NCBI RefSeq assembly: GCF_000982955.1
Contig: NZ_KQ058829.1
Span: 62,001-126,000 of the forward strand
Origin: Micromonospora sp. HK10
GTDB taxonomy: Bacteria > Actinomycetota > Actinomycetes > Mycobacteriales > Micromonosporaceae
Length of the DNA: 64,000 bases
Reading direction: 5' to 3'
The translations under genes were made by a program, and so were the position numbers. Of the stretch, positions 1 through 64,000 are shown piece by piece. The notes under the pieces were generated by a model, which made no database searches, was not told the DNA's origin, and saw nothing but the letters and a program-made list of their open reading frames with translations. Within the stretch, counting starts at the first letter, position 1. Every line of letters starts with the position of its first letter.

Positions 1-404
1 TTGAGCGTGCGGGTGCGCACCGTGACGATGCCGGCATGCGGGCGGGACGCGGATTCGCGCTTCTCCAGCACGAGCGACTCGCTGTAGAGCGTGTCACCGG
101 CGAACACCGGGTGGGTCATCCGGATCTCGTCCCAGCCGAGGTTCGCGAACGCGTTCTGGGTCAGGTCGGTGACGCTCTGCCCGACCGCGATGGCCACCGT
201 GAGTGTCGACACCACGAGCGGCTTGCCGAACTCCGACCGCGCGGCGTACGCGGCGTTGAAGTGCATCTCGTTGGTGTTCATGGTCAGCAGCGTGAACCAG
301 GTGTTGTCGGTCTCCGTGACGGTGCGTCCCAGCGGATGCTGGTAGACGTCTCCGATCTCGAAGTCCTCGAAGAACCGCCCGGTCCAGCCTTGCTTGAGCC
401 CCAT
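1..404 (-). CDS. MaoC-family hydratase, 3' end beyond window
   Basis: Partial gene, N-terminal 134 residues visible. The protein begins MGLKQGWTGRFFEDFEIGD and continues with the hot-dog-fold MaoC pattern, including a stretch of TETDNTWFTLLTMNTNEMHFN that resembles mesaconyl-CoA / beta-methylmalyl-CoA hydratases. MaoC proteins hydrate or dehydrate 2-enoyl-CoA thioesters in the cytoplasm. The ATG overlaps the TGA of the upstream acyl-CoA ligase by one base, so the two are translationally coupled. Together with that ligase and the CitE-like lyase at 7161 it would make a plausible activate-hydrate-cleave module for a branched dicarboxylic acid; that role is inference. Family assignment is fairly sure, substrate unknown. 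Confidence 0.85.
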   Translation of the reverse strand, partial: MGLKQGWTGRFFEDFEIGDVYQHPLGRTVTETDNTWFTLLTMNTNEMHFNAAYAARSEFGKPLVVSTLTVAIAVGQSVTDLTQNAFANLGWDEIRMTHPVFAGDTLYSESLVLEKRESASRPHAGIVTVRTRTL

Positions 405-1942
405 CAGCCAATCTCCTCAGAACGTGCGAGGTACCCGTCGCGGATCGTCCGCTTGAGGATCTTGCCGCTCGGGTTGCGCGGCAACGCGTCGACGACGTGC
501 CACTCGCGGGGCACCTTGTAGCGGGCCACGTGCTGCCGGACGTGGCCTTCCAGGGCTCCGACGTCGATCCGCGTCCCCGGGCGGGCCACCACGAACGCGG
601 CGATGCGCTCGCCGTACACCTCGTCGGGCACGCCGATGACGGCGACCTCGTCGACCGGCTGGTGGCGGGCGATGACCTCCTCGATCTCGCGCGGAAAGAT
701 GTTGACCCCGCCCGCGATGATCATGTCGTTCTTCCGGTCGACGATGGTGACGAAGCCCTGCTCATCGCGCACGGCCACGTCGCCGACGGAGAAGAACCCG
801 TCGGCGTCGTATCCGGCCCGGGTGGCCTCCTCGTCGTCGAGGTAGCCGGCCAGCAGCAGCGGCGAGCGGGCGAACAGCTCGCCGGGCTCACCCGGCCCCA
901 CTTCGTTGCCGTCGTCGTCGGTGAGCCGGATCTCGTTCCAGAACCAGGGATGCCCGACACTGCCGGCCCGTTCCAGGGCGAACTCGGGGCGCAGGTTGGT
1001 GACGATGGAGCACTCGGTCGAGCCGTACAGCTCGTGCACGTCGACGCCGGGGAACGCGGCGATCACCCACTCCTTCAGCGCGACCGGCAACGCGGCGGCG
1101 TTGAAGTAGAGCGTCCGCAGCGCCGACAGGTCGTACCGGGCGGCCGGCTCCTCGCAGAACCGGCGGAGGTGCTGGGCGTGCGTGGGCACCAGGAACACCG
1201 TGGAGGCGCGACTGGAGACCATCAGGTCCAACAACCGCTCCGGATCCCAGGTCGGCAGCACGCTGCACGAGCCGCCGAGCATCGGGGCGGTGTAGGCGAA
1301 CGCGAACCCCGCGCCGTGGTACATCGGTGCGACGGCGATCGTGCTGCGGTTGGGGCCGAGCCCGTAGTCCAGCCCGACTCCGAACGCGGTGAGGACCCGT
1401 CCCCGATGGGTCAGCAGGACGCCCTTGGGCCGCCCGGTCGTGCCGGAGGTGTAGGTGATGCAGAACGGGTCGAGTTCGTCGACGGGGACCTGCGGATCGA
1501 CCGCGCGGCCCTGTCCCAGGAACGTCTCGTACCGCTGGCCGACCTCGCCGGCGAAGCTGAGCACGAGCGGCAGGTCGTCGAGCAGGCCGTCGACGTTGCC
1601 GGCCAGCTCGTCGGCCAGGACGATCCCCCTCGCCCGGGAGTGGGCGAGGATGTACGCGTTGTCCGAGCTGTTGTTCTTCGTGTTCAGCGGCACGGTCGGG
1701 ATGCCGGCCTTGGCCATCGCCGCCGATATCTCGAAGTACTCGTAGCGGTTGTTGCTCAGCACCGCGATCCGCTCACCGGGGGCGATGCCGTGCGCGAGCG
1801 TCGCGGACGCGAGCCGGTTGGAGCGCTCGTCGAGCGCGCCGAACGTCACGGCGTGGTCGCCGTCGACGACCGCGACCCGGCCCGGCGTGGCCCGGCCGAA
1901 CTCGCGGATCCCGGCGGCCATGTTGAGCTGCACACCCTTCAC
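404..1942 (-). CDS. AMP-dependent acyl-CoA synthetase/ligase
   Basis: ANL-superfamily adenylating enzyme of about 512 residues that should activate a carboxylic acid to its CoA thioester with ATP. Visible signatures are the phosphate-binding motif YTSGTTGRPKG (about residue 164), ELYGSTE before the adenine pocket, the DGFFSVGDVA hinge region, and the conserved lysine in NPSGKILKR near the C-terminus. I chose the GTG at 1942 because a GGGAGGG lies 11 bases upstream; an in-frame ATG at 1978 and a GTG at 1933 are alternatives. It sits between the SDR gene and the MaoC gene in a minus-strand operon. The substrate cannot be read from sequence; an acid released in tetrapyrrole or maleimide breakdown is an inference from context. 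Confidence 0.88.
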   Translation of the reverse strand: MKGVQLNMAAGIREFGRATPGRVAVVDGDHAVTFGALDERSNRLASATLAHGIAPGERIAVLSNNRYEYFEISAAMAKAGIPTVPLNTKNNSSDNAYILAHSRARGIVLADELAGNVDGLLDDLPLVLSFAGEVGQRYETFLGQGRAVDPQVPVDELDPFCITYTSGTTGRPKGVLLTHRGRVLTAFGVGLDYGLGPNRSTIAVAPMYHGAGFAFAYTAPMLGGSCSVLPTWDPERLLDLMVSSRASTVFLVPTHAQHLRRFCEEPAARYDLSALRTLYFNAAALPVALKEWVIAAFPGVDVHELYGSTECSIVTNLRPEFALERAGSVGHPWFWNEIRLTDDDGNEVGPGEPGELFARSPLLLAGYLDDEEATRAGYDADGFFSVGDVAVRDEQGFVTIVDRKNDMIIAGGVNIFPREIEEVIARHQPVDEVAVIGVPDEVYGERIAAFVVARPGTRIDVGALEGHVRQHVARYKVPREWHVVDALPRNPSGKILKRTIRDGYLARSEEIG

Positions 1943-1989
1943 CCCGGTGCCATCCCTCCCTGAGTCTTTGACGCGCATGACGGCCCCGG

Positions 1990-2787
1990 TCAGAGTCCGT
2001 AGCGGGCGAGCACGTCCCGCTTGCCGGGGATGAGGACCTTGCGGGTCATCCGGCCGGTGGTGAGCCACGCGATCGCGTCGCCGTTCCTGGTGCTGGTCAG
2101 CATCCGTTCGACCAGGTACGGCGCGACGTCGTCGACGTGGTCGCACAGGATGTTCAGCCACCTGCGCTGCCGCGCCACCTGCTCCGGCGCGGCGGCGGCC
2201 TCGCGCAGCCACCCCTCGGTGATGAGGATGCCGGGGCGGATCTGGCCGATCCGCACGCCGGTGCCGGTGACCTCCTTGGCCAGTGCCCGGGTGAAGGAGT
2301 CCAGACCGCGTTTGGTGGCCGCGTAGACCCCCATGCCGGGGCGGATCCGGCCGTCGCTGCCCCCGCCGAGCATGTTGAAGACCTGGCCGCCGCCGGCGGT
2401 GAGCATGCCGCGGACGGCGACCTGCGACCCGTACACGGTGCCGAGCATGTTCGTGGTGACCATCGTCCGGACGTCCTCCGGCGCGGTGTCGACGATCGGC
2501 CGGGTGGTGTTGGCGACACCGGCGTTGTTGATCCACAGGTCGACGCCGCCCAGCGCGTCGACCGCGGCGTTCCACATCCGCTCGACCTGCTCGGCGTCGG
2601 TGACGTCCACGGCGAACCCGTGGACCGTCGCTGCCGTGAGGGCCTGTGGGCGCAGCCGTGCGACGGCGTCGTCCACGGCCGGCCGCGAGCGCCCCGAGAC
2701 GACGACGGAGTGGCCCCGCGAGAGCAGCTCGCGGGCGAGCGCGAAGCCGATCCCCCTGGTGCTGCCGGTGATGACTGCCTTACGCAT
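1990..2787 (-). CDS. SDR oxidoreductase, chlorophyll b reductase (NYC1/NOL)-like
   Basis: Short-chain dehydrogenase/reductase of 265 residues. Cofactor motif TGSTRGIG is at residues 7-14, NNAG at 87-90 and the catalytic Y-x-x-x-K (YAATK) at 155-159. Beyond the generic SDR motifs it has LWINNAG, NMLGGGSDG (138-146), and a C-terminal NILCDHVDDVAPYLVERM segment. These align with the positions of IWINNAGTN, NM(D/E)G-GS-G and FNI---ETVA--LV-R in plant NYC1/NOL chlorophyll b reductases as I remember them. A paralogue at 23965 shows the same features more strongly. Ordinary actinobacterial SDRs usually lack this C-terminal block, so the resemblance seems specific, but substrate identity is inference. 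Confidence 0.85.
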   Translation of the reverse strand: MRKAVITGSTRGIGFALARELLSRGHSVVVSGRSRPAVDDAVARLRPQALTAATVHGFAVDVTDAEQVERMWNAAVDALGGVDLWINNAGVANTTRPIVDTAPEDVRTMVTTNMLGTVYGSQVAVRGMLTAGGGQVFNMLGGGSDGRIRPGMGVYAATKRGLDSFTRALAKEVTGTGVRIGQIRPGILITEGWLREAAAAPEQVARQRRWLNILCDHVDDVAPYLVERMLTSTRNGDAIAWLTTGRMTRKVLIPGKRDVLARYGL

Positions 2788-2826
2788 GACTGCTCCTGCC
2801 CACTCAAGTCGGGAGAACGGGTCCGG

Positions 2827-3501
2827 TCAGTGGCCGGCCAGCCGGGCGACCGCGTCGGCCAGCGGCACCACGTCGGCATACTTGGCGTCGAGGTCGAAGA
2901 GGTTGGCCTCGTGCGGGCCGGGATCGCGGTCGGCGCACGCCTCGCGCACCACCATCGGGCGGAACCCGTGTTGCAGGGCGTCCACCGCCGACGCGCGGAC
3001 GCAGCCGCTGGTGGAGAAGCCGCCGAGCACCACCGTGTCGACGCCGGCCGCGGTGAGCCAGGCGGCCAGGGCGGTTCCGGCGAAGGCGCTGGCGTAGTGC
3101 TTGTACACGATGTGATCGCCCGGGGCAGGCGTGACCTGGGTCGGGAAGTCGCCGAGTGGGTTGCCGGCGGCGAACGCGGTCAGTGCCGGCACCTTCGTGG
3201 CGAACAGGGGTGCTTCGGCGCAGGACTCGTCGGCGTACCGCACCGCGGTGAAAGCCACCGGAACCCGGGCGGCGCGGGCGGCCGCCACCAGCGCGGCCAG
3301 CGCGGCCAGCGCGGCCTCCGCGGTGGCCAGGAACAGCGGCGACGAGGGTACGGCGTACGCGGCGACGGGGTCGACCAGCACGAGCCCGGGCCGGGTGCCC
3401 CAGCCGAGCCGGCGGGCGAACCCGGCACCGGCGTAGTCGGCATCGAGCCTGCCGCCGCGCGCGGTACCGCTGGGGGTGGTGGACAGCTCGGCACCGTTCA
3501 T
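2827..3501 (-). CDS. Isochorismatase-family amidohydrolase
   Basis: Cysteine hydrolase of 224 residues. The catalytic triad of the family is visible: Asp44 in LVLVDP, Lys134 in IVYKHYASAF, and Cys167 in GGFSTSGCVRAS. Members hydrolyse small amides such as N-carbamoylsarcosine, nicotinamide or maleamate, releasing ammonia. It is the first gene of the minus-strand operon (isochorismatase, SDR, ligase, MaoC), starting 75 bases from a perfect TGGAAACAGTGTTTCCA operator. A maleamate-amidase role (the NicF enzyme of nicotinate catabolism belongs to this family) would fit the maleate-isomerase-like gene at 25490. That link is inference from context. Confidence 0.85.
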   Translation of the reverse strand: MNGAELSTTPSGTARGGRLDADYAGAGFARRLGWGTRPGLVLVDPVAAYAVPSSPLFLATAEAALAALAALVAAARAARVPVAFTAVRYADESCAEAPLFATKVPALTAFAAGNPLGDFPTQVTPAPGDHIVYKHYASAFAGTALAAWLTAAGVDTVVLGGFSTSGCVRASAVDALQHGFRPMVVREACADRDPGPHEANLFDLDAKYADVVPLADAVARLAGH

Positions 3502-3519
3502 TCGACGCAGCGTATGCGA

Positions 3520-3536
3520 TGGATACGCCGTTTCGC
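3520..3536. promoter_or_regulatory. Degenerate copy of the locus operator
   Basis: TGGATACGCCGTTTCGC matches the locus consensus TGGAAACAGTGTTTCCA at 11 of 17 positions and lies 40 bases from the perfect copy at 3576. It is followed by CTAGGGGGAAC, giving the GTTTCGCTAG-n-GGAA(A)C block also seen at 17517 and 38656. Confidence 0.45.
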
Positions 3537-3575
3537 TAGGGGGAACATTGCGGGACGTTGGGCTTGCCGTGCCCG

Positions 3576-3592
3576 TGGAAACAGTGTTTCCA
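3576..3592. promoter_or_regulatory. Perfect operator palindrome between divergent operons
   Basis: TGGAAACAGTGTTTCCA is a perfect 17-bp palindrome. It lies between the minus-strand isochorismatase operon (start 3501) and the plus-strand cupin gene (start 3677), so one regulator could control both. It recurs at 42718 and, with changes in the centre or one arm, at several other promoters in the locus. Confidence 0.8.
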
Positions 3593-3676
3593 TTGCAGCC
3601 ATGCCGGTCTCGGACGGCGCCGATCTCACCATCGCCGGCTGCCGGGCGGCCTGAAACGCGAAGTGAGGAGCTGCGG

Positions 3677-4543
3677 GTGCGAGCGCACGTCGAACTGATT
3701 CACGAGAATGACTACATCTGGCACGTCGGGGAGCTGCCGCACGGTGAGGGCCGGGTCCACGAACGCCGGCTCTCCACCGACGAGGAGGACGGATCGTCCT
3801 CGCTGGCGTTGCGGTTCGACAGCGACTGGGGGCGCGGGCCGGGCGTGCCGCACGCCGACACCGAGTTCTTCGTGCGGTCCGGCTCGCTGATCTACGGCGG
3901 TCAGGAGATCGGCCCGGGCGGCTATCTTCAGGTGCCCCGCGGCGTGCCGATGGACTGGATCAAGATCCGCGAGGGTTCGTCGGTGCTGCACTGGCGCGAG
4001 TACGGCGACTGCGGTTTCGACGTCGAAAAGGCACAGTGGAGTCCGGCCTCGGCGCGGTGGGAGAACGCTGTCGGCGAGGTGACGGTGGTCGATTCCAACG
4101 ACATGGAGTGGACCGCCGCCCCGACGGTCGGACCGCTCACCCCGCTCTACATCAAGCTGCTGCACCGCGACCCGGTGACCAACTTCTACACCCGCCTGAT
4201 CCGGGCCCACAAGGGCTGGAGCGACCACCGACTGGCCCACCACCCCTGCTACGAGGAGTTCTACACGCTCGGCGGGAAGATGGCGTACAACTTCGGCGAC
4301 ATCGACGAGGGCACCTACTGCTTCCGGCCGGCCGGGGTGAAGCACGGCCACTTCGTCGCCGAGACCGACATCGACTGGATCATCCGGTCGGACGGCGAGC
4401 TGGTCAACTGGTACACCACCGATGAGTGGGTCAAGTGGGGCGGCACGGCGACCAACTACCACGAGCACGACGAGGCGCCGGTCATCTCCACCCTGCCGGT
4501 GCGGTCCCGTTCACGCGGCCCCTGGTCCGGCGACGGGATGTGA
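3677..4543 (+). CDS. Two-domain cupin protein
   Basis: Bicupin of 288 residues. The first cupin-like half contains HADTEFFVRSG followed by GPGGYLQVPRGVPMDW; the second contains CYEEFYTLGG and YCFRPAGVKHGHFV. Each pair resembles the two halves of a cupin metal/ligand site, though the first lacks the usual GxH...H set. GTG at 3677 was chosen because AGTGAGGAG lies just upstream, although the frame is open back to 3476. Cupins include dioxygenases, decarboxylases and isomerases as well as sugar- or ligand-binding proteins, so the reaction is unknown. It is a single-gene unit under the operator at 3576 and belongs to the catabolic regulon. Confidence 0.75.
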   Translation: MRAHVELIHENDYIWHVGELPHGEGRVHERRLSTDEEDGSSSLALRFDSDWGRGPGVPHADTEFFVRSGSLIYGGQEIGPGGYLQVPRGVPMDWIKIREGSSVLHWREYGDCGFDVEKAQWSPASARWENAVGEVTVVDSNDMEWTAAPTVGPLTPLYIKLLHRDPVTNFYTRLIRAHKGWSDHRLAHHPCYEEFYTLGGKMAYNFGDIDEGTYCFRPAGVKHGHFVAETDIDWIIRSDGELVNWYTTDEWVKWGGTATNYHEHDEAPVISTLPVRSRSRGPWSGDGM

Positions 4544-4708
4544 CGGCCACGGGGTGCGACGCGGCCACGACCACCGCCGCGTCACACCCCATGCTCGCCG
4601 ACCGCCGTGGGCACCTCGTTCCCACGTACGGCAGTACCAGCACGCCGCCCTTGACCAGCAGGTCGTAACGCGCCACCGCACACCCCTTCACCGGCTGCGT
4701 TTCGCAGG

Positions 4709-4725
4709 ACGTGACAGAGTTTCCA
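4709..4725. promoter_or_regulatory. Probable half-degenerate operator
   Basis: ACGTGACAGAGTTTCCA keeps the right arm (GTTTCCA with CAG before it) and matches 12 of 17 consensus bases. It is followed by TTA, as at 8061 (TTA) and loosely 38844 (TAA). It lies upstream of the cyclase-family gene. Confidence 0.5.
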
Positions 4726-4786
4726 TTACTGAGAAAGGGCGGCTAGATTGACGTCCCAACCCTCGGTCGGTCCAAGTGGAGGTCCC

Positions 4787-5620
4787 GTGCCCGGTGCACC
4801 GCAACCCGACGTCGACCCCGGCGTCACCGCGCTGTGGCCGGCGCTGGCCGGGGCCCGGGTCATCGACCTGGCCCAGCCGATGCGCCAGGGAATGCCCCAG
4901 TCACCGAACCACCCGCCGTTCCGGATGGTGATCGAGCGCCGCCACGGCGACCTGGTGCGCGCCGACGGCGGCAGCGCCGCCAACGAGGTCATCATCACCG
5001 GCGGGCACGTCGGTACCCACGTCGACGCGCTGGCCCACGTCTCGCAGGACGGACTCGTGCACTCCGGCCGGCCGGCCGCGGCAGCGCAGTCCCACAAAGG
5101 CTTCGCGGAGCTGGGCATCGAGACGTTCGACCCGTACGTCGGACGGGCCGTGCTGCTCGACGTCGCCGCCGTGCACTCCACCGCCGTGCTGCCGGCGGGT
5201 TACGAGATCACTCCGGACGACCTGGAGCGGGCCGCCGGGAACACCCGGATCGCACCGGGCGACGCGGTCCTGATCGGCACCGGCTGGTCGCGGCGGTGGG
5301 GCGACGGAGCAGCGTTCGTCGGGCTCGCCGACGGCGTACCCGGCCCCGGGGTGGCCGCCGCGCGCTGGCTCGCCGAGCGCGCGCCCAGGGTGGTCGGTGG
5401 CGAGACGATCGCCTTCGAGCACCTCGCCCCCGGACGCGGGCACGCCACCCTGCCGGTGCACCGGATCCTGCTGGTGGAGCACGGGATCAACATCGTGGAG
5501 ACGATGAACCTGGCCGCGCTGCTCGACACCGGGGTCCGGGAGTTCCTGTTCGTGCTCAACCCGCTGCCCATCGTCGGAGCCACCGGCGCCCCGGTCCGCC
5601 CGCTGGCGGTTCTGCCGTGA
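4787..5620 (+). CDS. Cyclase-family (kynurenine formamidase-like) hydrolase
   Basis: Metal-dependent hydrolase of about 277 residues. The family's signature HxGTHxDxxxH is present as HVGTHVDALAH (residues 74-84), with a later GGETIAFEH and LPVHRILL typical of kynurenine formamidase / putative cyclases. These enzymes open amide, imide or lactone bonds. GTG at 4787 was preferred because a GGAGG stands seven bases upstream; a TTG at 4748 opens the same frame. Its stop overlaps the start of the MmgE/PrpD gene. In context it could hydrolyse a cyclic imide or lactam released from a pyrrole ring; that is inference. Confidence 0.85.
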   Translation: MPGAPQPDVDPGVTALWPALAGARVIDLAQPMRQGMPQSPNHPPFRMVIERRHGDLVRADGGSAANEVIITGGHVGTHVDALAHVSQDGLVHSGRPAAAAQSHKGFAELGIETFDPYVGRAVLLDVAAVHSTAVLPAGYEITPDDLERAAGNTRIAPGDAVLIGTGWSRRWGDGAAFVGLADGVPGPGVAAARWLAERAPRVVGGETIAFEHLAPGRGHATLPVHRILLVEHGINIVETMNLAALLDTGVREFLFVLNPLPIVGATGAPVRPLAVLP

Positions 5621-7086
5621 CGGCGGGCGGAGGTACGGCCGGGACGACGGCCGCGCCGGGCGACGAGCCCACGCTCAGCGCCCGGCTGGCGCGCTTCGCG
5701 GTCGACTGCCGTGACCACGGAGTACCGGAAGCCGTCCGCGCCGACATCCCCGGCCGGGTGCTGGACATCCTGGGGCTGGCCCTGGCAGCGCACGCCGACC
5801 CGGGGGCCGACGCGGCGGCGGCCGCGCTGCGGTCCGTGCGGCGCTGGGGCGGCATCGGCGAGGCCACCGTCATCGGCTCCGGCGATCGGCTGCCCGCCCC
5901 GGCCGCTGCTCTGGTCAACGGGGTACTGGCCCACTCGCTGGACTTCGACGACACGCACCTGCCCTCGGTGCTGCACCCGAGCGCCAGCGTCGTGCCGGCC
6001 GCGCTCGCCGCCGCGGAGGCGGTCGAGACCGGTGCGGCCGCCGGCGGCGCGGCCCTGGTCGCGGCGGTGGCCGCCGGGATCGAGATCACCAACCGGCTCG
6101 GCATGGCCGGCTACCTGCCCGCAACAGGGGCCAACGTCTTCTTCGAGCGGGGCCAGCACGCCACCTCGATCTGCGGCACGATCGGCGCTGCCGTCGCGGC
6201 CGGCCTGCTCTACGGCCTGGACGACGTGGGCATCGGCCACGCCATCGGGATCGCCGCGAGCATGGGCGCCGGCATCCTGGAGGCCAACCGCACCGGCGGC
6301 TCGGTCAAGCAGGCCCACTGCGGCTGGGCCGCCCACGCCGGGGTGAGTGCGGCGGTGCTGGCGGCCGACGGGCTGACCGGGCCACCGACCGTGCTGGAGG
6401 GACGGTTCGGTTTCTTCACCGCGCACACCGGCGACTTCACCGCCGACGCGCTGCTGCGCGGGCTGGGCACCGAGTGGGAGGTGCTGCGCACGGTCTACAA
6501 GCCGTACCCGTCGAACCACTTCACCCACCCCGGCGTCGACTGCGCCCTGGCGCTGCGGGCCGGCGGGCTCGACCCGGCCGACGTCGCCGAGATCGAGCTG
6601 GGGGTGGCCGCCCCGGTGCTGCGTACCATCGCCGAACCCACTGCCGAGAAGACCCGCCCGCGCAGCGCGTACCACGCGAAGTTCTCCGGCCCGTACACGG
6701 TCGCGGCGGCGCTGCTCGGCGGTGGCGGTCTGGGGTTGTCGCTCGACGACTTCGCCGGCGAGCTGCCGGCCGACCGGCTGGCGCTGGCGGCCCGGGTCCG
6801 GTGCGTGGCCGACCCCCGGGCGTCGGAGCTGTTCCCGCGGGCGTTCGCGGCGGTGCTGCGGGTGCGGACCCGCGGCGGTGCCCTCATGGAGCACCGGGTC
6901 GACTCATCGCGCGGCGGGCCGCAGCATCCATTGAGCGCGGCCGATCTGGCGACGAAGTTCCAGCTCAACGCCGAGCGGGCGGTTCCACCGGCGCAGATCG
7001 CCGCGCTGCGCGACGCCGTGCTCGGCGCCACCGGTGCCGGGGTGACGCCGTCGGCGCTACTCGCGCTGACCGCCGCGGCTCGCTGA
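5617..7086 (+). CDS. MmgE/PrpD-family protein
   Basis: Protein of 489 residues in the MmgE/PrpD family, which includes 2-methylcitrate dehydratase, cis-aconitate decarboxylase and iminodisuccinate epimerase. The all-helical domain carries AHSLDFDDTH and HPSASVVPAALA, followed by GIAASMGAG, RTGGSVKQAHCGWAAHAG and KPYPSNHFTHP, all typical landmarks. Start is a GTG overlapping the previous stop (GTGA). The family acts on tricarboxylic or dicarboxylic acids by adding or removing water or CO2. Here it may (de)hydrate an alkylated maleate/malate intermediate; substrate is not readable from sequence. Confidence 0.85.
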   Translation: MTAGGGTAGTTAAPGDEPTLSARLARFAVDCRDHGVPEAVRADIPGRVLDILGLALAAHADPGADAAAAALRSVRRWGGIGEATVIGSGDRLPAPAAALVNGVLAHSLDFDDTHLPSVLHPSASVVPAALAAAEAVETGAAAGGAALVAAVAAGIEITNRLGMAGYLPATGANVFFERGQHATSICGTIGAAVAAGLLYGLDDVGIGHAIGIAASMGAGILEANRTGGSVKQAHCGWAAHAGVSAAVLAADGLTGPPTVLEGRFGFFTAHTGDFTADALLRGLGTEWEVLRTVYKPYPSNHFTHPGVDCALALRAGGLDPADVAEIELGVAAPVLRTIAEPTAEKTRPRSAYHAKFSGPYTVAAALLGGGGLGLSLDDFAGELPADRLALAARVRCVADPRASELFPRAFAAVLRVRTRGGALMEHRVDSSRGGPQHPLSAADLATKFQLNAERAVPPAQIAALRDAVLGATGAGVTPSALLALTAAAR

Positions 7087-7139
7087 GAGCGGCTCGGGGC
7101 AGCCGTGCCCACCGCCGCAGCCGCGCGTGCTCGGCAGAT

Positions 7140-7154
7140 GCCCGGGTTTCGGGC
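7140..7154. terminator. Weak hairpin between convergent genes
   Basis: GCCCG and CGGGC arms separated by GGTTT lie between the convergent PrpD and CitE-like genes. It is a short stem without a T tract, so its terminator role is uncertain. Confidence 0.3.
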
Positions 7155-7160
7155 GGGCGT

Positions 7161-8003
7161 CTACACGGCCAGGGCGAGCAGGCGCCGGGCGGAGCGGACC
7201 ACCGCCTCGTCCACCAGCCGGCCCTGTGCGTCGAGGCAGACTCCCACGCCGTCGCGGACCGCCGCGTCGAAGCGGGCCACCAGGTCCGCCGCCGTCGCCA
7301 CCTCGTCGGGTGCGGGGGTGAACACCTCGTTCACCACCGCGACCTGCGCCGGGTGGATACAGGCCCGGCCGACGAAGCCGAGCCGCCGCAGCGCCATCGT
7401 CGACTCGCGCAGCGCGACCAGGTCCCGGAAGTCGGTGCTGACCGGCCCCACCGGAGGCTCGATGCCGACCGCCGCGCTGGCCAGCACCACCTGTGAGCGG
7501 ACGAAGAGCAGTTCCCGCTCGTCCGGCCCGAGCGTGACACCGAGGTCGGCGCGCAGGTCCGCCTCGCCGAGTTGCAGCCGCCGTACCCGGGGTGAGCGGG
7601 CGATGTCGAGGACCGCGGCCACGGCCGCCGCCGACTCCAGCAGCGGCACCACGGGGGTCGCGCCCACCGGCGACCCGGCCGCCGACTCGGCCGCACCGAG
7701 AACCTCGTCCAGGGCGACCAGTTCGGCGGCGGACTCGGCCTTCGCCACACAGAGCCCGGCGAGCCCCGGCCCCACAACGGTCGCCGCGTCGACGTGGCCC
7801 AACCGGCCCGGGTTGATCCGCACCCACCAGGCGACCCCGGGTGGTGCGGAGCGCAGGAAGGCGGCGACCGCCGAGCGGGCGGCGTCCTTGCCGGCCTGCG
7901 GCACCGCGTCCTCCAGATCGACGATCACCGCGTCCGCGCCGCGCCGGGCCGCCTTGGCCAGCTTGTCGGGCGCGTCCCCGGGCACGTACAGGTACGACCT
8001 CAA
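7161..8003 (-). CDS. HpcH/HpaI aldolase / CitE-like lyase
   Basis: CitE-superfamily carbon-carbon lyase of 280 residues. It starts with the family's usual RSYLYVPGD, then DAVIVDLEDAVP (metal-binding Asp/Glu region), WWVRINPG, LLESAAAV, LQLGEADLRADLG and GRACIHPAQ. Such enzymes cleave malyl-CoA, beta-methylmalyl-CoA or citramalyl-CoA into an acyl-CoA and a 2-oxoacid. TTG at 8003 was chosen because it gives the canonical N-terminus with GGGAGGG ten bases upstream; an in-frame ATG at 8078 would overlap the operator. It is divergent from the membrane gene at 8106 and shares the operator at 8061. Following MaoC hydration it would complete a CoA-ester cleavage route. Confidence 0.85.
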   Translation of the reverse strand: MRSYLYVPGDAPDKLAKAARRGADAVIVDLEDAVPQAGKDAARSAVAAFLRSAPPGVAWWVRINPGRLGHVDAATVVGPGLAGLCVAKAESAAELVALDEVLGAAESAAGSPVGATPVVPLLESAAAVAAVLDIARSPRVRRLQLGEADLRADLGVTLGPDERELLFVRSQVVLASAAVGIEPPVGPVSTDFRDLVALRESTMALRRLGFVGRACIHPAQVAVVNEVFTPAPDEVATAADLVARFDAAVRDGVGVCLDAQGRLVDEAVVRSARRLLALAV

Positions 8004-8060
8004 CGGCTTCGGGCCCTCCCGCTCGACAACGCCCCGGCGATGCGGCCATTGTTTCGACTG

Positions 8061-8077
8061 CGAATACAGTGTTTCCA
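8061..8077. promoter_or_regulatory. Operator between divergent genes
   Basis: CGAATACAGTGTTTCCA matches the consensus at 14 of 17 positions with an intact right arm. It sits between the CitE-like gene (start 8003) and the membrane gene (start 8106). Confidence 0.65.
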
Positions 8078-8105
8078 TTAATGATCGAGACGTCAAGGAG
8101 GCTTC

Positions 8106-8813
8106 ATGGGACCGCACCCGCACGGCTGGTGGATTCTGCTGCACATCGTGCTCTTCGTCTTCTGGCTGGGCGGAGATCTCGGGGTCTTCTGGTCGAGCCG
8201 GTTCGTCCTCAAGCCCGACCTCACTCCGGCCGCCCGGGCCACCGCGCTGAAGATCATGGGCGGGCTCGACCTGGGGCCCAAGATCTGCCTGGTGCTCTTC
8301 CTGCCCAGCGGCGTCACGCTGATGGCGCTGGACCCGCACGGCGCGCGGGTCTTCGGAATCAACCCGTTCGGCTGGCCGATCGTCGCACTGGTCTGGGTGT
8401 TCGCGGCGGCGTGGCTGGCCGCCACGATCTCCGACCACCACCGCCCGGGCCACCACCGGTGGGTACGCCGGGCGGACTGGACGGTCCGGATCGTGCTGAT
8501 CGCCGGCCTGGCCGGGACCGCGCTCTACACGCTCTTCGCCGCCGCACCGTTCGGCGTGGACACCAACCCGAGGTGGCTGGGCGGCAAGATCCTGCTCTAC
8601 AGCGTCGCGATCGCCTGCGGACTGGGCATCCGGCTCACCCTGCGCCCGTTCGGACCGGCCTTCGGCACCCTGATGACGACCGGCTCCACGCCGGAGGTGG
8701 AGCGCACGCTGCGGCGGGCGATCGACGGCTGCCTGCCCTACGTGTGGGGCATCTGGGGCAGCGTGCTGGCCGCCGCGGCGCTCGGCGTGCTGAAGCCGCT
8801 CGCGGCGCTGTGA
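8106..8813 (+). CDS. Integral membrane protein of unknown function
   Basis: Membrane protein of 235 residues with about five or six hydrophobic segments (near residues 8-28, 55-75, 88-108, 125-145, 160-180 and 213-233). Histidines and tryptophans cluster at the first helix (HPHGWWILLH) and at DHHRPGHHRW in a loop. The layout resembles small heme-binding or CopD/DUF2269-like membrane proteins, but I do not recognise the family. An AAGGAGG lies just before the ATG. It is controlled from the shared operator at 8061, so it should belong to the same regulon, possibly in uptake or electron transfer (inference). Confidence 0.75.
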   Translation: MGPHPHGWWILLHIVLFVFWLGGDLGVFWSSRFVLKPDLTPAARATALKIMGGLDLGPKICLVLFLPSGVTLMALDPHGARVFGINPFGWPIVALVWVFAAAWLAATISDHHRPGHHRWVRRADWTVRIVLIAGLAGTALYTLFAAAPFGVDTNPRWLGGKILLYSVAIACGLGIRLTLRPFGPAFGTLMTTGSTPEVERTLRRAIDGCLPYVWGIWGSVLAAAALGVLKPLAAL

Positions 8814-8827
8814 CCCGGGCAGGTCGG

Positions 8828-9649
8828 TCAGGTGCCGCTGTAACCGAGCTGAGCGGAGATCCGGCCGGTCGCCTCCAGTAGCGCCTTCGCCAGCTCGGGC
8901 GAGTCCGGCTTGAACCGCCCCACCGGCCCGGCCACGCTGACGACCGCCACCACGTGCCCGTCGTGGTCGTAGACCGGTGCCGCGATCGACGTCGCGCCGG
9001 GCTGGCGTTCGCCGCGCGAGGTGGCATAGCCGCGCTTGCGGATGGCCGCCATCTCCTTGCGCAGCTTCGCAGGGTCGGTGATGGTGCGGTCGGTGACCTC
9101 GACGAGCCGGTGCCGCTCCAGGTAGGCGTCGAACTCGTCCTCGGCGACGAAGGCCAGGAACGCCTTCGACGAACTGCCGGCGTGCAGCGGGTACGGGATG
9201 CCGATGTTGACGTCCAGCCGCAGCTCGTGCTCGGGCACCACCTGGTCGACGTACAGCCGGGTGTCGCCCCGGCGCAGCGACAGCGTGGCGGTCTCGCCCG
9301 TCTGGGCCGCCAGCGCGCGCAGCTCCGGACCGGCCATCGCGCGCAGGTCGGTGCGGGCCAGGTAGGCCCGGCCGAGCGTGACGGCCGCGTGGCCCAGTGC
9401 GTAGCGACGGGTGCTCGGGTCGACGATGATCAGATCCCGGCTGCGCAACGCCGTGAGGATGCGGTGCACGGCGGCCTTGGTCAGGCCCAGCGCGGTCGCG
9501 ATCTCGGTGACGCCCAGGTCCGGTCGTCCGCTGCGCCCGAAGTAGAGCAGCACGTCCATCGCCCGCTCGACCGCCGCGATCGAGCGGGACTGGCCGTCGC
9601 CGTCCTCCGCGACGGCCGACGCCGTCACCGCGGATGTCCGATTGGTCAT
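8828..9649 (-). CDS. IclR-family transcriptional regulator, candidate regulator of the locus
   Basis: Regulator of 273 residues. An N-terminal winged helix-turn-helix (about residues 24-85, with LGVTEIATALGLTKAAVHRIL) is followed by the IclR effector domain, with typical GSSSKAFLAF, RGYATSRGERQPGATSIAAPV and VSVAGPVGR. IclR proteins bind short palindromes and respond to small aromatic or organic acids. GGAGG lies seven bases before the ATG. It is divergent from the flavin reductase operon, and the gap between them holds two copies of the locus palindrome, suggesting autoregulation. It is the only catabolic-type regulator seen between 1 and 42.7 kb, which makes it the natural candidate to bind all the palindromes (inference). 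Confidence 0.9.
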   Translation of the reverse strand: MTNRTSAVTASAVAEDGDGQSRSIAAVERAMDVLLYFGRSGRPDLGVTEIATALGLTKAAVHRILTALRSRDLIIVDPSTRRYALGHAAVTLGRAYLARTDLRAMAGPELRALAAQTGETATLSLRRGDTRLYVDQVVPEHELRLDVNIGIPYPLHAGSSSKAFLAFVAEDEFDAYLERHRLVEVTDRTITDPAKLRKEMAAIRKRGYATSRGERQPGATSIAAPVYDHDGHVVAVVSVAGPVGRFKPDSPELAKALLEATGRISAQLGYSGT

Positions 9650-9720
9650 GGGTGGTCCTCCACAGCGCTGTTCGTTTTTGTCCGGTCTCCCGAGCAGTGT
9701 AGGTCGCTCGATTCCGCCCA

Positions 9721-9737
9721 GCGAAACAGCGTGTCCC
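9721..9737. promoter_or_regulatory. Operator-like site upstream of the IclR gene
   Basis: GCGAAACAGCGTGTCCC matches 12 of 17 consensus bases. It lies 72 bases upstream of the regulator start and may serve autoregulation. Confidence 0.45.
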
Positions 9738-9801
9738 GGGTGTCGCCGGCCACCCGGACCAAACGGCGGTTGACACGGGACACCACCCCTCGTTACGTTT
9801 C

Positions 9802-9818
9802 TGGTAACGGCGTTTCCT
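9802..9818. promoter_or_regulatory. Operator upstream of the flavin reductase operon
   Basis: TGGTAACGGCGTTTCCT matches 13 of 17 consensus bases and ends 23 bases before the GTG start at 9842. A further GCGAAACGG half-site follows between it and the gene. Confidence 0.55.
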
Positions 9819-9841
9819 GATGCGAAACGGAGAGCCTGCCA

Positions 9842-10795
9842 GTGTCGGTCGACAGCATCACGTTCCGCTCGGCCCTCGCCCAGTGGCCCAGTGGCGTCGG
9901 TGTCGTGACCACTGTCGTCGACGGCCGGCCGCACGGCATGACGGCGAGCTCGTTCTCCTCGGTCAGCCTCAACCCGCCGCTGGTCTCCGTCTGCCTGGGC
10001 GTCCACCTTCCCAGCCACGCCCTGGTGGAGCGGGCCGGCGCCTTCGCGATCAGCTTCCTCGGCAAGGGCCAGGCCGGCATCGGCCAGCGCTTCGCCGGCA
10101 TGCGCCCCGAGATCACCGACCGCTTCGCCGGGTTGGACTGGGCGTACGCCGAGACCGGCTGCCCGGTCCTGGCCAACGCGACCGCCTGGTTGGACTGCCG
10201 GGTCGTGCACGCCTACCCCGGCGGCGACCACACCATCTTCGTCGGCGAGGTGCTCGCCGCGAGCACCCCCCGGGTCGGCGCCCCGTTGCTGTTCCACTCC
10301 AGCGTGTGGAGCCAACTCGCCGACCCGCTGCCGGAGCGCATCGACATCGCGATCGGGGGCCGGCTCTCCCGCCTGCGCGCGAACACTCTGGCGATGGCCG
10401 GCTTCACGGTGCGGGCAACGCCCGGCCCGATGATCGCCGACGCCTTCCGGCCCGGCGGCGAGGATGCCACCCTCGCCGAGCTGGACCAGTTGCTGCGTGC
10501 CGGGCACACCGCCGTCACCCTGGTCGAGAAGGCCGACGCCAGCCCGGTGCAGGTGCGGGCAGTGCTCGCCGACGCCACCGTGCGCGCCCGCCGCGCCTCA
10601 CTTCGGGTGCGGCTGCGGACCCAGCGCGGGCTCGGCCTGGTCAACGCCACGGTCGCGATGAAGAGCGGGGTCACCGGCTTCGACACCACCCTCAGCGGAC
10701 GAGCGGACGCCCTGCGCACCCGCGACCTGGTCTTCCTCGCCCGTCAACTCGGGGTGTCCTGTCCCCGGCTCCCCGCCACCAACCCAGAGGAGTGA
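9842..10795 (+). CDS. Flavin reductase fused to an HMGL-like C-terminal fragment
   Basis: Protein of 317 residues in two parts. Residues 1 to about 160 are a flavin reductase (HpaC/DIM6) domain, with FRSALAQWPSGVGVVTT, HGMTASSFSSVSLNPPLVSVCL and AGAFAISFL, which supplies reduced flavin to a partner monooxygenase. The remainder resembles the last part of the HMG-CoA lyase/homocitrate synthase barrel, with RGLGLVNATVAMKSGVTGFDTTLSG in place of the usual G-ANALAALEAGV--FD-SVGG. The front of the barrel is absent, so this part is probably not a lyase. GTG start is preceded by GGAGAG. It heads an operon whose next gene is the likely flavin-dependent partner. Confidence 0.8.
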   Translation: MSVDSITFRSALAQWPSGVGVVTTVVDGRPHGMTASSFSSVSLNPPLVSVCLGVHLPSHALVERAGAFAISFLGKGQAGIGQRFAGMRPEITDRFAGLDWAYAETGCPVLANATAWLDCRVVHAYPGGDHTIFVGEVLAASTPRVGAPLLFHSSVWSQLADPLPERIDIAIGGRLSRLRANTLAMAGFTVRATPGPMIADAFRPGGEDATLAELDQLLRAGHTAVTLVEKADASPVQVRAVLADATVRARRASLRVRLRTQRGLGLVNATVAMKSGVTGFDTTLSGRADALRTRDLVFLARQLGVSCPRLPATNPEE

Positions 10796-10800
10796 CCCAC

Positions 10801-12078
10801 ATGTCCACCGGCGGACGGCTCATCGACGACCTCACCCCGGCCGAGCAGAATCGTGCGGCCCGGGTGGAGAAGGTGCTGCCCGCGCTGCGGGCCGCCGCCG
10901 CGCAGGCCGACGCCGACGGGGTGTTCCCCGCCGCGCACGTCGCGCTGCTGCGCGATGCCGGGCTGCTCGGCCTGGTGGTTCCGCAGGAGTACGGCGGCCT
11001 CGGCGGCGGCCTGCGCGACCTCGCCGCCGCCACCTTCGCGATGGGCAGCGCGTGCCCGTCGACGGCGTTGGCCTTCTTCTTCCACAACACCAGCGCCTCC
11101 CGGGGCCTGCTGCCGCTGGAGGCGATCGAACGCGGCCTCTTCGACGACGACGACGTCCCCGCCGTGCGGGCCTTCGCCGAGAAGGTGCTGACCCGGATGG
11201 CCGGTGGGGTGTGGCTGGCCAACTTCGCCAGCGAGGCGGTGAAGAGCTCGTCGGCCAACATCGCCATCTCCACCACCGCCACCCCGGCCAGGCGCGCAGG
11301 CGTCGACGGCTGGTCGCTCAGCGGCGAGAAGTCGTTCGGCTGCGCCACCGGCGTCGCCGACACCTACCTGGTCACCGCCCGGCTCGCCGGGCACGAGACA
11401 GCGGACGGGCTGGCACTGTTCCTCGTGCCCCGAGATGCCGCAGGGGTCGCCTCCCGGCCGAGCTGGGACGGCATCGGCATGCGCGGCTCGGCCAACCACG
11501 GCATCCGGCTCGACGACGTCTTCATCCCGGCCGACGAGGCGCTCACCGTGCCGGGCGCGTTCGTGAAGATGTTGCAGTGCAGCCGGGGCAGCTTCGTCGG
11601 CAACCAGCTGGCCATCACGGCCGTCTACGTCGGCGCGGCGCAGAGTGTCTACGACGACACGCTGACCAGGCTCACCGAGAAGACCTTCGCCGACACCGGC
11701 CGGCCGATCGCGGAGAGCCCCATGCACCAGGTGATCATCGGCAACATGACCGAACGGCTGGAGACGGCGTACCTCTGGCTGCGCCGCCAGTTGCTGCTGG
11801 AGACCAGCGAGCCACCGCTGCGCCCGCACGCCGAGGTCTACCAGCAGTGGCGGTTGGCCAAGGGCTCGATCTGCGAGGCGTGCTTCGACGTGGCGGTCGG
11901 CGCGCTCAAGGCGTGCGGCACGTCGAGTGCCACCATGAACGGGCCCGTCGGCCGGGCGCTTCGCGACCTGGCGATGGGGCTGGTGATGACGTTCCCGCCG
12001 GAGCGCGGCCGGTTGGAGGCGGCCGGCATGGTCACCAGCGACCGGTCCAACAACCTGTTCGCGGCGGTGGCCGGGTGA
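10801..12078 (+). CDS. Acyl-CoA dehydrogenase-like flavoprotein, possible flavin monooxygenase
   Basis: Protein of 425 residues with the acyl-CoA dehydrogenase fold: an N-terminal helical domain (LRDAGLLGLVVPQEYGGLGG), a middle beta domain (GWSLSGEKSFGCATGVADTYLVTARL, GMRGSANHGIRLDDVFIPAD) and a C-terminal helical domain. In this fold some members are FMNH2-dependent monooxygenases (DszC, HsaA type) rather than dehydrogenases. The gene directly follows a flavin reductase by five bases, which favours the two-component monooxygenase reading. The substrate is unknown; an oxidised pyrrole or bilin fragment is a context-based guess. Confidence 0.8.
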   Translation: MSTGGRLIDDLTPAEQNRAARVEKVLPALRAAAAQADADGVFPAAHVALLRDAGLLGLVVPQEYGGLGGGLRDLAAATFAMGSACPSTALAFFFHNTSASRGLLPLEAIERGLFDDDDVPAVRAFAEKVLTRMAGGVWLANFASEAVKSSSANIAISTTATPARRAGVDGWSLSGEKSFGCATGVADTYLVTARLAGHETADGLALFLVPRDAAGVASRPSWDGIGMRGSANHGIRLDDVFIPADEALTVPGAFVKMLQCSRGSFVGNQLAITAVYVGAAQSVYDDTLTRLTEKTFADTGRPIAESPMHQVIIGNMTERLETAYLWLRRQLLLETSEPPLRPHAEVYQQWRLAKGSICEACFDVAVGALKACGTSSATMNGPVGRALRDLAMGLVMTFPPERGRLEAAGMVTSDRSNNLFAAVAG

Positions 12079-13577
12079 CCGGGCCCCACCAACCGGACCT
12101 GCCCGATCTCGCCGACCTGGTCGACGAGGTCTGGACACCCAGCCACACACCGCTCGGATTCGACCTGGAGGATCCGGCGACCGGGGCGGTGCGGCGACCG
12201 GCTGCCGGCACGCCGCCGCACCGGATCGAGGCCGCCGTCGCCGCCGCGTCGGCGGCGCACGAGGCCGGGAGCTGGGCCGCGCTACCGGCCCCTGATCGCG
12301 CCGACGTACTGGACGCCGTCGCCGATGCGGTCGAGGGCGTCGCGGCCGAGATCTGCGCGCTGGAGGCGGCGACCACCGGCGTGCCGATCCGGCAGACCAC
12401 ACCGCTGGGCGTGATCCTCGGCGGCTCGTTCCGGCTGGCCGCCGCCCAACTGCGGCAGGGCCCGCAGAGCCAGGAGTTCCAGCGCGAGGACGGCCGGATC
12501 GCGTACGCCGAACGACTGCCCTGGGGTCCGGCCGCCTGTGTGGTGCCGTGGAACGCGCCCGCGCCGATGGCCGCGCACAAGGTCGCGAACGCGCTCGCCG
12601 CCGGCTGCCCCACGATCCTCAAGCCCAGCGAGTACGCCCCGCACGGCAGCCAACGGCTCGCCGCCGTCGTCGGGGCCACGCTCGCCGCCTCCGGCGTGCC
12701 GGCCGGGGTGTTCCAGCTCGTGCACGGCGGGGCCGAGGCCGGTGCGGCCCTGGTCGGCGATCCCCGGATCCGGGCGGTCTCCTTCACCGGTGGGCTCGCC
12801 GCCGGGCGGGCGGTCGCGGCGGCCTGCGCCTACGACATCAAGCCGGTGCAGCTCGAGCTCGGCGGCAACAACCCGCTGGTCGTGCTCCCCGACGCCGACG
12901 TCGCCGATGTCGCCCGGGCCGCGGTCGACCTGCTGAGCACCCTCAACGGGCAGTGGTGCCGGGCGCTGGGTCGGCTGATCGTGCCCGCCGACCGGCACGA
13001 CGAGATCGTCGCCGCGATCGCCGACCGGCTCGCCGGCCTGGTCGCCGGCGCGCCGTTGGACCCCGCGACCGACCTCGGTCCGCTGGTGCACTCCCGGCAC
13101 CTGGCCCGGGTGGTGGCCGCCCGCGACGACCTGCTGGCCCACGGCGGAACCGCGGTAACCGGCACCACGCTGCCGGCGGCCGGGCCGCTGGCCGGCGGGA
13201 ACTTCCTCGCCCCGACGCTGGTCACCGGCGTCGCCCCCGCGCACACCGGCGATGAGATCTTCGGGCCCGTGGCAGCGGTGCACCCGTACGCCACCGTCGA
13301 CGAGGCGGTGGCGCTGGCCAACGGCACGTCGTACGGGCTGGAGGCGTACGTGTTCGGCGCGGACGAGGAGGCCGCGCTGGCCGTGGCCCGCCGGATCCGG
13401 GCCGGTGAGGTCAAGGTCAACGGCTCCTCGGTGCTCAGCCTGCACCTGTTCAGCCCGCGCCCGGCGTTCGGGCTGTCCGGGTACGGCGAGGAGGGCACCG
13501 CCGAGACCCTGCGGTTCTTCACCAACCCTCGGGTCGTCGGCGTCGAGGGCGGCTTCGCGCTGCACGGCCGGTCATGA
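12075..13577 (+). CDS. Aldehyde dehydrogenase (first paralogue)
   Basis: NAD(P)-dependent aldehyde dehydrogenase of 500 residues. Landmarks are PWNAPAPMAAHKVANALAAGC, KPSEYAP, SFTGG, the catalytic glutamate in LELGGNN, the catalytic cysteine in LNGQWCRALGR, and EIFGPVAAV. It starts with a GTG overlapping the stop of the preceding gene (GTGA) and its own stop overlaps the next ATG, so it is tightly coupled in the operon. It would oxidise an aldehyde to an acid. It has a divergent paralogue at 15699. The NGQWC context replaces the usual N-GQ-C motif by a small variation but keeps the cysteine. Confidence 0.88.
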   Translation: MTGPHQPDLPDLADLVDEVWTPSHTPLGFDLEDPATGAVRRPAAGTPPHRIEAAVAAASAAHEAGSWAALPAPDRADVLDAVADAVEGVAAEICALEAATTGVPIRQTTPLGVILGGSFRLAAAQLRQGPQSQEFQREDGRIAYAERLPWGPAACVVPWNAPAPMAAHKVANALAAGCPTILKPSEYAPHGSQRLAAVVGATLAASGVPAGVFQLVHGGAEAGAALVGDPRIRAVSFTGGLAAGRAVAAACAYDIKPVQLELGGNNPLVVLPDADVADVARAAVDLLSTLNGQWCRALGRLIVPADRHDEIVAAIADRLAGLVAGAPLDPATDLGPLVHSRHLARVVAARDDLLAHGGTAVTGTTLPAAGPLAGGNFLAPTLVTGVAPAHTGDEIFGPVAAVHPYATVDEAVALANGTSYGLEAYVFGADEEAALAVARRIRAGEVKVNGSSVLSLHLFSPRPAFGLSGYGEEGTAETLRFFTNPRVVGVEGGFALHGRS

Positions 13578-14497
13578 CCCGGGGCGAGACCGCCCCGGCG
13601 CAGGCTACGCCCTCGATCACGGCCGGCGGCGCGGCGACCGCACGCCCGGCCGACGTGCTGCGGGCGCTGCTGGGCGGCGCCTCGCCGGTGCACGCCCCCG
13701 GTGTACACGACCCGCTCACCGCCGCGCTGGCCGCCGAGGCCGGGCACCACGTCGTGCACCTGTCCGGTGCGGTCTGCGCCGCGGTCGAGCTGGGCCTTCC
13801 CGACCTGGGATACCTGCACGGCACACACGTCGCGGAGCGGGCCGCGCGGCTGGTCCCGGCGCTGGCCGGCGTGCCGCTGATCGCCGACGCGGACACCGGC
13901 TACGGCAATCCGCTGCACGCGGTCTGGACCGCCCAGCGGTACGCGGCGGCCGGCGCCGCCGGGCTGCACCTGGAGGACCAGGTCAGCCCGAAGCGCTGCG
14001 GCCACCTGGCCGGCAAGGAGCTGTTGGACATGGCGGGTGCGACGGCGAAGATCCGGGCGATCGCCGAGGCGGGCACCGGCCTGGTGCTGATCGGCCGCAC
14101 CGACGCCTACTCGGTGGCCGGCCTCGATGAGGCGATCGAGCGGGCCGGCCGGTTCGCCGACGCCGGCGCCGACGCGGTCTTCCTGGAGGGTGTGGACACC
14201 GCCGAGGAGTTGGCGGCGGTGCGTACCGCGCTGCCCGGCGTACCCCTGGTGGTGAATCGCTCGGAGGCGGCCGGTGTGCGCGCCTTCCCGCCCGACGACG
14301 CGCTCGGCGCGCTCGGGGTCCGGGTCGTGCTGCACCCGGTCGCGCCGATGCTGGCCGCGCTGCGCGCGGCTGCCGCCGCCTACGCCGCGATCGGCCGGGA
14401 CGGTCACGCCGGCGCGGTGCCCCGGCTCGCCTGGTCGTCGTTCACCGCGCTGGTCGGCCAGGACGATGCGCTGACTCTCGATCGGAGGTACGCCTGA
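13574..14497 (+). CDS. Isocitrate lyase/PEP mutase-family lyase
   Basis: Protein of 307 residues in the ICL/PEPM superfamily. It shows PLIADADTGYGNP (metal site), GLHLEDQ, the family signature KRCGH in VSPKRCGHLAGKEL, and LIGRTDAY. The K(K/R)CGH cysteine loop marks lyases such as 2-methylisocitrate lyase, oxaloacetase and 2,3-dimethylmalate lyase rather than phosphonate mutases. The ATG overlaps the preceding stop. Dimethylmalate lyase, which cuts an alkylated malate to pyruvate and propionate in Eubacterium nicotinate catabolism, is an attractive analogue, given that pyrrole rings give dialkylmaleates. That specific role is inference. Confidence 0.87.
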   Translation: MTRGETAPAQATPSITAGGAATARPADVLRALLGGASPVHAPGVHDPLTAALAAEAGHHVVHLSGAVCAAVELGLPDLGYLHGTHVAERAARLVPALAGVPLIADADTGYGNPLHAVWTAQRYAAAGAAGLHLEDQVSPKRCGHLAGKELLDMAGATAKIRAIAEAGTGLVLIGRTDAYSVAGLDEAIERAGRFADAGADAVFLEGVDTAEELAAVRTALPGVPLVVNRSEAAGVRAFPPDDALGALGVRVVLHPVAPMLAALRAAAAAYAAIGRDGHAGAVPRLAWSSFTALVGQDDALTLDRRYA

Positions 14498-15702
14498 TGC
14501 ACGTACTGATCGCCGGAGCGGGGCCGGTCGGGCTGACCGCGGCGCTCGCGCTGGCCCGCCGGGGCTGCGAGGTGACCGTGCTGGAGGCCGGTGACGCCCT
14601 CGCCGCCGAGTCCCGTGCCTCCACGTTCCACCCGCCGACGCTGGAGATGCTCGAGGCGTTGGGGGTCGGCGCGGACCTGTTGGCGCGCGGGCTGGTGGCG
14701 CCGACGTTCGCCTACCGGGATCGCCGGGAGGGACTGATCGCGGAGCTGGACCTCTCGGTGCTCGCCGAGGACACCCCGTACCCGTACCGGGTGCAGTGCG
14801 AGCAGTCGAAGCTGTGCGTGATCCTGCTGGCGCACCTGGCCGGGCAACCGACGGCCCGGGTCCGCTTCGGTTGGCCGGTCGACTCGGTACGACAGGCCGC
14901 GGATCGGGCCGACGGCGGTGTGGTCGCGGTCGCCGAGGACGGCCGGGAGGTGTCCGGCGACTGGCTGATCGCGGCCGACGGCGCCAGTTCGGCGGTACGG
15001 CGGGCGCTGGGGTTGCCCTTCGACGGGATCACTTACCCCGAACGGTTCCTGGTGGCCTCCACCGACGAGGACCTGCCAGTTCTGCTCGGCCCGCTGGCGT
15101 ACGTCAACTACGTCTTCGACCCGGTCGAGTGGTCGGTGCTGCTGCGCACGCCGGACCACTGGCGGGTGCTGCTGCCCACCCCCGAGGACACCCCTGACGC
15201 GCACGAGCTGGGCCGGCTCGACCGGCGGTTGCGGGCGATCGCCGATCCGGGCCGGCCGTGGCGGGTGGCGCACGCCAGTTTGTACCGGGTGCACCAGCGG
15301 GTCGCCGCGACGTTCCGGCAGGGGCGGGTGCTGCTGGCCGGCGACGCCGCGCACGTCAACAACCCGCTCGGTGGGCTGGGCATGAACTCGGGCATCCACG
15401 ACGCGGTCGCCTACGCGCAGGTGCTGGCCTCGGGCAGCCCGGCACCGGACGGTGGGGAGCTGGACCGGGCGGTGACGGCGGTGTCCGACGAGCGGCGCCG
15501 GATCGCACTGACCTACGTGCAGGAGGTCTCCGACCAGAACTACCGCCGGATGCGGGCCACCGATCCACAGTTGCGGTCCGCGCAGCTGGCCGGTCTGCGC
15601 GCGCTGGCCGCGGACCCGCAGGCGGCCCGCGCGTATCTGCTGCGCAGCTCCATGATTGCCTCGCTGCGCCCCGGCGCCGGACAGCCGGTGGTACGGGCAT
15701 GA
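14497..15702 (+). CDS. FAD-dependent aromatic monooxygenase (PHBH-type)
   Basis: Group A flavoprotein monooxygenase of 401 residues. It has the N-terminal dinucleotide motif GAGPVGL (residues 7-13), the central DG motif LIAADGASSAVRRALGL, and the C-terminal GDAAHVNNPLGGLGMNSGIHDA motif that contacts FAD ribityl. Such enzymes use NAD(P)H and O2 to hydroxylate aromatic or heteroaromatic rings, so an oxidised pyrrole derivative is a reasonable substrate class here. The start ATG overlaps the preceding TGA by one base, with CGGAGGT upstream. It lies mid-operon between the lyase and the second aldehyde dehydrogenase. Confidence 0.88.
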   Translation: MHVLIAGAGPVGLTAALALARRGCEVTVLEAGDALAAESRASTFHPPTLEMLEALGVGADLLARGLVAPTFAYRDRREGLIAELDLSVLAEDTPYPYRVQCEQSKLCVILLAHLAGQPTARVRFGWPVDSVRQAADRADGGVVAVAEDGREVSGDWLIAADGASSAVRRALGLPFDGITYPERFLVASTDEDLPVLLGPLAYVNYVFDPVEWSVLLRTPDHWRVLLPTPEDTPDAHELGRLDRRLRAIADPGRPWRVAHASLYRVHQRVAATFRQGRVLLAGDAAHVNNPLGGLGMNSGIHDAVAYAQVLASGSPAPDGGELDRAVTAVSDERRRIALTYVQEVSDQNYRRMRATDPQLRSAQLAGLRALAADPQAARAYLLRSSMIASLRPGAGQPVVRA

Positions 15703-17159
15703 CGGCACCCGGCGGCGGCCCGGTGATCGAGCGGGTGAACCCGTCCAGGTTCACCGAGCTGGTCGGCACGGTCGGTGTGAGCGGGCCTGAGCGGGTGGAC
15801 GTCCTGGTCCGCCGGGCCGACGCCGCGCAGCGGGGCTGGGCGGCCACCGGCATCGCGCGGCGGCTCGCCGCGCTGGCCGCCGGCGCCGACGCGATCGCCG
15901 GGCGGCTCGAACCGCTGGCCGGGCTGCTGGCCCGGGAGTCGGGCAAGGTGCTCGCCGACTGCCGCGGCGAGGTCGGGTTCGCCGGCACGTACCTGCGCTG
16001 GGTCATCGAGCACGCCCCGGCGGCGTACGCGGATCGGGAGATCGACGACGCGGCCGGTCGGCTGCTGCGGCTGCCCCGGCCGTACGGTGTGGTCGCCGCG
16101 ATCACGCCGTGGAATGCGCCGATCATCCTCACCCTGCTCAAGGTGGCCCCGGCCCTCGCCGCCGGCAACGCGGTGGTGGTCAAGCCCTCGCCGCTGGCGC
16201 CGCTGGCGGTCTCGGAGGTGCTGCGCCTGCTCGCCGGGGCGCTGCCCGACGGGACGCTGGCGGTCGTCCACGGCGACGCCGCCGCCGGTGCGGCGTTGGT
16301 CGGACACCCGCTGGTGCGCAAGGTGGCGTTCACCGGCGGCGGCGTGGCGGCCCGGCAGGTGGCGGCGACCGCGGCCACCCAGACCACACCGGTGGTGCTG
16401 GAGCTGGGCGGCAACGACGCGGCGATCTTCCTGCCGGACGCCGACCTGGGCACCGAGCCGATGCGCCGGCTGGTGCTGGCGAGTTTCGCCACCAGCGGCC
16501 AGGTGTGCATGGCTGCCAAGCGCCTGTATGTGCACCGCGGCCGCCGCGACGAGTTCGTGGCGGCGTACCGGGCCGCCGCGGCGGAGGTGCTGCGCGTCGG
16601 TGACGCGCTCACGCCGGGGGTGAGCATGGGCCCGGTCATCTCGGCCGGTGCCGTCGCCCGGATCGAGCGGATCGTTGCGGCGGCCGTCGCCCGGGGTGCC
16701 ACGGCGCTGCCGCTGGGCACTGTCGACGGTGGCACCGACCTGGCCGGCGGGTACTTCGTGACCCCGACGCTCGTGCTGGACGCACCGGACGACGCCGAGG
16801 TGGTCACCGGGGAGCAGTTCGGGCCGACGGTGCCGCTGCTGCTCTACGACGACGAGGAGGAACTGCTGGCCCGGGTCAACGCCGACGAGCTGGGCCTTGG
16901 CGGTTCGGTCTGGTCGGCCGACGAGGAGCGGGCGTTCGCGCTGGCCCGTCGGGTCGAGGCGGGCTTCGTCTTCGTCAACACGCACAACCGCACCGGGCTG
17001 TCGCTGAGGGCGCCGTTCGGTGGGGTGAAGCGCTCCGGCTACGGCCGTGAGTACGCCGAGGAAGGGCTGGCCGAGTACGCGCAGACCTGCGTCGTGCACG
17101 CGCCCGGCCCGTTCCGGCCCGGTGGCGCCGGGCTACCCGCCAACGCGTACCCGGGCTGA
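15699..17159 (+). CDS. Aldehyde dehydrogenase (second paralogue)
   Basis: NAD(P)-dependent aldehyde dehydrogenase of 486 residues, last gene of the operon beginning at 9842. It has ITPWNAPIILTLLKVAPALAAGN, KPSPLAP, the catalytic glutamate in LELGGND, the catalytic cysteine in FATSGQVCMAAKR, EQFGPTVPLL, and the C-terminal PFGGVKRSGYGRE typical of the family. ATG overlaps the previous stop. It appears a complete, active enzyme for oxidation of an aldehyde intermediate (semialdehyde type) generated by upstream monooxygenases. Confidence 0.9.
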   Translation: MTAPGGGPVIERVNPSRFTELVGTVGVSGPERVDVLVRRADAAQRGWAATGIARRLAALAAGADAIAGRLEPLAGLLARESGKVLADCRGEVGFAGTYLRWVIEHAPAAYADREIDDAAGRLLRLPRPYGVVAAITPWNAPIILTLLKVAPALAAGNAVVVKPSPLAPLAVSEVLRLLAGALPDGTLAVVHGDAAAGAALVGHPLVRKVAFTGGGVAARQVAATAATQTTPVVLELGGNDAAIFLPDADLGTEPMRRLVLASFATSGQVCMAAKRLYVHRGRRDEFVAAYRAAAAEVLRVGDALTPGVSMGPVISAGAVARIERIVAAAVARGATALPLGTVDGGTDLAGGYFVTPTLVLDAPDDAEVVTGEQFGPTVPLLLYDDEEELLARVNADELGLGGSVWSADEERAFALARRVEAGFVFVNTHNRTGLSLRAPFGGVKRSGYGREYAEEGLAEYAQTCVVHAPGPFRPGGAGLPANAYPG

Positions 17160-17188
17160 GGCCGGGCCGCGTCGGTCCAGCGCTGCCG

Positions 17189-17464
17189 TCAGTAGTCGAC
17201 GACGACGCGGGCCGCGAGGCGCGGCTTGAGCCAGCCCGCCACCTCCAGGTGGGCGGGGTGGGCCTGGTAGGCGCGCAACGCGTCCGCGTCGGTGTGTGTG
17301 CTGATCATGCACAGGTCGTAGGAGACCGGGGTCCGCAGCGTGTCCAGGGCGACGGTCAGCGTCGCGATCTCATCAATTGTGCTGGTCAGACCTTCCAGCA
17401 GTGACTTCGCCTTGGCAGCATCGGCCGCATCGGCGAACTTCATCAGTACCACGTGCGTAAACAC
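17189..17464 (-). CDS. Dabb (stress-response alpha/beta barrel) protein
   Basis: Small protein of 91 residues matching the Dabb family (dimeric alpha/beta barrel), with FTHVVLMKF at the start and YDLCMISTHTDADALRAYQAHPAHLEVAGW in the second half. GTG at 17464 was chosen because it gives the canonical N-terminus with AGGGGGAC upstream. Dabb proteins share the ferredoxin-like barrel fold of IsdG heme oxygenases and of polyketide cyclases such as olivetolic acid cyclase; several act on small aromatics. It is divergent from the nitrilase operon and shares its operator, so it is probably an accessory enzyme of the pathway. No function can be assigned from sequence. Confidence 0.8.
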   Translation of the reverse strand: MFTHVVLMKFADAADAAKAKSLLEGLTSTIDEIATLTVALDTLRTPVSYDLCMISTHTDADALRAYQAHPAHLEVAGWLKPRLAARVVVDY

Positions 17465-17507
17465 CTGTTCGTCCCCCTGTTCCCCGGCGTCGCCCGAGTG
17501 TATGTTC

Positions 17508-17524
17508 TGGAAACAGCGTTTCGC
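17508..17524. promoter_or_regulatory. Operator upstream of the core tetrapyrrole-like operon
   Basis: TGGAAACAGCGTTTCGC matches 14 of 17 consensus bases with an intact left arm. It ends 19 bases before the nitrilase ATG and lies 44 bases from the divergent Dabb start. The following TAGGGGAAC completes the GTTTCGCTAG-n-GGAAC block. Confidence 0.7.
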
Positions 17525-17543
17525 TAGGGGAACCGGAGCGGGA

Positions 17544-19184
17544 ATGACCATCAGGGTTGCCGCCGTACAGTTCGAGGTCGGCCAGGACATCGGGGCCAAC
17601 CTGGCCACCTGCCTGCGCCTCGTCGCCGACGCCGCCCGACAGGGCGCACAACTCGTGGTGCTGCCCGAGTTCTGCAACCACCTGGCCTGGTACACCGATC
17701 GCGCCCAGGCACACGCCCTGGCCACCCGGCCGGGCGACGATTTCCTCACCGCGATCTCCGCGAGCGCCGCCGAGCATCGGGTGCACCTCAAAATCAACGT
17801 CACGCACGCCTACCCCGACGGGCGCACCGGCGGCACCAACTTCCTCTTCGGCCCGGACGGGGCGTTGCTCGGCAGCTGCGACAAGCAGGTCCTGATGGGC
17901 GCCGAGAACGACCACCTCGACCCCGCGACCGGGGTCGGACCCGTGCTCGACACCCCGCTCGGCCGGCTCGGCATGTACGCCTGCATGGAGGGCGTCATTC
18001 CCGAGACCACCCGCGGGCTCGCGCTGCGCGGCGCGCAGGTGCTGCTCAACAGCCTGAACTCGTTCGCCACCGATGAGGCCGCGCTGCACATTCCGGTGCG
18101 GGCCGCGGAGAACCGGGTCTGGGTGATCGCCGCCAACAAGGTCGGCCCGCTGCTGCCCGCCGAGCACCTGCCGGCCATGAGCCGCGGCCTGGGCGTGCCG
18201 GAGCAGTGGCTGCACGGTGCCGGCGAGTCGCAGATCGTCGCGCCGGACGGCACGGTGGTGGCCAAGGGCCCGCGCACCGGTGAGGCCGTCGTCATCGCCG
18301 ACATCGCTGTCGAGCGCGCCGACGACAAGCGCCGCCCGGACGGCAGCGACATCCTCGCGGCCCGCCGACCGGAACTCTACAGCCCACTCGGGGACGCACC
18401 GGCCGGTCGCCGCCGGCCGCCCGGCGCACCGAGCCTGCCGGTCGCCGTGGTCCGGCCCGGGGACCCGGGCCAGGCGGCCGACCTGCTCGGTAAGGCGGTC
18501 GCCGAGGGCGCGCTGCTCGCCGTGCTCGCGGAGAACGCCCTCGGCGCGCACGTCGGGCCGGCCGAGGTGGCCACGGCGCTGGCACCGGCGCTGCGCGGCA
18601 CCGACGGGTACGCCGTGGCCACCGCTCTCGGCCCCGACGGTCCGGTCGGGCTGCTCATCGGCCCGGATGGCGTGGTCGGCGAGCAGCCACAACTGCATCG
18701 GGCCGGCGCGGCCCGCGACGCCGTGCGGCCCGGCGGCGCGCTGCGCACCTTCGACCTGCCCTGGGGGCGGCTGGCGATCGTGGTGGGCGACGACGCGGTC
18801 TTCCCGGAGACGTTCCGGCTCGCCGCGCTCGCCGACGCCGATGTGGTCGCCGTGCCGTTCACCCCGCGCGAGCCCTGGGAACTGGCGCTGGGCCTGCCGG
18901 AGCGGGCCGCGGAGAACCGGCTCAACGTGATCGCCGCCGGGCGCCTCGGCACGGGCGCCGCGGTCTTCACCCTCAGCGCCGACTTCACCCTCTGGACCAC
19001 CTGGGCCGGACCGTTCACCGGCCGGATCAGCAGCCCGCTGCGCACCGACATCGCCGCGGACCGGCCCGTCACGCATGCCGTGGTGACCCCGGCGCAGGCG
19101 GCGAACCGGCTCGTCTCCCGCCGAACCGACCTCGTCGACGGCCGCCCGTGGCGGCTCGTCCAGGCCCTCACCGAAAGGCGCTGA
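17544..19184 (+). CDS. Tandem nitrilase-superfamily protein with degenerate second domain
   Basis: Carbon-nitrogen hydrolase of 546 residues, twice the usual size. The first half (1 to about 290) carries the full triad: Glu42 in VVLPEFCNH, Lys114 in CDKQVLMG, and Cys147 in GMYACMEGVIPE. The second half (about 305-546) repeats the fold: a glutamate in LAENALG, but the nucleophile position reads IVVGDDAVFPE, with Asp where Cys is expected. The second domain is therefore probably non-catalytic, serving structure or regulation. Nitrilase-family enzymes hydrolyse amides, nitriles or carbamoyl groups; ring-nitrogen release as ammonia is plausible here. It is the first gene of the operon to 26233. 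Confidence 0.88.
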   Translation: MTIRVAAVQFEVGQDIGANLATCLRLVADAARQGAQLVVLPEFCNHLAWYTDRAQAHALATRPGDDFLTAISASAAEHRVHLKINVTHAYPDGRTGGTNFLFGPDGALLGSCDKQVLMGAENDHLDPATGVGPVLDTPLGRLGMYACMEGVIPETTRGLALRGAQVLLNSLNSFATDEAALHIPVRAAENRVWVIAANKVGPLLPAEHLPAMSRGLGVPEQWLHGAGESQIVAPDGTVVAKGPRTGEAVVIADIAVERADDKRRPDGSDILAARRPELYSPLGDAPAGRRRPPGAPSLPVAVVRPGDPGQAADLLGKAVAEGALLAVLAENALGAHVGPAEVATALAPALRGTDGYAVATALGPDGPVGLLIGPDGVVGEQPQLHRAGAARDAVRPGGALRTFDLPWGRLAIVVGDDAVFPETFRLAALADADVVAVPFTPREPWELALGLPERAAENRLNVIAAGRLGTGAAVFTLSADFTLWTTWAGPFTGRISSPLRTDIAADRPVTHAVVTPAQAANRLVSRRTDLVDGRPWRLVQALTERR

Positions 19185-19187
19185 CCC

Positions 19188-19994
19188 GTGGCCGACACGT
19201 TGAAACCCGTCGAGGACATGCTCGACGACTCCCCCACGGTCGACGTCCACGAGACGTTCCACCGCTACCAGATACTCCTGGACGAGCTGAAGGCCAAGAT
19301 CGACGCACGGTTCGAGCTGACCCGCGACCCGTCCACCGAGCCGCTGGAGCACTACGGGGACTACCCGAACGGACCGGGCGGCTCGCTCGCCGCGTACACC
19401 GGGCCCGAGGTCGACTGGCTCGTACGCTCCTGGCTGGGCAACCCCGCCGCCAGCTTCGCCAACCTGCACCTGACGTGCTGGCTGGGCCCGCAGGTCAGGG
19501 TGCCGCACCTGGGGTTGGCCCTGCTCGTCTGGCCCGGCGGCTGGTTCTACGTCGACTCGGTGCCCCGGGTCAACATGGTCGAGCACGGCGACTACTACGA
19601 CAAGTACTACGAGCCGGTCAACGAGGAGTGGCTGCAACTCCGCACCGACCCGGCGTTCGACTACTTCGTCAGCCGGGCCGGGTTCATCCGGGCCAGCCTG
19701 TCGCCGACGGCGTACTGCTACTCCTTCGACCGCAGCCCGGAGAACATCGAGAGGGTCAGCCAGGTGACCCACGCCCACGTCGACCGCTGGCTGCGCTGGG
19801 TCGACGAGGCCGAGCCGGTGCCGGCCGAGGAGCGGGCCGCGCTCGCCGAGACCGATCTGCGGATCCGCCGCAATATCGCCGACCGCGACCCGGCGAACGT
19901 GATGGGCGTGCGCTACTTCGGCGAGGAGACCACCAACCGGCTCGTCCGCGCGCTCTGGGGCGGCGACCGCGAACTCCCCCGGCCGTCGGCATGA
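19188..19994 (+). CDS. Red chlorophyll catabolite reductase / bilin reductase-like protein (first)
   Basis: Protein of 268 residues resembling the RCCR / ferredoxin-dependent bilin reductase superfamily. Supporting segments, compared from memory with plant RCCR, are SWLGNPAASFANLHLTCWLG, PHLGLALLVWPGGWFYVDSVPR, the Y-x4-Y region YYDKYYEPVN, RAGFIRASLSPTAY (RCCR has an IRA--SPTA block), and a C-terminal ADRDPANVMGVRYFGEETTNRLVRAL. The family reduces open-chain tetrapyrroles with electrons from ferredoxin. GTG start lies three bases after the nitrilase stop. A second, different member is at 22252. Fold assignment is moderately sure; substrate unknown. Confidence 0.7.
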   Translation: MADTLKPVEDMLDDSPTVDVHETFHRYQILLDELKAKIDARFELTRDPSTEPLEHYGDYPNGPGGSLAAYTGPEVDWLVRSWLGNPAASFANLHLTCWLGPQVRVPHLGLALLVWPGGWFYVDSVPRVNMVEHGDYYDKYYEPVNEEWLQLRTDPAFDYFVSRAGFIRASLSPTAYCYSFDRSPENIERVSQVTHAHVDRWLRWVDEAEPVPAEERAALAETDLRIRRNIADRDPANVMGVRYFGEETTNRLVRALWGGDRELPRPSA

Positions 19995-20980
19995 GCGGTG
20001 CGCAGGAAGGCGACGTCCGGTCGGTCTGGTGGGCCGTACGCGTCCCCGGCGCGCCGGCGCCGTTCGACACCGCGCACCTGCGGGTCTACTACCGGGCGCG
20101 GCCCACCGGCTCGGACGCCGAGCGGCTCAGCGGGGTGCTGGCGGCCGACCCGGCCGGGGCACCGTACCCGGTGGTCCTGCTGGTCTCCGGCGTCAACGTC
20201 GGGCAGGACGCCTACCGCTGGCTGGCGGTGGAGCTGGCCGCGCGGGGCGTCGTCGCGGTGACCTACGACTGGGTCGGAGTGCTCTTCGCCGGCCTGCACG
20301 GGATCACTCCCGGCGTCGACCTGGACGCGGCCCGGCCGGAGGGCTACGGCAGCCGACCGACCAGCCCGTCGCTGCGCCCGGTGCTCGACTCGCTGGCGCA
20401 GCTCACCGGGCCGCTCGACGGGTTGCTCGACCTCGACCGGGTGGCGCTGGTGGGTCACTCCGCCGGCGGCACGGTGGCGCTGCAGTCGGCGCGCTTCCTG
20501 CCCGAGGTCCGCGCGGTGGCCACCTACGGGGCGCACACCATGGTGGCGACCATGCTCGGCTGGCCGGCCGGCACCGTGCTGCCGGCCCAGGCGGACTGCC
20601 CGGTCATGTTGCTCGCCGGCACCAACGACGGCGTGATCAACGGCTCAGCCGACCGGTACGGCGAGGACGCGGCCACCCGCGCCGACCCGATCACCCGCAC
20701 CTTCGACGAGGCGCTGCCCGAAGCGGGCGGCAGCAATCTGCTGGTGCGGCTCGCCGGTGCCAACCACTTCGGCATCGTGCACCCGCTCGACCCCACCTCG
20801 GCGCGTGCCTTCCTCGACGAGGAGGCGACCGCCGACCCGGAAAGCATCCGTGCGCTCGTGGTCGACCTGCTGTCCGGGTTCCTCGCCGTCCACCTTCGCG
20901 GCGAACCGGCCGACGGCTTCGACCGGTTGCTGGCAAAGCTCGACACCACCTCTTCGATCGCCTCGTTCCGTCGGAGGTAA
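19991..20980 (+). CDS. Alpha/beta hydrolase, chlorophyllase-like
   Basis: Serine hydrolase of 329 residues. The nucleophile elbow is GHSAGG (Ser157), the acid is likely in LLAGTNDGVING and the histidine in LAGANHFGIVHP. Order and spacing, with no lid of the lipase kind, resemble the dienelactone hydrolase / chlorophyllase group, whose members remove the phytyl ester from chlorophyll or pheophytin. No signal peptide or lipid box is visible, so it should be cytoplasmic. The ATG overlaps the preceding stop. Ester hydrolysis of a tetrapyrrole side chain is proposed from its neighbours (bilin-reductase-like, Rieske oxygenase); the sequence alone supports only hydrolase. Confidence 0.75.
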   Translation: MSGAQEGDVRSVWWAVRVPGAPAPFDTAHLRVYYRARPTGSDAERLSGVLAADPAGAPYPVVLLVSGVNVGQDAYRWLAVELAARGVVAVTYDWVGVLFAGLHGITPGVDLDAARPEGYGSRPTSPSLRPVLDSLAQLTGPLDGLLDLDRVALVGHSAGGTVALQSARFLPEVRAVATYGAHTMVATMLGWPAGTVLPAQADCPVMLLAGTNDGVINGSADRYGEDAATRADPITRTFDEALPEAGGSNLLVRLAGANHFGIVHPLDPTSARAFLDEEATADPESIRALVVDLLSGFLAVHLRGEPADGFDRLLAKLDTTSSIASFRRR

Positions 20981-20986
20981 GCCACC

Positions 20987-22255
20987 ATGCTCAAGAACTT
21001 CTGGTACGCGGTCGAGTTCTCCGACCGGGTCACCACCAAGCCGGCCCGGATCACCGTGCTCGGCCAGTACCTGGCTCTCTACCGCACCCCGAGCGGGCGC
21101 GTGGTAGCCCTGTCCGACCTGTGCGTACATCGGGGCGCGGCGCTTTCCGGCGGCTGGACGGCCGGCGACAACATCGTCTGCCCATACCACGGATGGCAGT
21201 TCGAGCCGGGCGGAGCATGCACGAAAATCCCGGCGAATCAGCCCGGCCGGGGCATCCCCACCAAGGCCCGGGTCGACTCGTATCCCGTGCAGGAGCGCTA
21301 CGGCTTCGTCTGGGTCTTCATGGGTGACCTGCCCGAGGCCGAGCGGCCGCCGATCCCCCTCTGGCCGGAGTTCGACAACCTGGTGGAAAACGGCGGGAAG
21401 TTCCGCGCGGTGACCGGCGAGTTCCTGTGGAAGGCCAACTACGAACGGATCCTGGAGAACGGCTGCGACATCGCACACGCACCCTTCGTGCACGGCAGCG
21501 TGTTCGGCAACCGAGAGAAGCCCGAGGTGCCCGAGTACGAGGTCGAGGTGCGCGACGAGTGGTCGGCGTACGCCACGGTCAGCCTGCACCCGCCGCGCTC
21601 GAAGGGCCTCTGGTCGTTGATCAGCCGCAACAACGCGGACCTGGCCAACCGCCCGCCAGTGGTCACCTCGGCCGGCTGGATGCTGCCTAACATGATCAAG
21701 CTGCACGTCCGACTGTCGATCGGCGACCTGATCATCTACGACACCAACATCCCGGTCGACGAGACGACCACCCTGGTCAAGTGGGTCGCCCTGCGCACCT
21801 TCTTCACCGGGGCCTGGGCCAACCGCAACGCAGTGCAGCGCGTCCTCAAGATCTTCTACCAGGACGCCGAGGTGGTGAACAACGTCCGCCCCGAGTTGCT
21901 CCCGTTCGACCTCGGCGCGGAGCTGCACGTCAAGAGCGACCTCATCGCGGTGCACTACCGGCGACGCCGACAGGAGCTGGCCGAGCAGGGCTGGATGCTC
22001 TCCGACGCCGACCGGATCACGGGCGACGTGCCACGGCGGGAGGCGACCGTCATCGCGTCGCCGGCCCGCCGGGAGAACCCGGAGCTCGCCCGCGCCTGGG
22101 TGCACAAGGCCAAGGGCGACCACCCGACCGTGGCGGAGGCGCAGCGGACCGGGCTCAAACGCATCACCGAGGAGGAGGGCGCCGACGCCGCCGCAGGAGC
22201 CGAGGCGCAGGCGAACCCCACCAGCAGCGCGACGAGGACGAAGGAGCAGGCATGA
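20987..22255 (+). CDS. Rieske oxygenase, pheophorbide a oxygenase-like
   Basis: Rieske non-heme iron oxygenase alpha subunit of 422 residues. The [2Fe-2S] ligands are Cys46 and His48 in CVHRG and Cys65 and His68 in CPYHGW. The mononuclear iron site follows at Asp161, His164 and His169 in ENGCDIAHAPFVHGS. The two-site layout and the DxxHxxxxH motif match PAO/LLS1, VanA and related proteins. The plant PAO C-terminal CxxC and membrane helices are absent; the C-terminus is an Ala/Glu-rich tail. CGGAGG precedes the ATG. It lies between the chlorophyllase-like and bilin-reductase-like genes, so macrocycle opening or bilin oxidation is a reasonable proposal. No dedicated ferredoxin gene is visible nearby. 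Confidence 0.88.
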   Translation: MLKNFWYAVEFSDRVTTKPARITVLGQYLALYRTPSGRVVALSDLCVHRGAALSGGWTAGDNIVCPYHGWQFEPGGACTKIPANQPGRGIPTKARVDSYPVQERYGFVWVFMGDLPEAERPPIPLWPEFDNLVENGGKFRAVTGEFLWKANYERILENGCDIAHAPFVHGSVFGNREKPEVPEYEVEVRDEWSAYATVSLHPPRSKGLWSLISRNNADLANRPPVVTSAGWMLPNMIKLHVRLSIGDLIIYDTNIPVDETTTLVKWVALRTFFTGAWANRNAVQRVLKIFYQDAEVVNNVRPELLPFDLGAELHVKSDLIAVHYRRRRQELAEQGWMLSDADRITGDVPRREATVIASPARRENPELARAWVHKAKGDHPTVAEAQRTGLKRITEEEGADAAAGAEAQANPTSSATRTKEQA

Positions 22256-22974
22256 GTCTCCCGCTGGAACTCTGCGAGAACGCGGTGGCCCACCTGACCG
22301 CCCGGCACCCGCTCACCGCGGTCATCGACGAGCCGCTGAGCAGCCCGATGTCGCCCGACCCGGTGGGTGCGCTGCGGGTCTGGCGGGGCGCACCGGGCCA
22401 GCCGGTGGTCAAGGTGGTCTACGTCGGGCTGGTCGTCCCGATGATCCGCCTCGACAGCCACATGGTCTTCGCCTTCACCGCCGCCGACAGCGCGGTCCCG
22501 CACTTCACCCTGGACTCGGTGTACGGCGGCGACTACTACGCCTATCACCTCGACCTGATCCCCCGGGCCGAGCTGAGCAGCCACCTGCCCTACCTGGACG
22601 CGGCGTACCAGCCGCTCACCGCGGTCTTCACCGAGGCCAGCGCGATGGACGGGCTGAGCCGGGCCGACATCGGGCCCCGCCAGTGCGCGCTGATGTCGCC
22701 GTGGATGCTGGTCGGCCGGGCCACCGAGGAGTCGTTCCGGAAGATCGGAGCCGCCGTCTCCGCGTACGCCGAGCACTGGTCCGCGCTGGTGACCGACGGC
22801 CTGCCGGCCGACGTCGTGGCGGGATTGGCCGACACCGACCTGGCCGCCCGGGACACCGCCGTACGGGTCAACCTGTTCAGCCCCGACGTCGACCCGGTCT
22901 GGGCCCGGGTCACCCGGCTGATCGGCGAGCCGGCGACCGACCGGATCCGAGCGGAGCTGATCGGCAATGGGTGA
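22252..22974 (+). CDS. Ferredoxin-dependent bilin reductase-like protein (second)
   Basis: Protein of 240 residues. Its order of motifs follows the bilin reductase family (HY2, PcyA, RCCR) as I recall it: VPHFTLDSVYGGDYYAYHLDL (family: P-F--------I-VLDL-PL), YLDAAYQPLTAVF (YY--L-PLYHKY), ALMSPWMLVGRA (FFSP---WTRF), FRKIGAAVSAYAEHWSALV (F---YY-AWL-L), and DPVWARVTRLIGEPATDRI (DP---LLKRLIGE--A--). This agreement over the whole length makes the assignment fairly convincing. Members reduce biliverdin, phycobilins or red chlorophyll catabolite. ATG overlaps the Rieske stop, with AAGGAG upstream; its 3' end overlaps the next gene by eight bases. Confidence 0.75.
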   Translation: MSLPLELCENAVAHLTARHPLTAVIDEPLSSPMSPDPVGALRVWRGAPGQPVVKVVYVGLVVPMIRLDSHMVFAFTAADSAVPHFTLDSVYGGDYYAYHLDLIPRAELSSHLPYLDAAYQPLTAVFTEASAMDGLSRADIGPRQCALMSPWMLVGRATEESFRKIGAAVSAYAEHWSALVTDGLPADVVAGLADTDLAARDTAVRVNLFSPDVDPVWARVTRLIGEPATDRIRAELIGNG

Positions 22975-23968
22975 GCCCACCGCACCGACAACCGTAGCGG
23001 CGGACTCCGAACCGAGCCAGTGGCAGCAGCGGATCGCCGGCGAGTGGCACGGCCGGCCGTCGCTGTTCACCGCAACCGGCGTCTGGCAGGGCTTCGAGGA
23101 CATCCGCCGCTCGTCGGTCTTCTCCGACGGCGTCACCACGTATTTCATGGACGGCGGGCTGGTCGGTGGGGGCGAGTTGGCCGGGCGCTACCGGCTGGGC
23201 GCGCCGTTCGCCTTCAGGGTGATCGACTCCGACGCCGATCGGGCCTACACCGGCCCCGACTTCTTCGGCACGGGCCAGCCGTACGGGTCCTTCGTGGACG
23301 CCCACTACTACGGCCCCGGCTGGCAGGTGGACCTGAACACCTGGAACCAGGTGCTGCCCGACGGCCAGACCCAGGTCTACTCGTCGATGCTCTACCAGGG
23401 CTGGGCTGTGGTGGGCTGCTTCAACGGCGTCTACACGCGAAGCTTCGACCACGACACCAACCCGGACACCCGGGAGCGGGTGACGCGGTTCCTGTCCGCC
23501 GAAGAGCGGCGCGGGCCGGTGCCGTACATCCTGCCGACCAAGCAGGCCGGCGCGTTCACCGGTAGCTGCGAGCTGTGGGGTGCCGACCAGCAGCTGCGCG
23601 GCACGGTCGCGGTGCGCCTCGGTCTGGAGCCGATCGACCTGCTCCGCACCCGCCGGGTCGTGCACTGGACCGGCGCCGGCCTGGACCGGCGGTACGTGGT
23701 CGAGCAGCGCCGCGACGGCGACCGGCTGTTCTTCGAGGGCCCCGACGCCTGGGGCAACGCGCAGGGCTTCGGTCGCGCCAGCTACCCGTCCTGGCACTTC
23801 CACGCCGACGGCGGCGACGTGTGGAAGGTCAAGGGACGCGAGTTCGCCATCGACGCCGAGCCGGGCATGTCCGCCGGCGGGCGCCTGGCCGTGGTGTACG
23901 AGCTGTTCCGGGGCAACGTGCTGGACAGCGTCCTGCACGGCCTGCTCGCCTGGGAGGCAGCCGGATGA
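22967..23968 (+). CDS. Lipocalin-like beta-barrel protein of unknown function
   Basis: Protein of 333 residues rich in alternating aromatic and polar strands (for example GEWHGRPSLFTATGVWQGFEDIRRSSVF, YGPGWQVDLNTWNQVLPDGQTQVYSSMLYQGW, GSCELWGADQQLRGTVAVRLG). The opening WHGRPSLFTATGVWQG and the repeated strand pattern suggest two lipocalin/FABP-like barrels of the DUF3598 or CpcT/CpeS kind, families that include phycobilin lyases and heme carriers. I do not recognise a named family. No signal peptide is visible, so it is cytoplasmic. It overlaps both neighbours and is an obligate member of the operon; a ligand-carrier for the tetrapyrrole intermediate would fit (inference). Confidence 0.6.
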   Translation: MGEPTAPTTVAADSEPSQWQQRIAGEWHGRPSLFTATGVWQGFEDIRRSSVFSDGVTTYFMDGGLVGGGELAGRYRLGAPFAFRVIDSDADRAYTGPDFFGTGQPYGSFVDAHYYGPGWQVDLNTWNQVLPDGQTQVYSSMLYQGWAVVGCFNGVYTRSFDHDTNPDTRERVTRFLSAEERRGPVPYILPTKQAGAFTGSCELWGADQQLRGTVAVRLGLEPIDLLRTRRVVHWTGAGLDRRYVVEQRRDGDRLFFEGPDAWGNAQGFGRASYPSWHFHADGGDVWKVKGREFAIDAEPGMSAGGRLAVVYELFRGNVLDSVLHGLLAWEAAG

Positions 23969-24813
23969 CCGCGGTGGTGGTGACCGGCGGCACCCGCGGG
24001 ATCGGTGCCGGCCTGGTACGCGCGCTGCTGGCCCGCGGCGCCCGGGTCGCGTTCTGCGGACGCAGCGCGGAGTCGGTGGCAGCGGCGCTTGCCACACTGC
24101 GTTCCGAAGCCTTGGTGCCGGCCGGAGCCGAGGTGCTCGGGGTACGTGCGGACGTCACCGACCGCGCCGACCTGTCCGTGCTCTGGTCGACGGCCGCCGA
24201 GGCGTTCGGCGGGGTCGACATCTGGATCAACAATGCGGGCACGAACCATGCCCGCCGCCCACTGTGGGAGCTGCCGCCGGCAGAGCTGGACGGAGTGCTC
24301 GCGGCCAACCTCGGCGGGGTGGCCCGGGCCAGCGCGGTGGTGCTCGCCGCGATGATCGAGCAGGGCCGCGGCGCGCTGTGGAACATGGAGGGCTTCGGTT
24401 CCAACGGCCAGGCCCGGCCGGGGTTGACCGGGTACGGGGCGTCGAAGCGCGCGGTCACCTACCTGACCGACGGGCTGGCCAAGGAGCTAACCGCAGCCGG
24501 GGTCGCCGACCGGGTCACCGTGCACCACCTCTCCCCCGGCATCGTCGTGACCGACCTGCTCACCCACGACTACCCGCCGGACGAGCTGGCGAAGGCCAAA
24601 AAGATCTTCAACATCCTCGGTGACCGGGTCGAGACGGTCACCCCGTGGCTGGCCGACCGGGTCCTCGCCGGGGGCCGCAACGGCAGCCGGGCCGCCTGGC
24701 TGACCAGCCGCAAGGCCGCCGCTCGGTTCGCCGTCGCCAGCTTCCGCAAGCGCGACCTCTTCGGCGACTCCGTCGGCGTCCCCGCGGGGACCCGGCGCGA
24801 GCACCTGTCGTGA
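23965..24813 (+). CDS. SDR oxidoreductase, chlorophyll b reductase (NYC1/NOL)-like (second)
   Basis: Short-chain dehydrogenase of 282 residues with TGGTRGIG (7-14), IWINNAGTN (86-94) and catalytic YGASK (157-161). The diagnostic stretches for NYC1/NOL are present: the exact IWINNAGTN, then RRPLWEL, NMEGFGSNG (140-148), HLSPGIVVTDLL, and KIFNILGDRVETVTPWLADRV, corresponding to SPGM-LTELL and FNI----ETVA-TLV-RM in the plant enzymes. NYC1/NOL reduce the C7 formyl of chlorophyll b. ATG overlaps the preceding stop. The match to this subfamily is stronger than that of the paralogue at 1990. Whether its substrate is truly chlorophyll b or another formyl/keto tetrapyrrole is unknown. Confidence 0.85.
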   Translation: MTAVVVTGGTRGIGAGLVRALLARGARVAFCGRSAESVAAALATLRSEALVPAGAEVLGVRADVTDRADLSVLWSTAAEAFGGVDIWINNAGTNHARRPLWELPPAELDGVLAANLGGVARASAVVLAAMIEQGRGALWNMEGFGSNGQARPGLTGYGASKRAVTYLTDGLAKELTAAGVADRVTVHHLSPGIVVTDLLTHDYPPDELAKAKKIFNILGDRVETVTPWLADRVLAGGRNGSRAAWLTSRKAAARFAVASFRKRDLFGDSVGVPAGTRREHLS

Positions 24814-25493
24814 ACGGCAGCGACTACACCGTCGTCCTCGCGCTGGAGGACTTCGTGCCGACCGGTCTGGCGCTGGTCGGGTTCTGGATCCTCGCCGGGC
24901 TCTCCGCTCGGGTCGTGCCGCGGGTGGGCCCGGTCGCCCACGTCAGCGCCGTCCTCATCGGCCTCGGCGGCCTGGCCAAGTCGACCTGGAAGCTGCTGCT
25001 GTCCGGGTTCTCGATCGACCTGCCCTGGCTGGAGGCGGCGCTGTTTCCGCTGATGGCGCTCGGCGCGGTCGGGCTGATCTGGGGCCTGGCGAGCGCATTG
25101 CGCGGGCGCAGCCTGCCGTGGTGGCCGTTCGCCGCCGTGCTGGCCGTGACCGCCGGCGTGGCCGCCGGGTACGCCGTCTTCGCCCCCGTCTTCGCCCTCG
25201 CGACCACGGGCGTGACGACCATCAGCGTCCTGGCCGCGATCATCGCCGGCCGGCGGCGCGCCTGGGCCGCGGTGACGCTCTACGTCGCCGGGCTGGCCTG
25301 CGTGCTGCTGCTGGTGCCGCTGCGCAACCATCCCGAGCACGAAACCCTGGCCCTCCAGTGGGTCGAGCAGGGCACCAACACCCTCGGCCAGGCCGCGCTG
25401 CTGGCCGCGGCGTGGCTGACCGTGCGCGCGCACCACCGGGCCTCGACCACGTCCCACCCGACCCCCGCCCAGGAAGGAGTTGTCCGCTCATGA
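24810..25493 (+). CDS. Polytopic membrane protein, unknown
   Basis: Membrane protein of 227 residues with about six or seven hydrophobic helices (near residues 13-30, 38-58, 70-92, 108-135, 140-160, and 185-205). It starts with a GTG overlapping the SDR stop (GTGA), and an AGGAAGGAG inside its 3' end is the ribosome site of the next gene. There are no recognisable transporter motifs. In position it recalls the membrane gene at 8106, another small polytopic protein in the regulon. Possible roles are substrate passage or a membrane electron carrier; nothing in the sequence decides. Confidence 0.7.
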   Translation: MNGSDYTVVLALEDFVPTGLALVGFWILAGLSARVVPRVGPVAHVSAVLIGLGGLAKSTWKLLLSGFSIDLPWLEAALFPLMALGAVGLIWGLASALRGRSLPWWPFAAVLAVTAGVAAGYAVFAPVFALATTGVTTISVLAAIIAGRRRAWAAVTLYVAGLACVLLLVPLRNHPEHETLALQWVEQGTNTLGQAALLAAAWLTVRAHHRASTTSHPTPAQEGVVRS

Positions 25494-26233
25494 CCGACGC
25501 GCTCGGCTGGCGCCGCAAGTTCGGTGTCATCGCCCCGTCGACGAACACCATCGTGGAGCCGGACTTCTACCGGATGACCGTACCCGGTGTGACCGCGCAC
25601 TTCTCCCGGATCCACATCCGCGACCAGGACCTCTCCAGCGACGGCAACTTCGAGAACCTCCTGACCCAGATCCGCGACGAGATCGGCGCGGCCTGCGAGC
25701 GGGTGCTGACCTGCGAGCCCGACTACATGGTGATGGGCATGTCCGCCGAGACGTTCTGGGGCGGCGTCGAGGGCAACCGGCAGTTCGTCGCCCAGATCAA
25801 GGCGATCACCGGGCTGGAGGTGGCGACCGGCGCGGAGGCGTGTGAGCGGGCACTGCGCCTCTACGGCGCCCGCCGGATCGGCGTGGTGACGCCGTACCAA
25901 CCGATCGGCGACACGAACGTCGAGCAGTTCTTCTCCGAGATCGGCTTCGAGGTGGTCACGATCGAGGGTCTCAAGTGCCCGACCGCGGTCTCCATCGCCC
26001 ACGTCCCGGAGGACGAGTTGCGCCGGGCGCTGCTGGCCGTGGACGGCCCGGACGTCGACGCCCTGGTCCAGTGCGGCACCAACCTGTCGATGGTCGGGCT
26101 GGCCGACGAGGCCGAACGCTGGCTCGGTAAGCCGGTGATCGCCATCAACGCGGCGACCTGGTGGATGGCGCTGCGCGAGAACGGGATCACCGACAAGGTG
26201 TACGGCGCCGGTTCCCTGCTGCGCGAGCACTGA
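25490..26233 (+). CDS. Maleate isomerase / arylmalonate decarboxylase family protein
   Basis: Asp/Glu racemase superfamily protein of 247 residues. The N-terminal FGVIAPSTNTIVEPDFYRM matches the PSSNT-xxE start of maleate cis-trans isomerases, and LVQCGTNLS carries one catalytic cysteine (Cys195). The first cysteine of true maleate isomerases is missing: the site reads VMGMSAETF (residues 81-89), an arrangement closer to arylmalonate decarboxylase, which also has a single cysteine. It therefore may be an isomerase variant or a decarboxylase of a disubstituted dicarboxylic acid. ATG with AGGAAGGAG upstream; last gene of the operon, followed by a strong hairpin. Confidence 0.82.
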   Translation: MTDALGWRRKFGVIAPSTNTIVEPDFYRMTVPGVTAHFSRIHIRDQDLSSDGNFENLLTQIRDEIGAACERVLTCEPDYMVMGMSAETFWGGVEGNRQFVAQIKAITGLEVATGAEACERALRLYGARRIGVVTPYQPIGDTNVEQFFSEIGFEVVTIEGLKCPTAVSIAHVPEDELRRALLAVDGPDVDALVQCGTNLSMVGLADEAERWLGKPVIAINAATWWMALRENGITDKVYGAGSLLREH

Positions 26234-26264
26234 CCACCCGCGCTGTCGGCAACACGCCAGCGGT

Positions 26265-26292
26265 GCGGGCCGGGGAGGAATCCCCGGCCCGC
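26265..26292. terminator. Bidirectional terminator hairpin
   Basis: Arms GCGGGCCGGGGA and TCCCCGGCCCGC form a perfect 12-bp stem with a GGAA loop. It lies between the convergent maleate-isomerase-family gene and the LPxTG surface protein gene and can serve both. Confidence 0.75.
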
Positions 26293-26305
26293 GCCGTTCG
26301 CCGGC

Positions 26306-27697
26306 TCAGCTCCGCGGGATTCCGCGACGCCTCGGCAGCACCACGACCAGGCCGACACCGAGCAGGAGCACGGCGCTGGACCAGAGCAGCAGCAGCGCCG
26401 TCACGCCCCCCTCGCCCGTGTTCGGCAGCGACCCGTCGCCATTGCCACCGCCGCCGCCTTCGCTCTCGTCGCCGGTCGCGGCCCGCGACTTCACCGTGAA
26501 TTTGGCGACGATCGACGTCGCCGCCGGGCCGGTCACCGGGTCCGCGCCCGCGTTGCACTCGGTGTCGACCTGCGGGTGGTCGAAGACGATGTTGGTGACC
26601 GTCAGCGACACCAGCCCTGCCTTCGAGGTGGTGTAGGTCCCGGTCAGCGTCGCGCCGGGCAGGACGGCGTTGGGGTTGATCGCGCCGTACGCCGGGCCTC
26701 GGAGGTTGACCGTACCGCTGCCCACCCCGCCGACCTTGACGGTCGCCTTGGGCACCAGATCGCCGGCACCGACCGGCACCGGTCCGCTCTTCGGGCCGGC
26801 CGAGAACTTCAGGCGCACCGTCACCTTGGCGCCCCGCCCAGGGTTGCTGGGCGACATGCTCAGGGTGTGCGTGGCGGTCCACGACGAGAGGCTGCTCAGC
26901 GTCTTGCAGTTCAGCTTCACGCTCTTCGGGCCGAACGGCTGGGCGGGCGTGTCGACCTCGTCGGTTGCCGTCGGCGGGTCGTCCGTCGCCGACGACGGGA
27001 GCGACAGCGACGGTTTCGCGGAGGGCGACGGCGTTGCGGAGGGGGACGGCGTTGCGGAGGGCGACGGGCTCGGCGGTGGGGTCGCGGTGCCGGTACCGCC
27101 GACGGTGAAGCTCTCCACGATGGAGGTCGGCACCGGTGCCGCCTTGTGGTCGCGGTCGCCGGCCGCCGAGCAGTGCGTCGTGGCCGAGGCGTTGGTGAAC
27201 GTGACCCGCCCGACGGTGAGCGTCGCCGCTCCGGCGGCGGAGGCGAAGTAGGTGCCGGTCGTGGTGATCGGGCCGAGCGGCGCTTCCGGGGCGACGGCCC
27301 GTGCCGGGTACGAGGACATCCGCAGCGTCGCGCTGCCGGAGAGGGAGCCACCCAGGGCCAGCGTGACATTCACCGGCACGTCACCGGCGTTCAGCCCCAC
27401 CGGCCCGTTGTCGGGGCCGGTCTTCGCCGTGAGCGTGACGGTCACGGTGTCGCCGACCTTCGGCGCGGCCGGTGACTGGGTCAGGGTGAAGGTGTCCTGC
27501 CAGACCGTCGGCGAGCTGCCGGTGCCGGCGTCGTTGAAGTAGAGCCGGCAGCCCAGCGTCCCGGCCGTGGGGCCGACCGCCGCGGCGGGCAGCGTCGCCC
27601 GGGCGGGGGCCGCCGCCGGGATCGCGAGTAGCAGCAGCAACGGCGCCAGGACGAGCGCGAACGCTGCCACCCGGACGGGATAACGACCTCGGGTCAT
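26306..27697 (-). CDS. LPxTG-anchored surface protein with two repeated domains
   Basis: Secreted protein of 463 residues. After a signal peptide (hydrophobic LVLAPLLLLLAIPAAAPARA) it has an ectodomain with GTLGCRLYFNDAGTGSSPT and DRDHKAAPVPTSIVESFTV, shared with the WxL protein at 36955. A Pro/Ser/Thr linker follows (about 205-240), then a second, related beta domain. The C-terminus is LPNTG, a hydrophobic helix and an RRR tail, the sortase anchoring signal. It is the last gene of the surface/importer operon; its ATG overlaps the stop of the neocarzinostatin-like gene. A role in capturing a hydrophobic ligand at the cell wall is inference. Confidence 0.85.
   Translation of the reverse strand: MTRGRYPVRVAAFALVLAPLLLLLAIPAAAPARATLPAAAVGPTAGTLGCRLYFNDAGTGSSPTVWQDTFTLTQSPAAPKVGDTVTVTLTAKTGPDNGPVGLNAGDVPVNVTLALGGSLSGSATLRMSSYPARAVAPEAPLGPITTTGTYFASAAGAATLTVGRVTFTNASATTHCSAAGDRDHKAAPVPTSIVESFTVGGTGTATPPPSPSPSATPSPSATPSPSAKPSLSLPSSATDDPPTATDEVDTPAQPFGPKSVKLNCKTLSSLSSWTATHTLSMSPSNPGRGAKVTVRLKFSAGPKSGPVPVGAGDLVPKATVKVGGVGSGTVNLRGPAYGAINPNAVLPGATLTGTYTTSKAGLVSLTVTNIVFDHPQVDTECNAGADPVTGPAATSIVAKFTVKSRAATGDESEGGGGGNGDGSLPNTGEGGVTALLLLWSSAVLLLGVGLVVVLPRRRGIPRS
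27018..27071. repeat. Three 18-bp tandem repeats in the surface-protein linker
   Basis: Three consecutive units close to GCGGAGGGCGACGGCGTT (27018, 27036, 27054) encode, on the minus strand, repeated PSPSAT segments of the Pro/Ser/Thr-rich linker. Such repeats can change copy number by slippage and so alter linker length. Confidence 0.75.
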
Positions 27698-28392
27698 TGG
27701 GTCCTCCGGTTCCGGTAGGGCATCAGCACGAGCAGGCCGATGCAGAGCAACAGCAGGCCGGAGCCGACCAGCACGGTGACCGCGTACCGGTCCGGGCCGG
27801 CGCTCACCGGGTTGGCGTTGAGCGTCGGGGTCGACGTGCCGGCTGCGCCCGCCGGCCCGGTCGAGGGTGCCGTGGTGGCTTCCGGCGTGGCCGCCGGCGC
27901 CGCGGGCGCGGGGGTCGCGGATGGGGCTCCCGGTGAGGGCTGCTGGGCCGACTTCTTGCCGAACGTCAACGTCACCGAGACCTTGTTGGCCTCGACCTGG
28001 TCGGCGTTGCCGCTCGTGGGCAGAATCTGCGCCGCGACCACGCACTCGCGCTTGGTGCAGTCGAACGCGCCGAACTTCTGGGCCAGCTTCAGAGTGACCG
28101 TGGGCAGCTTCCCGCTGCCGTCGGCGTTGACGAACGCGGCCCCGCCGGACAGGTTGCAGTCGGTCGGTCCCTTGAAACCGGCGACGCACTGACCGACGGC
28201 GATCTGCTTCAGGTTCGGGGTGAAACCCGAACCGTTGACGATGACCTGCTGCTTGTCCGTCAGCCCGGTGGTGGCGCTGACGGTGAGGGTCGGCGCGGCG
28301 AACGCGGCCGGGGGTGCCGCGACGACGGCGAGGCCGCTGCTGGTGGCGAGCAGGGCGGCGAGCGTGAGCGCCCGGCGGCGGATGGTTCGCAC
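27694..28392 (-). CDS. Neocarzinostatin-like membrane-anchored surface protein
   Basis: Protein of 232 residues: signal peptide (RTIRRRALTLAALLATSSGLAVVAA, split here at the processing region AFA), then an immunoglobulin-like domain with TVSATTGLTDKQQVIVNGSGF, AVGQCVAGF-x-DCNLSGG and a second Cys pair (DCTKRECVV). That pattern matches the neocarzinostatin/actinoxanthin apoprotein family, which binds hydrophobic ligands such as enediynes. A Pro/Ala/Thr linker, one membrane helix and the basic tail RNRRTQ follow, without an LPxTG. GTG start has AGGAGAT upstream. Its family's ligand-binding cleft makes a hydrophobic tetrapyrrole ligand conceivable (inference). Confidence 0.75.
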   Translation of the reverse strand: MRTIRRRALTLAALLATSSGLAVVAAPPAAFAAPTLTVSATTGLTDKQQVIVNGSGFTPNLKQIAVGQCVAGFKGPTDCNLSGGAAFVNADGSGKLPTVTLKLAQKFGAFDCTKRECVVAAQILPTSGNADQVEANKVSVTLTFGKKSAQQPSPGAPSATPAPAAPAATPEATTAPSTGPAGAAGTSTPTLNANPVSAGPDRYAVTVLVGSGLLLLCIGLLVLMPYRNRRTQ

Positions 28393-28457
28393 GGCGATCT
28401 CCTGACAGGTTCGGCGCAGGCCGGCACGGGCAAGTGGCGGGGCGACGCGGAGCGGGC

Positions 28458-31268
28458 TCACGACGGCACCGTCGTGCGTTGAGCGGGCACGCCGGAGCGG
28501 TTGACGGCGGCGTGGTCGGTACCGAGGTAGGAGCGGACCACGTCGGGGTGGTTGCGGACCTCCTGCGGGGTGCCGTCGGCGATGACCCGGCCGCCGTCCA
28601 TCGCGACCAGCCGGTCGGCGAGCCGGGCGAGCAGCGGCAGGTCGTGCTCGATGATGACCATGGTGACCCCGAGTTCGTCGTGGATCCGGCGCAGCACCTC
28701 GCCCAGCGCGACGCCGTCGGTCTGGGACACTCCCGATGAGGGCTCGTCGAGCAGCAGCAGCGCCGGCTCCAGCGCCAGCAGGCAGGTGATCTCGACGATC
28801 CGGCGGGTACCGGTGGACAGTTCCCCGACCAACCGATCGGCGAGCGGGGCCAGGCCCATCAGCGTGACGAGTTCCTCGGCCCGGTGGCGTTTGGCCTGGT
28901 CCGGGGCGGTGGCACCCAGAGCTGCGGCGACGAGGCTGGTCGGCGCGGTCCGTTCGCCGGCCACCATGACGGTCTCCAGCACCGTCATGGTGGCGAAGAG
29001 CCGCGCGTCCTGGAACGAGCGCACCAGCCCGAGACCGGCCCGCCGCTGCGGCGACAGCCCGGTGACCGGGCGGCCGGCGAACAGGACCGCGCCCCGGTCC
29101 GGACGGGTGAAGCCGGCAATGATTTCGAACAGGGTGGTCTTGCCGGCGCCGTTCGGGCCGATGATGCCGACCACCTCGCCGGCGGCGACGTCGAGGCTGG
29201 CCCCGGCGACGGCCCGCACGCCGCCGAAGGAGCGGGCCACCTCCCGCACCGAGAGCAGCGGCTCGCCGGTCGCAGGCGGTCGCAGCGGGACGGTGCGCGG
29301 CGGCAGCGTGATCGGGCCACCGGAGCTGGCGGCCTGCGCCGGCCCGGCCATCTCATCGGTGGCGGACGGTACCGGTGCGTCGCGGCCGCGGGCGATCAGC
29401 GCGGCGATCCGGTCACGCAGCCACAGCACCGGCCCGCCGAGTCCGGCCGGCAGCGCAATCACCACGACCAGCCAGACCAGGGTCAGCGCCGCCTGGCCGA
29501 TGATGTCCAGTTCCAGGAATCCGGGTACGCCGACGATCAGGAACGCCCCGAGCAGCGGGCCGCCCAGCAGCGTGATCCCGCCGACCACCACGGTGGCGAC
29601 GACGTCGATGCTGGCCGAGGCCGGGAACGTGTTCACGGTGAGCTGGGTCTGCCCGTGGCCGATCACCGCCCCGCCGAGACCGGCGAGCGCGCCCGCGACC
29701 GCGTACGCCTGCAGGACCCGCACCGGCACCGCGACGGTGAACGCGCGGGCGGCGTCGGCGTTGTCGCGCAGCGCCACCAGGACCCGCCCGAAGGCACCGG
29801 CGCGCAGGTTCGCGGTGACCCACAGGCCGAGCAGCAGCGCCACCAGCGCGAACAGGTAGTAGTCGGTGGCCAGGTCGAAGGTGTGGCCGAGGATGCGCGG
29901 CTTGGGCACCTGCGCGCCATCGCCGAGCAGCCAATCCTGCCGCAGCAGGAACGTGCTGGTGGCCAGCGCGAAGGCGAGCGTGGTGACGGCGAGGGCGAGC
30001 CCGCGCAGGCGCAGCGCCGGCACGCCGACCGCGACTGCGGCCAGCGCCGCCGCCGCGCAGCCGGCGAGGATCCCCACGAACAGGTTGCCGGTCCGCACGG
30101 AGACCTGCACCGACACCGCGGCGCCGATGCCGGCGAACGCGAACTGGCCCAGGGACAGCTCGCCGGCCACGCCGGTGACCAGCCCGATCGACAGGCCGAC
30201 CAGGGTGAAGCCGATGATCGCGATGAGCACCGAGGCGGTCTCATTGCTGATCACGAAGGCCAGCGCGGCGGCGACGGCGAAGCCCACCCCGGCGACGACC
30301 CGGCCGAGGTTGCGCAGCAGCCAGACCCGCTGGTAGGCGGCGGGCAGCGGCGGCGCGCCGATCCGGCCCCAGCCGCCGTCCTCCCCGTCGCGGCGCGCCC
30401 GGACCGGCTGGGCCAGCAGCGCGACCAGGATGACCGCGACCAGGGCCAGCTCGACGAGGCCGCCGCTGGACTGACCGGAGAGCAGGATCTGCTCCCCCAC
30501 CCCGATGCCCAGCGAGGCGCCGAACGCGATCGGGACGGAGGAGAACCGGGCGATCACCGCGCCGGCGAGGCCCCGCACCAGCAGGGCCGGGCCGAGCGAC
30601 TCAATCGACTGGGTGCCCTGGGTCGGCGCCATGAGGATCGCCGAGAAGGCGGCCACCGCACCGGCGATCGACCAGGCCAGGGTCGCCATCCGGGCCGCGG
30701 TGACGCCGTTGAGGGTGGCCGCGTCGGGGGCATCGGCGGCGGCCCGGATCGCCAGCCCGAACCGGCTGCGCTTGAGAAACATGGCGAGCCCGACCAGCAG
30801 CACCGGAGTGAGCAGCAGCATCGCGGTGAACGCCGGGCCGACCGGGGTGTTGCCGATGGTGAACGACGGCATGCCGGGCGGCACCGGGAACGCCGGGCCG
30901 CTGGCCCCCGAGCTGTTCACCAGCAGGGCGAGCACGAGCACGAACTGGGACAGCCCGAGGGTGGCGATCATGCCGATCACCCGGGGCCGGTGGCGCAGCC
31001 GGCGGACCACGCCCAGCTCGATCGCGCCGGAGACCGCGGCGGCGGCGAGCATCCCGACCGGCAGGGCGAGCCAGTACGGCAGCACCCCGTCACCGACCAG
31101 CCGACCGAGCACGGCGGCGCCGAACACCCCGACCGCGCCGTGTGCGAAGTTGACGAACCGGCTGGACCGGTAGACCAGCACCAGCCCGACCGCCAGCAGC
31201 CCGTACGTGAGGCCGGTGAACAGGCCCAGCACGATGCGGTCCGGGCCGACGTCGAAACCGCCGATCAT
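28458..31268 (-). CDS. LivH-LivM-LivG fusion of a branched-chain-type ABC importer
   Basis: A 936-residue fusion. Residues 1 to about 295 are a LivH-type permease (GLFTGLTYGLLAVGLVLVYRSSRFVNFAHGA). About 310-640 is a LivM-type permease (SIGLVTGVAGELSLGQFAFAGIGA, ALRDNADAARAF). About 680-936 is a LivG-type ATPase with Walker A GPNGAGKTT, signature LSTGTRR in place of LSGGQ, and Walker B ALLLLDEPSSG. Usually these are three proteins. It follows the LivF-fusion gene with an ATGA overlap. Liv-type importers take amino acids, urea, amides and aromatic acids; the regulon suggests a pathway substrate or intermediate. Confidence 0.9.
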   Translation of the reverse strand: MIGGFDVGPDRIVLGLFTGLTYGLLAVGLVLVYRSSRFVNFAHGAVGVFGAAVLGRLVGDGVLPYWLALPVGMLAAAAVSGAIELGVVRRLRHRPRVIGMIATLGLSQFVLVLALLVNSSGASGPAFPVPPGMPSFTIGNTPVGPAFTAMLLLTPVLLVGLAMFLKRSRFGLAIRAAADAPDAATLNGVTAARMATLAWSIAGAVAAFSAILMAPTQGTQSIESLGPALLVRGLAGAVIARFSSVPIAFGASLGIGVGEQILLSGQSSGGLVELALVAVILVALLAQPVRARRDGEDGGWGRIGAPPLPAAYQRVWLLRNLGRVVAGVGFAVAAALAFVISNETASVLIAIIGFTLVGLSIGLVTGVAGELSLGQFAFAGIGAAVSVQVSVRTGNLFVGILAGCAAAALAAVAVGVPALRLRGLALAVTTLAFALATSTFLLRQDWLLGDGAQVPKPRILGHTFDLATDYYLFALVALLLGLWVTANLRAGAFGRVLVALRDNADAARAFTVAVPVRVLQAYAVAGALAGLGGAVIGHGQTQLTVNTFPASASIDVVATVVVGGITLLGGPLLGAFLIVGVPGFLELDIIGQAALTLVWLVVVIALPAGLGGPVLWLRDRIAALIARGRDAPVPSATDEMAGPAQAASSGGPITLPPRTVPLRPPATGEPLLSVREVARSFGGVRAVAGASLDVAAGEVVGIIGPNGAGKTTLFEIIAGFTRPDRGAVLFAGRPVTGLSPQRRAGLGLVRSFQDARLFATMTVLETVMVAGERTAPTSLVAAALGATAPDQAKRHRAEELVTLMGLAPLADRLVGELSTGTRRIVEITCLLALEPALLLLDEPSSGVSQTDGVALGEVLRRIHDELGVTMVIIEHDLPLLARLADRLVAMDGGRVIADGTPQEVRNHPDVVRSYLGTDHAAVNRSGVPAQRTTVPS

Positions 31269-33328
31269 CGGATCACCGCCCCGTCCACCGGGGTGGCCTC
31301 CGACGCGGGCGCGGCCTGCGCCTGCGGCGCGGGCTCGGTGTCCTCGGCTGGCGCGTGGCCACCGAGCATCAGGGCCCGGACCAGGTCCGGCTGACCGGCC
31401 AGTTCACCCGCGGTGTGCTCGGCGACCATCGCACCCTTCTCCATGAAGTAGATCCGGTCGGCCAGCGACAGCGCCACATTGACGGACTGCTCCACCACCA
31501 GCACCGAAGTGCCCAGCGCGTTGAGCCGGCGCAGCATTTCCAGCAGGCCGCCGACGACGACCGGGGCCAGGCCGAGCGACAACTCGTCGACCAACAGCAT
31601 CCGGGGGCGCTGGATCAGCGTCTTGGCGAGCACGAGCAGTTGCCGCTCACCGCCCGACAGGGTGGCGGCGACCTGGTCGCGCCGCTCGTAGAGGCGGGGG
31701 AAGACGGCGAACGACGCGTCGACCCCCCGGTGCACCGCGTCGCTGCGCCGGCCCAGCGCGTAGCCGTGCATGCGCAGGTTCTCGGTGACGGTGAGCGAGC
31801 CGAACACCGCCTGGCCGACCACCGTGGACAGCCCGAGCTCGATCCGGCGGGGCGCGGTCAGCGCGGTCACGTCGACCCCGCCGAGCCGGACCACCCCGGC
31901 GGCGGGGCGGTGCAGGCCGGAGAGCACCCGCAGGAACGTGGTCTTGCCGACCCCGTTCGGGCCGCAGATCGCCACCATCTCGCCGTCGCCGACGCGTACG
32001 GCCGCGTCGTAGAGCACCTGGACCGGACCGTACGCCGCGTCGATGCCGGCGCAGGAGAGAGCGGCCGGACGGGCGCCGCTGTGCCTCAGTCGGGCGACCT
32101 CCGCCTCGTCGGCGAGCACCCGGGCCAACCGTTCGGCGTCGGCGGCGGCGGTGCGCCGGAGCCGCCGGGCGTAGCCGGCGCCGACCAGCACCGCCGCCGC
32201 GGCCACCGCCAACGCCGGAACGGCGCCGTACCGGGTGTTGAGCAGGGCGAGCAGGCCGGCGCCGCCCAGGCCACCGGCCAGGGACAGCACCGATGTCGCG
32301 GCCACGAACGCGGGGCGGGCGTCGGGGTGGAGCACCTCGGCGGCGATGCGTTCGCCCGAGACGGCGAGCGCGACCAGCGCACCGACGGCCACGGCCAGGC
32401 CGGATGCGAACAGCACGACGCCGACCGTTGCGGGGGTGGCCCCGACGAACAGGGCACCGGCGGCGCCGAGCAACCCCGCCGGGGCTGCGGCGACGGCGAG
32501 GCGCAGCGTCCGCTCGCCGCGCAGGAGCACGGCAAGCGCGGCCCCGGCGAGCAGCGCGTCGCCGATGACTCCTACGGCGCCGCGCGGGCCGAGGCCGAAC
32601 CCGGTGTGCAGCACGTCGGCGGCGAAGGTCAGCGCGCCGGGCACGATCATGCCGAGGCCGGCCTGGGCCAGCACGGCGGTACGCGCGGTGGGTGGGCGGG
32701 TGGCGTTGTCGAACAGGGTGCGTAGCGCCGGCGGCCAGCCGGCATCGCCCGGCAGTTCCGCGGCGGCCGCCCCGGCCAGCGCGCCGAGCGCCGCGAGGAC
32801 GCCCGCCGCCGCCCAGTGGTACCCGGATCCGCCTGCGGTGCCGCTGGCGAGCAGTGCGGCCAGGCCGAGCCCGTTCAGCAGCCCCACGTGCCAGTACCGC
32901 AGGGCGGCCGTCGCGGCGGCGATCGCGCGGCCGGACACCACCAGGACCGCCCAGGGCAGTCCGAGCGCGGTGAGCGCGAGCAGCCCCGGCAGCGGGGCGG
33001 CCACGTTGACCACCAGCAGCAGCGCGGCGCCCAGCCCGGCGCCGGCGAGCAGCGCGGTGCGTACCGAATGGCGGTGCGGTACCCGCTGCACGACCGCGAC
33101 GGTCGCGGCCGCGCCGACCACCGCGGCGGCGATCACCGCGGTCAGTACGCTGGTCAGGTCGACGTCGAGACCCCGGGCGAGTCCCGCGGCGCCGAGCAGC
33201 GGCACCCCGGTCAGCAAGCCGCCGGCCGTACCCGCGCCCCAGCCCGCGCTGCGGGAACGCCATGCCCTCGCACCGTCGCGGGCGGTGCCCGGCGGAACGC
33301 TCCGGCGGGTGTTGTCATCGGGTCGCAA
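31265..33328 (-). CDS. Polytopic MFS-like domain fused to a LivF ATPase
   Basis: A 687-residue protein. Residues about 25-395 form ten to twelve hydrophobic helices separated by short charged loops, in an MFS-like pattern. About 410-670 is a LivF-type ATPase with Walker A GPNGVGKTT, LSGGERQ signature, Walker B MLLVDELSLGLAP and the H-loop replaced by EQSVNVALSLADR as in LivF. The fusion of a secondary-transporter-like domain to a Liv ATPase is uncommon. It starts inside the end of the binding-protein gene (14-base overlap), consistent with a single transport complex. Confidence 0.85.
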   Translation of the reverse strand: MRPDDNTRRSVPPGTARDGARAWRSRSAGWGAGTAGGLLTGVPLLGAAGLARGLDVDLTSVLTAVIAAAVVGAAATVAVVQRVPHRHSVRTALLAGAGLGAALLLVVNVAAPLPGLLALTALGLPWAVLVVSGRAIAAATAALRYWHVGLLNGLGLAALLASGTAGGSGYHWAAAGVLAALGALAGAAAAELPGDAGWPPALRTLFDNATRPPTARTAVLAQAGLGMIVPGALTFAADVLHTGFGLGPRGAVGVIGDALLAGAALAVLLRGERTLRLAVAAAPAGLLGAAGALFVGATPATVGVVLFASGLAVAVGALVALAVSGERIAAEVLHPDARPAFVAATSVLSLAGGLGGAGLLALLNTRYGAVPALAVAAAAVLVGAGYARRLRRTAAADAERLARVLADEAEVARLRHSGARPAALSCAGIDAAYGPVQVLYDAAVRVGDGEMVAICGPNGVGKTTFLRVLSGLHRPAAGVVRLGGVDVTALTAPRRIELGLSTVVGQAVFGSLTVTENLRMHGYALGRRSDAVHRGVDASFAVFPRLYERRDQVAATLSGGERQLLVLAKTLIQRPRMLLVDELSLGLAPVVVGGLLEMLRRLNALGTSVLVVEQSVNVALSLADRIYFMEKGAMVAEHTAGELAGQPDLVRALMLGGHAPAEDTEPAPQAQAAPASEATPVDGAVIR

Positions 33329-34673
33329 AGGACACGTCCTCCCCGCGGTAGGTGAAGCAGGCGCAGTCGCTGTCGTAGCCGAACGCCCGGTAGCCGTTCG
33401 AGGCGGCGAACCGGTCCGGGCCGAGCCGCCCGGAGAATCCGGTGGCCGGCTGGAATTGCGTGTCGAGCCTGCCCACGGCCGCCAGCCACCGGTGCGCGTT
33501 GAGATCGGCGCCGAGGTCCTTGGCGCCGATCTGCAGCAGCAGGACCGCGTCGCAGTACGGGAAGGCCACGCGGGCGTTCTCGCGGGTGCGGAACGACTCC
33601 CCCGCTGCGGCGAAGATGCCCAGGCAGGTTCGTTCGGGGTCGGTGGCGGGGAAGGCGTACTCCCGGTCGGCGACGTCCTGGCTCGGGTTGAAGCCGATGC
33701 CCACCGCCCCGGTCAGTGCCTCGCGCGGAATGATGTCCGGGTTGCCGATCAGGAAGCTGGGATTGTCGTAGCTGGAGATGCCGTACCGGGCGGTGAAGCC
33801 CTGCGCGGAGGCGGAGGTGAGGAAGAAGGAGGCCAGCCGGGTCCCGCCGAGGAAGAAGACCCGCTCGACGCGCTTGGCCCGCAGGTCGACGGCGGCCTGG
33901 TTGAGCCCCGTGTTGAGGGTGCCCAGGTCGGTGGAGTCGATCCAGGCCACGGTCGGGGTGATTCGCCGCTGCTTCAGGTACGGCACCACGTGCTGCTCGT
34001 ACATCGCGCGGTTGGCCGGTGCGTCGACCGCGACGATGCCCGCCTGCCGGGCACCGTCGAAGAAGCCCTGCGCGGCCAGCGCCGGCAGGTACGCGCGCAC
34101 GAAGTCGTCGTACGCGGGATAGGCCGGGGCGAACAGGTATGGCGCGAGACGCTGGCTCGTCGCCTGGTCGATGGTGATCAGGGTGGCGTCGAGCACCAGG
34201 GTGTGCCGCTGTGCGTAGCAGGGGCGGGCGTTGGCCTGCAACTGGCCGGTGAGCACTACCGCGAACGCGCGGTCGTCCTGGGTGATCTGGTTGCAGAGCT
34301 TCTCCTCCGCGGCCGGTGAGTCGTCGCTCGCCTCGTAGTTGCGGAAGATCGCTCGCATCCGCCGGCCGGCGATGCCGCCGTTGGCGTTGACGTGGCTTTC
34401 CAGTGCCCGCATCTGGCGTACCGGGTCGCCGGCCGAGGCGGTGTTGAACCCGGTCAGGCTCGCCGTCTTGGTCAGGTCGGTGCCGACGAACACGACGGTG
34501 ACCGCGTCGGCGGTGACGCCGGGCCCGACGCCGGTGCCGTCGGCGCCGCCCACTCCGGGCAGCACCGCGCCGCAGCCGACGAAGGCGAGCAGCGCGGCGA
34601 CGGTGGCGACGGCCGCCCGTACCGTCAGGGCCCGGTCCCAGCCGGTGGTGTGGGTGCCAGGATCGCGGCTCAT
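33315..34673 (-). CDS. Liv-type substrate-binding lipoprotein
   Basis: Periplasmic-binding-protein-like lipoprotein of 452 residues. The N-terminal helix ends in a lipobox-like LAFVGCGAV (Cys about 34). The mature region begins VTVVFVGTDLTKTASLTGFNT and contains LESHVNANGGIAGRRMRAIFRNYE, the usual opening of the branched-chain amino acid/amide binding fold, and several cysteines near the C-terminus (YDSDCACF). It precedes the two ABC fusion genes in the operon and should deliver ligand to them. Ligand unknown; the family handles small polar compounds, which is a point against it binding an intact tetrapyrrole. Confidence 0.85.
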   Translation of the reverse strand: MSRDPGTHTTGWDRALTVRAAVATVAALLAFVGCGAVLPGVGGADGTGVGPGVTADAVTVVFVGTDLTKTASLTGFNTASAGDPVRQMRALESHVNANGGIAGRRMRAIFRNYEASDDSPAAEEKLCNQITQDDRAFAVVLTGQLQANARPCYAQRHTLVLDATLITIDQATSQRLAPYLFAPAYPAYDDFVRAYLPALAAQGFFDGARQAGIVAVDAPANRAMYEQHVVPYLKQRRITPTVAWIDSTDLGTLNTGLNQAAVDLRAKRVERVFFLGGTRLASFFLTSASAQGFTARYGISSYDNPSFLIGNPDIIPREALTGAVGIGFNPSQDVADREYAFPATDPERTCLGIFAAAGESFRTRENARVAFPYCDAVLLLQIGAKDLGADLNAHRWLAAVGRLDTQFQPATGFSGRLGPDRFAASNGYRAFGYDSDCACFTYRGEDVSFATR

Positions 34674-35857
34674 CGAGGGCTCCCGAGGTAGGTGTCGAGC
34701 GCGGCCAGATCGATCACGGCGGCGGCGCTATGGCTGCCGGCGCGTGCTCCGGCCGGCGTGGCCGCGCCTGGGCGGGCGGCGAGCACCGCGTCGAGGGCGG
34801 TGAGGTCGATGACCGCGGTGCCGGCGGGCTCGGTGCCGGATCCGTTCGGCAGTCCGGCGTCGCCGAGCAGGTCCCGCAGCGCGGTGACGCTCAGGTGGGC
34901 GTTGGCCCGTCGACGTAGCCGGCCGGCACCGGGAGCGTCGTCGAAGACGAGGTACGCCCCGAGCGAGCTGACCCGCACGACGGACGGCAGCAGCGTGCCG
35001 GCCGGGGCCAGCGCGGGCAGCGGCGGGTGGTCACGGCGGTTGGCGATGCGCCGGGCGATGCCCACGACGATCAGCGTCCCGCCGAGCAGGTGCACCAGGA
35101 ACAGGGCCCACGGGTACGTCCGGAGCGTCACCTCGGCCGGGCCGAACCCGCCCAGGTCGGCCTGCACGGTGTACCGGCCGAACGCGGCGAACGGGGTGGT
35201 GACGGGCACCCGGTAGGTGCGTGTCTCGCCCGGCCGGACGCCGCCGGCACCGGGTGTGCTGATCCGGTCGCCGCCGCCGTCCTTGCCGATCCGGACGTTG
35301 AGGGGCGGGTTGGGCAGCGGGTGCGGCCCGGGGTTGTGCACGGTGTAGACGAGGGTCCGGGTCGCGGCGGCGCCGAACAGGCTCCGCCAGCCCGGTCGGC
35401 CGGCGATCCTCGCCTCGACCAAGTCGAGGCGGACCGGGGCGGCCGAGACGGTGGGGGTCTCCCCCATGGTGTGCCCGGTGAGTGCCAGCGGCGCGTCGAC
35501 CTGGCCGCGCGCGGTGCCGCCGACCAGCGTGGCGTGCACGACGCACGGGCAGGGCACCGGCGGGGTGCCGAGCACGAGTTGCACCGAGAAGGTGCCGTCC
35601 GGGCGCACCGGAACGGCCAGGGCGGCCCGTGTGTCGCAGGAGGCCGAACCGCCGATGGCGAGTTGCCCGCAGGTGACGAGCTGGACCAGGGCGCCGCCGG
35701 GCCAGCCGGTGCCGTTCACCCCGAGCCGGTCGCCCGGTGCCGCCGCCGGGGCTGCGAGGGTGAGTTCCTCGGCCGCCCACGCCGGCCCGGTGGGCAGTGC
35801 CAGCCCGATGACCAGCCCGCAGACGACGGCGGTCAGGGTGCGTCCGATCCTCGTCAT
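34670..35857 (-). CDS. Secreted beta-domain membrane protein
   Basis: Protein of 395 residues: a signal peptide ending at PAWA, an N-terminal Ig-like domain with two Cys pairs (TCGQLAIGGSASC and PPVPCPCVV) similar in outline to neocarzinostatin-type domains, then a second beta domain (LVYTVHNPGPHPLPNPPLNVRIG). A membrane helix (ALFLVHLLGGTLIVVGIARR, about 255-275) is followed by a cytoplasmic tail with short repeats AVIDLTALDAVL and AVIDLAALDTYL. ATG overlaps the DUF916 gene stop. The cytoplasmic IDLxALD repeats suggest binding to an intracellular partner. No named family recognised. Confidence 0.7.
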   Translation of the reverse strand: MTRIGRTLTAVVCGLVIGLALPTGPAWAAEELTLAAPAAAPGDRLGVNGTGWPGGALVQLVTCGQLAIGGSASCDTRAALAVPVRPDGTFSVQLVLGTPPVPCPCVVHATLVGGTARGQVDAPLALTGHTMGETPTVSAAPVRLDLVEARIAGRPGWRSLFGAAATRTLVYTVHNPGPHPLPNPPLNVRIGKDGGGDRISTPGAGGVRPGETRTYRVPVTTPFAAFGRYTVQADLGGFGPAEVTLRTYPWALFLVHLLGGTLIVVGIARRIANRRDHPPLPALAPAGTLLPSVVRVSSLGAYLVFDDAPGAGRLRRRANAHLSVTALRDLLGDAGLPNGSGTEPAGTAVIDLTALDAVLAARPGAATPAGARAGSHSAAAVIDLAALDTYLGSPR

Positions 35858-36882
35858 CCGACCTCCGAATGCGCGCGGACGCGTCGGACGCCCCGGGGGC
35901 GGGCCACCTGGGCGCGGCGGCGCCTGCGCCGGGCCACGACCACGGCGGCGGCCAGCGCGGCGAGTGCGGCGACGCCGGTCCAGGAGACGACGACGGTACG
36001 GGTGGTCCGCACCGTGAGCACGCCGCCGTCGGCCTTCGCCGTCACGGTGGCGGTGACGAGGTCGACCGGCCACAGCCCGGTGAACCGGGTACGCATCCGC
36101 GACTCGGCGCCCGGAACCAGGTCGAGCTGTGGGGTGGCGCCACGCTGGTGGATCCGGTGTCCGAACATGCCGGAGGCGGTGACCGTGATGGTCGGGGCGA
36201 GGCGCAGGTTGCCGGTGTTGGCCAGGGTGTATTCCAGGGCACCGTCGACCGGCGTGGGCAGCCAGGGCGTCGGGTGGTCCAGATCCAGGTCGCTGAGGTT
36301 GAGGCCGGGCGTCTCCGGCCCGGCGATCCGCAGGTAGATGCGGGCGCCGACGGCCCGCTGCACCGCGACGGCGACGCCGTTGTGCTCGCTCCGACCGCCC
36401 GGGACGGACTCCATCGCGACGATGCCGCCGATGTGGTCGCCGGGGCTGGCGTTCGTCGGGACCGTGATGGTGAACGGGATGTCGGCCTGCGCCTTGGGCG
36501 GTAGCGCCACGGTGCCGGCGCCGACCACCGTCCACACCCCGATGTCCGACTGCTTCTCGGTGGGCTGGCGCAGCGCGAACCCGCCGTCGCGCGCGGTGTT
36601 GTAGGCGTCCGCGCCGTACACGGTGAAGGTGCGCTCGGTGTCGGTGCGGTTGATCACCCGCACCGAGTCGGTGAGGGTCCGGCCGGGGGGTGACTCGAGG
36701 AAGAAGTAGAGCCGGGGGGTGGGCCCGGCGTTAGCCGGCGGGGTGGGCACGACGGCCCACTCGCCGTTGTCCGCCGCGACGGCCGGCCCGATCGGGACGA
36801 CGGTCAGCGCGAGGGCGGCGGCAGCGGCGGCGAGGGCTGCCGCGCCGGTGCGGAGGCGGCGTGGCCAGAGGGGGTGACGCAC
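35854..36882 (-). CDS. DUF916-type (WxL-interacting) surface protein
   Basis: Protein of 342 residues with signal peptide, then a DUF916-like region: RLYFFLESPPGRTLTDSVRVINRTDTERTFTVYGADAYNT, then the paired domain with VPTNASPGDHIGGIVAMES and VGARIYLRIAGPE. A C-terminal membrane helix and an RRRRRR stop-transfer tail follow. In Firmicutes DUF916 proteins form surface complexes with WxL proteins and bind peptidoglycan. The WxL-domain protein encoded just upstream (36955) fits that pairing. GTG start. A strong hairpin precedes the gene, so its level may be set lower than that of the WxL gene. Confidence 0.8.
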   Translation of the reverse strand: MRHPLWPRRLRTGAAALAAAAAALALTVVPIGPAVAADNGEWAVVPTPPANAGPTPRLYFFLESPPGRTLTDSVRVINRTDTERTFTVYGADAYNTARDGGFALRQPTEKQSDIGVWTVVGAGTVALPPKAQADIPFTITVPTNASPGDHIGGIVAMESVPGGRSEHNGVAVAVQRAVGARIYLRIAGPETPGLNLSDLDLDHPTPWLPTPVDGALEYTLANTGNLRLAPTITVTASGMFGHRIHQRGATPQLDLVPGAESRMRTRFTGLWPVDLVTATVTAKADGGVLTVRTTRTVVVSWTGVAALAALAAAVVVARRRRRRAQVARPRGVRRVRAHSEVG

Positions 36883-36908
36883 GCGGTTCCACCCTTCGAC
36901 TGGTTGGT

Positions 36909-36941
36909 GTGGGGGCGGCCGGCTCGGCCGACCGCCCCCAC
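36909..36941. terminator. Strong intra-operon hairpin after the WxL gene
   Basis: Arms GTGGGGGCGG and CCGCCCCCAC form a perfect 10-bp stem, extended by a small inner GGCC/GGCC stem. It lies between the WxL gene and the DUF916 gene and may attenuate transcription or protect the upstream mRNA end. Confidence 0.65.
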
Positions 36942-36954
36942 CTCGGGGCGGTCC

Positions 36955-38607
36955 TCAGCTCAGGGTGAGGGTGAGGGTCGCGGCGTAGGTGCCGGCGAGT
37001 TGGTTCGCCGGCACGGAGAGGGTCAGCCCGGCTGAGGCGTCGAAGCTGCCGCCCGTACCGGTGGCGCTGGTCGGTGCGGAGCAGAGCGTCGCCGCGTCGA
37101 CCGTGCCCGGGGTGCCGGCCACCGCGGTGACCGCGTTGGTCGCGCCGGCGGTGTCGACGCAGGCCGGTGTCCAGGACAGGTTGCTCTTGGCGATGGTTCC
37201 GCCCGGGGTGCCGGTGAAGTCGGTGACCGTGCCGACGAGGCTCCACCCGAAGGTGCTGCCCCGGTGGTCGGTCACCGTGACGGTCGACAGGTTGCCCGTC
37301 GCCGTCTGTACGCTGCCGCCGACGGTGACGCCGGAGAACGGGATGTTGCCGGTGCCGGGGGCGCGAGCCATCGACAGGTTTCCGGCGGTCACGGTCTCCG
37401 ACAGGTTGTAGGACAGGGTGCAGTTGCCGGTCGTGGCCGAGCCGGTCTTGGCGGTGCACGAGTCAGCCGATCCGGTCCAGGCGGAGATTGCGAACAGGGC
37501 GCCGGACTGCGCGCCGATGTACGCGGTGGTGCTGTCCGTGACGGTGAAGGTGGCGTTGATACCACCGGTGGCGCCGGCCGTGGCCGTCGTTGCCGGGTCG
37601 CTCGTCGCGGGCGGCGGCGGGGCGCCGGTGAGCGCCTGGTAACCGCCGATCGTGACGGTGCTGCCCGGGTTCCAGTTGGTGCCGGTGACCGTCACCACGG
37701 TGCCGGAGCCGCCACCGCTGGGGGTGATCGCGATGCTCGGCGAGCCGAGGATCGTGATCGGGACGGAGACCGTGTTGGTACCGTCCGAGACCGCCACGGT
37801 ACGTGCTCCCGTGGTGGCGCCGCTGGGCACCGTGATCGTGCCGGTGCCGGCGCCGGCGGCGTCGGTCGTGCCCGTGCCGGCGCCTTCGGCCGTTCCGGTG
37901 CCGTCGGCCGCGCGCAGTGTTGCGGTCAGGGCGGTGGACGGCGCGAGACCGGTCACCGCGTAGTTGATGACGTTGCCGGCCCGGGCAGCCCCGGTCACGG
38001 TCTGGCCGGTCACCGAGGTAACCGAGACCGTGCCGCCGAAGACGGTGAAGTTCTCCACGATGGAGGTCGGGACCGGTGCTGCCTTGTGGTCCCGGTCGCC
38101 CTCGGCGGAGCAGTACGTCTTGGCGATCGGGTTGTTGAGGATCACCCGGTTGACGGTGAGCGTCGCGGCTCCGGTCGCTCCGGCCACATAGGTGCCGGTG
38201 GCGGTGATCGGGCCGGTGGGGGTGTTGCCGGGGATCGGACCGGCGGGGTAGTTGGTCTGCTGGAGGGTGACCGGGCCGCTCTGCGAGCCACCCAGCGCCG
38301 CCTCCACGACGATCGGCACATCACCGGGGTTGATCGCGACCGGGCCGTTGTTCGGACCGGCCGCCGCGGTGAAGGTCACCGTCACGGTCTGCCCCGGGCT
38401 CGGCGTCGCCGGCGTCTGAGTGAGCCCGAACGAGTCGGCCCAGTTCGTCGGCGAGCTGCCGGTACCGGCGTCGTTGAAGTACAGCCGGCATCCCAGGTTG
38501 CCCGGGGTGGGGCCGTACGCCTGCGCGGGGGACACGCAGACCGCGGTCGCGGCGGCGGCCAACGCCGCCACGCCCACCGCTGTTGCCGTAGTTCTGAGCA
38601 ATCCCAT
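36955..38607 (-). CDS. Secreted WxL-domain surface protein
   Basis: Protein of 550 residues: signal peptide ending near AQA, an N-terminal domain with GNLGCRLYFNDAGTGSSPT and DRDHKAAPVPTSIVENFTV (shared with the LPxTG protein at 26306), an Ig/IPT-like middle (ITPSGGGSGTVVTVTGTNWNPGS), and a C-terminal WxL domain. The WxL domain shows VTDHRGSTFGWSL, NLSWTPAC, and the final LTLSVPANQLAGTYAATLTL. WxL domains attach non-covalently to peptidoglycan. It is the first gene of the surface/importer operon and the first product after the operator at 38666, so likely the most abundant. Confidence 0.82.
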   Translation of the reverse strand: MGLLRTTATAVGVAALAAAATAVCVSPAQAYGPTPGNLGCRLYFNDAGTGSSPTNWADSFGLTQTPATPSPGQTVTVTFTAAAGPNNGPVAINPGDVPIVVEAALGGSQSGPVTLQQTNYPAGPIPGNTPTGPITATGTYVAGATGAATLTVNRVILNNPIAKTYCSAEGDRDHKAAPVPTSIVENFTVFGGTVSVTSVTGQTVTGAARAGNVINYAVTGLAPSTALTATLRAADGTGTAEGAGTGTTDAAGAGTGTITVPSGATTGARTVAVSDGTNTVSVPITILGSPSIAITPSGGGSGTVVTVTGTNWNPGSTVTIGGYQALTGAPPPPATSDPATTATAGATGGINATFTVTDSTTAYIGAQSGALFAISAWTGSADSCTAKTGSATTGNCTLSYNLSETVTAGNLSMARAPGTGNIPFSGVTVGGSVQTATGNLSTVTVTDHRGSTFGWSLVGTVTDFTGTPGGTIAKSNLSWTPACVDTAGATNAVTAVAGTPGTVDAATLCSAPTSATGTGGSFDASAGLTLSVPANQLAGTYAATLTLTLS

Positions 38608-38655
38608 TACGGTCCCGCTCTCCTTCCTGTGGGGAACGGTGTACCCCTGGCTGCC

Positions 38656-38683
38656 GTTTCGCTAGTGGAAACGGCAGTTTCCA
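38656..38683. promoter_or_regulatory. Operator of the surface/importer operon
   Basis: TGGAAACGGCAGTTTCCA (38666-38683) has perfect TGGAAAC/GTTTCCA arms but a four-base centre instead of three. GTTTCGCTAG stands directly upstream (38656), giving the everted GTTTC-GCTAGT-GGAAAC arrangement. It ends 76 bases from the WxL start. Confidence 0.7.
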
Positions 38684-38843
38684 AAATTGGATAGGTTCAT
38701 AAAGGCAGCCAGCCAGCCCTCCTGTCAATAGCCAGACAGGCGATTTGACGCCGGCCGATGCGATCGACTCCGCGGACCACCGAAGCGCCGGCGGCGTGTT
38801 CCGCGACACGGCCTTGGCAGGGAGCCCGAGATGGGGCAGAGTG

Positions 38844-38860
38844 TGGAAACGGCGTTTCCA
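38844..38860. promoter_or_regulatory. Operator directly upstream of the epimerase gene
   Basis: TGGAAACGGCGTTTCCA has two perfect arms with GGC centre. It ends 13 bases before the GTG start and abuts the AAGGAGG ribosome site, so a bound protein would block transcription start or the early message. Confidence 0.75.
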
Positions 38861-38873
38861 TAAGGAGGTCCAG

Positions 38874-39692
38874 GTGCGCTACGTGATCATCGGGTGCGGC
38901 AACGTCGGCATGGAGCTGGCCCGTCGTTGGGTCTCGGCCGGCCACCAGGTGATCGGCACCACCACCTCCCCTGAGCGGGTGCCCGAGCTGGCCCCCGTCT
39001 GCACCGAGGTGGCGATCCTCCGTGGCAGCGACCGTCCGGCCGTCGAGCGGGTCACCCGGGACGCCGACGCGGTCGTGCTCACCGTGAGCCCGCGCATCGC
39101 CCGAGCCTTCGACGCCGACCAGCGCATCGCCGAGTACGCCGACACGCTCACCGCGTCCGCGCGCACCGCCGCCGCCGCGCACCCCCGGGTGGTCTTCACC
39201 AGTTCGGTGTCGGTCTACGGTGCCGGCCAGGGCGCGCTGGTCGACGAGGCCACCCCGGTCACCGACGACCCGGACGCCTCACCCCGCAACTTCATCGCCG
39301 CCGAGACCGCCGTGCTGGCCGCCCCGCGCGGCGCCGCGCTGCGGATCCCCGACGTGTACGGGCATCCGCGCGACCTCGACTATCCGACCCGGGTGAAGCT
39401 GGCCCACGAACTGCTCGGCGGCAGCGTGCCGTTCTCGGCCGAGGCCCTGCACTACCGCATCGACTACCGCGACGCCGCCGCCGCGCTGGACTTCGTGGTG
39501 ACCCGCGACCTCACGGGCGTGTTCAACGCGGTACCGGACGCGGTCGTGCCGCAGACCAACCAGGCCGTCCTCGACGAGCTCTGCGCCGCCGACGGCTGGC
39601 CCGCGCTGACCTACCGGGGTGAGATCAGAACCCCGTTCGTGCCGATCAGCTCCGGCAAGCTGCGCGCGGAGGGCTTCACCTTCGCGCACTGA
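38874..39692 (+). CDS. NAD-dependent epimerase/dehydratase-family protein
   Basis: Rossmann-fold protein of 272 residues beginning RYVIIGCGNVGMELARRW, with a GxGxxG variant, VVFTSSVSVYGAGQG and a later HYRIDYRDAAAALDF. It resembles NAD(P)-binding SDR-extended / YeeZ-like proteins rather than typical sugar epimerases: the canonical YxxxK is not evident near SSVSVYG. GTG at 38874 was chosen because TAAGGAGGTCCAG precedes it, although the frame opens earlier. It is a single gene under the operator at 38844, so it belongs to the regulon. Substrate unknown. Confidence 0.8.
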   Translation: MRYVIIGCGNVGMELARRWVSAGHQVIGTTTSPERVPELAPVCTEVAILRGSDRPAVERVTRDADAVVLTVSPRIARAFDADQRIAEYADTLTASARTAAAAHPRVVFTSSVSVYGAGQGALVDEATPVTDDPDASPRNFIAAETAVLAAPRGAALRIPDVYGHPRDLDYPTRVKLAHELLGGSVPFSAEALHYRIDYRDAAAALDFVVTRDLTGVFNAVPDAVVPQTNQAVLDELCAADGWPALTYRGEIRTPFVPISSGKLRAEGFTFAH

Positions 39693-39730
39693 ACGCATTC
39701 GTTCACTGTGGACGTCAGGCCGGGACCGGC

Positions 39731-41137
39731 TCAGTTCGCGGTCCGCGCGAGGTGACGCCCGACCAGCCGGCCGAAGGCCATGGCCGGCGTCAGGCACATG
39801 CCGGAGCAGAACGCGTTGCCGTTGACAGCGGCGGAGCCGATCACCTCACCGACGGCGTACAGACCGGGGATCGTCGTGCCGTCCGCCCGGCGTACCCGCA
39901 GCAGCTCGTCCACGTCCAGGCCGGCGAACGTGATCAGGGTGACCGGATGGTTCTCCAGCGCGTAGAACGGCGGCTCGACGATCGGCGCCGGCAGGTACGT
40001 TCGGCCGAAGTCGACATCCCGGCCGTCGGCGACGAACCCGTTGTAGCGGGCCACCGTGGCCGACAGCCCCGCCGGGTCGATGCCGGCCAGCCCGGCGAGC
40101 TCCGCCAGCCCGGACGCCCGGTGCACGCCGCGCCGCCGGCCGCACTGGGCGTCCAGCTCGGCCGCGCTCCAGCCGTGCACCATCGGGTACGACTCGCGTA
40201 GGGCATGGGCGTCGAAGACCGTCCAGAAGGTCATCTGGTCCACCGTGGTCAGCACCCGCTCCTTGTGGTCGATGCTGGGCTCGTCCTCGGCGATCCAGCG
40301 ACCTCCGGCGCGGTCGACGTAGATCTCCCAGGGCGGCCGCTCCGGCGCCACCAGGTGCGGCCGGTGCGCCCAGTCGACCCGAAGGTCGCCGTCGACCGGG
40401 GGCAGCCCGCCGAAGGTGGGGATGTAGCAGCCCAGGCCCTGCAGGCCGGCGCCGACCGACCGGCCCATGAGCAGGCCGTCGCCGGTCGAGGTGGGCGCCG
40501 CCGAGGTGGTCAGCGGCGCGCCCTCCAGCTCGGCGAACAACTCCGGCGCGTACCCGAATCCGCCGGTGGCCAGCACGACGGCGGGTGCCCGCCACCGCGC
40601 GCCGTCGGCGGTGGCCACCCCGACCACCGCGCCGCCCTCGGTCAGCAGCTCGGTGACGCGCACCTCGCAGCGCAGATCGATGCGGCCGGCGGCCCGATGC
40701 GCGTCGAGCATCGGGCGCAGCACGGCCAGGATGGCCGGACCGCCGGGGACGGTGGTGGCGTGGACGGTCCGCGGCGTGCGGTATGGCTCGTGCCCGTACA
40801 CGATGCGGGGCGTACCCGGATCGACGGTGAGCCCGGCGGCGAGCAGCCACTCCAGCACCGCCGGCTGCTCGCGCAGCGTCAGCCGGGTCAGGTCGGCCCG
40901 GGCGGCGCCCCGGCTGATCCGCCAGACGTCGTCGAAGTGCCGCTCGGGGTCGTCGCTGATGCCCCGCTCATGCTGCAGCGAGAAGCCGCCGGCGGACAGG
41001 TGCCCGCCCGAGTACGGCAGGGCGCCTCCAACGTCCGGCGCCTTCTCCAACAGCAGCACGGTGCCGCCCGCGTCGGCGGCGGCGATGGCACAGGCCAGGC
41101 CACCCGGCCCGGCGCCCACAACGATCGTGGTCGGCAC
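39731..41137 (-). CDS. FAD-dependent oxidoreductase (fumarate reductase / KSTD-like)
   Basis: Flavoprotein of 468 residues in the FAD_binding_2 family. It begins TTIVVGAGPGGLACAIAAADAGGTVLLLEK (dinucleotide motif), has ALPYSGGHLSAGG, VVLATGGFGYAPELF, and the C-terminal GLYAVGEVIGSAAVNGNAFCSGMCLTPAMAFGR that closes the FAD site. Relatives include fumarate reductases, 3-ketosteroid dehydrogenases and urocanate reductases, which oxidise or reduce C-C bonds next to a carbonyl. GTG at 41137 was preferred (GGAGG five bases upstream); GTG at 41152 is an alternative. It is controlled from the operator at 41172. Reduction of an unsaturated dicarboxylate or a methine bridge is possible (inference). Confidence 0.87.
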   Translation of the reverse strand: MPTTIVVGAGPGGLACAIAAADAGGTVLLLEKAPDVGGALPYSGGHLSAGGFSLQHERGISDDPERHFDDVWRISRGAARADLTRLTLREQPAVLEWLLAAGLTVDPGTPRIVYGHEPYRTPRTVHATTVPGGPAILAVLRPMLDAHRAAGRIDLRCEVRVTELLTEGGAVVGVATADGARWRAPAVVLATGGFGYAPELFAELEGAPLTTSAAPTSTGDGLLMGRSVGAGLQGLGCYIPTFGGLPPVDGDLRVDWAHRPHLVAPERPPWEIYVDRAGGRWIAEDEPSIDHKERVLTTVDQMTFWTVFDAHALRESYPMVHGWSAAELDAQCGRRRGVHRASGLAELAGLAGIDPAGLSATVARYNGFVADGRDVDFGRTYLPAPIVEPPFYALENHPVTLITFAGLDVDELLRVRRADGTTIPGLYAVGEVIGSAAVNGNAFCSGMCLTPAMAFGRLVGRHLARTAN

Positions 41138-41171
41138 ACCCACCTCCGGCACTCCCGCTGCGTTTCCCTGG

Positions 41172-41188
41172 AAGTGACAGTGTTTCCA
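41172..41188. promoter_or_regulatory. Operator upstream of the FAD oxidoreductase
   Basis: AAGTGACAGTGTTTCCA matches 13 of 17 consensus bases with an intact right arm. Another TTTCC/GGAA half-site (41163-41173) adjoins it. It lies 35 bases upstream of the GTG at 41137. Confidence 0.6.
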
Positions 41189-41350
41189 TAAAGTCGGGCG
41201 CCGTCAAACGTCCTGGGCGAGCCGTCGGCGGTGATCGTTTGGCCACTTGCGCACAATCCCGAGGTGCCGTAGCGCCTGCCCGCCGACGGGCGGAGGGCCG
41301 GCGGGCCGCCCAGCGACCGTTCCGAGCACCGGGGGGGTGCGACCGGGGTT

Positions 41351-42688
41351 TCAGTCCACCGGGTGGTTGGGGATCCTCGATCGGACGGCCAGGCCGTACA
41401 GGCAGACCAGCCCGGCCAGAGTGCCGAACAGGACGAACGGGCCGGCGGGGCGCCAGTTGTCGTACAGGGTGCCGCCGGCGGCGAACGCGATCATGATGCC
41501 GATGCCGCCGCTGAGCGCGAACGTTCCGACGACCGAACCCCGGGTACGGCTGGGAGCCTGTTCGGCGATCAGCACCTGACTGGAGATGACGGCGCTGACC
41601 TGGCCGAGCCCGATCAGTGCGGCGACGGCGTAGCCGAGCGGGCTGAACGGATCCCCGACGAAGATCGTGGCGGTGTAGCCGAGGGCTGCGGTCCCCAGAG
41701 AGATCAGCACCGCGTCGGTGCGGGACAGCCGGTCGGCGATGATGCCGATGGCCGGTGCCCCGATCAGCGCGATGCCGTTGGCCACTCCCAGCAACAGACC
41801 TGCCTTGGCCAGCGCCTCGGCCTCGCTGAGCCCGAGGTGCTGGGTGCCGTACTGCTGTGCCCAGAGGGTGAGGTAGGCGCCGACGAGCGCCAGGTCAGCT
41901 CGGGCGACGAAGGCGCTGAGGTAGGCGAACGAGACGCCGGGGCGCCGGGTTTCGGCTACGCCCTCGCGCAGCAGCCTGGGGATCGGGATGTGCTCGGAGT
42001 GCGTTGTCGCCAGCCCACCCCGGAGGGTGAGTCGCATCAGGACCGCGGTAAGCAGGGCCAGCCCGCCGACGACGAGGTAGGTCGCCCGCAGCGCGGCGAT
42101 CGTGTCCATCCCGATGCCCTCGAAGATGTCGGGCAGTTTGATCAGCACGAAGAACGTGACGAGCGCGCCGAGACCGTTGCAGAAGCCGAGGATCCCGTTG
42201 GCCCTGCCACGGGTGGTGTCCCGGACGTAGTCGGCGACCACGGCCGTGAGCATCACGGTAACCATCGCCACTCCGACGGCGGCGACACCCCGGGCCAGGT
42301 AGTAGGGCAGGACCGAGCCGAGGAACGGCGCCACGCCGACGCCGAGGCCGAGCAGAACGTAGCCGCCGACCACGATCGGGCGCCGTCCGAGGCGGTCGGA
42401 CCAGGCACCGGCCAGGCCGACCGCCGCGATCAGGACGATTTCGCTGATCAGCCCAGCGGTGCCCACGATCGAACCCTGCTCCCCCTTGGGCACACCCAGG
42501 ACGGAGGTGAGTAGTGCCGTCTGCGCGGCCGGGATGAACGTGAACGTCATGATCGACGTCAGCGCCAGCCAGTAGTACCCGCTGATGTTGGTCCGGGTCG
42601 TGCCCGGTGAGAGCTGGAGTGGGCCGAACCTGGTGGCCTGCTCGCCGGCCCCCGGCGGGGCGGCGGTGTCTTCCTGGCTGCGATGCAC
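41351..42688 (-). CDS. MFS transporter
   Basis: Major facilitator of 445 residues with 12 predicted helices. The loop 2-3 motif is GAWSDRLGRRPIVVGG, the typical MFS A motif, and DYVRDTTRGRANGILGFCNGLGALVTF marks helix 5. GTG at 42688 was chosen because AGGGGGCC lies upstream and because a longer reading would place the start inside the operator. It sits 30 bases from a perfect operator at 42718. It probably imports a pathway substrate or exports an end product; the sequence gives no direction. Confidence 0.88.
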   Translation of the reverse strand: MHRSQEDTAAPPGAGEQATRFGPLQLSPGTTRTNISGYYWLALTSIMTFTFIPAAQTALLTSVLGVPKGEQGSIVGTAGLISEIVLIAAVGLAGAWSDRLGRRPIVVGGYVLLGLGVGVAPFLGSVLPYYLARGVAAVGVAMVTVMLTAVVADYVRDTTRGRANGILGFCNGLGALVTFFVLIKLPDIFEGIGMDTIAALRATYLVVGGLALLTAVLMRLTLRGGLATTHSEHIPIPRLLREGVAETRRPGVSFAYLSAFVARADLALVGAYLTLWAQQYGTQHLGLSEAEALAKAGLLLGVANGIALIGAPAIGIIADRLSRTDAVLISLGTAALGYTATIFVGDPFSPLGYAVAALIGLGQVSAVISSQVLIAEQAPSRTRGSVVGTFALSGGIGIMIAFAAGGTLYDNWRPAGPFVLFGTLAGLVCLYGLAVRSRIPNHPVD

Positions 42689-42717
42689 GCTGGCCCCCTG
42701 CCCTGTGACGGCATGAA

Positions 42718-42734
42718 TGGAAACACTGTTTCCA
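42718..42734. promoter_or_regulatory. Perfect operator upstream of the MFS gene
   Basis: TGGAAACACTGTTTCCA is the reverse complement of the perfect copy at 3576. On the MFS strand it is preceded by CGCTAGTGTG, again placing CGCTAG beside a GGAAAC arm. Confidence 0.8.
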
Positions 42735-42939
42735 CACACTAGCGGGTCAGGACCCAGACGTGATGGCGTCGGTGTGGCGCATTTCTCGCCACCCGGTCTC
42801 GGTCCGGCGCCGTCGACCCGTTCCCGGTTGCGCGACCGGCGGGCTCAGGACGCCGACGACGCCGCAGGCGTGTGCGAACGAAAAGCGGGTCAACGGCCGG
42901 AAGCGGTCGGTGCGCCCCGCCCCGGGGCAGCACAAGCCC

Positions 42940-43275
42940 GCGTCGCATCCGGCCCTCGTTGCCGGCTGGATCGCCGAGACCCAGGCAGAACGCCAACGCG
43001 CCGAACGGCACCAGCACACGCCAGTCGAAGAAAAGACCACCGCTCCTGCCCTCCACAGCGAGGAGCAGATCATGGCCGTCGTCGAGGAAGTCGGAGACCT
43101 CGTGAGCGCCCTGCAAAACGCCGAGCCGGAACACAAGCTTGAGGTCTACGCAGCCTCGGGCTGCACCTGTCGTACCGAGAAACACAAACGGTGCGGGCAA
43201 GTGTTGACCTTGCCGCGCACCGTGGGAGTGGGATTCAGTTGGTGTCCGAGGGGGGATTCAGACACGTCTACGTAG
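42940..43275 (+). pseudogene. Remnant of a serine recombinase (C-terminal part, frameshifted)
   Basis: Only a C-terminal piece remains. The reading HPALVAGWIAETQAERQRAE, then LHSEEQIMAVVEEVGDLVSAL and EHKLEVYAAS, matches the end of large actinobacterial serine recombinases/resolvases. At about 43158 the frame shifts: a different frame continues as LHLSYRETQTVRAS, the expected family continuation. The catalytic domain is absent. It lies between the catabolic locus and the defence region, so it probably marks an old integration boundary. Calling it a pseudogene is well supported by the truncation and the frameshift. Confidence 0.75.
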
Positions 43276-43563
43276 CACCCATATTCTAAATGGGTGTTCA
43301 TACGCCAACAGTAGCGAACTACGTTGCGTAACACTAGACCACAAGCAAGGATCGCCGGGGGAAGTCCCTCTAATTTGCTGTCCGCACGCTACGGCACGAT
43401 GCGGAGCCTTTGGTCAGGTCACCTTGCCCTGCGTTCCACCGACGCCAGCCATGGCGGCTGTAGCCACCTGCGGCAGGAAGTTGTGGGTGTGGAGCGAGTG
43501 GGCGAGTGCTTCGTGCCGTCGTCGATCGATTCGCATCGAGTGACTGCACTGCGGGCTGCGCCG
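43276..43563. other. Intergenic stretch without a recognised feature
   Basis: I see no convincing gene, tRNA, repeat or hairpin here. It separates the recombinase remnant from the 3' end of the Wadjet-like operon and may include that operon's terminator or a recombination junction. Confidence 0.5.
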
Positions 43564-44871
43564 TCAGTTTCGTCGAATCCGATCCAGTGCTTCGGTCAGC
43601 GCTGCTTTGACGGTCGCCTCCTGTTCGATGGCGTAGCCACGATCCAGGCAGTTGCGGGCAAAGGCTCCGATCTGATCGTTCCGGGTCGCGAACGGTTCCA
43701 GATGTGCCCGGCTGTGAGCAGAGAAAGCCCGACCGGGTTGGTGCCGTGCAGCGCCGACGTCAATGACGTGGACTGTCAACTCTGCGGCGAGGTGGTCGTG
43801 GATTCTCGCGGCGATACGCACTCCGCCAAGGTCGGCGTCGGTGCAGATCAGTGTTGACGAGGCCTGCACTGCTACTTCGGCAATCAGGTTGAGGACGGGC
43901 TCTGGTGGCTGGCCGTGGCACCAAATGACCGGCACGCCCGCGTCGATATCGCATAGCGTTTCGGCGGCCTGCCGGTTTTCGATGATGAGAAGCGGCCCCA
44001 TCCCACGGCGTATGTCGATGGAGATCGTGTGCTGAGGGCTGAGCCGGATGTCATGCGGGCCAGGCAGCGGGGAAAGATCGATGACGGCATCTGAGACCTG
44101 CAGCCGGACCGGGCCGCCGATGCCGATGTATGGGCTGCGGGATAGGCCGAGTGCAGCGAGGGCGTCGGGTTCGAATCCGAGCTCGGTCAGCAGCCGCTGA
44201 ACGTCATCGCGGGCTTTGGTGCTTCCCGCGTGGGTTTGCACGAAGGCGCGGACGGAGTTGTGGACGACGCCGGCGGTCAGATCGGTTGCGGCGGTGACTG
44301 CCCAGCCGAGCCGGTCCGGGTGTTCGGTGGTGTGCAGGGCTTGGGCGACGCCGGGCCATTCATCGCGCAGGTCGGCAGCGAGTTCGGCGGCGCGGGACTG
44401 CAGGGTGGACCGCTGGTCGCGGCGGACTGCGCGGCGGTACTTCTCTGCGGCGGAGAGGTTGGGGTGCGGGTACACCCGCTTCGGGCTCGGTGCTGGCCGG
44501 CTGCCCTTCAGGTCGTAGCCGATGGTGACGCACGCGGCCCGGGCGAGGGCGAACACGATCGTCTCGGCTTGGGCGCCGAACTTGTCGGCGACCTGCCGCC
44601 AGGCGTGTTCGCTGCGGGTCATCCACGCCCAGTCGGTGTCGGAAAGCAGGCCGGCGGGCCGGCGCGGCGGCTGACCGGGGTTTTCGGCCCGCAGCCGCAC
44701 GCTGCGGTAGTACGGGTCGCCGTTCCGGTCGCGTGGATACCGGCCACTGGCTGGTAGCGGCGCGTACACGACCAGTCCGGGATAGTCGGTGATCCAGGTC
44801 AGCACGATTTCACGATCCGGTTCTGCGTCCGGGACGGCGTTGTCGGATGCGGAGCCGCCTGGGATCGTCAC
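43564..44871 (-). CDS. jetD: Wadjet-like JetD nuclease subunit (Toprim)
   Basis: Protein of 435 residues. The C-terminal half has a Toprim-like core: PLLIIENRQAAETL, VPVIWCHGQPPEP and the acidic motif LICTDADLGGVRIAARI, which fits the DxD of JetD-type nucleases (DUF2220/DUF2399 group). In Wadjet, JetD cuts plasmid DNA after the SMC complex extrudes loops. GTG at 44871 was chosen because it overlaps the JetC stop (GTGA) with GGGGAG ten bases upstream; GTG 44904 is an alternative that would overlap JetC by 37 bases. Last gene of the operon. Which Wadjet type it belongs to I cannot settle from sequence. Confidence 0.75.
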   Translation of the reverse strand: MTIPGGSASDNAVPDAEPDREIVLTWITDYPGLVVYAPLPASGRYPRDRNGDPYYRSVRLRAENPGQPPRRPAGLLSDTDWAWMTRSEHAWRQVADKFGAQAETIVFALARAACVTIGYDLKGSRPAPSPKRVYPHPNLSAAEKYRRAVRRDQRSTLQSRAAELAADLRDEWPGVAQALHTTEHPDRLGWAVTAATDLTAGVVHNSVRAFVQTHAGSTKARDDVQRLLTELGFEPDALAALGLSRSPYIGIGGPVRLQVSDAVIDLSPLPGPHDIRLSPQHTISIDIRRGMGPLLIIENRQAAETLCDIDAGVPVIWCHGQPPEPVLNLIAEVAVQASSTLICTDADLGGVRIAARIHDHLAAELTVHVIDVGAARHQPGRAFSAHSRAHLEPFATRNDQIGAFARNCLDRGYAIEQEATVKAALTEALDRIRRN

Positions 44872-47800
44872 GCTTGTGTCTCCCCGCGGTAGGAGGTCAT
44901 CCACATGGTGAGCAGCTCGACGCGGGCTGTTTCGGACTCGCTGCCGACGACGACGGGTGCCTGGTTGTAGGCGTATGCGTCCGAGGTTCGCCGTAGCTTG
45001 ATGTACAGGCTGGAGGAGCCGACGGCGTACCGTTCCATGTCGTCCTGCAGGGCGCCGACGACGCTGATCGCCCGGTCCCGGCCGATGTTCTCGAACAGGG
45101 CGACCGCGTCACGGCGGTGCGCAGAGCCGAGGTTGCGTCCGAGTTCGTCGAGGACGAGCAGCAGCGGCCGGTCCTGCGAGCCGGCAAGCGCGGCCGCGCA
45201 GACGAGTTTGACGGCTTTGTCGTCCATCTGGGCGGTGTTGCCGCGCAGCTGGTACGACGACAGTGGTTTCCCTTCGCCGCGTCGCCACCGTGGGGTGATC
45301 GCCCACTGCCAAGGCTTCTGCGGGTCTGCTGGTGGTTCTGGTTCGGGGAAGTCGAGGGCGCCGCCGTACCCGCCGTACGCCTGGTCGAGGGCGTCGAACT
45401 CGTCAGAAACCTGCTTTAGCTTGGCTTTGATGGCCTTCGCGAGGGTGGCTCGCACTGCGGTCGCCGCCAGTTGGGCCTCCCTCAGGTGGTCTTCGGCGCT
45501 CTGCAGTGTCCCGGTGAGTCGTTCCCGTTCGGCGCTGATCTCGTCGAGTTGCTGCCGGTCGATGCTTTCAAGGTCGTCGAGGTGCTGGCCGATGATCCGC
45601 AGTACCTGCGGGATGAGCCGGATGTAGGCGCTGAGCCGGCGGTCGCGGCGCTGCTGGTCGACGACTTTCAGCTCCTCCGGCAGCTGCTCCTCCGGGGTGC
45701 CCGGCGGGAAACACGCCTGCTGCAGCCGGTCGGTCTGCCCTGCACACAGGTCGTCCCATTCGGCGACACTGCGTTTCTGCTCCGTTTCGGTGAGGGTGAG
45801 CAGGTGCTGTTCCGCTGACGCGGAGGTGCCCGCCCACGCTTCCTGCCGACGTGGCAGGTCCAACTCCGCCCGCGCGTCGATTTTCGCCTGCCACTGGTCC
45901 TGGTTCTGCTGCAGGTCCCGGCTCAACCGTTCCTTCTGCGCTTTCGCGGCGGCGATCCGCTCGTCGCGGCCGCTCTTCTCCGAAAGCGCCGTCAGGTAAG
46001 CCTTCTTCGCATGGGCATGTGGGGCAGCGAGTTCGTCCAGCTCCTCATCGATCTTCGCGTTCTTCTTCCGTAACTTCCCGACCTGGGAGTCGATCTCGTC
46101 GGCCTCGAGCGCCGCCTTGGCTCCCTCGACCCGCCCGTCGGCACGCTTCTTGGCCCGCTGCGCGTCCCGAACGCTGTCGTCCGCCTCACCGTCGTCAGCG
46201 GACGCGGCGGTGAGGGCGTCACGGGCAGCCTGAATCCGGCCGGCGCGGCCGGTCATGGCTTCTGCGTACCCAGCGATACCATGCACCCCGGCGGCCGTGT
46301 CGATCAGTCCACCGGTGCCGGCACGGTCCCGCAGAGCGGTCAGGAACCGGGCCACGGTCACCGCCGCGTTCGCCGCCGCTGGCAGGTCTGGGCCACCCGC
46401 GAATCCGTCCGGGTCAGCTTCGACGAGCAGCGAGCCGGGGACGTCGGTGAGCGCCGCCTGCGCGGCAGTCGCATCGGTGACGACGACCGCATGCCGATAC
46501 GGCAGCAGCCGTGCTTCCCAGACAGGGCGCTGCTCGTCGGTGAGACTGACCACGTCGACAAGCGGGGCGGCCTCGGTGAAGCCAGCCGCGCGCAGCGCCT
46601 GCACCTGGGCGACCGCGACGTCCTCGCCGCGTTCTGCGGCGGCCAGCGCCTTACGGGCGTCCTTGACGGCTTGTTCGGTGATGCCTTTGCGGCGTTGCGC
46701 GCGGTCGACCGCGGCGTTGGCGTCGCGGAGCTCATGCTCGGCCTGGGCGACGGTCCGACCGTCCGCGGCGACCGCCTTCTCCCGCAAAGCGCGGCTATGT
46801 GTGGTGAGGAGCTCGATCTGGGCGACGTAACCGGTCTGTTCTTTCCGCAGACTGTTCACCTCGGCGTCGATATCGTTGTACGCCTTCACCCGCTGCCGGT
46901 AGCTCTCGTCGAACGCCTTGTCGTCAGTAAGTTGACCGACTTTGACGTCGGCAGCGTCGATGGCTGCTTGGAGCTCTTTGCGTTTGGCTTCGAGCTGAGT
47001 GATGTCATGCCGCAGCTCCGCGTCGGTGGCGACACCGTCGACGAGGTAGCGGGCGCACCGCAACCGCCAACTGTCGAGCGCGTCGGCCTTAACCGTACGG
47101 GCTGCTTCGCGGGCCCGGATCATGTCTTCGGTGACGGTGACCCGCTCGTCCCACCGCTCGTACTCTTCCTTCGCGGTGTTCGCGGCGAGCGCGGCTTGGT
47201 ACTGATTCTGCCGGGCCGCCTGTTCGTCGTCGATCTCGCGGGTCAGGCCGGTCAGCGCACCGATCGCATCGAAAATCCGCTCCGGGGTCAGCTCGTTCAG
47301 TGGCTGGGCCAGCAGGTTCGCTGTAGGGCTGGCTCGCACCGACGTGGACAGGAACGACACGCATCGCACGGTCTGCCCATACAGGGTGCGGGCGAGTTTG
47401 TTCGCCCGGATGTCGGTACGACCGTTGCTGCGTGGTAACTCGTCCCACAAGCCGTCGGCGCTGCCGGCCCGGTCGTTTTCGCTGGCACCGTACGCGACGT
47501 GCAGCTGCGGCTTCCACCGCAGTTCGACGTGGGGCGCCTGCCGGTTGATCCGCAGCCACACCGTCAGCACGTCCGCCTCAAGTTCGGCGAGCGCCCGGGC
47601 GGTGGGCGGGACGAACACGCCGACGATGTAGCCGTGGTCGGCGTTCGCGTGGACGACTTCCTGCCCGGCGAGTTCGGCGGTGAACAGCAGTTCGGCGGCT
47701 GCCTGCGCGCCGGATTGCAGCCGCCACTGCTCGTCGGCGTGCAGCAGGCTGAGGCCGGCGATGAACGACGACTTTCCAGCGCCGTTGGAGTCGGACGGTC

Positions 47801-47951
47801 CTTGGCCGGCGATGGTGATCAGGCCGCGGGAGGTGATCGGGACCGGGTGGGTCGACAGCCGGGAGATATTGATCATTTGGATGCCAGCGAGGACCCGCGG
47901 TCCGACGATGTCGGTGGCGCCGTCGTCGACGGGGTTACCTGCTGCGGTCAA
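44868..47951 (-). CDS. jetC: Wadjet-like JetC SMC ATPase
   Basis: SMC/MukB-like ATPase of 1027 residues. Walker A is split from the start by a loop: GQGPSDSNGAGKSSFIAGLS (about residues 49-68). Long coiled-coil regions follow (about 270-470 and 590-720, rich in EKRKEL, RKKNAKIDEEL and similar), and the C-terminal Walker B reads PLLLVLDELGRNLGS, then VVGALQDDMERYAVGSSSLYIKLRR. No zinc-hook CxxC is present in the centre, unlike SbcC at 50760. TTG start overlaps the preceding stop. In Wadjet the SMC motor extrudes small circular DNA, leading to cleavage by JetD. Confidence 0.85.
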   Translation of the reverse strand: MTAAGNPVDDGATDIVGPRVLAGIQMINISRLSTHPVPITSRGLITIAGQGPSDSNGAGKSSFIAGLSLLHADEQWRLQSGAQAAAELLFTAELAGQEVVHANADHGYIVGVFVPPTARALAELEADVLTVWLRINRQAPHVELRWKPQLHVAYGASENDRAGSADGLWDELPRSNGRTDIRANKLARTLYGQTVRCVSFLSTSVRASPTANLLAQPLNELTPERIFDAIGALTGLTREIDDEQAARQNQYQAALAANTAKEEYERWDERVTVTEDMIRAREAARTVKADALDSWRLRCARYLVDGVATDAELRHDITQLEAKRKELQAAIDAADVKVGQLTDDKAFDESYRQRVKAYNDIDAEVNSLRKEQTGYVAQIELLTTHSRALREKAVAADGRTVAQAEHELRDANAAVDRAQRRKGITEQAVKDARKALAAAERGEDVAVAQVQALRAAGFTEAAPLVDVVSLTDEQRPVWEARLLPYRHAVVVTDATAAQAALTDVPGSLLVEADPDGFAGGPDLPAAANAAVTVARFLTALRDRAGTGGLIDTAAGVHGIAGYAEAMTGRAGRIQAARDALTAASADDGEADDSVRDAQRAKKRADGRVEGAKAALEADEIDSQVGKLRKKNAKIDEELDELAAPHAHAKKAYLTALSEKSGRDERIAAAKAQKERLSRDLQQNQDQWQAKIDARAELDLPRRQEAWAGTSASAEQHLLTLTETEQKRSVAEWDDLCAGQTDRLQQACFPPGTPEEQLPEELKVVDQQRRDRRLSAYIRLIPQVLRIIGQHLDDLESIDRQQLDEISAERERLTGTLQSAEDHLREAQLAATAVRATLAKAIKAKLKQVSDEFDALDQAYGGYGGALDFPEPEPPADPQKPWQWAITPRWRRGEGKPLSSYQLRGNTAQMDDKAVKLVCAAALAGSQDRPLLLVLDELGRNLGSAHRRDAVALFENIGRDRAISVVGALQDDMERYAVGSSSLYIKLRRTSDAYAYNQAPVVVGSESETARVELLTMWMTSYRGETQA

Positions 47952-48613
47952 CGAATGTTCTCCCTGCTGGCGGTGCGGTTGCGGCGTTCACGGATTGCGG
48001 CGGCGAGCGGATGGTTCGGGGCGGCGGCGAGGATCAACTGTTCCTGCAGCCGGGCCCGAGCGGCCGGGGTCAGGCGCAACAGTTGTGGGCCGGGCACGTA
48101 TCCACCTTCGGCGTCGGCGCGGTCGCGGACCCGTGTGAGCAGCCCGGCGGCGACGAGTTTGCTCGCTGCGGCTTTTGCGGCGACCGCCGGGAGTTTGCTG
48201 GCCTTCAGGATGTCGGCCTCGGTGGTCGGGTACGGGCTCGTCCAGGTGTCGGGAGCGAGGCGTTCCTCGCTGCGGGCGATCGCGACCGAGTAGATGAGCA
48301 CGAGAGCGAGCACGGCTCGCTCGACGGTGGTCAGTGGCTGCCAGCCGGCGGCGGTGAGCTGCGCGGCAACTGTGTCGTCATATCCGGAGGTGAACCGCAG
48401 CCCGTCGACCTGGACGAGGACCCGGCCGGTGTGGCGCAGCAGTTGCTCGAGTCGGTCCCGGCTGGTCGGGTCCTGCAACGCGTGCAGTTCCTGCCGGTGG
48501 ACGGGTTCGCGGCTGTGCTCCAGCAGGGCGTACGCCGCTTCGACGTGTTCGCGCTGCCGGTCGGTCAGGGTCGCAAGGACGGAGTCGAACAGCGGGTTCT
48601 GGTTGCGGATCAC
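47948..48613 (-). CDS. jetB: Wadjet-like JetB (winged-helix KITE-type) subunit
   Basis: Protein of 221 residues with helical, winged-helix-like segments (VEAAYALLEHSREPVHRQELHAL, LPAVAAKAAASKLVAAGLLTRV). Such short proteins between the kleisin and the SMC genes are the KITE subunits (JetB / MukE type) that dimerise on the kleisin. GTG start overlaps the previous gene's stop. The assignment rests mainly on gene order and size; an independent sequence match was not evident. Its neighbour at 48610 could be the JetB instead, or both could be KITE subunits. Confidence 0.6.
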   Translation of the reverse strand: MIRNQNPLFDSVLATLTDRQREHVEAAYALLEHSREPVHRQELHALQDPTSRDRLEQLLRHTGRVLVQVDGLRFTSGYDDTVAAQLTAAGWQPLTTVERAVLALVLIYSVAIARSEERLAPDTWTSPYPTTEADILKASKLPAVAAKAAASKLVAAGLLTRVRDRADAEGGYVPGPQLLRLTPAARARLQEQLILAAAPNHPLAAAIRERRNRTASRENIR

Positions 48614-49158
48614 GGCACCTCCCCTCCGCCTGGGTCAGACTTCGGCTGGGGGTCGGGGATCATCCGCCACAGTTCCCGGAGCGTGGACAGCTCCAGCGAC
48701 CCCCACCCGGTGACGCGAGGCCCCAGCCGGACCCGGTCGGCCGTCTGCAGCACCCACCGGGACGCTTCCAGCCGGCGCAGGCTGGCGGACAGCAGCTTGC
48801 GCCGGCTGGCCCGGTCCCGGCCCGGGGTCAGCTGCTGTAGCACTTGGTCGACGTCAGTAAGATCCGCCGGCTGGCCCGGCCACAAGTCGGTGCCCGGGTC
48901 CGGCCAGCAGCAGCGCAGGCAGGCGGCGAACACTCGTAGCGTGCCGGCCGAATCCTGTAGCGTCGCCGGTTCCTGTCGGTACTCGGCGAGGACCTCCGGC
49001 GCAGCACTTGGCGGCAGGTTCGGCAGGAACCACACTGACTGGGCGTCCGGCTCGACCAGGCGCCGCATCCCTGCTGGGGATGGGCTGCCCGCGGGTGCCT
49101 GTTGCGGGCCGCCGGAGCGGATCTTCGCCCACCACAGTGCGGTGTCGTGTTCGTTCAC
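48610..49158 (-). CDS. Extra small subunit of the Wadjet-like operon
   Basis: Protein of 182 residues, mostly helical, with a winged-helix-like end (SRRKLLSASLRRLEASRWVLQTADRVRLG). GTG start overlaps the JetA stop and its stop overlaps the next GTG, so it is an integral part of the operon. Standard Wadjet operons have four genes; this is a fifth. It may be a second KITE-type subunit or a DNA-binding accessory. I recognise no family. Confidence 0.6.
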   Translation of the reverse strand: MNEHDTALWWAKIRSGGPQQAPAGSPSPAGMRRLVEPDAQSVWFLPNLPPSAAPEVLAEYRQEPATLQDSAGTLRVFAACLRCCWPDPGTDLWPGQPADLTDVDQVLQQLTPGRDRASRRKLLSASLRRLEASRWVLQTADRVRLGPRVTGWGSLELSTLRELWRMIPDPQPKSDPGGGEVP

Positions 49159-50378
49159 GCCGGCGCCTCCGCCGGTGTCCGGCGCCTGAACCAGCCGTCG
49201 GTGACCCAGGTCAGGTCTCCGACCACGTTGATCCGCAGCCCGTCCCCCCAGGTCAGCAGGTAAGGCAGCTCGGGTCGCAAGCCGATCGCGGTCAAGTCCG
49301 ACAGCACCCGACGGCCGGCCGCCCAATCCCCGGCCGTGTCCAACAGCTCGGCGACGGTGACCTCGTCGCGGCCGGCCAGCAGCTCCTCCGCCCGGGTGGC
49401 AAGCAGTTCCGCCTCCATATCGGCACCGACCTGTTCAGGGCCTGGTTCATCGTCAATCCGCGGCCGAGGCGGCGGTGTCCGCCCCGTGTCGGTCCGCAAC
49501 CCTTCTTCGACCGCGTCGAGCAGGTCGTCAACGGTGAAGTGCGGATTCGGCGCGTCGAACAGCAACCCGTCCAGCGCGGCCGCAAGCTCGTCGCCGGTGG
49601 CGTCGCGGGCGAAGCTGCGCCACTTCTCCGCTGGCAACAGCCCCAACGCCCGGGTTCGGCCGGCCCGGTCGATCAGTCGCCGCGCCGCGGCGTTCACCGC
49701 GTCCCGATACGCGGCCAACGCCATCCGCAGCTGCGTGCACTCTGGCAACAGCTGCGGCCACTTCTCCGTCGCCAGGTTGTGGAAGACGGTCGCCTTGTCG
49801 ATGAGTTCGCTGTTGCCGAGCATCGGCTGCGCCGAGCTTCGCAACGATTCGACCGTCCCGGACTTCGCCATCTGCATGATGGGGTTCGCCAGCAGCCGGA
49901 ACACGTTCGCCAGGTCCTGCAGCTGCGCTTGGGCCTGCTCGAGAGTGGTATCGGCGTCCTCGATCGAGAGCCGGGCGATCGACAGCATCTGGTGCAGCTC
50001 GCCGAGGCCGCCGGTCTGCGCCAGCCGGCGCAGGAACAGCAGCATCACGTACGGCGCGAACGCCGCCTGGTAGAACATCTCGTTCGGTCGCTCGTTGACT
50101 TTGGTAACCGCACGATAGGAGCGCAGCACCTCGAACCGGCGCCGGACCGCGACGGGCGAGGTGTCTCCGCACGCAGCGATCACCTGCTCCACCGTCAAGC
50201 CGGCCGGGCCCGCGGACGCGAATGCGTTCAGGATCAGTTCGTCGACGCGAACGAGCGCCGGGTCGTCGACCATCTGGTTGGCGTCACGGGCCAGAACGGC
50301 GAACACCTGCCGGTACAGCGCAAGCACGGCAGAATCAGCAGCGTGCTCCTCAAATGGCAGCTCTGCGATCTCGGTCAC
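49155..50378 (-). CDS. jetA: Wadjet-like JetA (kleisin-type) subunit
   Basis: Protein of 407 residues, first gene of the Wadjet-like operon. Helical throughout, with a winged-helix-like N-terminal part (LTVEQVIAACGDTSPVAVRRRFEVLRSYRAVTKV), a long helical middle (about 130-300, including LEQAQAQLQDLANVF) and an acidic linker before a C-terminal winged helix (VTVAELLDTAGDWAAGRRVLSDLTAIGL). This is the layout of MukF/JetA kleisins that bridge the SMC heads. GTG start. Assignment rests on layout, size and position before the SMC gene. Confidence 0.65.
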   Translation of the reverse strand: MTEIAELPFEEHAADSAVLALYRQVFAVLARDANQMVDDPALVRVDELILNAFASAGPAGLTVEQVIAACGDTSPVAVRRRFEVLRSYRAVTKVNERPNEMFYQAAFAPYVMLLFLRRLAQTGGLGELHQMLSIARLSIEDADTTLEQAQAQLQDLANVFRLLANPIMQMAKSGTVESLRSSAQPMLGNSELIDKATVFHNLATEKWPQLLPECTQLRMALAAYRDAVNAAARRLIDRAGRTRALGLLPAEKWRSFARDATGDELAAALDGLLFDAPNPHFTVDDLLDAVEEGLRTDTGRTPPPRPRIDDEPGPEQVGADMEAELLATRAEELLAGRDEVTVAELLDTAGDWAAGRRVLSDLTAIGLRPELPYLLTWGDGLRINVVGDLTWVTDGWFRRRTPAEAPA

Positions 50379-50759
50379 CAGTTGGTGCCTCCGTTGCCCC
50401 CCTTGGATCGGGTGCCGGGGCGGGCTGAAGTGATCGTCGGCGCCTCCGGGATGCCGGTGGCCTCGGCGGTTAAGGTTCTCGCCGGCCGCGAGCCGCTTGG
50501 AGCTGCGTCCTCAGGCCTCGGCTGATCGACGGCATGTGCCCGGGACCGCCGTGGCCGGCGTAGCTGACCGCACGCGGGGGTTACTACCAGTACGCTCCGG
50601 GTCACCGGAGGATTGTGCATTGCCATCGATAACACAGTCCTCCCCCGCTCAGCCAGATCACACTGCCGCGTCGCCGCGAGAGGCGACGCCCGCAACCGTG
50701 GTACTCGCGCATCATCTCGGTCTGGAGCCTTTGCGTGGCCAGCTTGGCGCCCTGTCAGC
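50379..50759. other. Intergenic gap between two defence operons
   Basis: No credible gene is visible in this 381-base stretch. It should contain the terminator of the SbcC operon and the promoter of the Wadjet-like operon, both read on the minus strand, but I see no clear hairpin or promoter consensus. Confidence 0.5.
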
Positions 50760-53700
50760 CTATTCAAGCAGGCCACGACCAAGGTCATCGTTGATGATCC
50801 TCTCTCGTTCCGAGGCGTCGGCCCAGTGCGCGTGACTAGTTGTCAGGGACTTCTCCACGACTAGTACATGTTCAGCGTTCTCGGTGATGGAACGCATGTG
50901 GCTGATCACCGTGACCAGCCGGCCGGTTGTGCTGTGGTCGGTCAGCGTATTGAGGGCATCGCGCAGGAAGGTGGTGTCAAGGGTGCCGAAGCCCTCGTCG
51001 AGGAAGAGCGCTTCGACGTGGCCGGTCGCACGGCTGGCGAGTTCGACTACGGCGAGCGCCAGGGCGAGGCTGGCGAGGAAGGTTTCGCCGCCGGAGAGCG
51101 TCTTAACATCTCGGGCAGCCATGGTGTCCATATCGATGATCCGGAAGTCGGCCGTGAACCTGTAGCGGCCACCGGAGATCGAGAGCAGGATCTCGCTTGC
51201 CTGGTGAAGCAGCGCTTGGAGGCGCCGGCTGACAGCGTCAGCGATGAACTTGCCCTCGGCCAGCACTACCGACAGTTGTGCAAGAACCTCGACTGTGCCA
51301 GCCGCAGCATCAATCCGCTCCTGCAAGGCGTTCACCACGGGGAGTTCCTCCCGGGCGCGCTCGATCTGCCTTTTCAGGTTCTGGACCGTACCGTGGGCGG
51401 CGAGGTATTGCTGCTCGAGGTCTTCTTCGCCGGCGGCACCAGCCGTATGGCAGGCAAGGCCGATGGCCTCTCCAGCAGCCTTCTCGGCACGCTGCTGTTC
51501 GTCGATTTTTGCGGCGCAGATGCCGAGGAACTCGTTTGCCTGAGCGAGAAGATCAGCAGCCCAGTGCGCCTGCGTGTCCAGGTCTACGTGCGCGGCGGGC
51601 GCGGCCGCCGGTTCTTCGAGCCCGAATGCCCCTGCGGCGTCGTTAACCCGCTGCGCCAGGGTCAAGAGCTTGTCTCGCAGCGTCGCCGCCGGCTTGGTGA
51701 TCTTCTTGGCGTAGGTCGTCTCCAGCGCCGCGCTCCGCGAGCGCAGGCCGGCGAGCGCTTGTTCGGCGCCGGTCCGTCGGCCGGCCAGCTCCTGAAGGAG
51801 TCGCTGATGGGCTTCGGCTGCTGCCTTCTGTTGCTGGACTTCCGCGACGTCCAGGGGTGTGGCGAGAGTGAAGCGGGCGGGTAGGCGGCTGGCCGCCTCG
51901 TCGATCGATTGGCGCAAGGCGACGTTGTCGCGTTCCTGCTCCTGATGGGCAGACATGCGCTTGGCGTGGGCCTCTGAGAGGGTGACGAATTCGGTTCTGG
52001 CGGCGGTCGCGGTATCGCGGGTGTCGTCGCGAATCTTTCCGGCGCGCTCGACGTCTTGCTGCGCTTTGGCAGCGTCATCGGTGACCGGTTTGAGGATCTG
52101 CTCGTCGGTTCCCGACAGGTCGGCGTCTCCAACGACTTCCTGGAGGCTGATCAGCGCTTCACTGAGCAGGGTCTCGGCTGTGGTCACGCTCTGCTGGGCG
52201 GCAGGCAGGTTGTCTCGTTCCAGGGTTTCCACCCGGGCGGCCGCTACGGCGGCCGCCCGACCCGTCTTCTCCGCCCGGACTCGGGCTTTCTTGTGGGCGT
52301 CGTCGGCGGCGGTGAGGTCGGGTGCGATCGGTGCCGTGAAGTCGGCAGGCAGGGGACGAGTACAGATGAGGCATGCCGCGCCGGGTTCGAGGTCCGCGGC
52401 GGCGTGCGCCGCGGCGTTCGCCTTCAGCAGCGCGCGGTGCGTTTGTTCGCTCTCGCTCCGGTTGTGCTCGGCCTCTTCTGCGATACCCGCCGCTTCTCTT
52501 GCCTTGGCTATGGCGGTGCCGAGAGCCTCTTCCGTCGTGGCGAGTTCTGCGCGTGCCTTCTCTAGGTCTGCGGCGGCTCCGCGCCAGATCCTCAGTCGTT
52601 CGACGGCCTTGTGCTGCCGATCCTGGGCTCGTTTGAACGCCGTTTCCGCGTTTGCATGCGTCTTGTTGGCCGCCGCGACGGCTGGCTCAAGATGGGCCAG
52701 GTTCTGTTGCATGCCTTGTAGCCGAAGCTGCTCGACGGCAAGGGCTTCGGCGTTGTCCGTAAGCTGCTGATGCCGTTTCCGCTGCTGGGGCAGCTGTTCA
52801 GCGAGGTATTCCAGGGTGCTGATCGTGGTGGCGGTGCCCGCCACATCCCCACCCCGTTGCTCGGCTTGGGTCAGCTGGCTTTGAAGAAAGTCTTGCTCGA
52901 TCTGCAGTTGGTGGGTCAGTTGGTTGATTTGGACGCGTTGGCCGATAAACGTTTGAGCCAGCGACGCCAAAGCCTGTAGCCGGTCGGCGGCGCCGGCAGG
53001 GACAGCGGCCGCCAAAGATCCCTTCAGCTGGGTCAACCTGCTGACCTCCGCGGCGGCTCGTCGCTCTTCTGCACGCGCACTAGCGATGGCGGCCCGGGCA
53101 GTCTGGAGACGCTTCAAGTGCTGCCGCTGCACGCTGTGCTGTTCGGTCGCGGTGGTCAGCGCCGCAGCTGGGTCGTCGAGGAACCTCCTGCGGTGCAGCT
53201 CGTACTTGTTGAGCCGGTCCTTGAGGCGCGCCTGAAGGGTTCGGGCGTGCTCGCGGACCTGGCCCAGTTGCTCGAGACCGAGGACGGAGTCGAGGACTTT
53301 GCCTCGGTCACGGTCGCTCATGCGCAGCAGTTCCTGGAAGCGGCCTTGGGGCAGGACCACGGCACGTAGGAAGGTGTCGCAGTCGAGCCCGACGATCCGC
53401 CGGATCTCTGCAGTGACCTGCCTGGCCCCGGTGGTTAGGGCGCCGGTGTCGAGGCAGGTCAGCCGGTGCACTGACGTGGCGGTGTGACGGCTGACGGACC
53501 GTGATACCTGCCATCGGCGGCTGCCGACGGTGAACGTGAGTTCGACGGCGAGGGTGCCGTCACCGCCGTCGGCGACCAACGGGGATGCGTTGGCAGCGTA
53601 GGTGCATCGGTTGTAAAGGGCGTAGCAGATCGCTTCCAGGATCGTCGACTTCCCGGCGCCGGTGTCGCCGACTATCGCGATGAAGCGCTTGTCGGTGAAA

Positions 53701-53762
53701 TCGATGGTCTGCTTCTCGGTGTAGGTGCCCAGGCCGCAGAAGGTCAGTGTCTGTGGTCTCAT
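50760..53762 (-). CDS. sbcC: SbcC-like exonuclease ATPase subunit
   Basis: Rad50/SbcC-type protein of 1000 residues. Walker A is GDTGAGKST (32-40), preceded by the family's FCGLGTYTEKQTIDF. Long coiled coils flank a central zinc hook CxxC in GAACLICTRPLP (near residue 460), and the C-terminal ABC motif is KTLSGGETFLASLALALAV with Walker B EALFLDEGFGTLD. SbcC with SbcD cleaves hairpins and processes DNA ends. The ATG overlaps the SbcD stop. It is the last gene of a six-gene operon that also contains a helicase and a Cas4-like nuclease, so it may be a dedicated defence module rather than the housekeeping SbcCD. Confidence 0.9.
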   Translation of the reverse strand: MRPQTLTFCGLGTYTEKQTIDFTDKRFIAIVGDTGAGKSTILEAICYALYNRCTYAANASPLVADGGDGTLAVELTFTVGSRRWQVSRSVSRHTATSVHRLTCLDTGALTTGARQVTAEIRRIVGLDCDTFLRAVVLPQGRFQELLRMSDRDRGKVLDSVLGLEQLGQVREHARTLQARLKDRLNKYELHRRRFLDDPAAALTTATEQHSVQRQHLKRLQTARAAIASARAEERRAAAEVSRLTQLKGSLAAAVPAGAADRLQALASLAQTFIGQRVQINQLTHQLQIEQDFLQSQLTQAEQRGGDVAGTATTISTLEYLAEQLPQQRKRHQQLTDNAEALAVEQLRLQGMQQNLAHLEPAVAAANKTHANAETAFKRAQDRQHKAVERLRIWRGAAADLEKARAELATTEEALGTAIAKAREAAGIAEEAEHNRSESEQTHRALLKANAAAHAAADLEPGAACLICTRPLPADFTAPIAPDLTAADDAHKKARVRAEKTGRAAAVAAARVETLERDNLPAAQQSVTTAETLLSEALISLQEVVGDADLSGTDEQILKPVTDDAAKAQQDVERAGKIRDDTRDTATAARTEFVTLSEAHAKRMSAHQEQERDNVALRQSIDEAASRLPARFTLATPLDVAEVQQQKAAAEAHQRLLQELAGRRTGAEQALAGLRSRSAALETTYAKKITKPAATLRDKLLTLAQRVNDAAGAFGLEEPAAAPAAHVDLDTQAHWAADLLAQANEFLGICAAKIDEQQRAEKAAGEAIGLACHTAGAAGEEDLEQQYLAAHGTVQNLKRQIERAREELPVVNALQERIDAAAGTVEVLAQLSVVLAEGKFIADAVSRRLQALLHQASEILLSISGGRYRFTADFRIIDMDTMAARDVKTLSGGETFLASLALALAVVELASRATGHVEALFLDEGFGTLDTTFLRDALNTLTDHSTTGRLVTVISHMRSITENAEHVLVVEKSLTTSHAHWADASERERIINDDLGRGLLE

Positions 53763-55024
53763 GCCGCCCCTCCGATGGTGGCCGTGCTGGTTGCCGGCAG
53801 CGGGAAGGCCATCTCGGGGTCGGCCGCCAGTAGCTGCTCTTCCGGCAGCTCGGGTGGTTCGTGTTCACTGGCGTGCGGCAGCAGGGTGCTGAAAAGCTGA
53901 AGAACCTGTTGCGCCGAGACGCCTTGGACACCGCGGGTGGCGAGGTATTCGCTGAACAACGTCGTGGTGTCGACGTTGGTGGCGTCGTCAACGGGAGTGA
54001 GTAGTTCGAGCCTGCGGTCGGCGGCGTTCTCTCGCAGGTCGGCGATGGTGGCCTCAGGCAGCAGATCGCGGATCTGGCCGGCCAGGTTGTCGATGTGGTT
54101 TTCGGTGTTGACCGTGACCAGGCAGATGTCCGTGGTCACGGAGGCCGCCACGGTGCGGATCTCGTCGAGCGTTCCGGTGATGTAGCGCAGCCGGCGGCCG
54201 CGCTTTAGCGGAATTCGTTTAAGGACGGCGCCTTGGCCGGGCTGCAGCATCGCGACGACGACGCTCTTGTCCTCGCCGACCTCACCGAAGTCAAGCTGCA
54301 GGGGTGAGCCTGCGTAGCAGCCCGTCACGCGGGTGGTCGGCAGTGGCTGTGGTTTGTGGATGTGACCGAACGCCGCGTAGGTCACCGCCGGCAGGTGCTG
54401 CGGGTCGGTGGCGTAGAAGTTGCAGGTGTGGCTGGGGTTTTCGGTCCGAGATGGGATGGCGCCGGCGATGTACTGATGCGCGGCGAACACGCTCACGTCG
54501 CGGGACGCGTCGAACCCGTCTTCAAGCTCGCGCATGAGCTGCTGCTGCATGCCGGCGATGTGTTCGGCGTAGGTGATGCGCCGCTGGCCGGGTTCGTCGA
54601 AGACGTTGACGATGCGGTTGATGCTAATGAACGGCAGTGCGGCGACGTGAATCGTGTGCTCACCAGCCGAGAACCGCAAGACTTCACCGGCGGCGTTGTC
54701 GTGGCTGGCGACAAAGTGAATCGGCGCGGACCGGTTGAGCAAGTCGTGCAGCCAGTGCAGGTATGCAGCCGAGTCGTGGTTGCCACAGACCACCACGACC
54801 GGGGCGATCTCGGCGAGGTGATGCAGCGTGCTGGTGGCCAGTTTGAGCGCGTGCAGCGGCGGCCGCTGCGTGTCGAACAAGTCACCGGTATTGAGAATGA
54901 GGTTGGGGTGAATGCTGGCGGCGATCTCGGTGATCTCGGCGAGCACCGCTTCGTGGTCGCTCGCCCGGGAGTGGCCGTAGGTGGTACGTCCGAGGTGCCA
55001 GTCGGAGGTGTGCAGTACTTTCAC
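53759..55024 (-). CDS. sbcD: SbcD-like nuclease subunit
   Basis: Mre11/SbcD-type metallophosphoesterase nuclease of 421 residues. Metal-binding motifs are in order: SDWHLGR (DxH), LNTGDLFD (GDxxD), VCGNHDS (GNHD), and AAFGHIHKPQ (GHxH). GTG at 55024 was chosen because VKVLHTSDWHLG is the canonical start, with the frame open further upstream. It couples to SbcC through an ATGA overlap. A 93-base gap separates it from the helicase gene. Confidence 0.92.
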   Translation of the reverse strand: MKVLHTSDWHLGRTTYGHSRASDHEAVLAEITEIAASIHPNLILNTGDLFDTQRPPLHALKLATSTLHHLAEIAPVVVVCGNHDSAAYLHWLHDLLNRSAPIHFVASHDNAAGEVLRFSAGEHTIHVAALPFISINRIVNVFDEPGQRRITYAEHIAGMQQQLMRELEDGFDASRDVSVFAAHQYIAGAIPSRTENPSHTCNFYATDPQHLPAVTYAAFGHIHKPQPLPTTRVTGCYAGSPLQLDFGEVGEDKSVVVAMLQPGQGAVLKRIPLKRGRRLRYITGTLDEIRTVAASVTTDICLVTVNTENHIDNLAGQIRDLLPEATIADLRENAADRRLELLTPVDDATNVDTTTLFSEYLATRGVQGVSAQQVLQLFSTLLPHASEHEPPELPEEQLLAADPEMAFPLPATSTATIGGAA

Positions 55025-55117
55025 GTGCGACCTCTTCGTCGTCAGTGGCTGCGATCGGTGGGAGGACCGGCATTGTGAACCCGACAAGGGCCGGCCAGAA
55101 CGGTGCCAGGGGTGAGC

Positions 55118-56434
55118 TCAGAGTGCCCGGATGCGGTGGGCAATGAGATGTTCGAGCAGGGCCTGGTTGGCTTCCCAGCCGTTGGGAAAGCGCGGTTGCG
55201 TGTTAAAGGGCACGGGGTCGGCGGACGGGTGGGCGTCCAGCAGGTCGGGGATGCCGTCGCGGGCGACGACGATGCAGGCATGCCGGTGCCGTGAGGTCAG
55301 TACGCACAGCCGCCCGGATTCGAGGTGGAACGCCGTGGCGTCGCGGCGGCCGGACAGCGGATGTAGCACGATGACGATGTCGTACTCGCTGCCCTGCAGC
55401 CGGTTCGCGGTGTCGACGCGGATGTTCGGATAAGCGGTCTCGGCCAGCCCGGTTTTGATGGCAGCCATCTGGTCGCGGTGTGCCACACCGATCGCCACTC
55501 GGTCTGCCGTCACCCTGGCACCATCGGGGTGGCGTTCATCGCGGAGCATCGTGCCGCGCTCGAGAACACGCACAGCGAGCGCAACGACCGCGGCGACCGC
55601 TTCAGCGTCGGTGCGCACCGTGTGCCGGCGCGGCAGTTCGTAGAAGGCCCAGCCGTTGGCTGCGGCATGTTCGATCGCCCGGTCAGCGGGGCTATTGCCG
55701 AGGCTGCGGGTCGGCATCCACATCTCCCGCGCGCCCTGTTCGGGCGCGGATTCGAAGGGTGCGAACGGATAGAAGGCGTCCGACACCGGGATCGCGGTGT
55801 GAGGGGCAAGCCGCCACGAGCGCGGCAGCTGCCGTTCCGGGATGTCCGGATTGTTAGCGAGCATGGCGGCCACCGCGCTCTGCAGCGGGCTCCAGGCCAG
55901 GCCGGTCCATCGGTCGACGTTGACGACGGAGAACGGGTCGAGTTGCCCAGGGTCGCCGACGAACGCAGCCCGTTCGAACGTCGAAGCGAGTCGCAACAGG
56001 GTGTCCGAACGCATCTGGTACGCCTCGTCGATGATCGCCCACGGCCCGCGCTCGGTGATGACGGGGTCGAGCCACTTCGCTGCGGTGGCAACCACGATGG
56101 CTGCCTGACGCAGATCGGGGAACCGGTTCGCAATCAGGATGTTGGAGGCGGCGAGGGTGGCCGGCACCGGGTAGCCGTAGGCGGTGTATCGGCCGACGGT
56201 GATCCCCGGATCCACGGCGGCGATCTTGGCGACGAGATCGTCGACTTGGGAGTTGGTTTGTGCGACGACGCGCACCTGGTCGCCGTGCCGGGCCAGGTGG
56301 TGAGCCATGTAGGTGACGGCGGTGCTCTTGCCAGCTCCGGGGGGTGAGTTGAGCACCACGCCAGGTTGCGGACCCTCGGTCAATAACCGAAGTACGTCGA
56401 GGACCGCGGTGGGCGGGACATAGGTGACGGTCAT
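55118..56434 (-). CDS. SF1 (UPF1-like) helicase or NTPase
   Basis: Protein of 438 residues with superfamily 1 motifs: Walker A NSPPGAGKST (about 29-38), VVAQTNSQVDDLV (Ia/Ib region), Walker B WAIIDEAYQM, AFVGDPGQLDPF (motif III), and the C-terminal ANRLQGSEYDIVIVLHP (motif V) and VLTSRHRHACIVV (motif VI). That set is typical of UPF1/RecD-like helicases. ATG overlaps the preceding stop. In this operon it could unwind DNA for SbcCD and the Cas4-like nuclease. Polarity and partner use are unknown. Confidence 0.8.
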   Translation of the reverse strand: MTVTYVPPTAVLDVLRLLTEGPQPGVVLNSPPGAGKSTAVTYMAHHLARHGDQVRVVAQTNSQVDDLVAKIAAVDPGITVGRYTAYGYPVPATLAASNILIANRFPDLRQAAIVVATAAKWLDPVITERGPWAIIDEAYQMRSDTLLRLASTFERAAFVGDPGQLDPFSVVNVDRWTGLAWSPLQSAVAAMLANNPDIPERQLPRSWRLAPHTAIPVSDAFYPFAPFESAPEQGAREMWMPTRSLGNSPADRAIEHAAANGWAFYELPRRHTVRTDAEAVAAVVALAVRVLERGTMLRDERHPDGARVTADRVAIGVAHRDQMAAIKTGLAETAYPNIRVDTANRLQGSEYDIVIVLHPLSGRRDATAFHLESGRLCVLTSRHRHACIVVARDGIPDLLDAHPSADPVPFNTQPRFPNGWEANQALLEHLIAHRIRAL

Positions 56435-57921
56435 GACCACGGCTCCTGGGCATCCTGCTCCGTCGGCAGGTAAGGCTTGGGCGGGCCGCCATGAGTCCAC
56501 GGGGTGTCCTCCTTGCGCGGCAGCGTCGGCGCCCGGCGGTAGTCGTCCTTGAAGAGGCTGTAGCACACGGAGTCCCCTACGGCGGGGACGGTGCCGGGCC
56601 GTGGTTCACGCCCGCTGCCCATGCCCTCGCGAAGTTCCAGCTCGACCATCACCGTGTCGCCGTCACGAGTCACCGAGACGACCGTGGTCTTCTGGTCCAG
56701 CAACTCAGGCCGGCGCAGACCGCTCTCGCCGGCGGCGAGGCTGATCGCGTCGGTGGTCGATACGGTGATCAGCGGCCGCAGGCTCCTGCCGACCCGCCGG
56801 TTCGGGACGGCGGCGATGACGGTACCGACGAACGCCTCACCGATCATCCGAGCCTCGGCCATCACCATCGGGTCGTCGAAGGCGCGCTCCGCGTCATACT
56901 GCTGCTGGGCCCGTTCCAACCAGTACAGGCGCCGGGCGGCGTACACCGCTGAGTCACGTTTGGGCTGCGCCCCAGGGCTGGTCGCGATCCAGTCGGCGGC
57001 CTGCGTGAAAGCGTCAAGGTCCCGTTCCCAGCGAACACCGACATGAGCACCGGCCGGAAGACTAGGGTCACGCAACAGGGTGATCGCCTGCCACATCCGA
57101 TGCCAGGTGCCGTCGAGCTGCTTTCGCAACTCCTTGCGGATCTTGTCCTCGGCGATGCGCGACGCCGCCGGGCTCGCCGCCTGGTGGTAGGCGGCGAGCA
57201 GCGGCTCGAGGATGCCGTTGTCGAACGACGGATCCGTGGCAGGTCCGGCAGGCGGTACCTTCAACGGATTTTCGCAGGCACGCGCGGCATCCCGCCCGGT
57301 CATCCCGGGTGGCGGCGCGATCCAGCCGAGTACAGCGGGAAGATGCTGGTCCTCCTCGGTGCTCTGCCCGGTTGCCCAATGCAGGGTCAGCGCGTCGGTC
57401 GCCGCGACCAGCATGGCGGAGCCGGCGTATTCAGCACGGTCGGCGAGGAACGTCAGCCATTTACCCATGACCGGGATGTTGCGTGGCACGGCCCACTCGC
57501 CTGTACTCCTTCGCAAGCGGGTGGAGCGCCCGAGGATCCGGATGAACTCGACGCCGGCACGGTTCGGCACCCAGACCTGCGGTGCGTCCGCGCACCGGTA
57601 CTGCACGCCGGACGCGCCGGCGCGCACCGGAAGACGCCGGTTCGTGCGCGGCGTGATGTAGGCGGCGAAGATCTTGGCCAGCTCATAGGCGAAGGCAACC
57701 TGCTGGTCACGGTTCCGGGGCTGCGCAACCGTCAACAGCTCCGGTGTATCAGGGCTGGTGCCAATCATGACGGCGAGCGGGGCGTGGGCCTCGCCCGCCA
57801 TCGCCAACGGCACGAACACCAGCGGCTCACTGCTCACATGCAGATGCCGGACAGTCGTCAGGCGCTGCGCCACCGCCTGGTCGCTGGCATGGGCGCGGGC
57901 CAGGGACGTCAGCAGGCTCAC
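56431..57921 (-). CDS. Unknown protein of the SbcCD-helicase operon
   Basis: Protein of 496 residues with no motif I recognise. The middle is helical (about 230-400, for example SRIAEDKIRKELRKQLDGTWHRMWQAI) and the C-terminal third contains beta strands (TVVSVTRDGDTVMVELELREG) followed by a Pro-rich tail. It has no signal peptide or membrane helix. GTG overlaps the nuclease stop and its own stop overlaps the helicase start, so its presence is obligate. A scaffold or target-recognition role is possible. Confidence 0.75.
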   Translation of the reverse strand: MSLLTSLARAHASDQAVAQRLTTVRHLHVSSEPLVFVPLAMAGEAHAPLAVMIGTSPDTPELLTVAQPRNRDQQVAFAYELAKIFAAYITPRTNRRLPVRAGASGVQYRCADAPQVWVPNRAGVEFIRILGRSTRLRRSTGEWAVPRNIPVMGKWLTFLADRAEYAGSAMLVAATDALTLHWATGQSTEEDQHLPAVLGWIAPPPGMTGRDAARACENPLKVPPAGPATDPSFDNGILEPLLAAYHQAASPAASRIAEDKIRKELRKQLDGTWHRMWQAITLLRDPSLPAGAHVGVRWERDLDAFTQAADWIATSPGAQPKRDSAVYAARRLYWLERAQQQYDAERAFDDPMVMAEARMIGEAFVGTVIAAVPNRRVGRSLRPLITVSTTDAISLAAGESGLRRPELLDQKTTVVSVTRDGDTVMVELELREGMGSGREPRPGTVPAVGDSVCYSLFKDDYRRAPTLPRKEDTPWTHGGPPKPYLPTEQDAQEPWS

Positions 57922-59033
57922 ATCAAGCTCCCGAGCAACTCGTCCCGATACTGTTGGGCCCGCCGCAGCAATTCAGCTTGTTCGACCTGGTCCGGGCCAG
58001 GAAGGCGCGTACCGCGAGCCAGACCGACGACCTCACCGATCGTGTCCAGCGCCAGCTCCTCACGGACCTGCCGGCCGAGCACCGCCGTGGAACCTTGTTC
58101 CTCGGAGCGGCAGAACCGCGCCATCTCACAGGTGTCCAGGCACGACGGTGCGTAGCGTGCCGGCACCAGACGCAGGCCCGCCTTCAGCTCCTCGGCGGAG
58201 CGGGAACCGGCCGGGCCACGCAGAGCGAACGTCAACCCTGCCGGCAGGTTCGACAGAATCGTGTCGAGGTCATGCATCCGCATCAGCATCCGCCGGACCG
58301 CCGCGACCTGGTTCCGGACGTTGACCCGGGCCGCGAACGGCTTGTTGATAAAGTTCTGCGGGCACACGAAGATCGCCTCGTCCGCCACCAGGTCCTCGTC
58401 GAACCCGTGGGAACGAAGCAGTTCCCGAAGGGCGTAGACGTAGACCGCAGCCTGCAACTCTGCGCCTTCCACCGCGGCCGCAGGCGCCTGGCCGTCGATC
58501 ACCGAGAACGACTTGACCTCGACGATGTAGAACTTCCCGCCCGACTTCACAGCCACCAGATCGGGCTCGAGGAAGACGTCGTAACCCGCGACCGTGATCT
58601 TCAAGTACGGGTGGTCGAACAGCGTCCCGCCATCCTGCGCCGAGCGGGCCACAGCGGTCAGCCGCTGAACCGTGTTGCGGTACCGGGCTAGCTTGCCCTC
58701 GTTGCCGCCGATGGTCTTCAAGTCCTCGTGTTCGGCTTCCGGAATGGATAGCCCGATGTCCTCCCGCAGCAACGTCAGCAGCTGCGCACCGCCACTCGCC
58801 TTGACCTGGGCTTCGAACTGGGCGCCTCGGGCAAGCACCATCCGCGACGGCTTGGCGTACATCGGGTGCCGGATGGCTCGGGCCAGCTCGTCCTTGTCGA
58901 TACCGGCTGCATCCAGCAGATTCCGGCGGCCGCAGCCCGGGTTGCCGACAATCGACGAGATAGCCCTGGCGTCGAGGCTCTGTGGTTCAGTGTCCCCCCG
59001 CAGCGCGTCAAGACGCGCCGTCAGTTCTTTCAC
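57918..59033 (-). CDS. PD-(D/E)XK nuclease with Cas4/AddB-like iron-sulfur cysteines
   Basis: Protein of 371 residues. The nuclease core is FLEPDLVAV (Glu156, Asp158) and IVEVKSF (Glu172, Lys174), the PD-(D/E)XK signature. Four cysteines stand as in Cas4 and AddB: Cys34 near the N-terminus (NPGCGRR) and a C-x3-C-x5-C group near residue 300 (CLDTCEMARFC), which should hold a [4Fe-4S] cluster. This makes a single-strand exonuclease likely. GTG has AAGGAAGAG upstream. No Cas1/Cas2 or repeat array is nearby, so it is not part of a CRISPR adaptation module; it forms part of the six-gene operon. Confidence 0.8.
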   Translation of the reverse strand: MKELTARLDALRGDTEPQSLDARAISSIVGNPGCGRRNLLDAAGIDKDELARAIRHPMYAKPSRMVLARGAQFEAQVKASGGAQLLTLLREDIGLSIPEAEHEDLKTIGGNEGKLARYRNTVQRLTAVARSAQDGGTLFDHPYLKITVAGYDVFLEPDLVAVKSGGKFYIVEVKSFSVIDGQAPAAAVEGAELQAAVYVYALRELLRSHGFDEDLVADEAIFVCPQNFINKPFAARVNVRNQVAAVRRMLMRMHDLDTILSNLPAGLTFALRGPAGSRSAEELKAGLRLVPARYAPSCLDTCEMARFCRSEEQGSTAVLGRQVREELALDTIGEVVGLARGTRLPGPDQVEQAELLRRAQQYRDELLGSLM

Positions 59034-59069
59034 GTGCTCTTCCTTCGCGTGGGAAGTGCGGATTCAAGA

Positions 59070-59882
59070 TCAGGTGTCGCTCGCAGCATGCGACGCCACC
59101 TTGAGAGCGGCGCCGAACAGCTGGTGAAGATCGTCGAGCTGGTCGACGGCGCGCCGGGCTGCCGCTTCGCGCTGCGACAGGTCTGCGTCACGATGAACTT
59201 CCAGCTCGGCCTGCGCCGCACGCCGCACGGCGTCCGGCCTCGTCGTGTCGAATGAGGTGGCACCGCCGGGGATGTTGGCGGCGAACTGCCACAACAGACG
59301 CCGGGCGGGCAGAGTCGCCCAGTCCGGGTGGCTCAGGTGCTCGGCGATACGGATCGCCGAGGTCAGAAAGTGAACCCTGGGACTCAGCGGCCCGACGATA
59401 CGGGTGGAAAGCGGCCAGGTGGAGACAGCCAGGAGACCGCGGGCAGGCGAGAGCCGGTCAGCGGTCAGGGCCGCACACAAGTAGTACGGCCGAGCCCACG
59501 GCGCCGTCTTGAAGGATCTTTCCTCGTCTCGGCGAAGGCTCGTCAGCTGCTGCCCGTTCAAGGCTCCAGCGAAGACCGCCTGGTGCAGGGCGACGATGAG
59601 CTTCGGCGCCGCCGGGACGCCCAGGAACGTCAAGGCCTGGTGGACCTGGTCACGAATCGACAGCAGGCTCCCGGCGTCCTGCGGCTCGGTCCGCGGTTGC
59701 GAAGCCAGCTTTTCCGGTTCGATCGCCAGAAGCGCGTCATCCCACTGCACCTCCGCCTGACGAAGGTCGGATCGCAGACGCCGCGCCTCGGCCCGATCAC
59801 CGGCCATCAGGGCACGACGCACGGCTGTGCGCAGCTCGTCGATGCGCGCCTCGAGATCGTCGAGAGATTCAGCCACGGACAC
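59070..59882 (-). CDS. Unknown helical protein, first gene of the operon
   Basis: Protein of 270 residues. An N-terminal coiled coil (about 1-50: ESLDDLEARIDELRTAVRRAL) is followed by a mostly helical body and a second helical segment at the end (LSQREAAARRAVDQLDDLHQLF). No recognised motif. It is the first gene of the six-gene operon and lies 36 bases upstream of the nuclease gene. GTG at 59882 was used; GTG 59876 is an alternative. It may be a DNA- or partner-binding subunit. Confidence 0.7.
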   Translation of the reverse strand: MSVAESLDDLEARIDELRTAVRRALMAGDRAEARRLRSDLRQAEVQWDDALLAIEPEKLASQPRTEPQDAGSLLSIRDQVHQALTFLGVPAAPKLIVALHQAVFAGALNGQQLTSLRRDEERSFKTAPWARPYYLCAALTADRLSPARGLLAVSTWPLSTRIVGPLSPRVHFLTSAIRIAEHLSHPDWATLPARRLLWQFAANIPGGATSFDTTRPDAVRRAAQAELEVHRDADLSQREAAARRAVDQLDDLHQLFGAALKVASHAASDT

Positions 59883-60108
59883 ACCGTAGCCGCTTCCACG
59901 CGTTCCAGCAAGTTCCAGTTTTCTCCAAGAGTCCGCCGTGGACGGAACATCGACTGGACCAGCAGAGCTTGCAACGAAGGCGACTCAGCCGATCAGCACT
60001 CCGCCACGCTCCATAGGAGGCACGCTGGACCCGGCTCGACGCTCCGTTCCACGCTGCGCTCACGTGCGCTGTTCAGGCGCTGCTTCTCTGGGCGCCTGAC
60101 ATTGCTGG

Positions 60109-61004
60109 CCTAAGGGACGTCTCGTAACCCCGGTGTCTGTCTGCTGAGGACGATCGTTCGATATGCCTGGGTGCAGGTGATCACCGCAGCTCACCCTGAG
60201 TGGATCTTTCCGTTCACGGGGCTGCAGCCCGCCCAGTTCCGCAAGCTGGTCCGCTTGGTCGCCGAGCGTGGCGGTGACGCCATCGCCGACGGCCGGCCGG
60301 GCCGGCAGTGGGCTCTGGACCTGGCGGATCGGGTGTTGCTGGTGGCCACCTACTGGCGCACGAACCTGACCATGCGGCAGATCGGCCCGCTGTTCGGGGT
60401 GTCGCACTCCGCAGCGCATCGGGTCATCGACACCCTCGGCCCGCTGCTGGCCCTGGCGCCGGTGCGCCGGCGGCCGGTTGACCAGATCGCCATCGTCGAC
60501 GGCACCCTGATCCCCACCCGCGATCACCGCCTGGCCGCCCGGAGCAAGAACTACCGGTACTCGACCAACCTGCAGGTCGCCATCGACGCCAGCACCCGCC
60601 TGGTCATCGCCGTCGGCGACCCGCAGCCGGGCAACCGCAACGACACGATCGTCTACCGCACGTCCGGCATCGAGGAGAAGCTGGACGGGCGGCCGGTGAT
60701 GGCCGACGGCGGATACCGCGGCAACCCCGAGGTGATCATCCCGTACCGCAGGCCCGCCGACGGCAGCGACCTGCCGCACTGGAAGGAAGAGCTGAACACC
60801 CACCACCGCACCGTCCGCGCCGGGGTCGAACACGCCCTGGCCAGGATGAAGTGCTTCAAGATCCTGCGCGACTACCGCCGCGCCGCCCACACATTGACTG
60901 ACGCCGCTTCCGGCATCGCCAACCTCCACAACATCATCCTGGCCGGCTGACCGCCGGTCTGGCGCCAAGCAACGCCTTCACCCAGTTACGAGACGTCCCT
61001 TAGG
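60109..61004 (+). mobile_element. IS5-type insertion sequence
   Basis: An 896-base element bounded by 20-base perfect inverted repeats: 60109-60128 (CCTAAGGGACGTCTCGTAAC) and its reverse complement at 60985-61004. The outermost bases include a TA on each side that could be a target duplication. It contains one intact transposase gene. The matching ends and intact gene suggest recent insertion, between the defence operon and the metal-resistance region. Confidence 0.88.
60171..60950 (+). CDS. IS5-family DDE transposase
   Basis: Transposase of 259 residues with an N-terminal helix-turn-helix (TNLTMRQIGPLFGVSHSAAHRVIDTL) and a DDE catalytic core of the DDE_Tnp_4 kind: Asp in AIVDGTLIPT, Asp in VMADGGYRG, and Glu in VRAGVEHALARMK. 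It cuts and pastes the element by its inverted repeats. GTG start. The gene is intact and occupies most of the element. Confidence 0.9.
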   Translation: MQVITAAHPEWIFPFTGLQPAQFRKLVRLVAERGGDAIADGRPGRQWALDLADRVLLVATYWRTNLTMRQIGPLFGVSHSAAHRVIDTLGPLLALAPVRRRPVDQIAIVDGTLIPTRDHRLAARSKNYRYSTNLQVAIDASTRLVIAVGDPQPGNRNDTIVYRTSGIEEKLDGRPVMADGGYRGNPEVIIPYRRPADGSDLPHWKEELNTHHRTVRAGVEHALARMKCFKILRDYRRAAHTLTDAASGIANLHNIILAG

Positions 61005-61101
61005 TGACGTCATGCACTGATGAGGTGTGACTGGCCCGGACTTGGCAGCGAGCGGGCGAGGATTTCCGTGCCCGCGGCAGGAACACGCCTTCTAAGACGT
61101 C

Positions 61102-61488
61102 CTAGGAGGATAGGGTTCCTGGCCCGACCGTCGCTCCTCCTTCTTCGACTGCGGCCCCCATCCGTGTGCCGGCAGCGAGGGGCATGGCGAGGGCTGCGGC
61201 GGCATGGATCGCGAACACCGCGACGACGATCGTGGTGACCGGTAGGCGGCGTCGGGCGCCGGTGAGGACGAGTCGTCCGGTGACAGACAGAACGCCGAGC
61301 AGGCCGGCGGCGGTGGCGGCGAAGGTGGCCGGGTGGCCGCGGCTGATGAGGTAACCGACCACGGGGACGCCGATGGCGCTGGTGGCGGCACCGTGGGCGA
61401 TCAGGGCGGCAACGAGGATCCAGAACCGGGGGTCGCGCATCACGGCACGCGCCGCAATGCGTCGCAGGGTGTGGTCCGGTCGCGCCAC
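61102..61488 (-). pseudogene. MFS transporter fragment (middle part only)
   Basis: A 128-residue reading matching the start of the second half of actinobacterial MFS proteins: RDPRFWILVAALIAHGAATSAIGVPVVGYLISRGH, then AGLLGVLSVTGRLVLTGARRRLPVTTIVVAVFA. Both the first six helices and the last few are missing, and the end runs into unrelated sequence (GAAVEEGGATVGPGTLSS). It abuts the arsC fragment. It is a remnant and should not transport. Confidence 0.7.
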
Positions 61489-61509
61489 GGGGCTGGGTGC
61501 CCTGGCATG

Positions 61510-61656
61510 CGGCGGCCCGTCTTTCCCGGCAAGCGCTACGAGGACTGGAATCTCGAAGACCCCGCCGGCAAGGGCGTCGAAGCGGTCCGCCCGATCGGCG
61601 ACGAGATCCGCACCCGGGTGGAGAAGCTCCTCACCGGACTGGGCCCCACCGCCTGA
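61510..61656 (+). pseudogene. arsC: arsC fragment (C-terminal arsenate reductase)
   Basis: A 48-residue reading, RPVFPGKRYEDWNLEDPAGK then RPIGDEIRTRVEKLLTGL, matches the C-terminus of thioredoxin-coupled ArsC arsenate reductases. The catalytic CX5R loop at the N-terminus and most of the protein are absent. Lying back to back with the MFS fragment, it marks a deletion or recombination joint. Confidence 0.7.
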
Positions 61657-61821
61657 CCAACCCGCCGGCGCTGCCCGTCGCTAGTCACCCGTCGGGCGGG
61701 GCCGACAACTCGCTCATCCGGCCGCTGACACGGCCGGGACAGGTCAACACGGCTCCCTGCCCGCAAACTGACGGTGACCCGGTACTGGTTCAACCGGCGC
61801 ATCGATGGTGTTGGTGCAACG

Positions 61822-62193
61822 ATGTACGGCGTGCCAACTGCGAAAACTGCTACACCTGCCGTCTCGCCGCTGGCCGGCGAGCCGATCAAGCGTGCCGATG
61901 CCGAGCGGCTCGCGGGAGTGCTGAAGGCATTCGCCGACCCGGCCCGGCTGCGACTGCTCAGTCTGATCCAGTCCGCCCCGGAGGGCGAGGCGTCCGTGAG
62001 TGACCTCACCGCGCCGCTCGGTCTCTCCCAGCCGACCGTGAGTCATCACCTTCGGATCCTCACCGAGGCCGGCCTGCTCGAACGCGAAAAGCGCGGCGTC
62101 TGGGCGTACTACCGGCTCGTGCCGCCCGCGATCGCGGCGATCGCCGACCTGCTGACGCCACCCCGCAAGCGAGCGACGAAGAAGGCCCGCTGA
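61822..62193 (+). CDS. ArsR-family regulator without the usual metal cysteines
   Basis: Winged-helix repressor of about 123 residues. The recognition region is EASVSDLTAPLGLSQPTVSHHLRILTEAGLLEREKRGVWAYYRL. In arsenic-sensing ArsR proteins the first part reads E-CVCDL with two cysteines; here both are serines (SVS), and no other cysteine is present. It thus may not sense arsenite in the classical way, or may use another site. ATG 61822 was taken; the frame is open back to 61774. CATCG and CGATG arms around 61800-61822 form a possible operator overlapping the start. Confidence 0.75.
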   Translation: MYGVPTAKTATPAVSPLAGEPIKRADAERLAGVLKAFADPARLRLLSLIQSAPEGEASVSDLTAPLGLSQPTVSHHLRILTEAGLLEREKRGVWAYYRLVPPAIAAIADLLTPPRKRATKKAR

Positions 62194-62424
62194 GCGGCAC
62201 CCGCGAAGGCCGGCGCCCAATCCTGCGGGTGCCGGCACGGGCGTCCGCTCTGGTCGCGGGTGCGTCGGCCACGCCGGCAAGGTCTTGCCTCATCCACGGT
62301 GCCGGGCTGGTCGGATCGGTGGCGACACCGTGGTTAGGAGTAGGGACACCAGTTTTGCCCGTGGTCGGCCAGCCGGCGCCGCTGGCCGTGAGCCGCTTTA
62401 ACGGTGGCGATAGCCGACCGGGCG

Positions 62425-63423
62425 TCAGACCAAGCGGTGGTCGAGGGCGGTGTGGGGGGCGAGCAGCGGTTCGAAGATGTCGCGGCCGAGGGTGACGGCC
62501 TGGTCCTGGTCGAGAACAGTGGCGGCCAGGCTGGGGTGGGCGTCGATCCACGCCTGAGCGCCGGATGCGCTCGTGAAGAAGTTGATGGTGGAGCAGCAGG
62601 TGTCCACGGAGCGACCGGCGTCTCCGGTGGCCGCGTACACGATCACCGCTTCGGCCGGCTGGAAGGTGGCGGCACCGTTGGTGATGGTCACGCGGACCGG
62701 TTGGCCGGTGTGCGGATCGGCGGAGGTGATGGTCGCGTCGGTGCCGAGCATGAACGGCATGCCCAACGCGCCGATGGCGCACATCGCGTACACCTCGACA
62801 TCGCCGAATGACACCCGGTGCGGCGTCGGCGTTGGGGAGAACGGGTAGGCCGCGACCAGACGCCCGCCGCTGTCGAGGGCGACAAGGTCTTCCCGGGCAA
62901 GTTCCCGCAGCGCCTTCGCGGTGTCCAGGTCCGCCTCGCTGGCGGCAGCGCGGATGTCGGCATCAGTGGGGGCAGCTCCGGTGGCGGCGAAGTGATGCAG
63001 GATCGCTCGATGCACCTGCTGGAGGCTGTCGGGGAGCTGCTCGGCGCGGTGGGGCCGATCTGTCCGGATCGCATTGCCCGGCTGCTGGCAGCAATCGACC
63101 CGGCTCTGCTCCCTTGCGGTGGTAGCGGGTCCGGCGCCTATCGCCTGGCGCAGGGCAGCGCGGATGCGCTCGCCAGTGGGGATATCTAAGCGACAGGCCG
63201 CTGAACCGTCGCCGGTGGCGCCCATCACGTCCACGCCGTTGACCAGGATCGACGGAGACAGATAGTCGCCCACGACCTCGGTGACCACCGTGATGGGCAG
63301 ACCGACGTCGGCCAGGGCCGCGCGCAGCTCATGCCGAGCCGGCGCGAGGTTCGGACAGTCCGGCACCGAACGAAGCTCAACAGCCACCCGGCCCTCTGCG
63401 GTGCGATCTGCTGCCGCGGTCAT
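62425..63423 (-). CDS. merB: Organomercurial lyase (MerB) family protein with thioredoxin-like N-terminus
   Basis: Protein of 332 residues. The C-terminal half is MerB-like, with the first catalytic cysteine in YAMCAIGALGMP and the second in TCCSTINFFTS. MerB uses two cysteines and an aspartate (C-x-x-D) to cleave carbon-mercury bonds; here the aspartate is glycine (CAIG). The N-terminal part (VELRSVPDCPNLAPARHELRAAL) resembles a thioredoxin-like or glutaredoxin-like domain found on some actinobacterial MerB proteins. AGGAGG lies seven bases before the ATG. The missing Asp makes activity doubtful, so gene symbol is tentative. No merA is visible in the window. Confidence 0.75.
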   Translation of the reverse strand: MTAAADRTAEGRVAVELRSVPDCPNLAPARHELRAALADVGLPITVVTEVVGDYLSPSILVNGVDVMGATGDGSAACRLDIPTGERIRAALRQAIGAGPATTAREQSRVDCCQQPGNAIRTDRPHRAEQLPDSLQQVHRAILHHFAATGAAPTDADIRAAASEADLDTAKALRELAREDLVALDSGGRLVAAYPFSPTPTPHRVSFGDVEVYAMCAIGALGMPFMLGTDATITSADPHTGQPVRVTITNGAATFQPAEAVIVYAATGDAGRSVDTCCSTINFFTSASGAQAWIDAHPSLAATVLDQDQAVTLGRDIFEPLLAPHTALDHRLV

Positions 63424-63494
63424 CACAGCCCTCCTAACAAACGGCCCGGGTGGCATCACGCGTCGCCGACTGGCCGGCACGGCTCTACCCGTAC

Positions 63495-63515
63495 CTGACT
63501 GAACCTTTCAGTCAG
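63495..63515. promoter_or_regulatory. 21-bp perfect palindrome upstream of the MerB-like gene
   Basis: CTGACTGAA and TTCAGTCAG flank a CCT centre, giving perfect nine-base arms. It lies 72 bases upstream of the MerB-like start and looks like a repressor operator. Its sequence differs from the catabolic-locus palindrome. Confidence 0.65.
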
Positions 63516-63661
63516 GGGAAGGTCAAGGCGCGACGATAGACGCCAGATGCGGATCGGGGGAACTTGCGTGATGCCGGAGATGGTGAGCCGGCCGCGTTGA
63601 CCGGTGCACATCGGGTCTTGCTCGCCGTCGCGGTGGCGGTCCACGCCGTGTAGTACCTGGG

Positions 63662-64000
63662 TCAGATTGGGATGACCGGGCCGCCGCCGGCGATGCCGCC
63701 GTACAGGCCGGGCTGGCCGGTCAGCACGCTGCAACCGAGGTCGATCGCGGCGAGCACCGCGGTGGCGGCGTCGACCCTGCCGACCGTGTCGAGGGTGACC
63801 GCGAGGGACTCCCAACTGTCCGGCGTAAGCGAGAGGATCTCGGCGATCGGGTGGTTGACGAGCAGCTGCAGGCGGTCCCTGTCGACGACCACCCGGGCGG
63901 CTTCGGCCACGCACAGTACCGGCAGCCCGAACACGCAGTTCTCTTCGTCGGCGACCTCGGCGATCACCTCACCGACGTCAATCGACCCTCGAGTGAAGGC
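63662..64000 (-). CDS. PIN-domain-like protein, 5' end beyond window
   Basis: Partial gene whose frame stays open to the right edge. The visible part runs GSIDVGEVIAEVADEENCVFGLPVLCVAEAAR and ends VLAAIDLGCSVLTGQPGLYGG followed by PVIPI. Placement of the final acidic/Thr motif resembles PIN-fold (VapC-like) proteins, though the aspartates of the active site lie partly outside the window. Might be a toxin or an orphan PIN protein; confidence is low. Confidence 0.5.
   Translation of the reverse strand, partial: AFTRGSIDVGEVIAEVADEENCVFGLPVLCVAEAARVVVDRDRLQLLVNHPIAEILSLTPDSWESLAVTLDTVGRVDAATAVLAAIDLGCSVLTGQPGLYGGIAGGGPVIPI

Follow-up and report, generated by a model that had tools for sequence, protein, structure and literature searches.

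A conserved actinomycete gene set built around two RCCR relatives, with a probable role in the degradation of ring-opened tetrapyrrole pigments

Background

In plants, chlorophyll breakdown involves chlorophyllase or pheophytinase, PAO, red chlorophyll catabolite reductase (RCCR) and MES16; RCCR uses ferredoxin to reduce the red chlorophyll catabolite (RCC), giving the primary fluorescent catabolite. The 64,000-nucleotide stretch of Micromonospora sp. HK10 DNA analysed here (the window) carries an operon in which the first-pass annotation saw four plant chlorophyll-breakdown families coinciding, and raises the question whether a bacterium degrades tetrapyrroles with counterparts of the plant enzymes. 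The argument from four plant families fails, because only the RCCR superfamily was matched. The general conclusion of bacterial tetrapyrrole catabolism is nevertheless favoured, because of the conserved synteny, the co-occurrence of RCCR1 and RCCR2, the predicted calycin fold of a third protein and the surrounding amidase and lyase genes. The conserved gene set of this soil-type actinomycete, built around two RCCR relatives, probably degrades ring-opened tetrapyrrole pigments, its precise substrate being putative.

Two RCCR-fold proteins and a predicted double calycin in a coupled operon

The gene coordinates bear out the claimed presence and translational coupling of the nine forward-strand genes at 17544–26233, which are separated by gaps of 3 and 6 nt and otherwise overlap by 4–8 nt. 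A carbon-nitrogen (CN) hydrolase gene (17544–19184) is followed after 3 nt by RCCR1 (19188–19994), which overlaps an α/β hydrolase gene (19991–20980) by 4 nt; after 6 nt comes the Rieske oxygenase gene (20987–22255), which overlaps RCCR2 (22252–22974) by 4 nt, while RCCR2 and the calycin gene (22967–23968) share 8 nt. The genes for the SDR (23965–24813), a small membrane protein (24810–25493) and an Amdase-type enzyme (25490–26233) each overlap the preceding gene by 4 nt.

RCCR1 belongs to the RCC-reductase family, with 53.9 bits against Pfam RCC_reductase (curated cut-off 24.9) and a match to PDB 3agb (8.2e-17), which bears out its annotated RCCR/bilin-reductase likeness; at the sequence level, the 3agb profile match points to the bilin-reductase fold. 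Its score against the ferredoxin-dependent bilin reductases (FDBRs, PF05996) is 19.2 bits, below the cut-off of 31 bits, and it has in common with FDBRs a D-P-A stretch (E-K-D-P-A in PebB). In one alignment to 3agb, D234 falls in the column of plant D291 in 28/28 sequences and A111 in that of plant E154, again in 28/28, so that Ala replaces Glu. We take Glu154 and Asp291 to be the catalytic residues of plant RCCR; the alanine counts against the chlorophyll-pigment reading. Among 72,556 plasmid records no match to RCCR1 was found.

RCCR2 reaches only 11.5 bits against Pfam RCC_reductase (cut-off 24.9), so that Pfam alone would miss the likeness, and we therefore file it only in the wider RCCR/FDBR superfamily. 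The claim of bilin-reductase likeness is upheld by hhalign to RCCR1 (98.3%) and by the predicted structure (pLDDT 96.2), in which the α/β/α bilin-reductase fold of the superfamily is present and whose top fold matches are RCCR. D88, D101 and D214 are invariant in 35/35 sequences; Asp88 sits in the plant E154 column (35/35) and Asp214 near D291 (35/35), the D291 column being shifted by one in the superfamily alignment used. In the superfamily tree (36 rows) RCCR2 forms one clade, with plant RCCR and tomato HY2 on long branches.

The protein encoded at 22967–23968 (forward strand) is predicted to be a double calycin and is a candidate pigment carrier or isomerase. Its best fold match, from the model, is BFA1, which is known for a role in ATP-synthase assembly and is not known to bind pigment, a point against our best explanation. 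It was compared with DUF3598/BFA1 double-barrel proteins, nitrobindin and CpeS lyase: identity to the first two is 9–11%, and it has no Pfam match; the carried ligand is putative. Searches of PDB with the RCCR2 and calycin sequences returned no relevant match (seven chance-like matches in one search, none in another).

Companion enzymes of the operon

The CN hydrolase has two domains (CN_hydrolase 3.8e-43, two stretches; 76/80 loci), the first presumably with the nucleophile Cys (CMEG) and the second with DDAV at the equivalent position. The α/β hydrolase, with a GHSAGG nucleophile motif (76/80 loci), is PET-hydrolase/cutinase-like. Its supposed likeness to chlorophyllase is unsupported: PF07224 gives 15.9 bits (ORF 20003–20980; cut-off 26), and the best 60 of 144 matches to PDB profiles include PET hydrolases, cutinases and other α/β hydrolases, with chlorophyllase absent among them.

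The Rieske non-heme iron oxygenase is of the VanA_C type (7.5e-29; 77/80 loci), and both CxH..CxxH (residue 46) and DIAHAPFVH (residue 161) are intact. The PAO identity proposed for it has to be rejected, as the PaO domain (PF08417) gave no match at E ≤ 1 in the protein, none at E ≤ 0.1 in three distant homologues and none over the cut-off in any of the 9 genomes scanned; the domain type leans instead towards unrelated aromatic-degradation enzymes. It has the VanA_C domain and the Rieske and iron motifs of dicamba/vanillate/saxitoxin-type monooxygenases (DdmC, SxtT, SxtDIOX) and differs from these in its conservation beside RCCR genes, its substrate being putative. Among the solved relatives of this type are enzymes acting on dicamba, saxitoxin precursors and methylxanthines but none acting on a tetrapyrrole, which counts against the chlorophyll reading.

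The SDR (adh_short 1.3e-37; 77/80 loci), described as NYC1/NOL-like, looks like an SDR of generic type, its scores falling short of the cut-off for each of the NCBIfam families listed (25 of 198). The membrane protein has a homologue cluster in 48/80 loci. The last enzyme belongs to the Amdase/maleate-isomerase superfamily (Amdase 3.5e-19 for ORF 25118–26233; 69.8 bits, cut-off 25.9; 77/80 loci) and scores 66.1 bits against the NCBIfam arylmalonate decarboxylase equivalog, below its cut-off of 225. Aligned to 2xed, it keeps one of the two cysteines, both of which we take to have active-site roles, and has Met for the other.

Conservation of the gene set

Is the grouping of these genes a coincidence? 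The first-pass annotation held that it is not, and in this it was right: a seven-gene order is retained in 69/80 loci from 17 named genera, the core is found again in two distant genomes, and the RCCR2 cluster occurs in 78/80 loci. The 80 loci are the best of 157 confirmed and were fetched by RCCR1 likeness, so that RCCR1 itself is no evidence in these counts; G055 and G241 are probably the genomes of L078 and L022 and do not enlarge the 80. Locus ORFs are heuristic calls, which overlooked RCCR1 in L023 and L053, yet tblastn finds it in 80/80. Counts for outer genes are depressed by contig ends and the 10-kb flank. Those at the loose cut-off let paralogues match (the SDR at 1990 mostly hits the operon's own SDR), and stricter cluster counts were used for most parts.

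Eleven loci are without the seven-gene run (L023, L033, L035, L036, L038, L039, L042, L047, L053, L073 and L078), and in two of the 80 (L033 and L047) RCCR1 has no operon gene in reach, which counts against our best explanation. So does the lack, at E 1e-8, of counterparts in the G476 and G514 stretches to the hydrolase and SDR of the window; L091 has a different hydrolase. RCCR and FDBRs use ferredoxin, and the absence of a ferredoxin gene among the window proteins scanned by Pfam is a further point against it. The 1.7-Mb genome G032 has eight RCCR-fold genes, and a small-genome paralogue in L087 scores 26.6 bits against PF05996 (cut-off 31).

A larger, probably catabolic island

The unit exceeds the extent first assigned to it (17544–26233) and covers about 404–26233. 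At its left end lie, on the reverse strand, an AMP-dependent acyl-CoA ligase (404–1990; AMP-binding 4.3e-75; homologue in 6/80 loci; true start within ORF 404–2575), the second SDR (1990–2787; adh_short 2.2e-39), present as annotated and with a homologue in G092 (L085) that is 60% identical and lies about 3 kb away from an RCCR-family gene, and an isochorismatase-family hydrolase (2827–3501; 3.8e-32) with homologues near RCCR genes in G004 and G032. Forward-strand genes encode a DUF4437/cupin protein (3600–4543; 5.3e-40; 21/80 loci), a PF04199 cyclase-family hydrolase (4748–5620; 7.3e-28), whose family also includes kynurenine formamidase and isatin hydrolase, and an MmgE/PrpD-family dehydratase (5617–7086; 4.3e-55; 1/80 loci at the loose cut-off). 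The cyclase-family hydrolase was found in 0/80 loci within the flanks; the G476 RCCR locus has a homologue (57%), adjoined by PrpD, and also HyuA/HyuB. An HpcH/HpaI (CitE-like) C-C lyase follows on the reverse strand (7161–8003; HpcH_HpaI 2.1e-35; homologues in 14/80 loci), then a forward-strand membrane protein (8106–8813; homologue in 8/80 loci, loose cut-off).

A reverse-strand IclR regulator (8828–9622; IclR_C 4.1e-47; 29/80 loci), divergent from the oxygenase genes, probably regulates the island. The forward-strand genes beyond it encode a flavin reductase (9842–10795; Flavin_Reduct 8.6e-43; 27/80 loci) and an acyl-CoA dehydrogenase-fold protein (10840–12078; Acyl-CoA_dh_2 1.3e-13; 50/80 loci), which is probably its partner in a two-component monooxygenase; aldehyde dehydrogenase 1 (12078–13577; 5.6e-111; ALDH cluster in 71/80 loci); a PEP-mutase/isocitrate-lyase family lyase (13574–14497; PEP_mutase 4.1e-40; 18/80 loci), whose nearest NCBIfam is prpB methylisocitrate lyase (212.8 bits, below the cut-off of 354.4); an FAD-dependent monooxygenase (14497–15702; FAD_binding_3 5.2e-52; 66/80 loci); and aldehyde dehydrogenase 2 (15699–17159; 6.4e-122). 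A Dabb (A/B barrel) protein (17189–17480; 4.8e-17; cluster in 33/80 loci) is encoded on the reverse strand.

Perhaps the unit reaches to about 38600 and takes in surface proteins and an ABC importer, all on the reverse strand. These comprise a secreted protein with an LPNTG-type sortase tail (26306–28189, in a longer ORF; no Pfam match; 4/80 loci, loose cut-off); a secreted membrane-anchored neocarzinostatin-family protein (27694–28461; 6.5e-18; cluster in 23/80 loci); a branched-chain-type importer (28458–34673), with permeases and ATPases at 28458–33328 and a presumed solute-binding protein (33315–34673) that has no Pfam match and no match in the 80 loci; and two further secreted proteins (35854–38607), the first with WxLIP_PGBD (1.4e-9), the second at 23 bits for WxL, below the 25-bit cut-off. 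In G032 (L087) importer homologues follow immediately downstream of the operon, and in G092 (L085) they are close to an RCCR gene. Importers of the liv type usually carry small molecules, which would fit the import of fragments, not of a whole tetrapyrrole, and counts against our best explanation. The link of the neocarzinostatin protein to RCCR genes is suggestive only: the family occurs in 6/10 RCCR genomes versus 31/236 others, and lies on the RCCR contig in G000, G092 and G241 (about 8, 3 and 17 kb off), while three other RCCR genomes give weak matches located on other contigs; Nocardia accounts for 17 of the 23 named loci in the cluster.

Proposed pathway and alternative explanations

We lean towards the view that the island at about 404–26233, perhaps with the uptake system to about 38600, degrades an imported linear tetrapyrrole, for which a chlorophyll-derived pigment is the likeliest candidate. 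The neocarzinostatin-fold protein, the sortase-anchored proteins and the liv-type importer may catch and take up the pigment or its fragments. The α/β hydrolase would remove an ester, and if the substrate has the chlorophyll β-keto ester, the Amdase-like enzyme could decarboxylate the freed acid. The Rieske oxygenase would then hydroxylate or open the pigment, and the two enzymes of predicted RCCR fold may reduce successive double bonds while the predicted double calycin holds the hydrophobic intermediate. Flavin monooxygenases, the SDR and the aldehyde dehydrogenases could cut and oxidise the methine bridges, giving lactam- or maleimide-type monopyrroles, whose rings would be opened and nitrogen freed by the carbon-nitrogen, isochorismatase-like and cyclase-family hydrolases, joined in G476 by HyuA/HyuB. 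Finally, PrpD, PEP-mutase/ICL-type and HpcH or HMGL lyases and acyl-CoA enzymes may route methyl-branched diacids into central metabolism. Only tentatively do we extend this to a complete bacterial pathway mineralising chlorophyll-type tetrapyrroles. In it, import and de-esterification would be followed by ring opening with a non-PAO Rieske enzyme; two RCCR-fold enzymes would in turn reduce the pigment while a calycin carries it, after which the pigment would be cleaved to monopyrroles, their lactams opened and the products lysed to central metabolites. Such a pathway would be spread over actinomycetes and would have been kept and multiplied in small-genome actinobacteria.

Could the substrate be a bilin derived from heme or phycobiliproteins (biliverdin, bilirubin, phycocyanobilin, urobilins), degraded in the same enzyme mode with the ring opened elsewhere? 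The FDBR-like D-P-A stretch of RCCR1 agrees with this, as does the activity on biliverdin of FDBRs from heterotrophic bacteria, reported in PMC10151467. Heme oxygenase (PF01126) is present in 3/7 RCCR genomes tested (G055, G092 and G241), but on contigs other than those of the RCCR genes, and was not found in the other four, including the window's own. An esterase-type hydrolase accompanies the operon in 76/80 loci, and heme bilins bear no ester; we regard the bilin explanation as unlikely. Recruitment of RCCR-fold enzymes to a non-tetrapyrrole (another pyrrolic, indolic or polycyclic aromatic compound) in an ordinary aromatic-degradation cluster seems to us quite unlikely: the Rieske, SDR, FAD monooxygenase, ALDH and hydrolase types are all used in aromatic catabolism, and the lack of E154 in RCCR1 and the liv-type importer agree with it, but two different RCCR-fold proteins are hard to reconcile with an unrelated aromatic, as are a calycin resembling tetrapyrrole-binding barrels and the several RCCR-fold genes in small genomes. 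A biosynthetic cluster for a bilin-type pigment, cofactor or natural product would parallel the bacterial FDBR relatives, which are biosynthetic according to PMC10151467; it is highly improbable, since the amidases, lyases, CoA ligase, two ALDHs and importer suit breakdown, and no heme oxygenase, biliprotein or assembly gene was found in the scanned window proteins or the recurrent clusters of the 80 loci.

Relation to known systems

Compared with plant RCCR (PDB 2zxk/3aga), to which RCCR2 is 15–18% identical and from which RCCR1 departs by Ala for Glu154, the proteins described here are bacterial and form two different paralogues in one operon, alongside an oxygenase of the VanA rather than the PaO type. 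The operon and plant chlorophyll breakdown have in common an oxygenase, an RCCR-type protein and a hydrolase, here in one unit; the bacterial oxygenase and hydrolase belong to other families, and the unit adds amidases and lyases, which points to complete breakdown. To our knowledge, plants mostly stop at tetrapyrrolic catabolites. The fold is also that of the FDBRs (PcyA, PebA, PebB, HY2) and of the pre-PcyA clusters, found in non-photosynthetic bacteria; RCCR1 has their D-P-A stretch but is under the PF05996 cut-off. The pre-1 and pre-3 clusters are marked by a heme oxygenase, globin or V4R gene in PMC10151467, whereas heme oxygenase, BBAG globin and the V4R pair are absent from the window genes scanned by Pfam and from the selected genes scanned in the RCCR loci L082, L085 and L091.

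No such RCCR-type pigment-breakdown operon is described in the titles or abstract starts surveyed in the open-access PMC literature, and terms for microbial or soil degradation were not found in PMC2965369. The yearly turnover of chlorophyll, in both synthesis and degradation, is put at about 10^12 kg (PMC7318184). If our reading is true, the gene set would be the microbial sink that has been missing for one of Earth's most abundant pigments, and by tying the remaining breakdown to specific bacterial genes it would let genetics test pigment fate. It would also show RCCR-type reduction beyond plants and set the origin of plant RCCR in context, and a 333-residue protein that matches no Pfam family would gain a pathway.

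Gene families and conservation of the operon

The nine genes predicted by the first-pass annotation at 17544-26233 are present and coupled: neighbouring genes either lie 3-6 nt apart or overlap by 4-8 nt. They include a CN hydrolase (amidase, 17544-19184), RCCR1 (19188-19994), a hydrolase (19991-20980), a Rieske protein (20987-22255), RCCR2 (22252-22974), a predicted double-calycin protein (22967-23968), an SDR (23965-24813) and an Amdase-like enzyme (25490-26233). RCCR1 shares 95% identity with a protein from Micromonospora zamorensis. The Rieske protein, formerly described as PAO-like, has intact Rieske and iron motifs, but the profile search identified a VanA_C domain (7.5e-29) instead of PaO; no PaO domain was found in three distant homologues, and none of 9 genomes contains a PaO match over the cut-off. 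Its top solved relatives are SxtDIOX, SxtT, one unnamed Rieske protein and dicamba demethylase. The putative chlorophyllase-like hydrolase scores 15.9 bits against the chlorophyllase profile, with a cut-off of 26, and the best 60 of the 144 matches to its profile among solved structures are for the most part PET hydrolases and cutinases. Since PaO does not match, the chlorophyllase score stays below its cut-off and the SDR is generic by family scores, the proposed coincidence of four plant families shrinks to one superfamily, occurring twice.

Conservation was analyzed in 80 RCCR loci (the best 80 of 157, from 18 named genera, each including at most 10 kb of flanking sequence). The order amidase-RCCR1-hydrolase-Rieske-RCCR2-calycin-SDR is contiguous on the same strand in 69 loci from 17 genera. 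RCCR2 occurs in 78 loci, the Rieske, calycin, SDR and Amdase clusters in 77 each, amidase and hydrolase in 76 each, ALDH in 71, FAD monooxygenase in 66 and an acyl-CoA-dehydrogenase-like protein in 50. Of 246 genomes compared within the class, 10 carry RCCR1 and exactly these 10 carry RCCR2 (E <= 1e-10 for both); the two are absent from two other sampled members of the window's genus. A phylum sample of 296 genomes added two genera (G476 and G514), whose loci keep RCCR1-Rieske-RCCR2-calycin together with the amidase and an HpcH lyase; G514 has HMGL, Amdase and FAD monooxygenase as well. Homologues of the hydrolase and SDR from the plant comparison were not found in these two stretches. RCCR1-Rieske-RCCR2-calycin is the core of the loci compared. 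Orphan RCCR1 genes, with no operon gene within reach, were seen in Actinoplanes couchii (L033, 10001-10804) and Nonomuraea corallina (L047, 9995-10813).

Six of the 10 RCCR genomes belong to f5, a family of small-genome actinobacteria (1.0-1.7 Mb, GC 54-61% in the fetched contigs), with three to nine RCCR-fold matches each, some of them fragments: nine in G004 (two RCCR1-type ones short), eight in G083, seven in G067, five in G096 and three, distant paralogues only, in G050. G032 (1.7 Mb, 100% complete, 2% contamination) has eight, none overlapping. It also carries a second catabolic cluster (L095, 2543-12719) with two more RCCR2-type genes, amidase, FAD monooxygenase, ALDH, hydrolase and a binding-protein-like gene, and, outside any catabolic cluster, a very diverged RCCR2-type gene (L096, 9284-10108, minus strand), whose neighbours we take to be trigger factor, clpP and clpX.

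Databases already list single proteins as RCC reductase, so assigning the family is not in itself new. Among the titles and abstract starts listed in searches of the open-access literature, none describes such an operon, and no account was found there of the operon, of its two paired reductases, of the calycin or of how they are distributed. According to PMC10151467, genes for heme oxygenase, globin and V4R accompany the FDBRs of heterotrophic bacteria; RCCRs serve as the outgroup, with Schekmanbacteria sequences mentioned; its main text contains no word starting with "actinobacteria" or "nocardia".

Predicted substrate, degradation and uptake

Given the conserved gene order and the shared distribution of RCCR1 and RCCR2, the operon quite probably serves tetrapyrrole catabolism. 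As to the substrate, we lean slightly towards a chlorophyll-derived one, because the esterase-type hydrolase is conserved, a beta-keto acid is a conceivable substrate of the Amdase-like enzyme (one active-site Cys), and the profile search found no PF01126 heme oxygenase in this genome. Against it stand the lack of PaO and of a chlorophyllase proper, and the absence of Glu154 from RCCR1.

The profile search also identified in the window an acyl-CoA ligase, isochorismatase-like and cyclase-family hydrolases, PrpD, HpcH lyase, IclR, a flavin reductase and a PEP-mutase/ICL-type lyase. In L031 (573-1820) the flavin reductase forms a fusion with an HMGL-like domain (Pfam 9e-45 and 4.8e-8); in the window copy the flavin reductase is the only domain seen. 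The G476 locus repeats the cyclase-PrpD pair and, upstream of RCCR1, encodes HyuB (2e-159), HyuA (5e-89), an isochorismatase-like protein and a luciferase-type monooxygenase. Hydantoinase/5-oxoprolinases open lactams, and the terminal rings of linear tetrapyrroles are of the lactam type. We infer that hydrolases and lyases of the operon region may act on monopyrrole fragments such as hematinic acid and maleimides. PMC7318184 describes hematinic acid as arising from chlorophyll a in vitro and as present in leaves; maleimides, reported by others from senescent leaves and sediments, were not detected in that study's own leaves.

The ABC importer (28458-34673, minus strand) is, judging from gene order, probably part of the same system, because homologues of it and of the window's binding protein directly follow the operon in L087 of G032 (RCCR1-hydrolase-Rieske-calycin-calycin-SDR-membrane protein-Amdase). 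G092 also has this importer, close to another RCCR gene and accompanied by a neocarzinostatin-family protein. The window's own member of this family (27694-28461, minus strand; clusters NCSa/NCSb in L002-L081) is secreted and membrane-anchored; such proteins adjoin the operon in 23 of the 80 loci (25 counting a second cluster), mostly in Nocardia, and on the RCCR contig in the window's genome, G092 and G241. It is possible that the enediyne-apoprotein fold is used here as a surface pigment binder.

Possible defence-type genes elsewhere in the window

The stretch 43564-50378 (minus strand) encodes a JetD-like protein (PADLOC E 1e-10), then a protein of 1027 aa and two others without family; from its sequence it is possibly a divergent Wadjet-type defence operon. 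The JetD-type gene is adjoined by an SbcC/SbcD-like pair (50760-55087, minus strand), the first gene of which also matches mad3 and LmuB in PADLOC.
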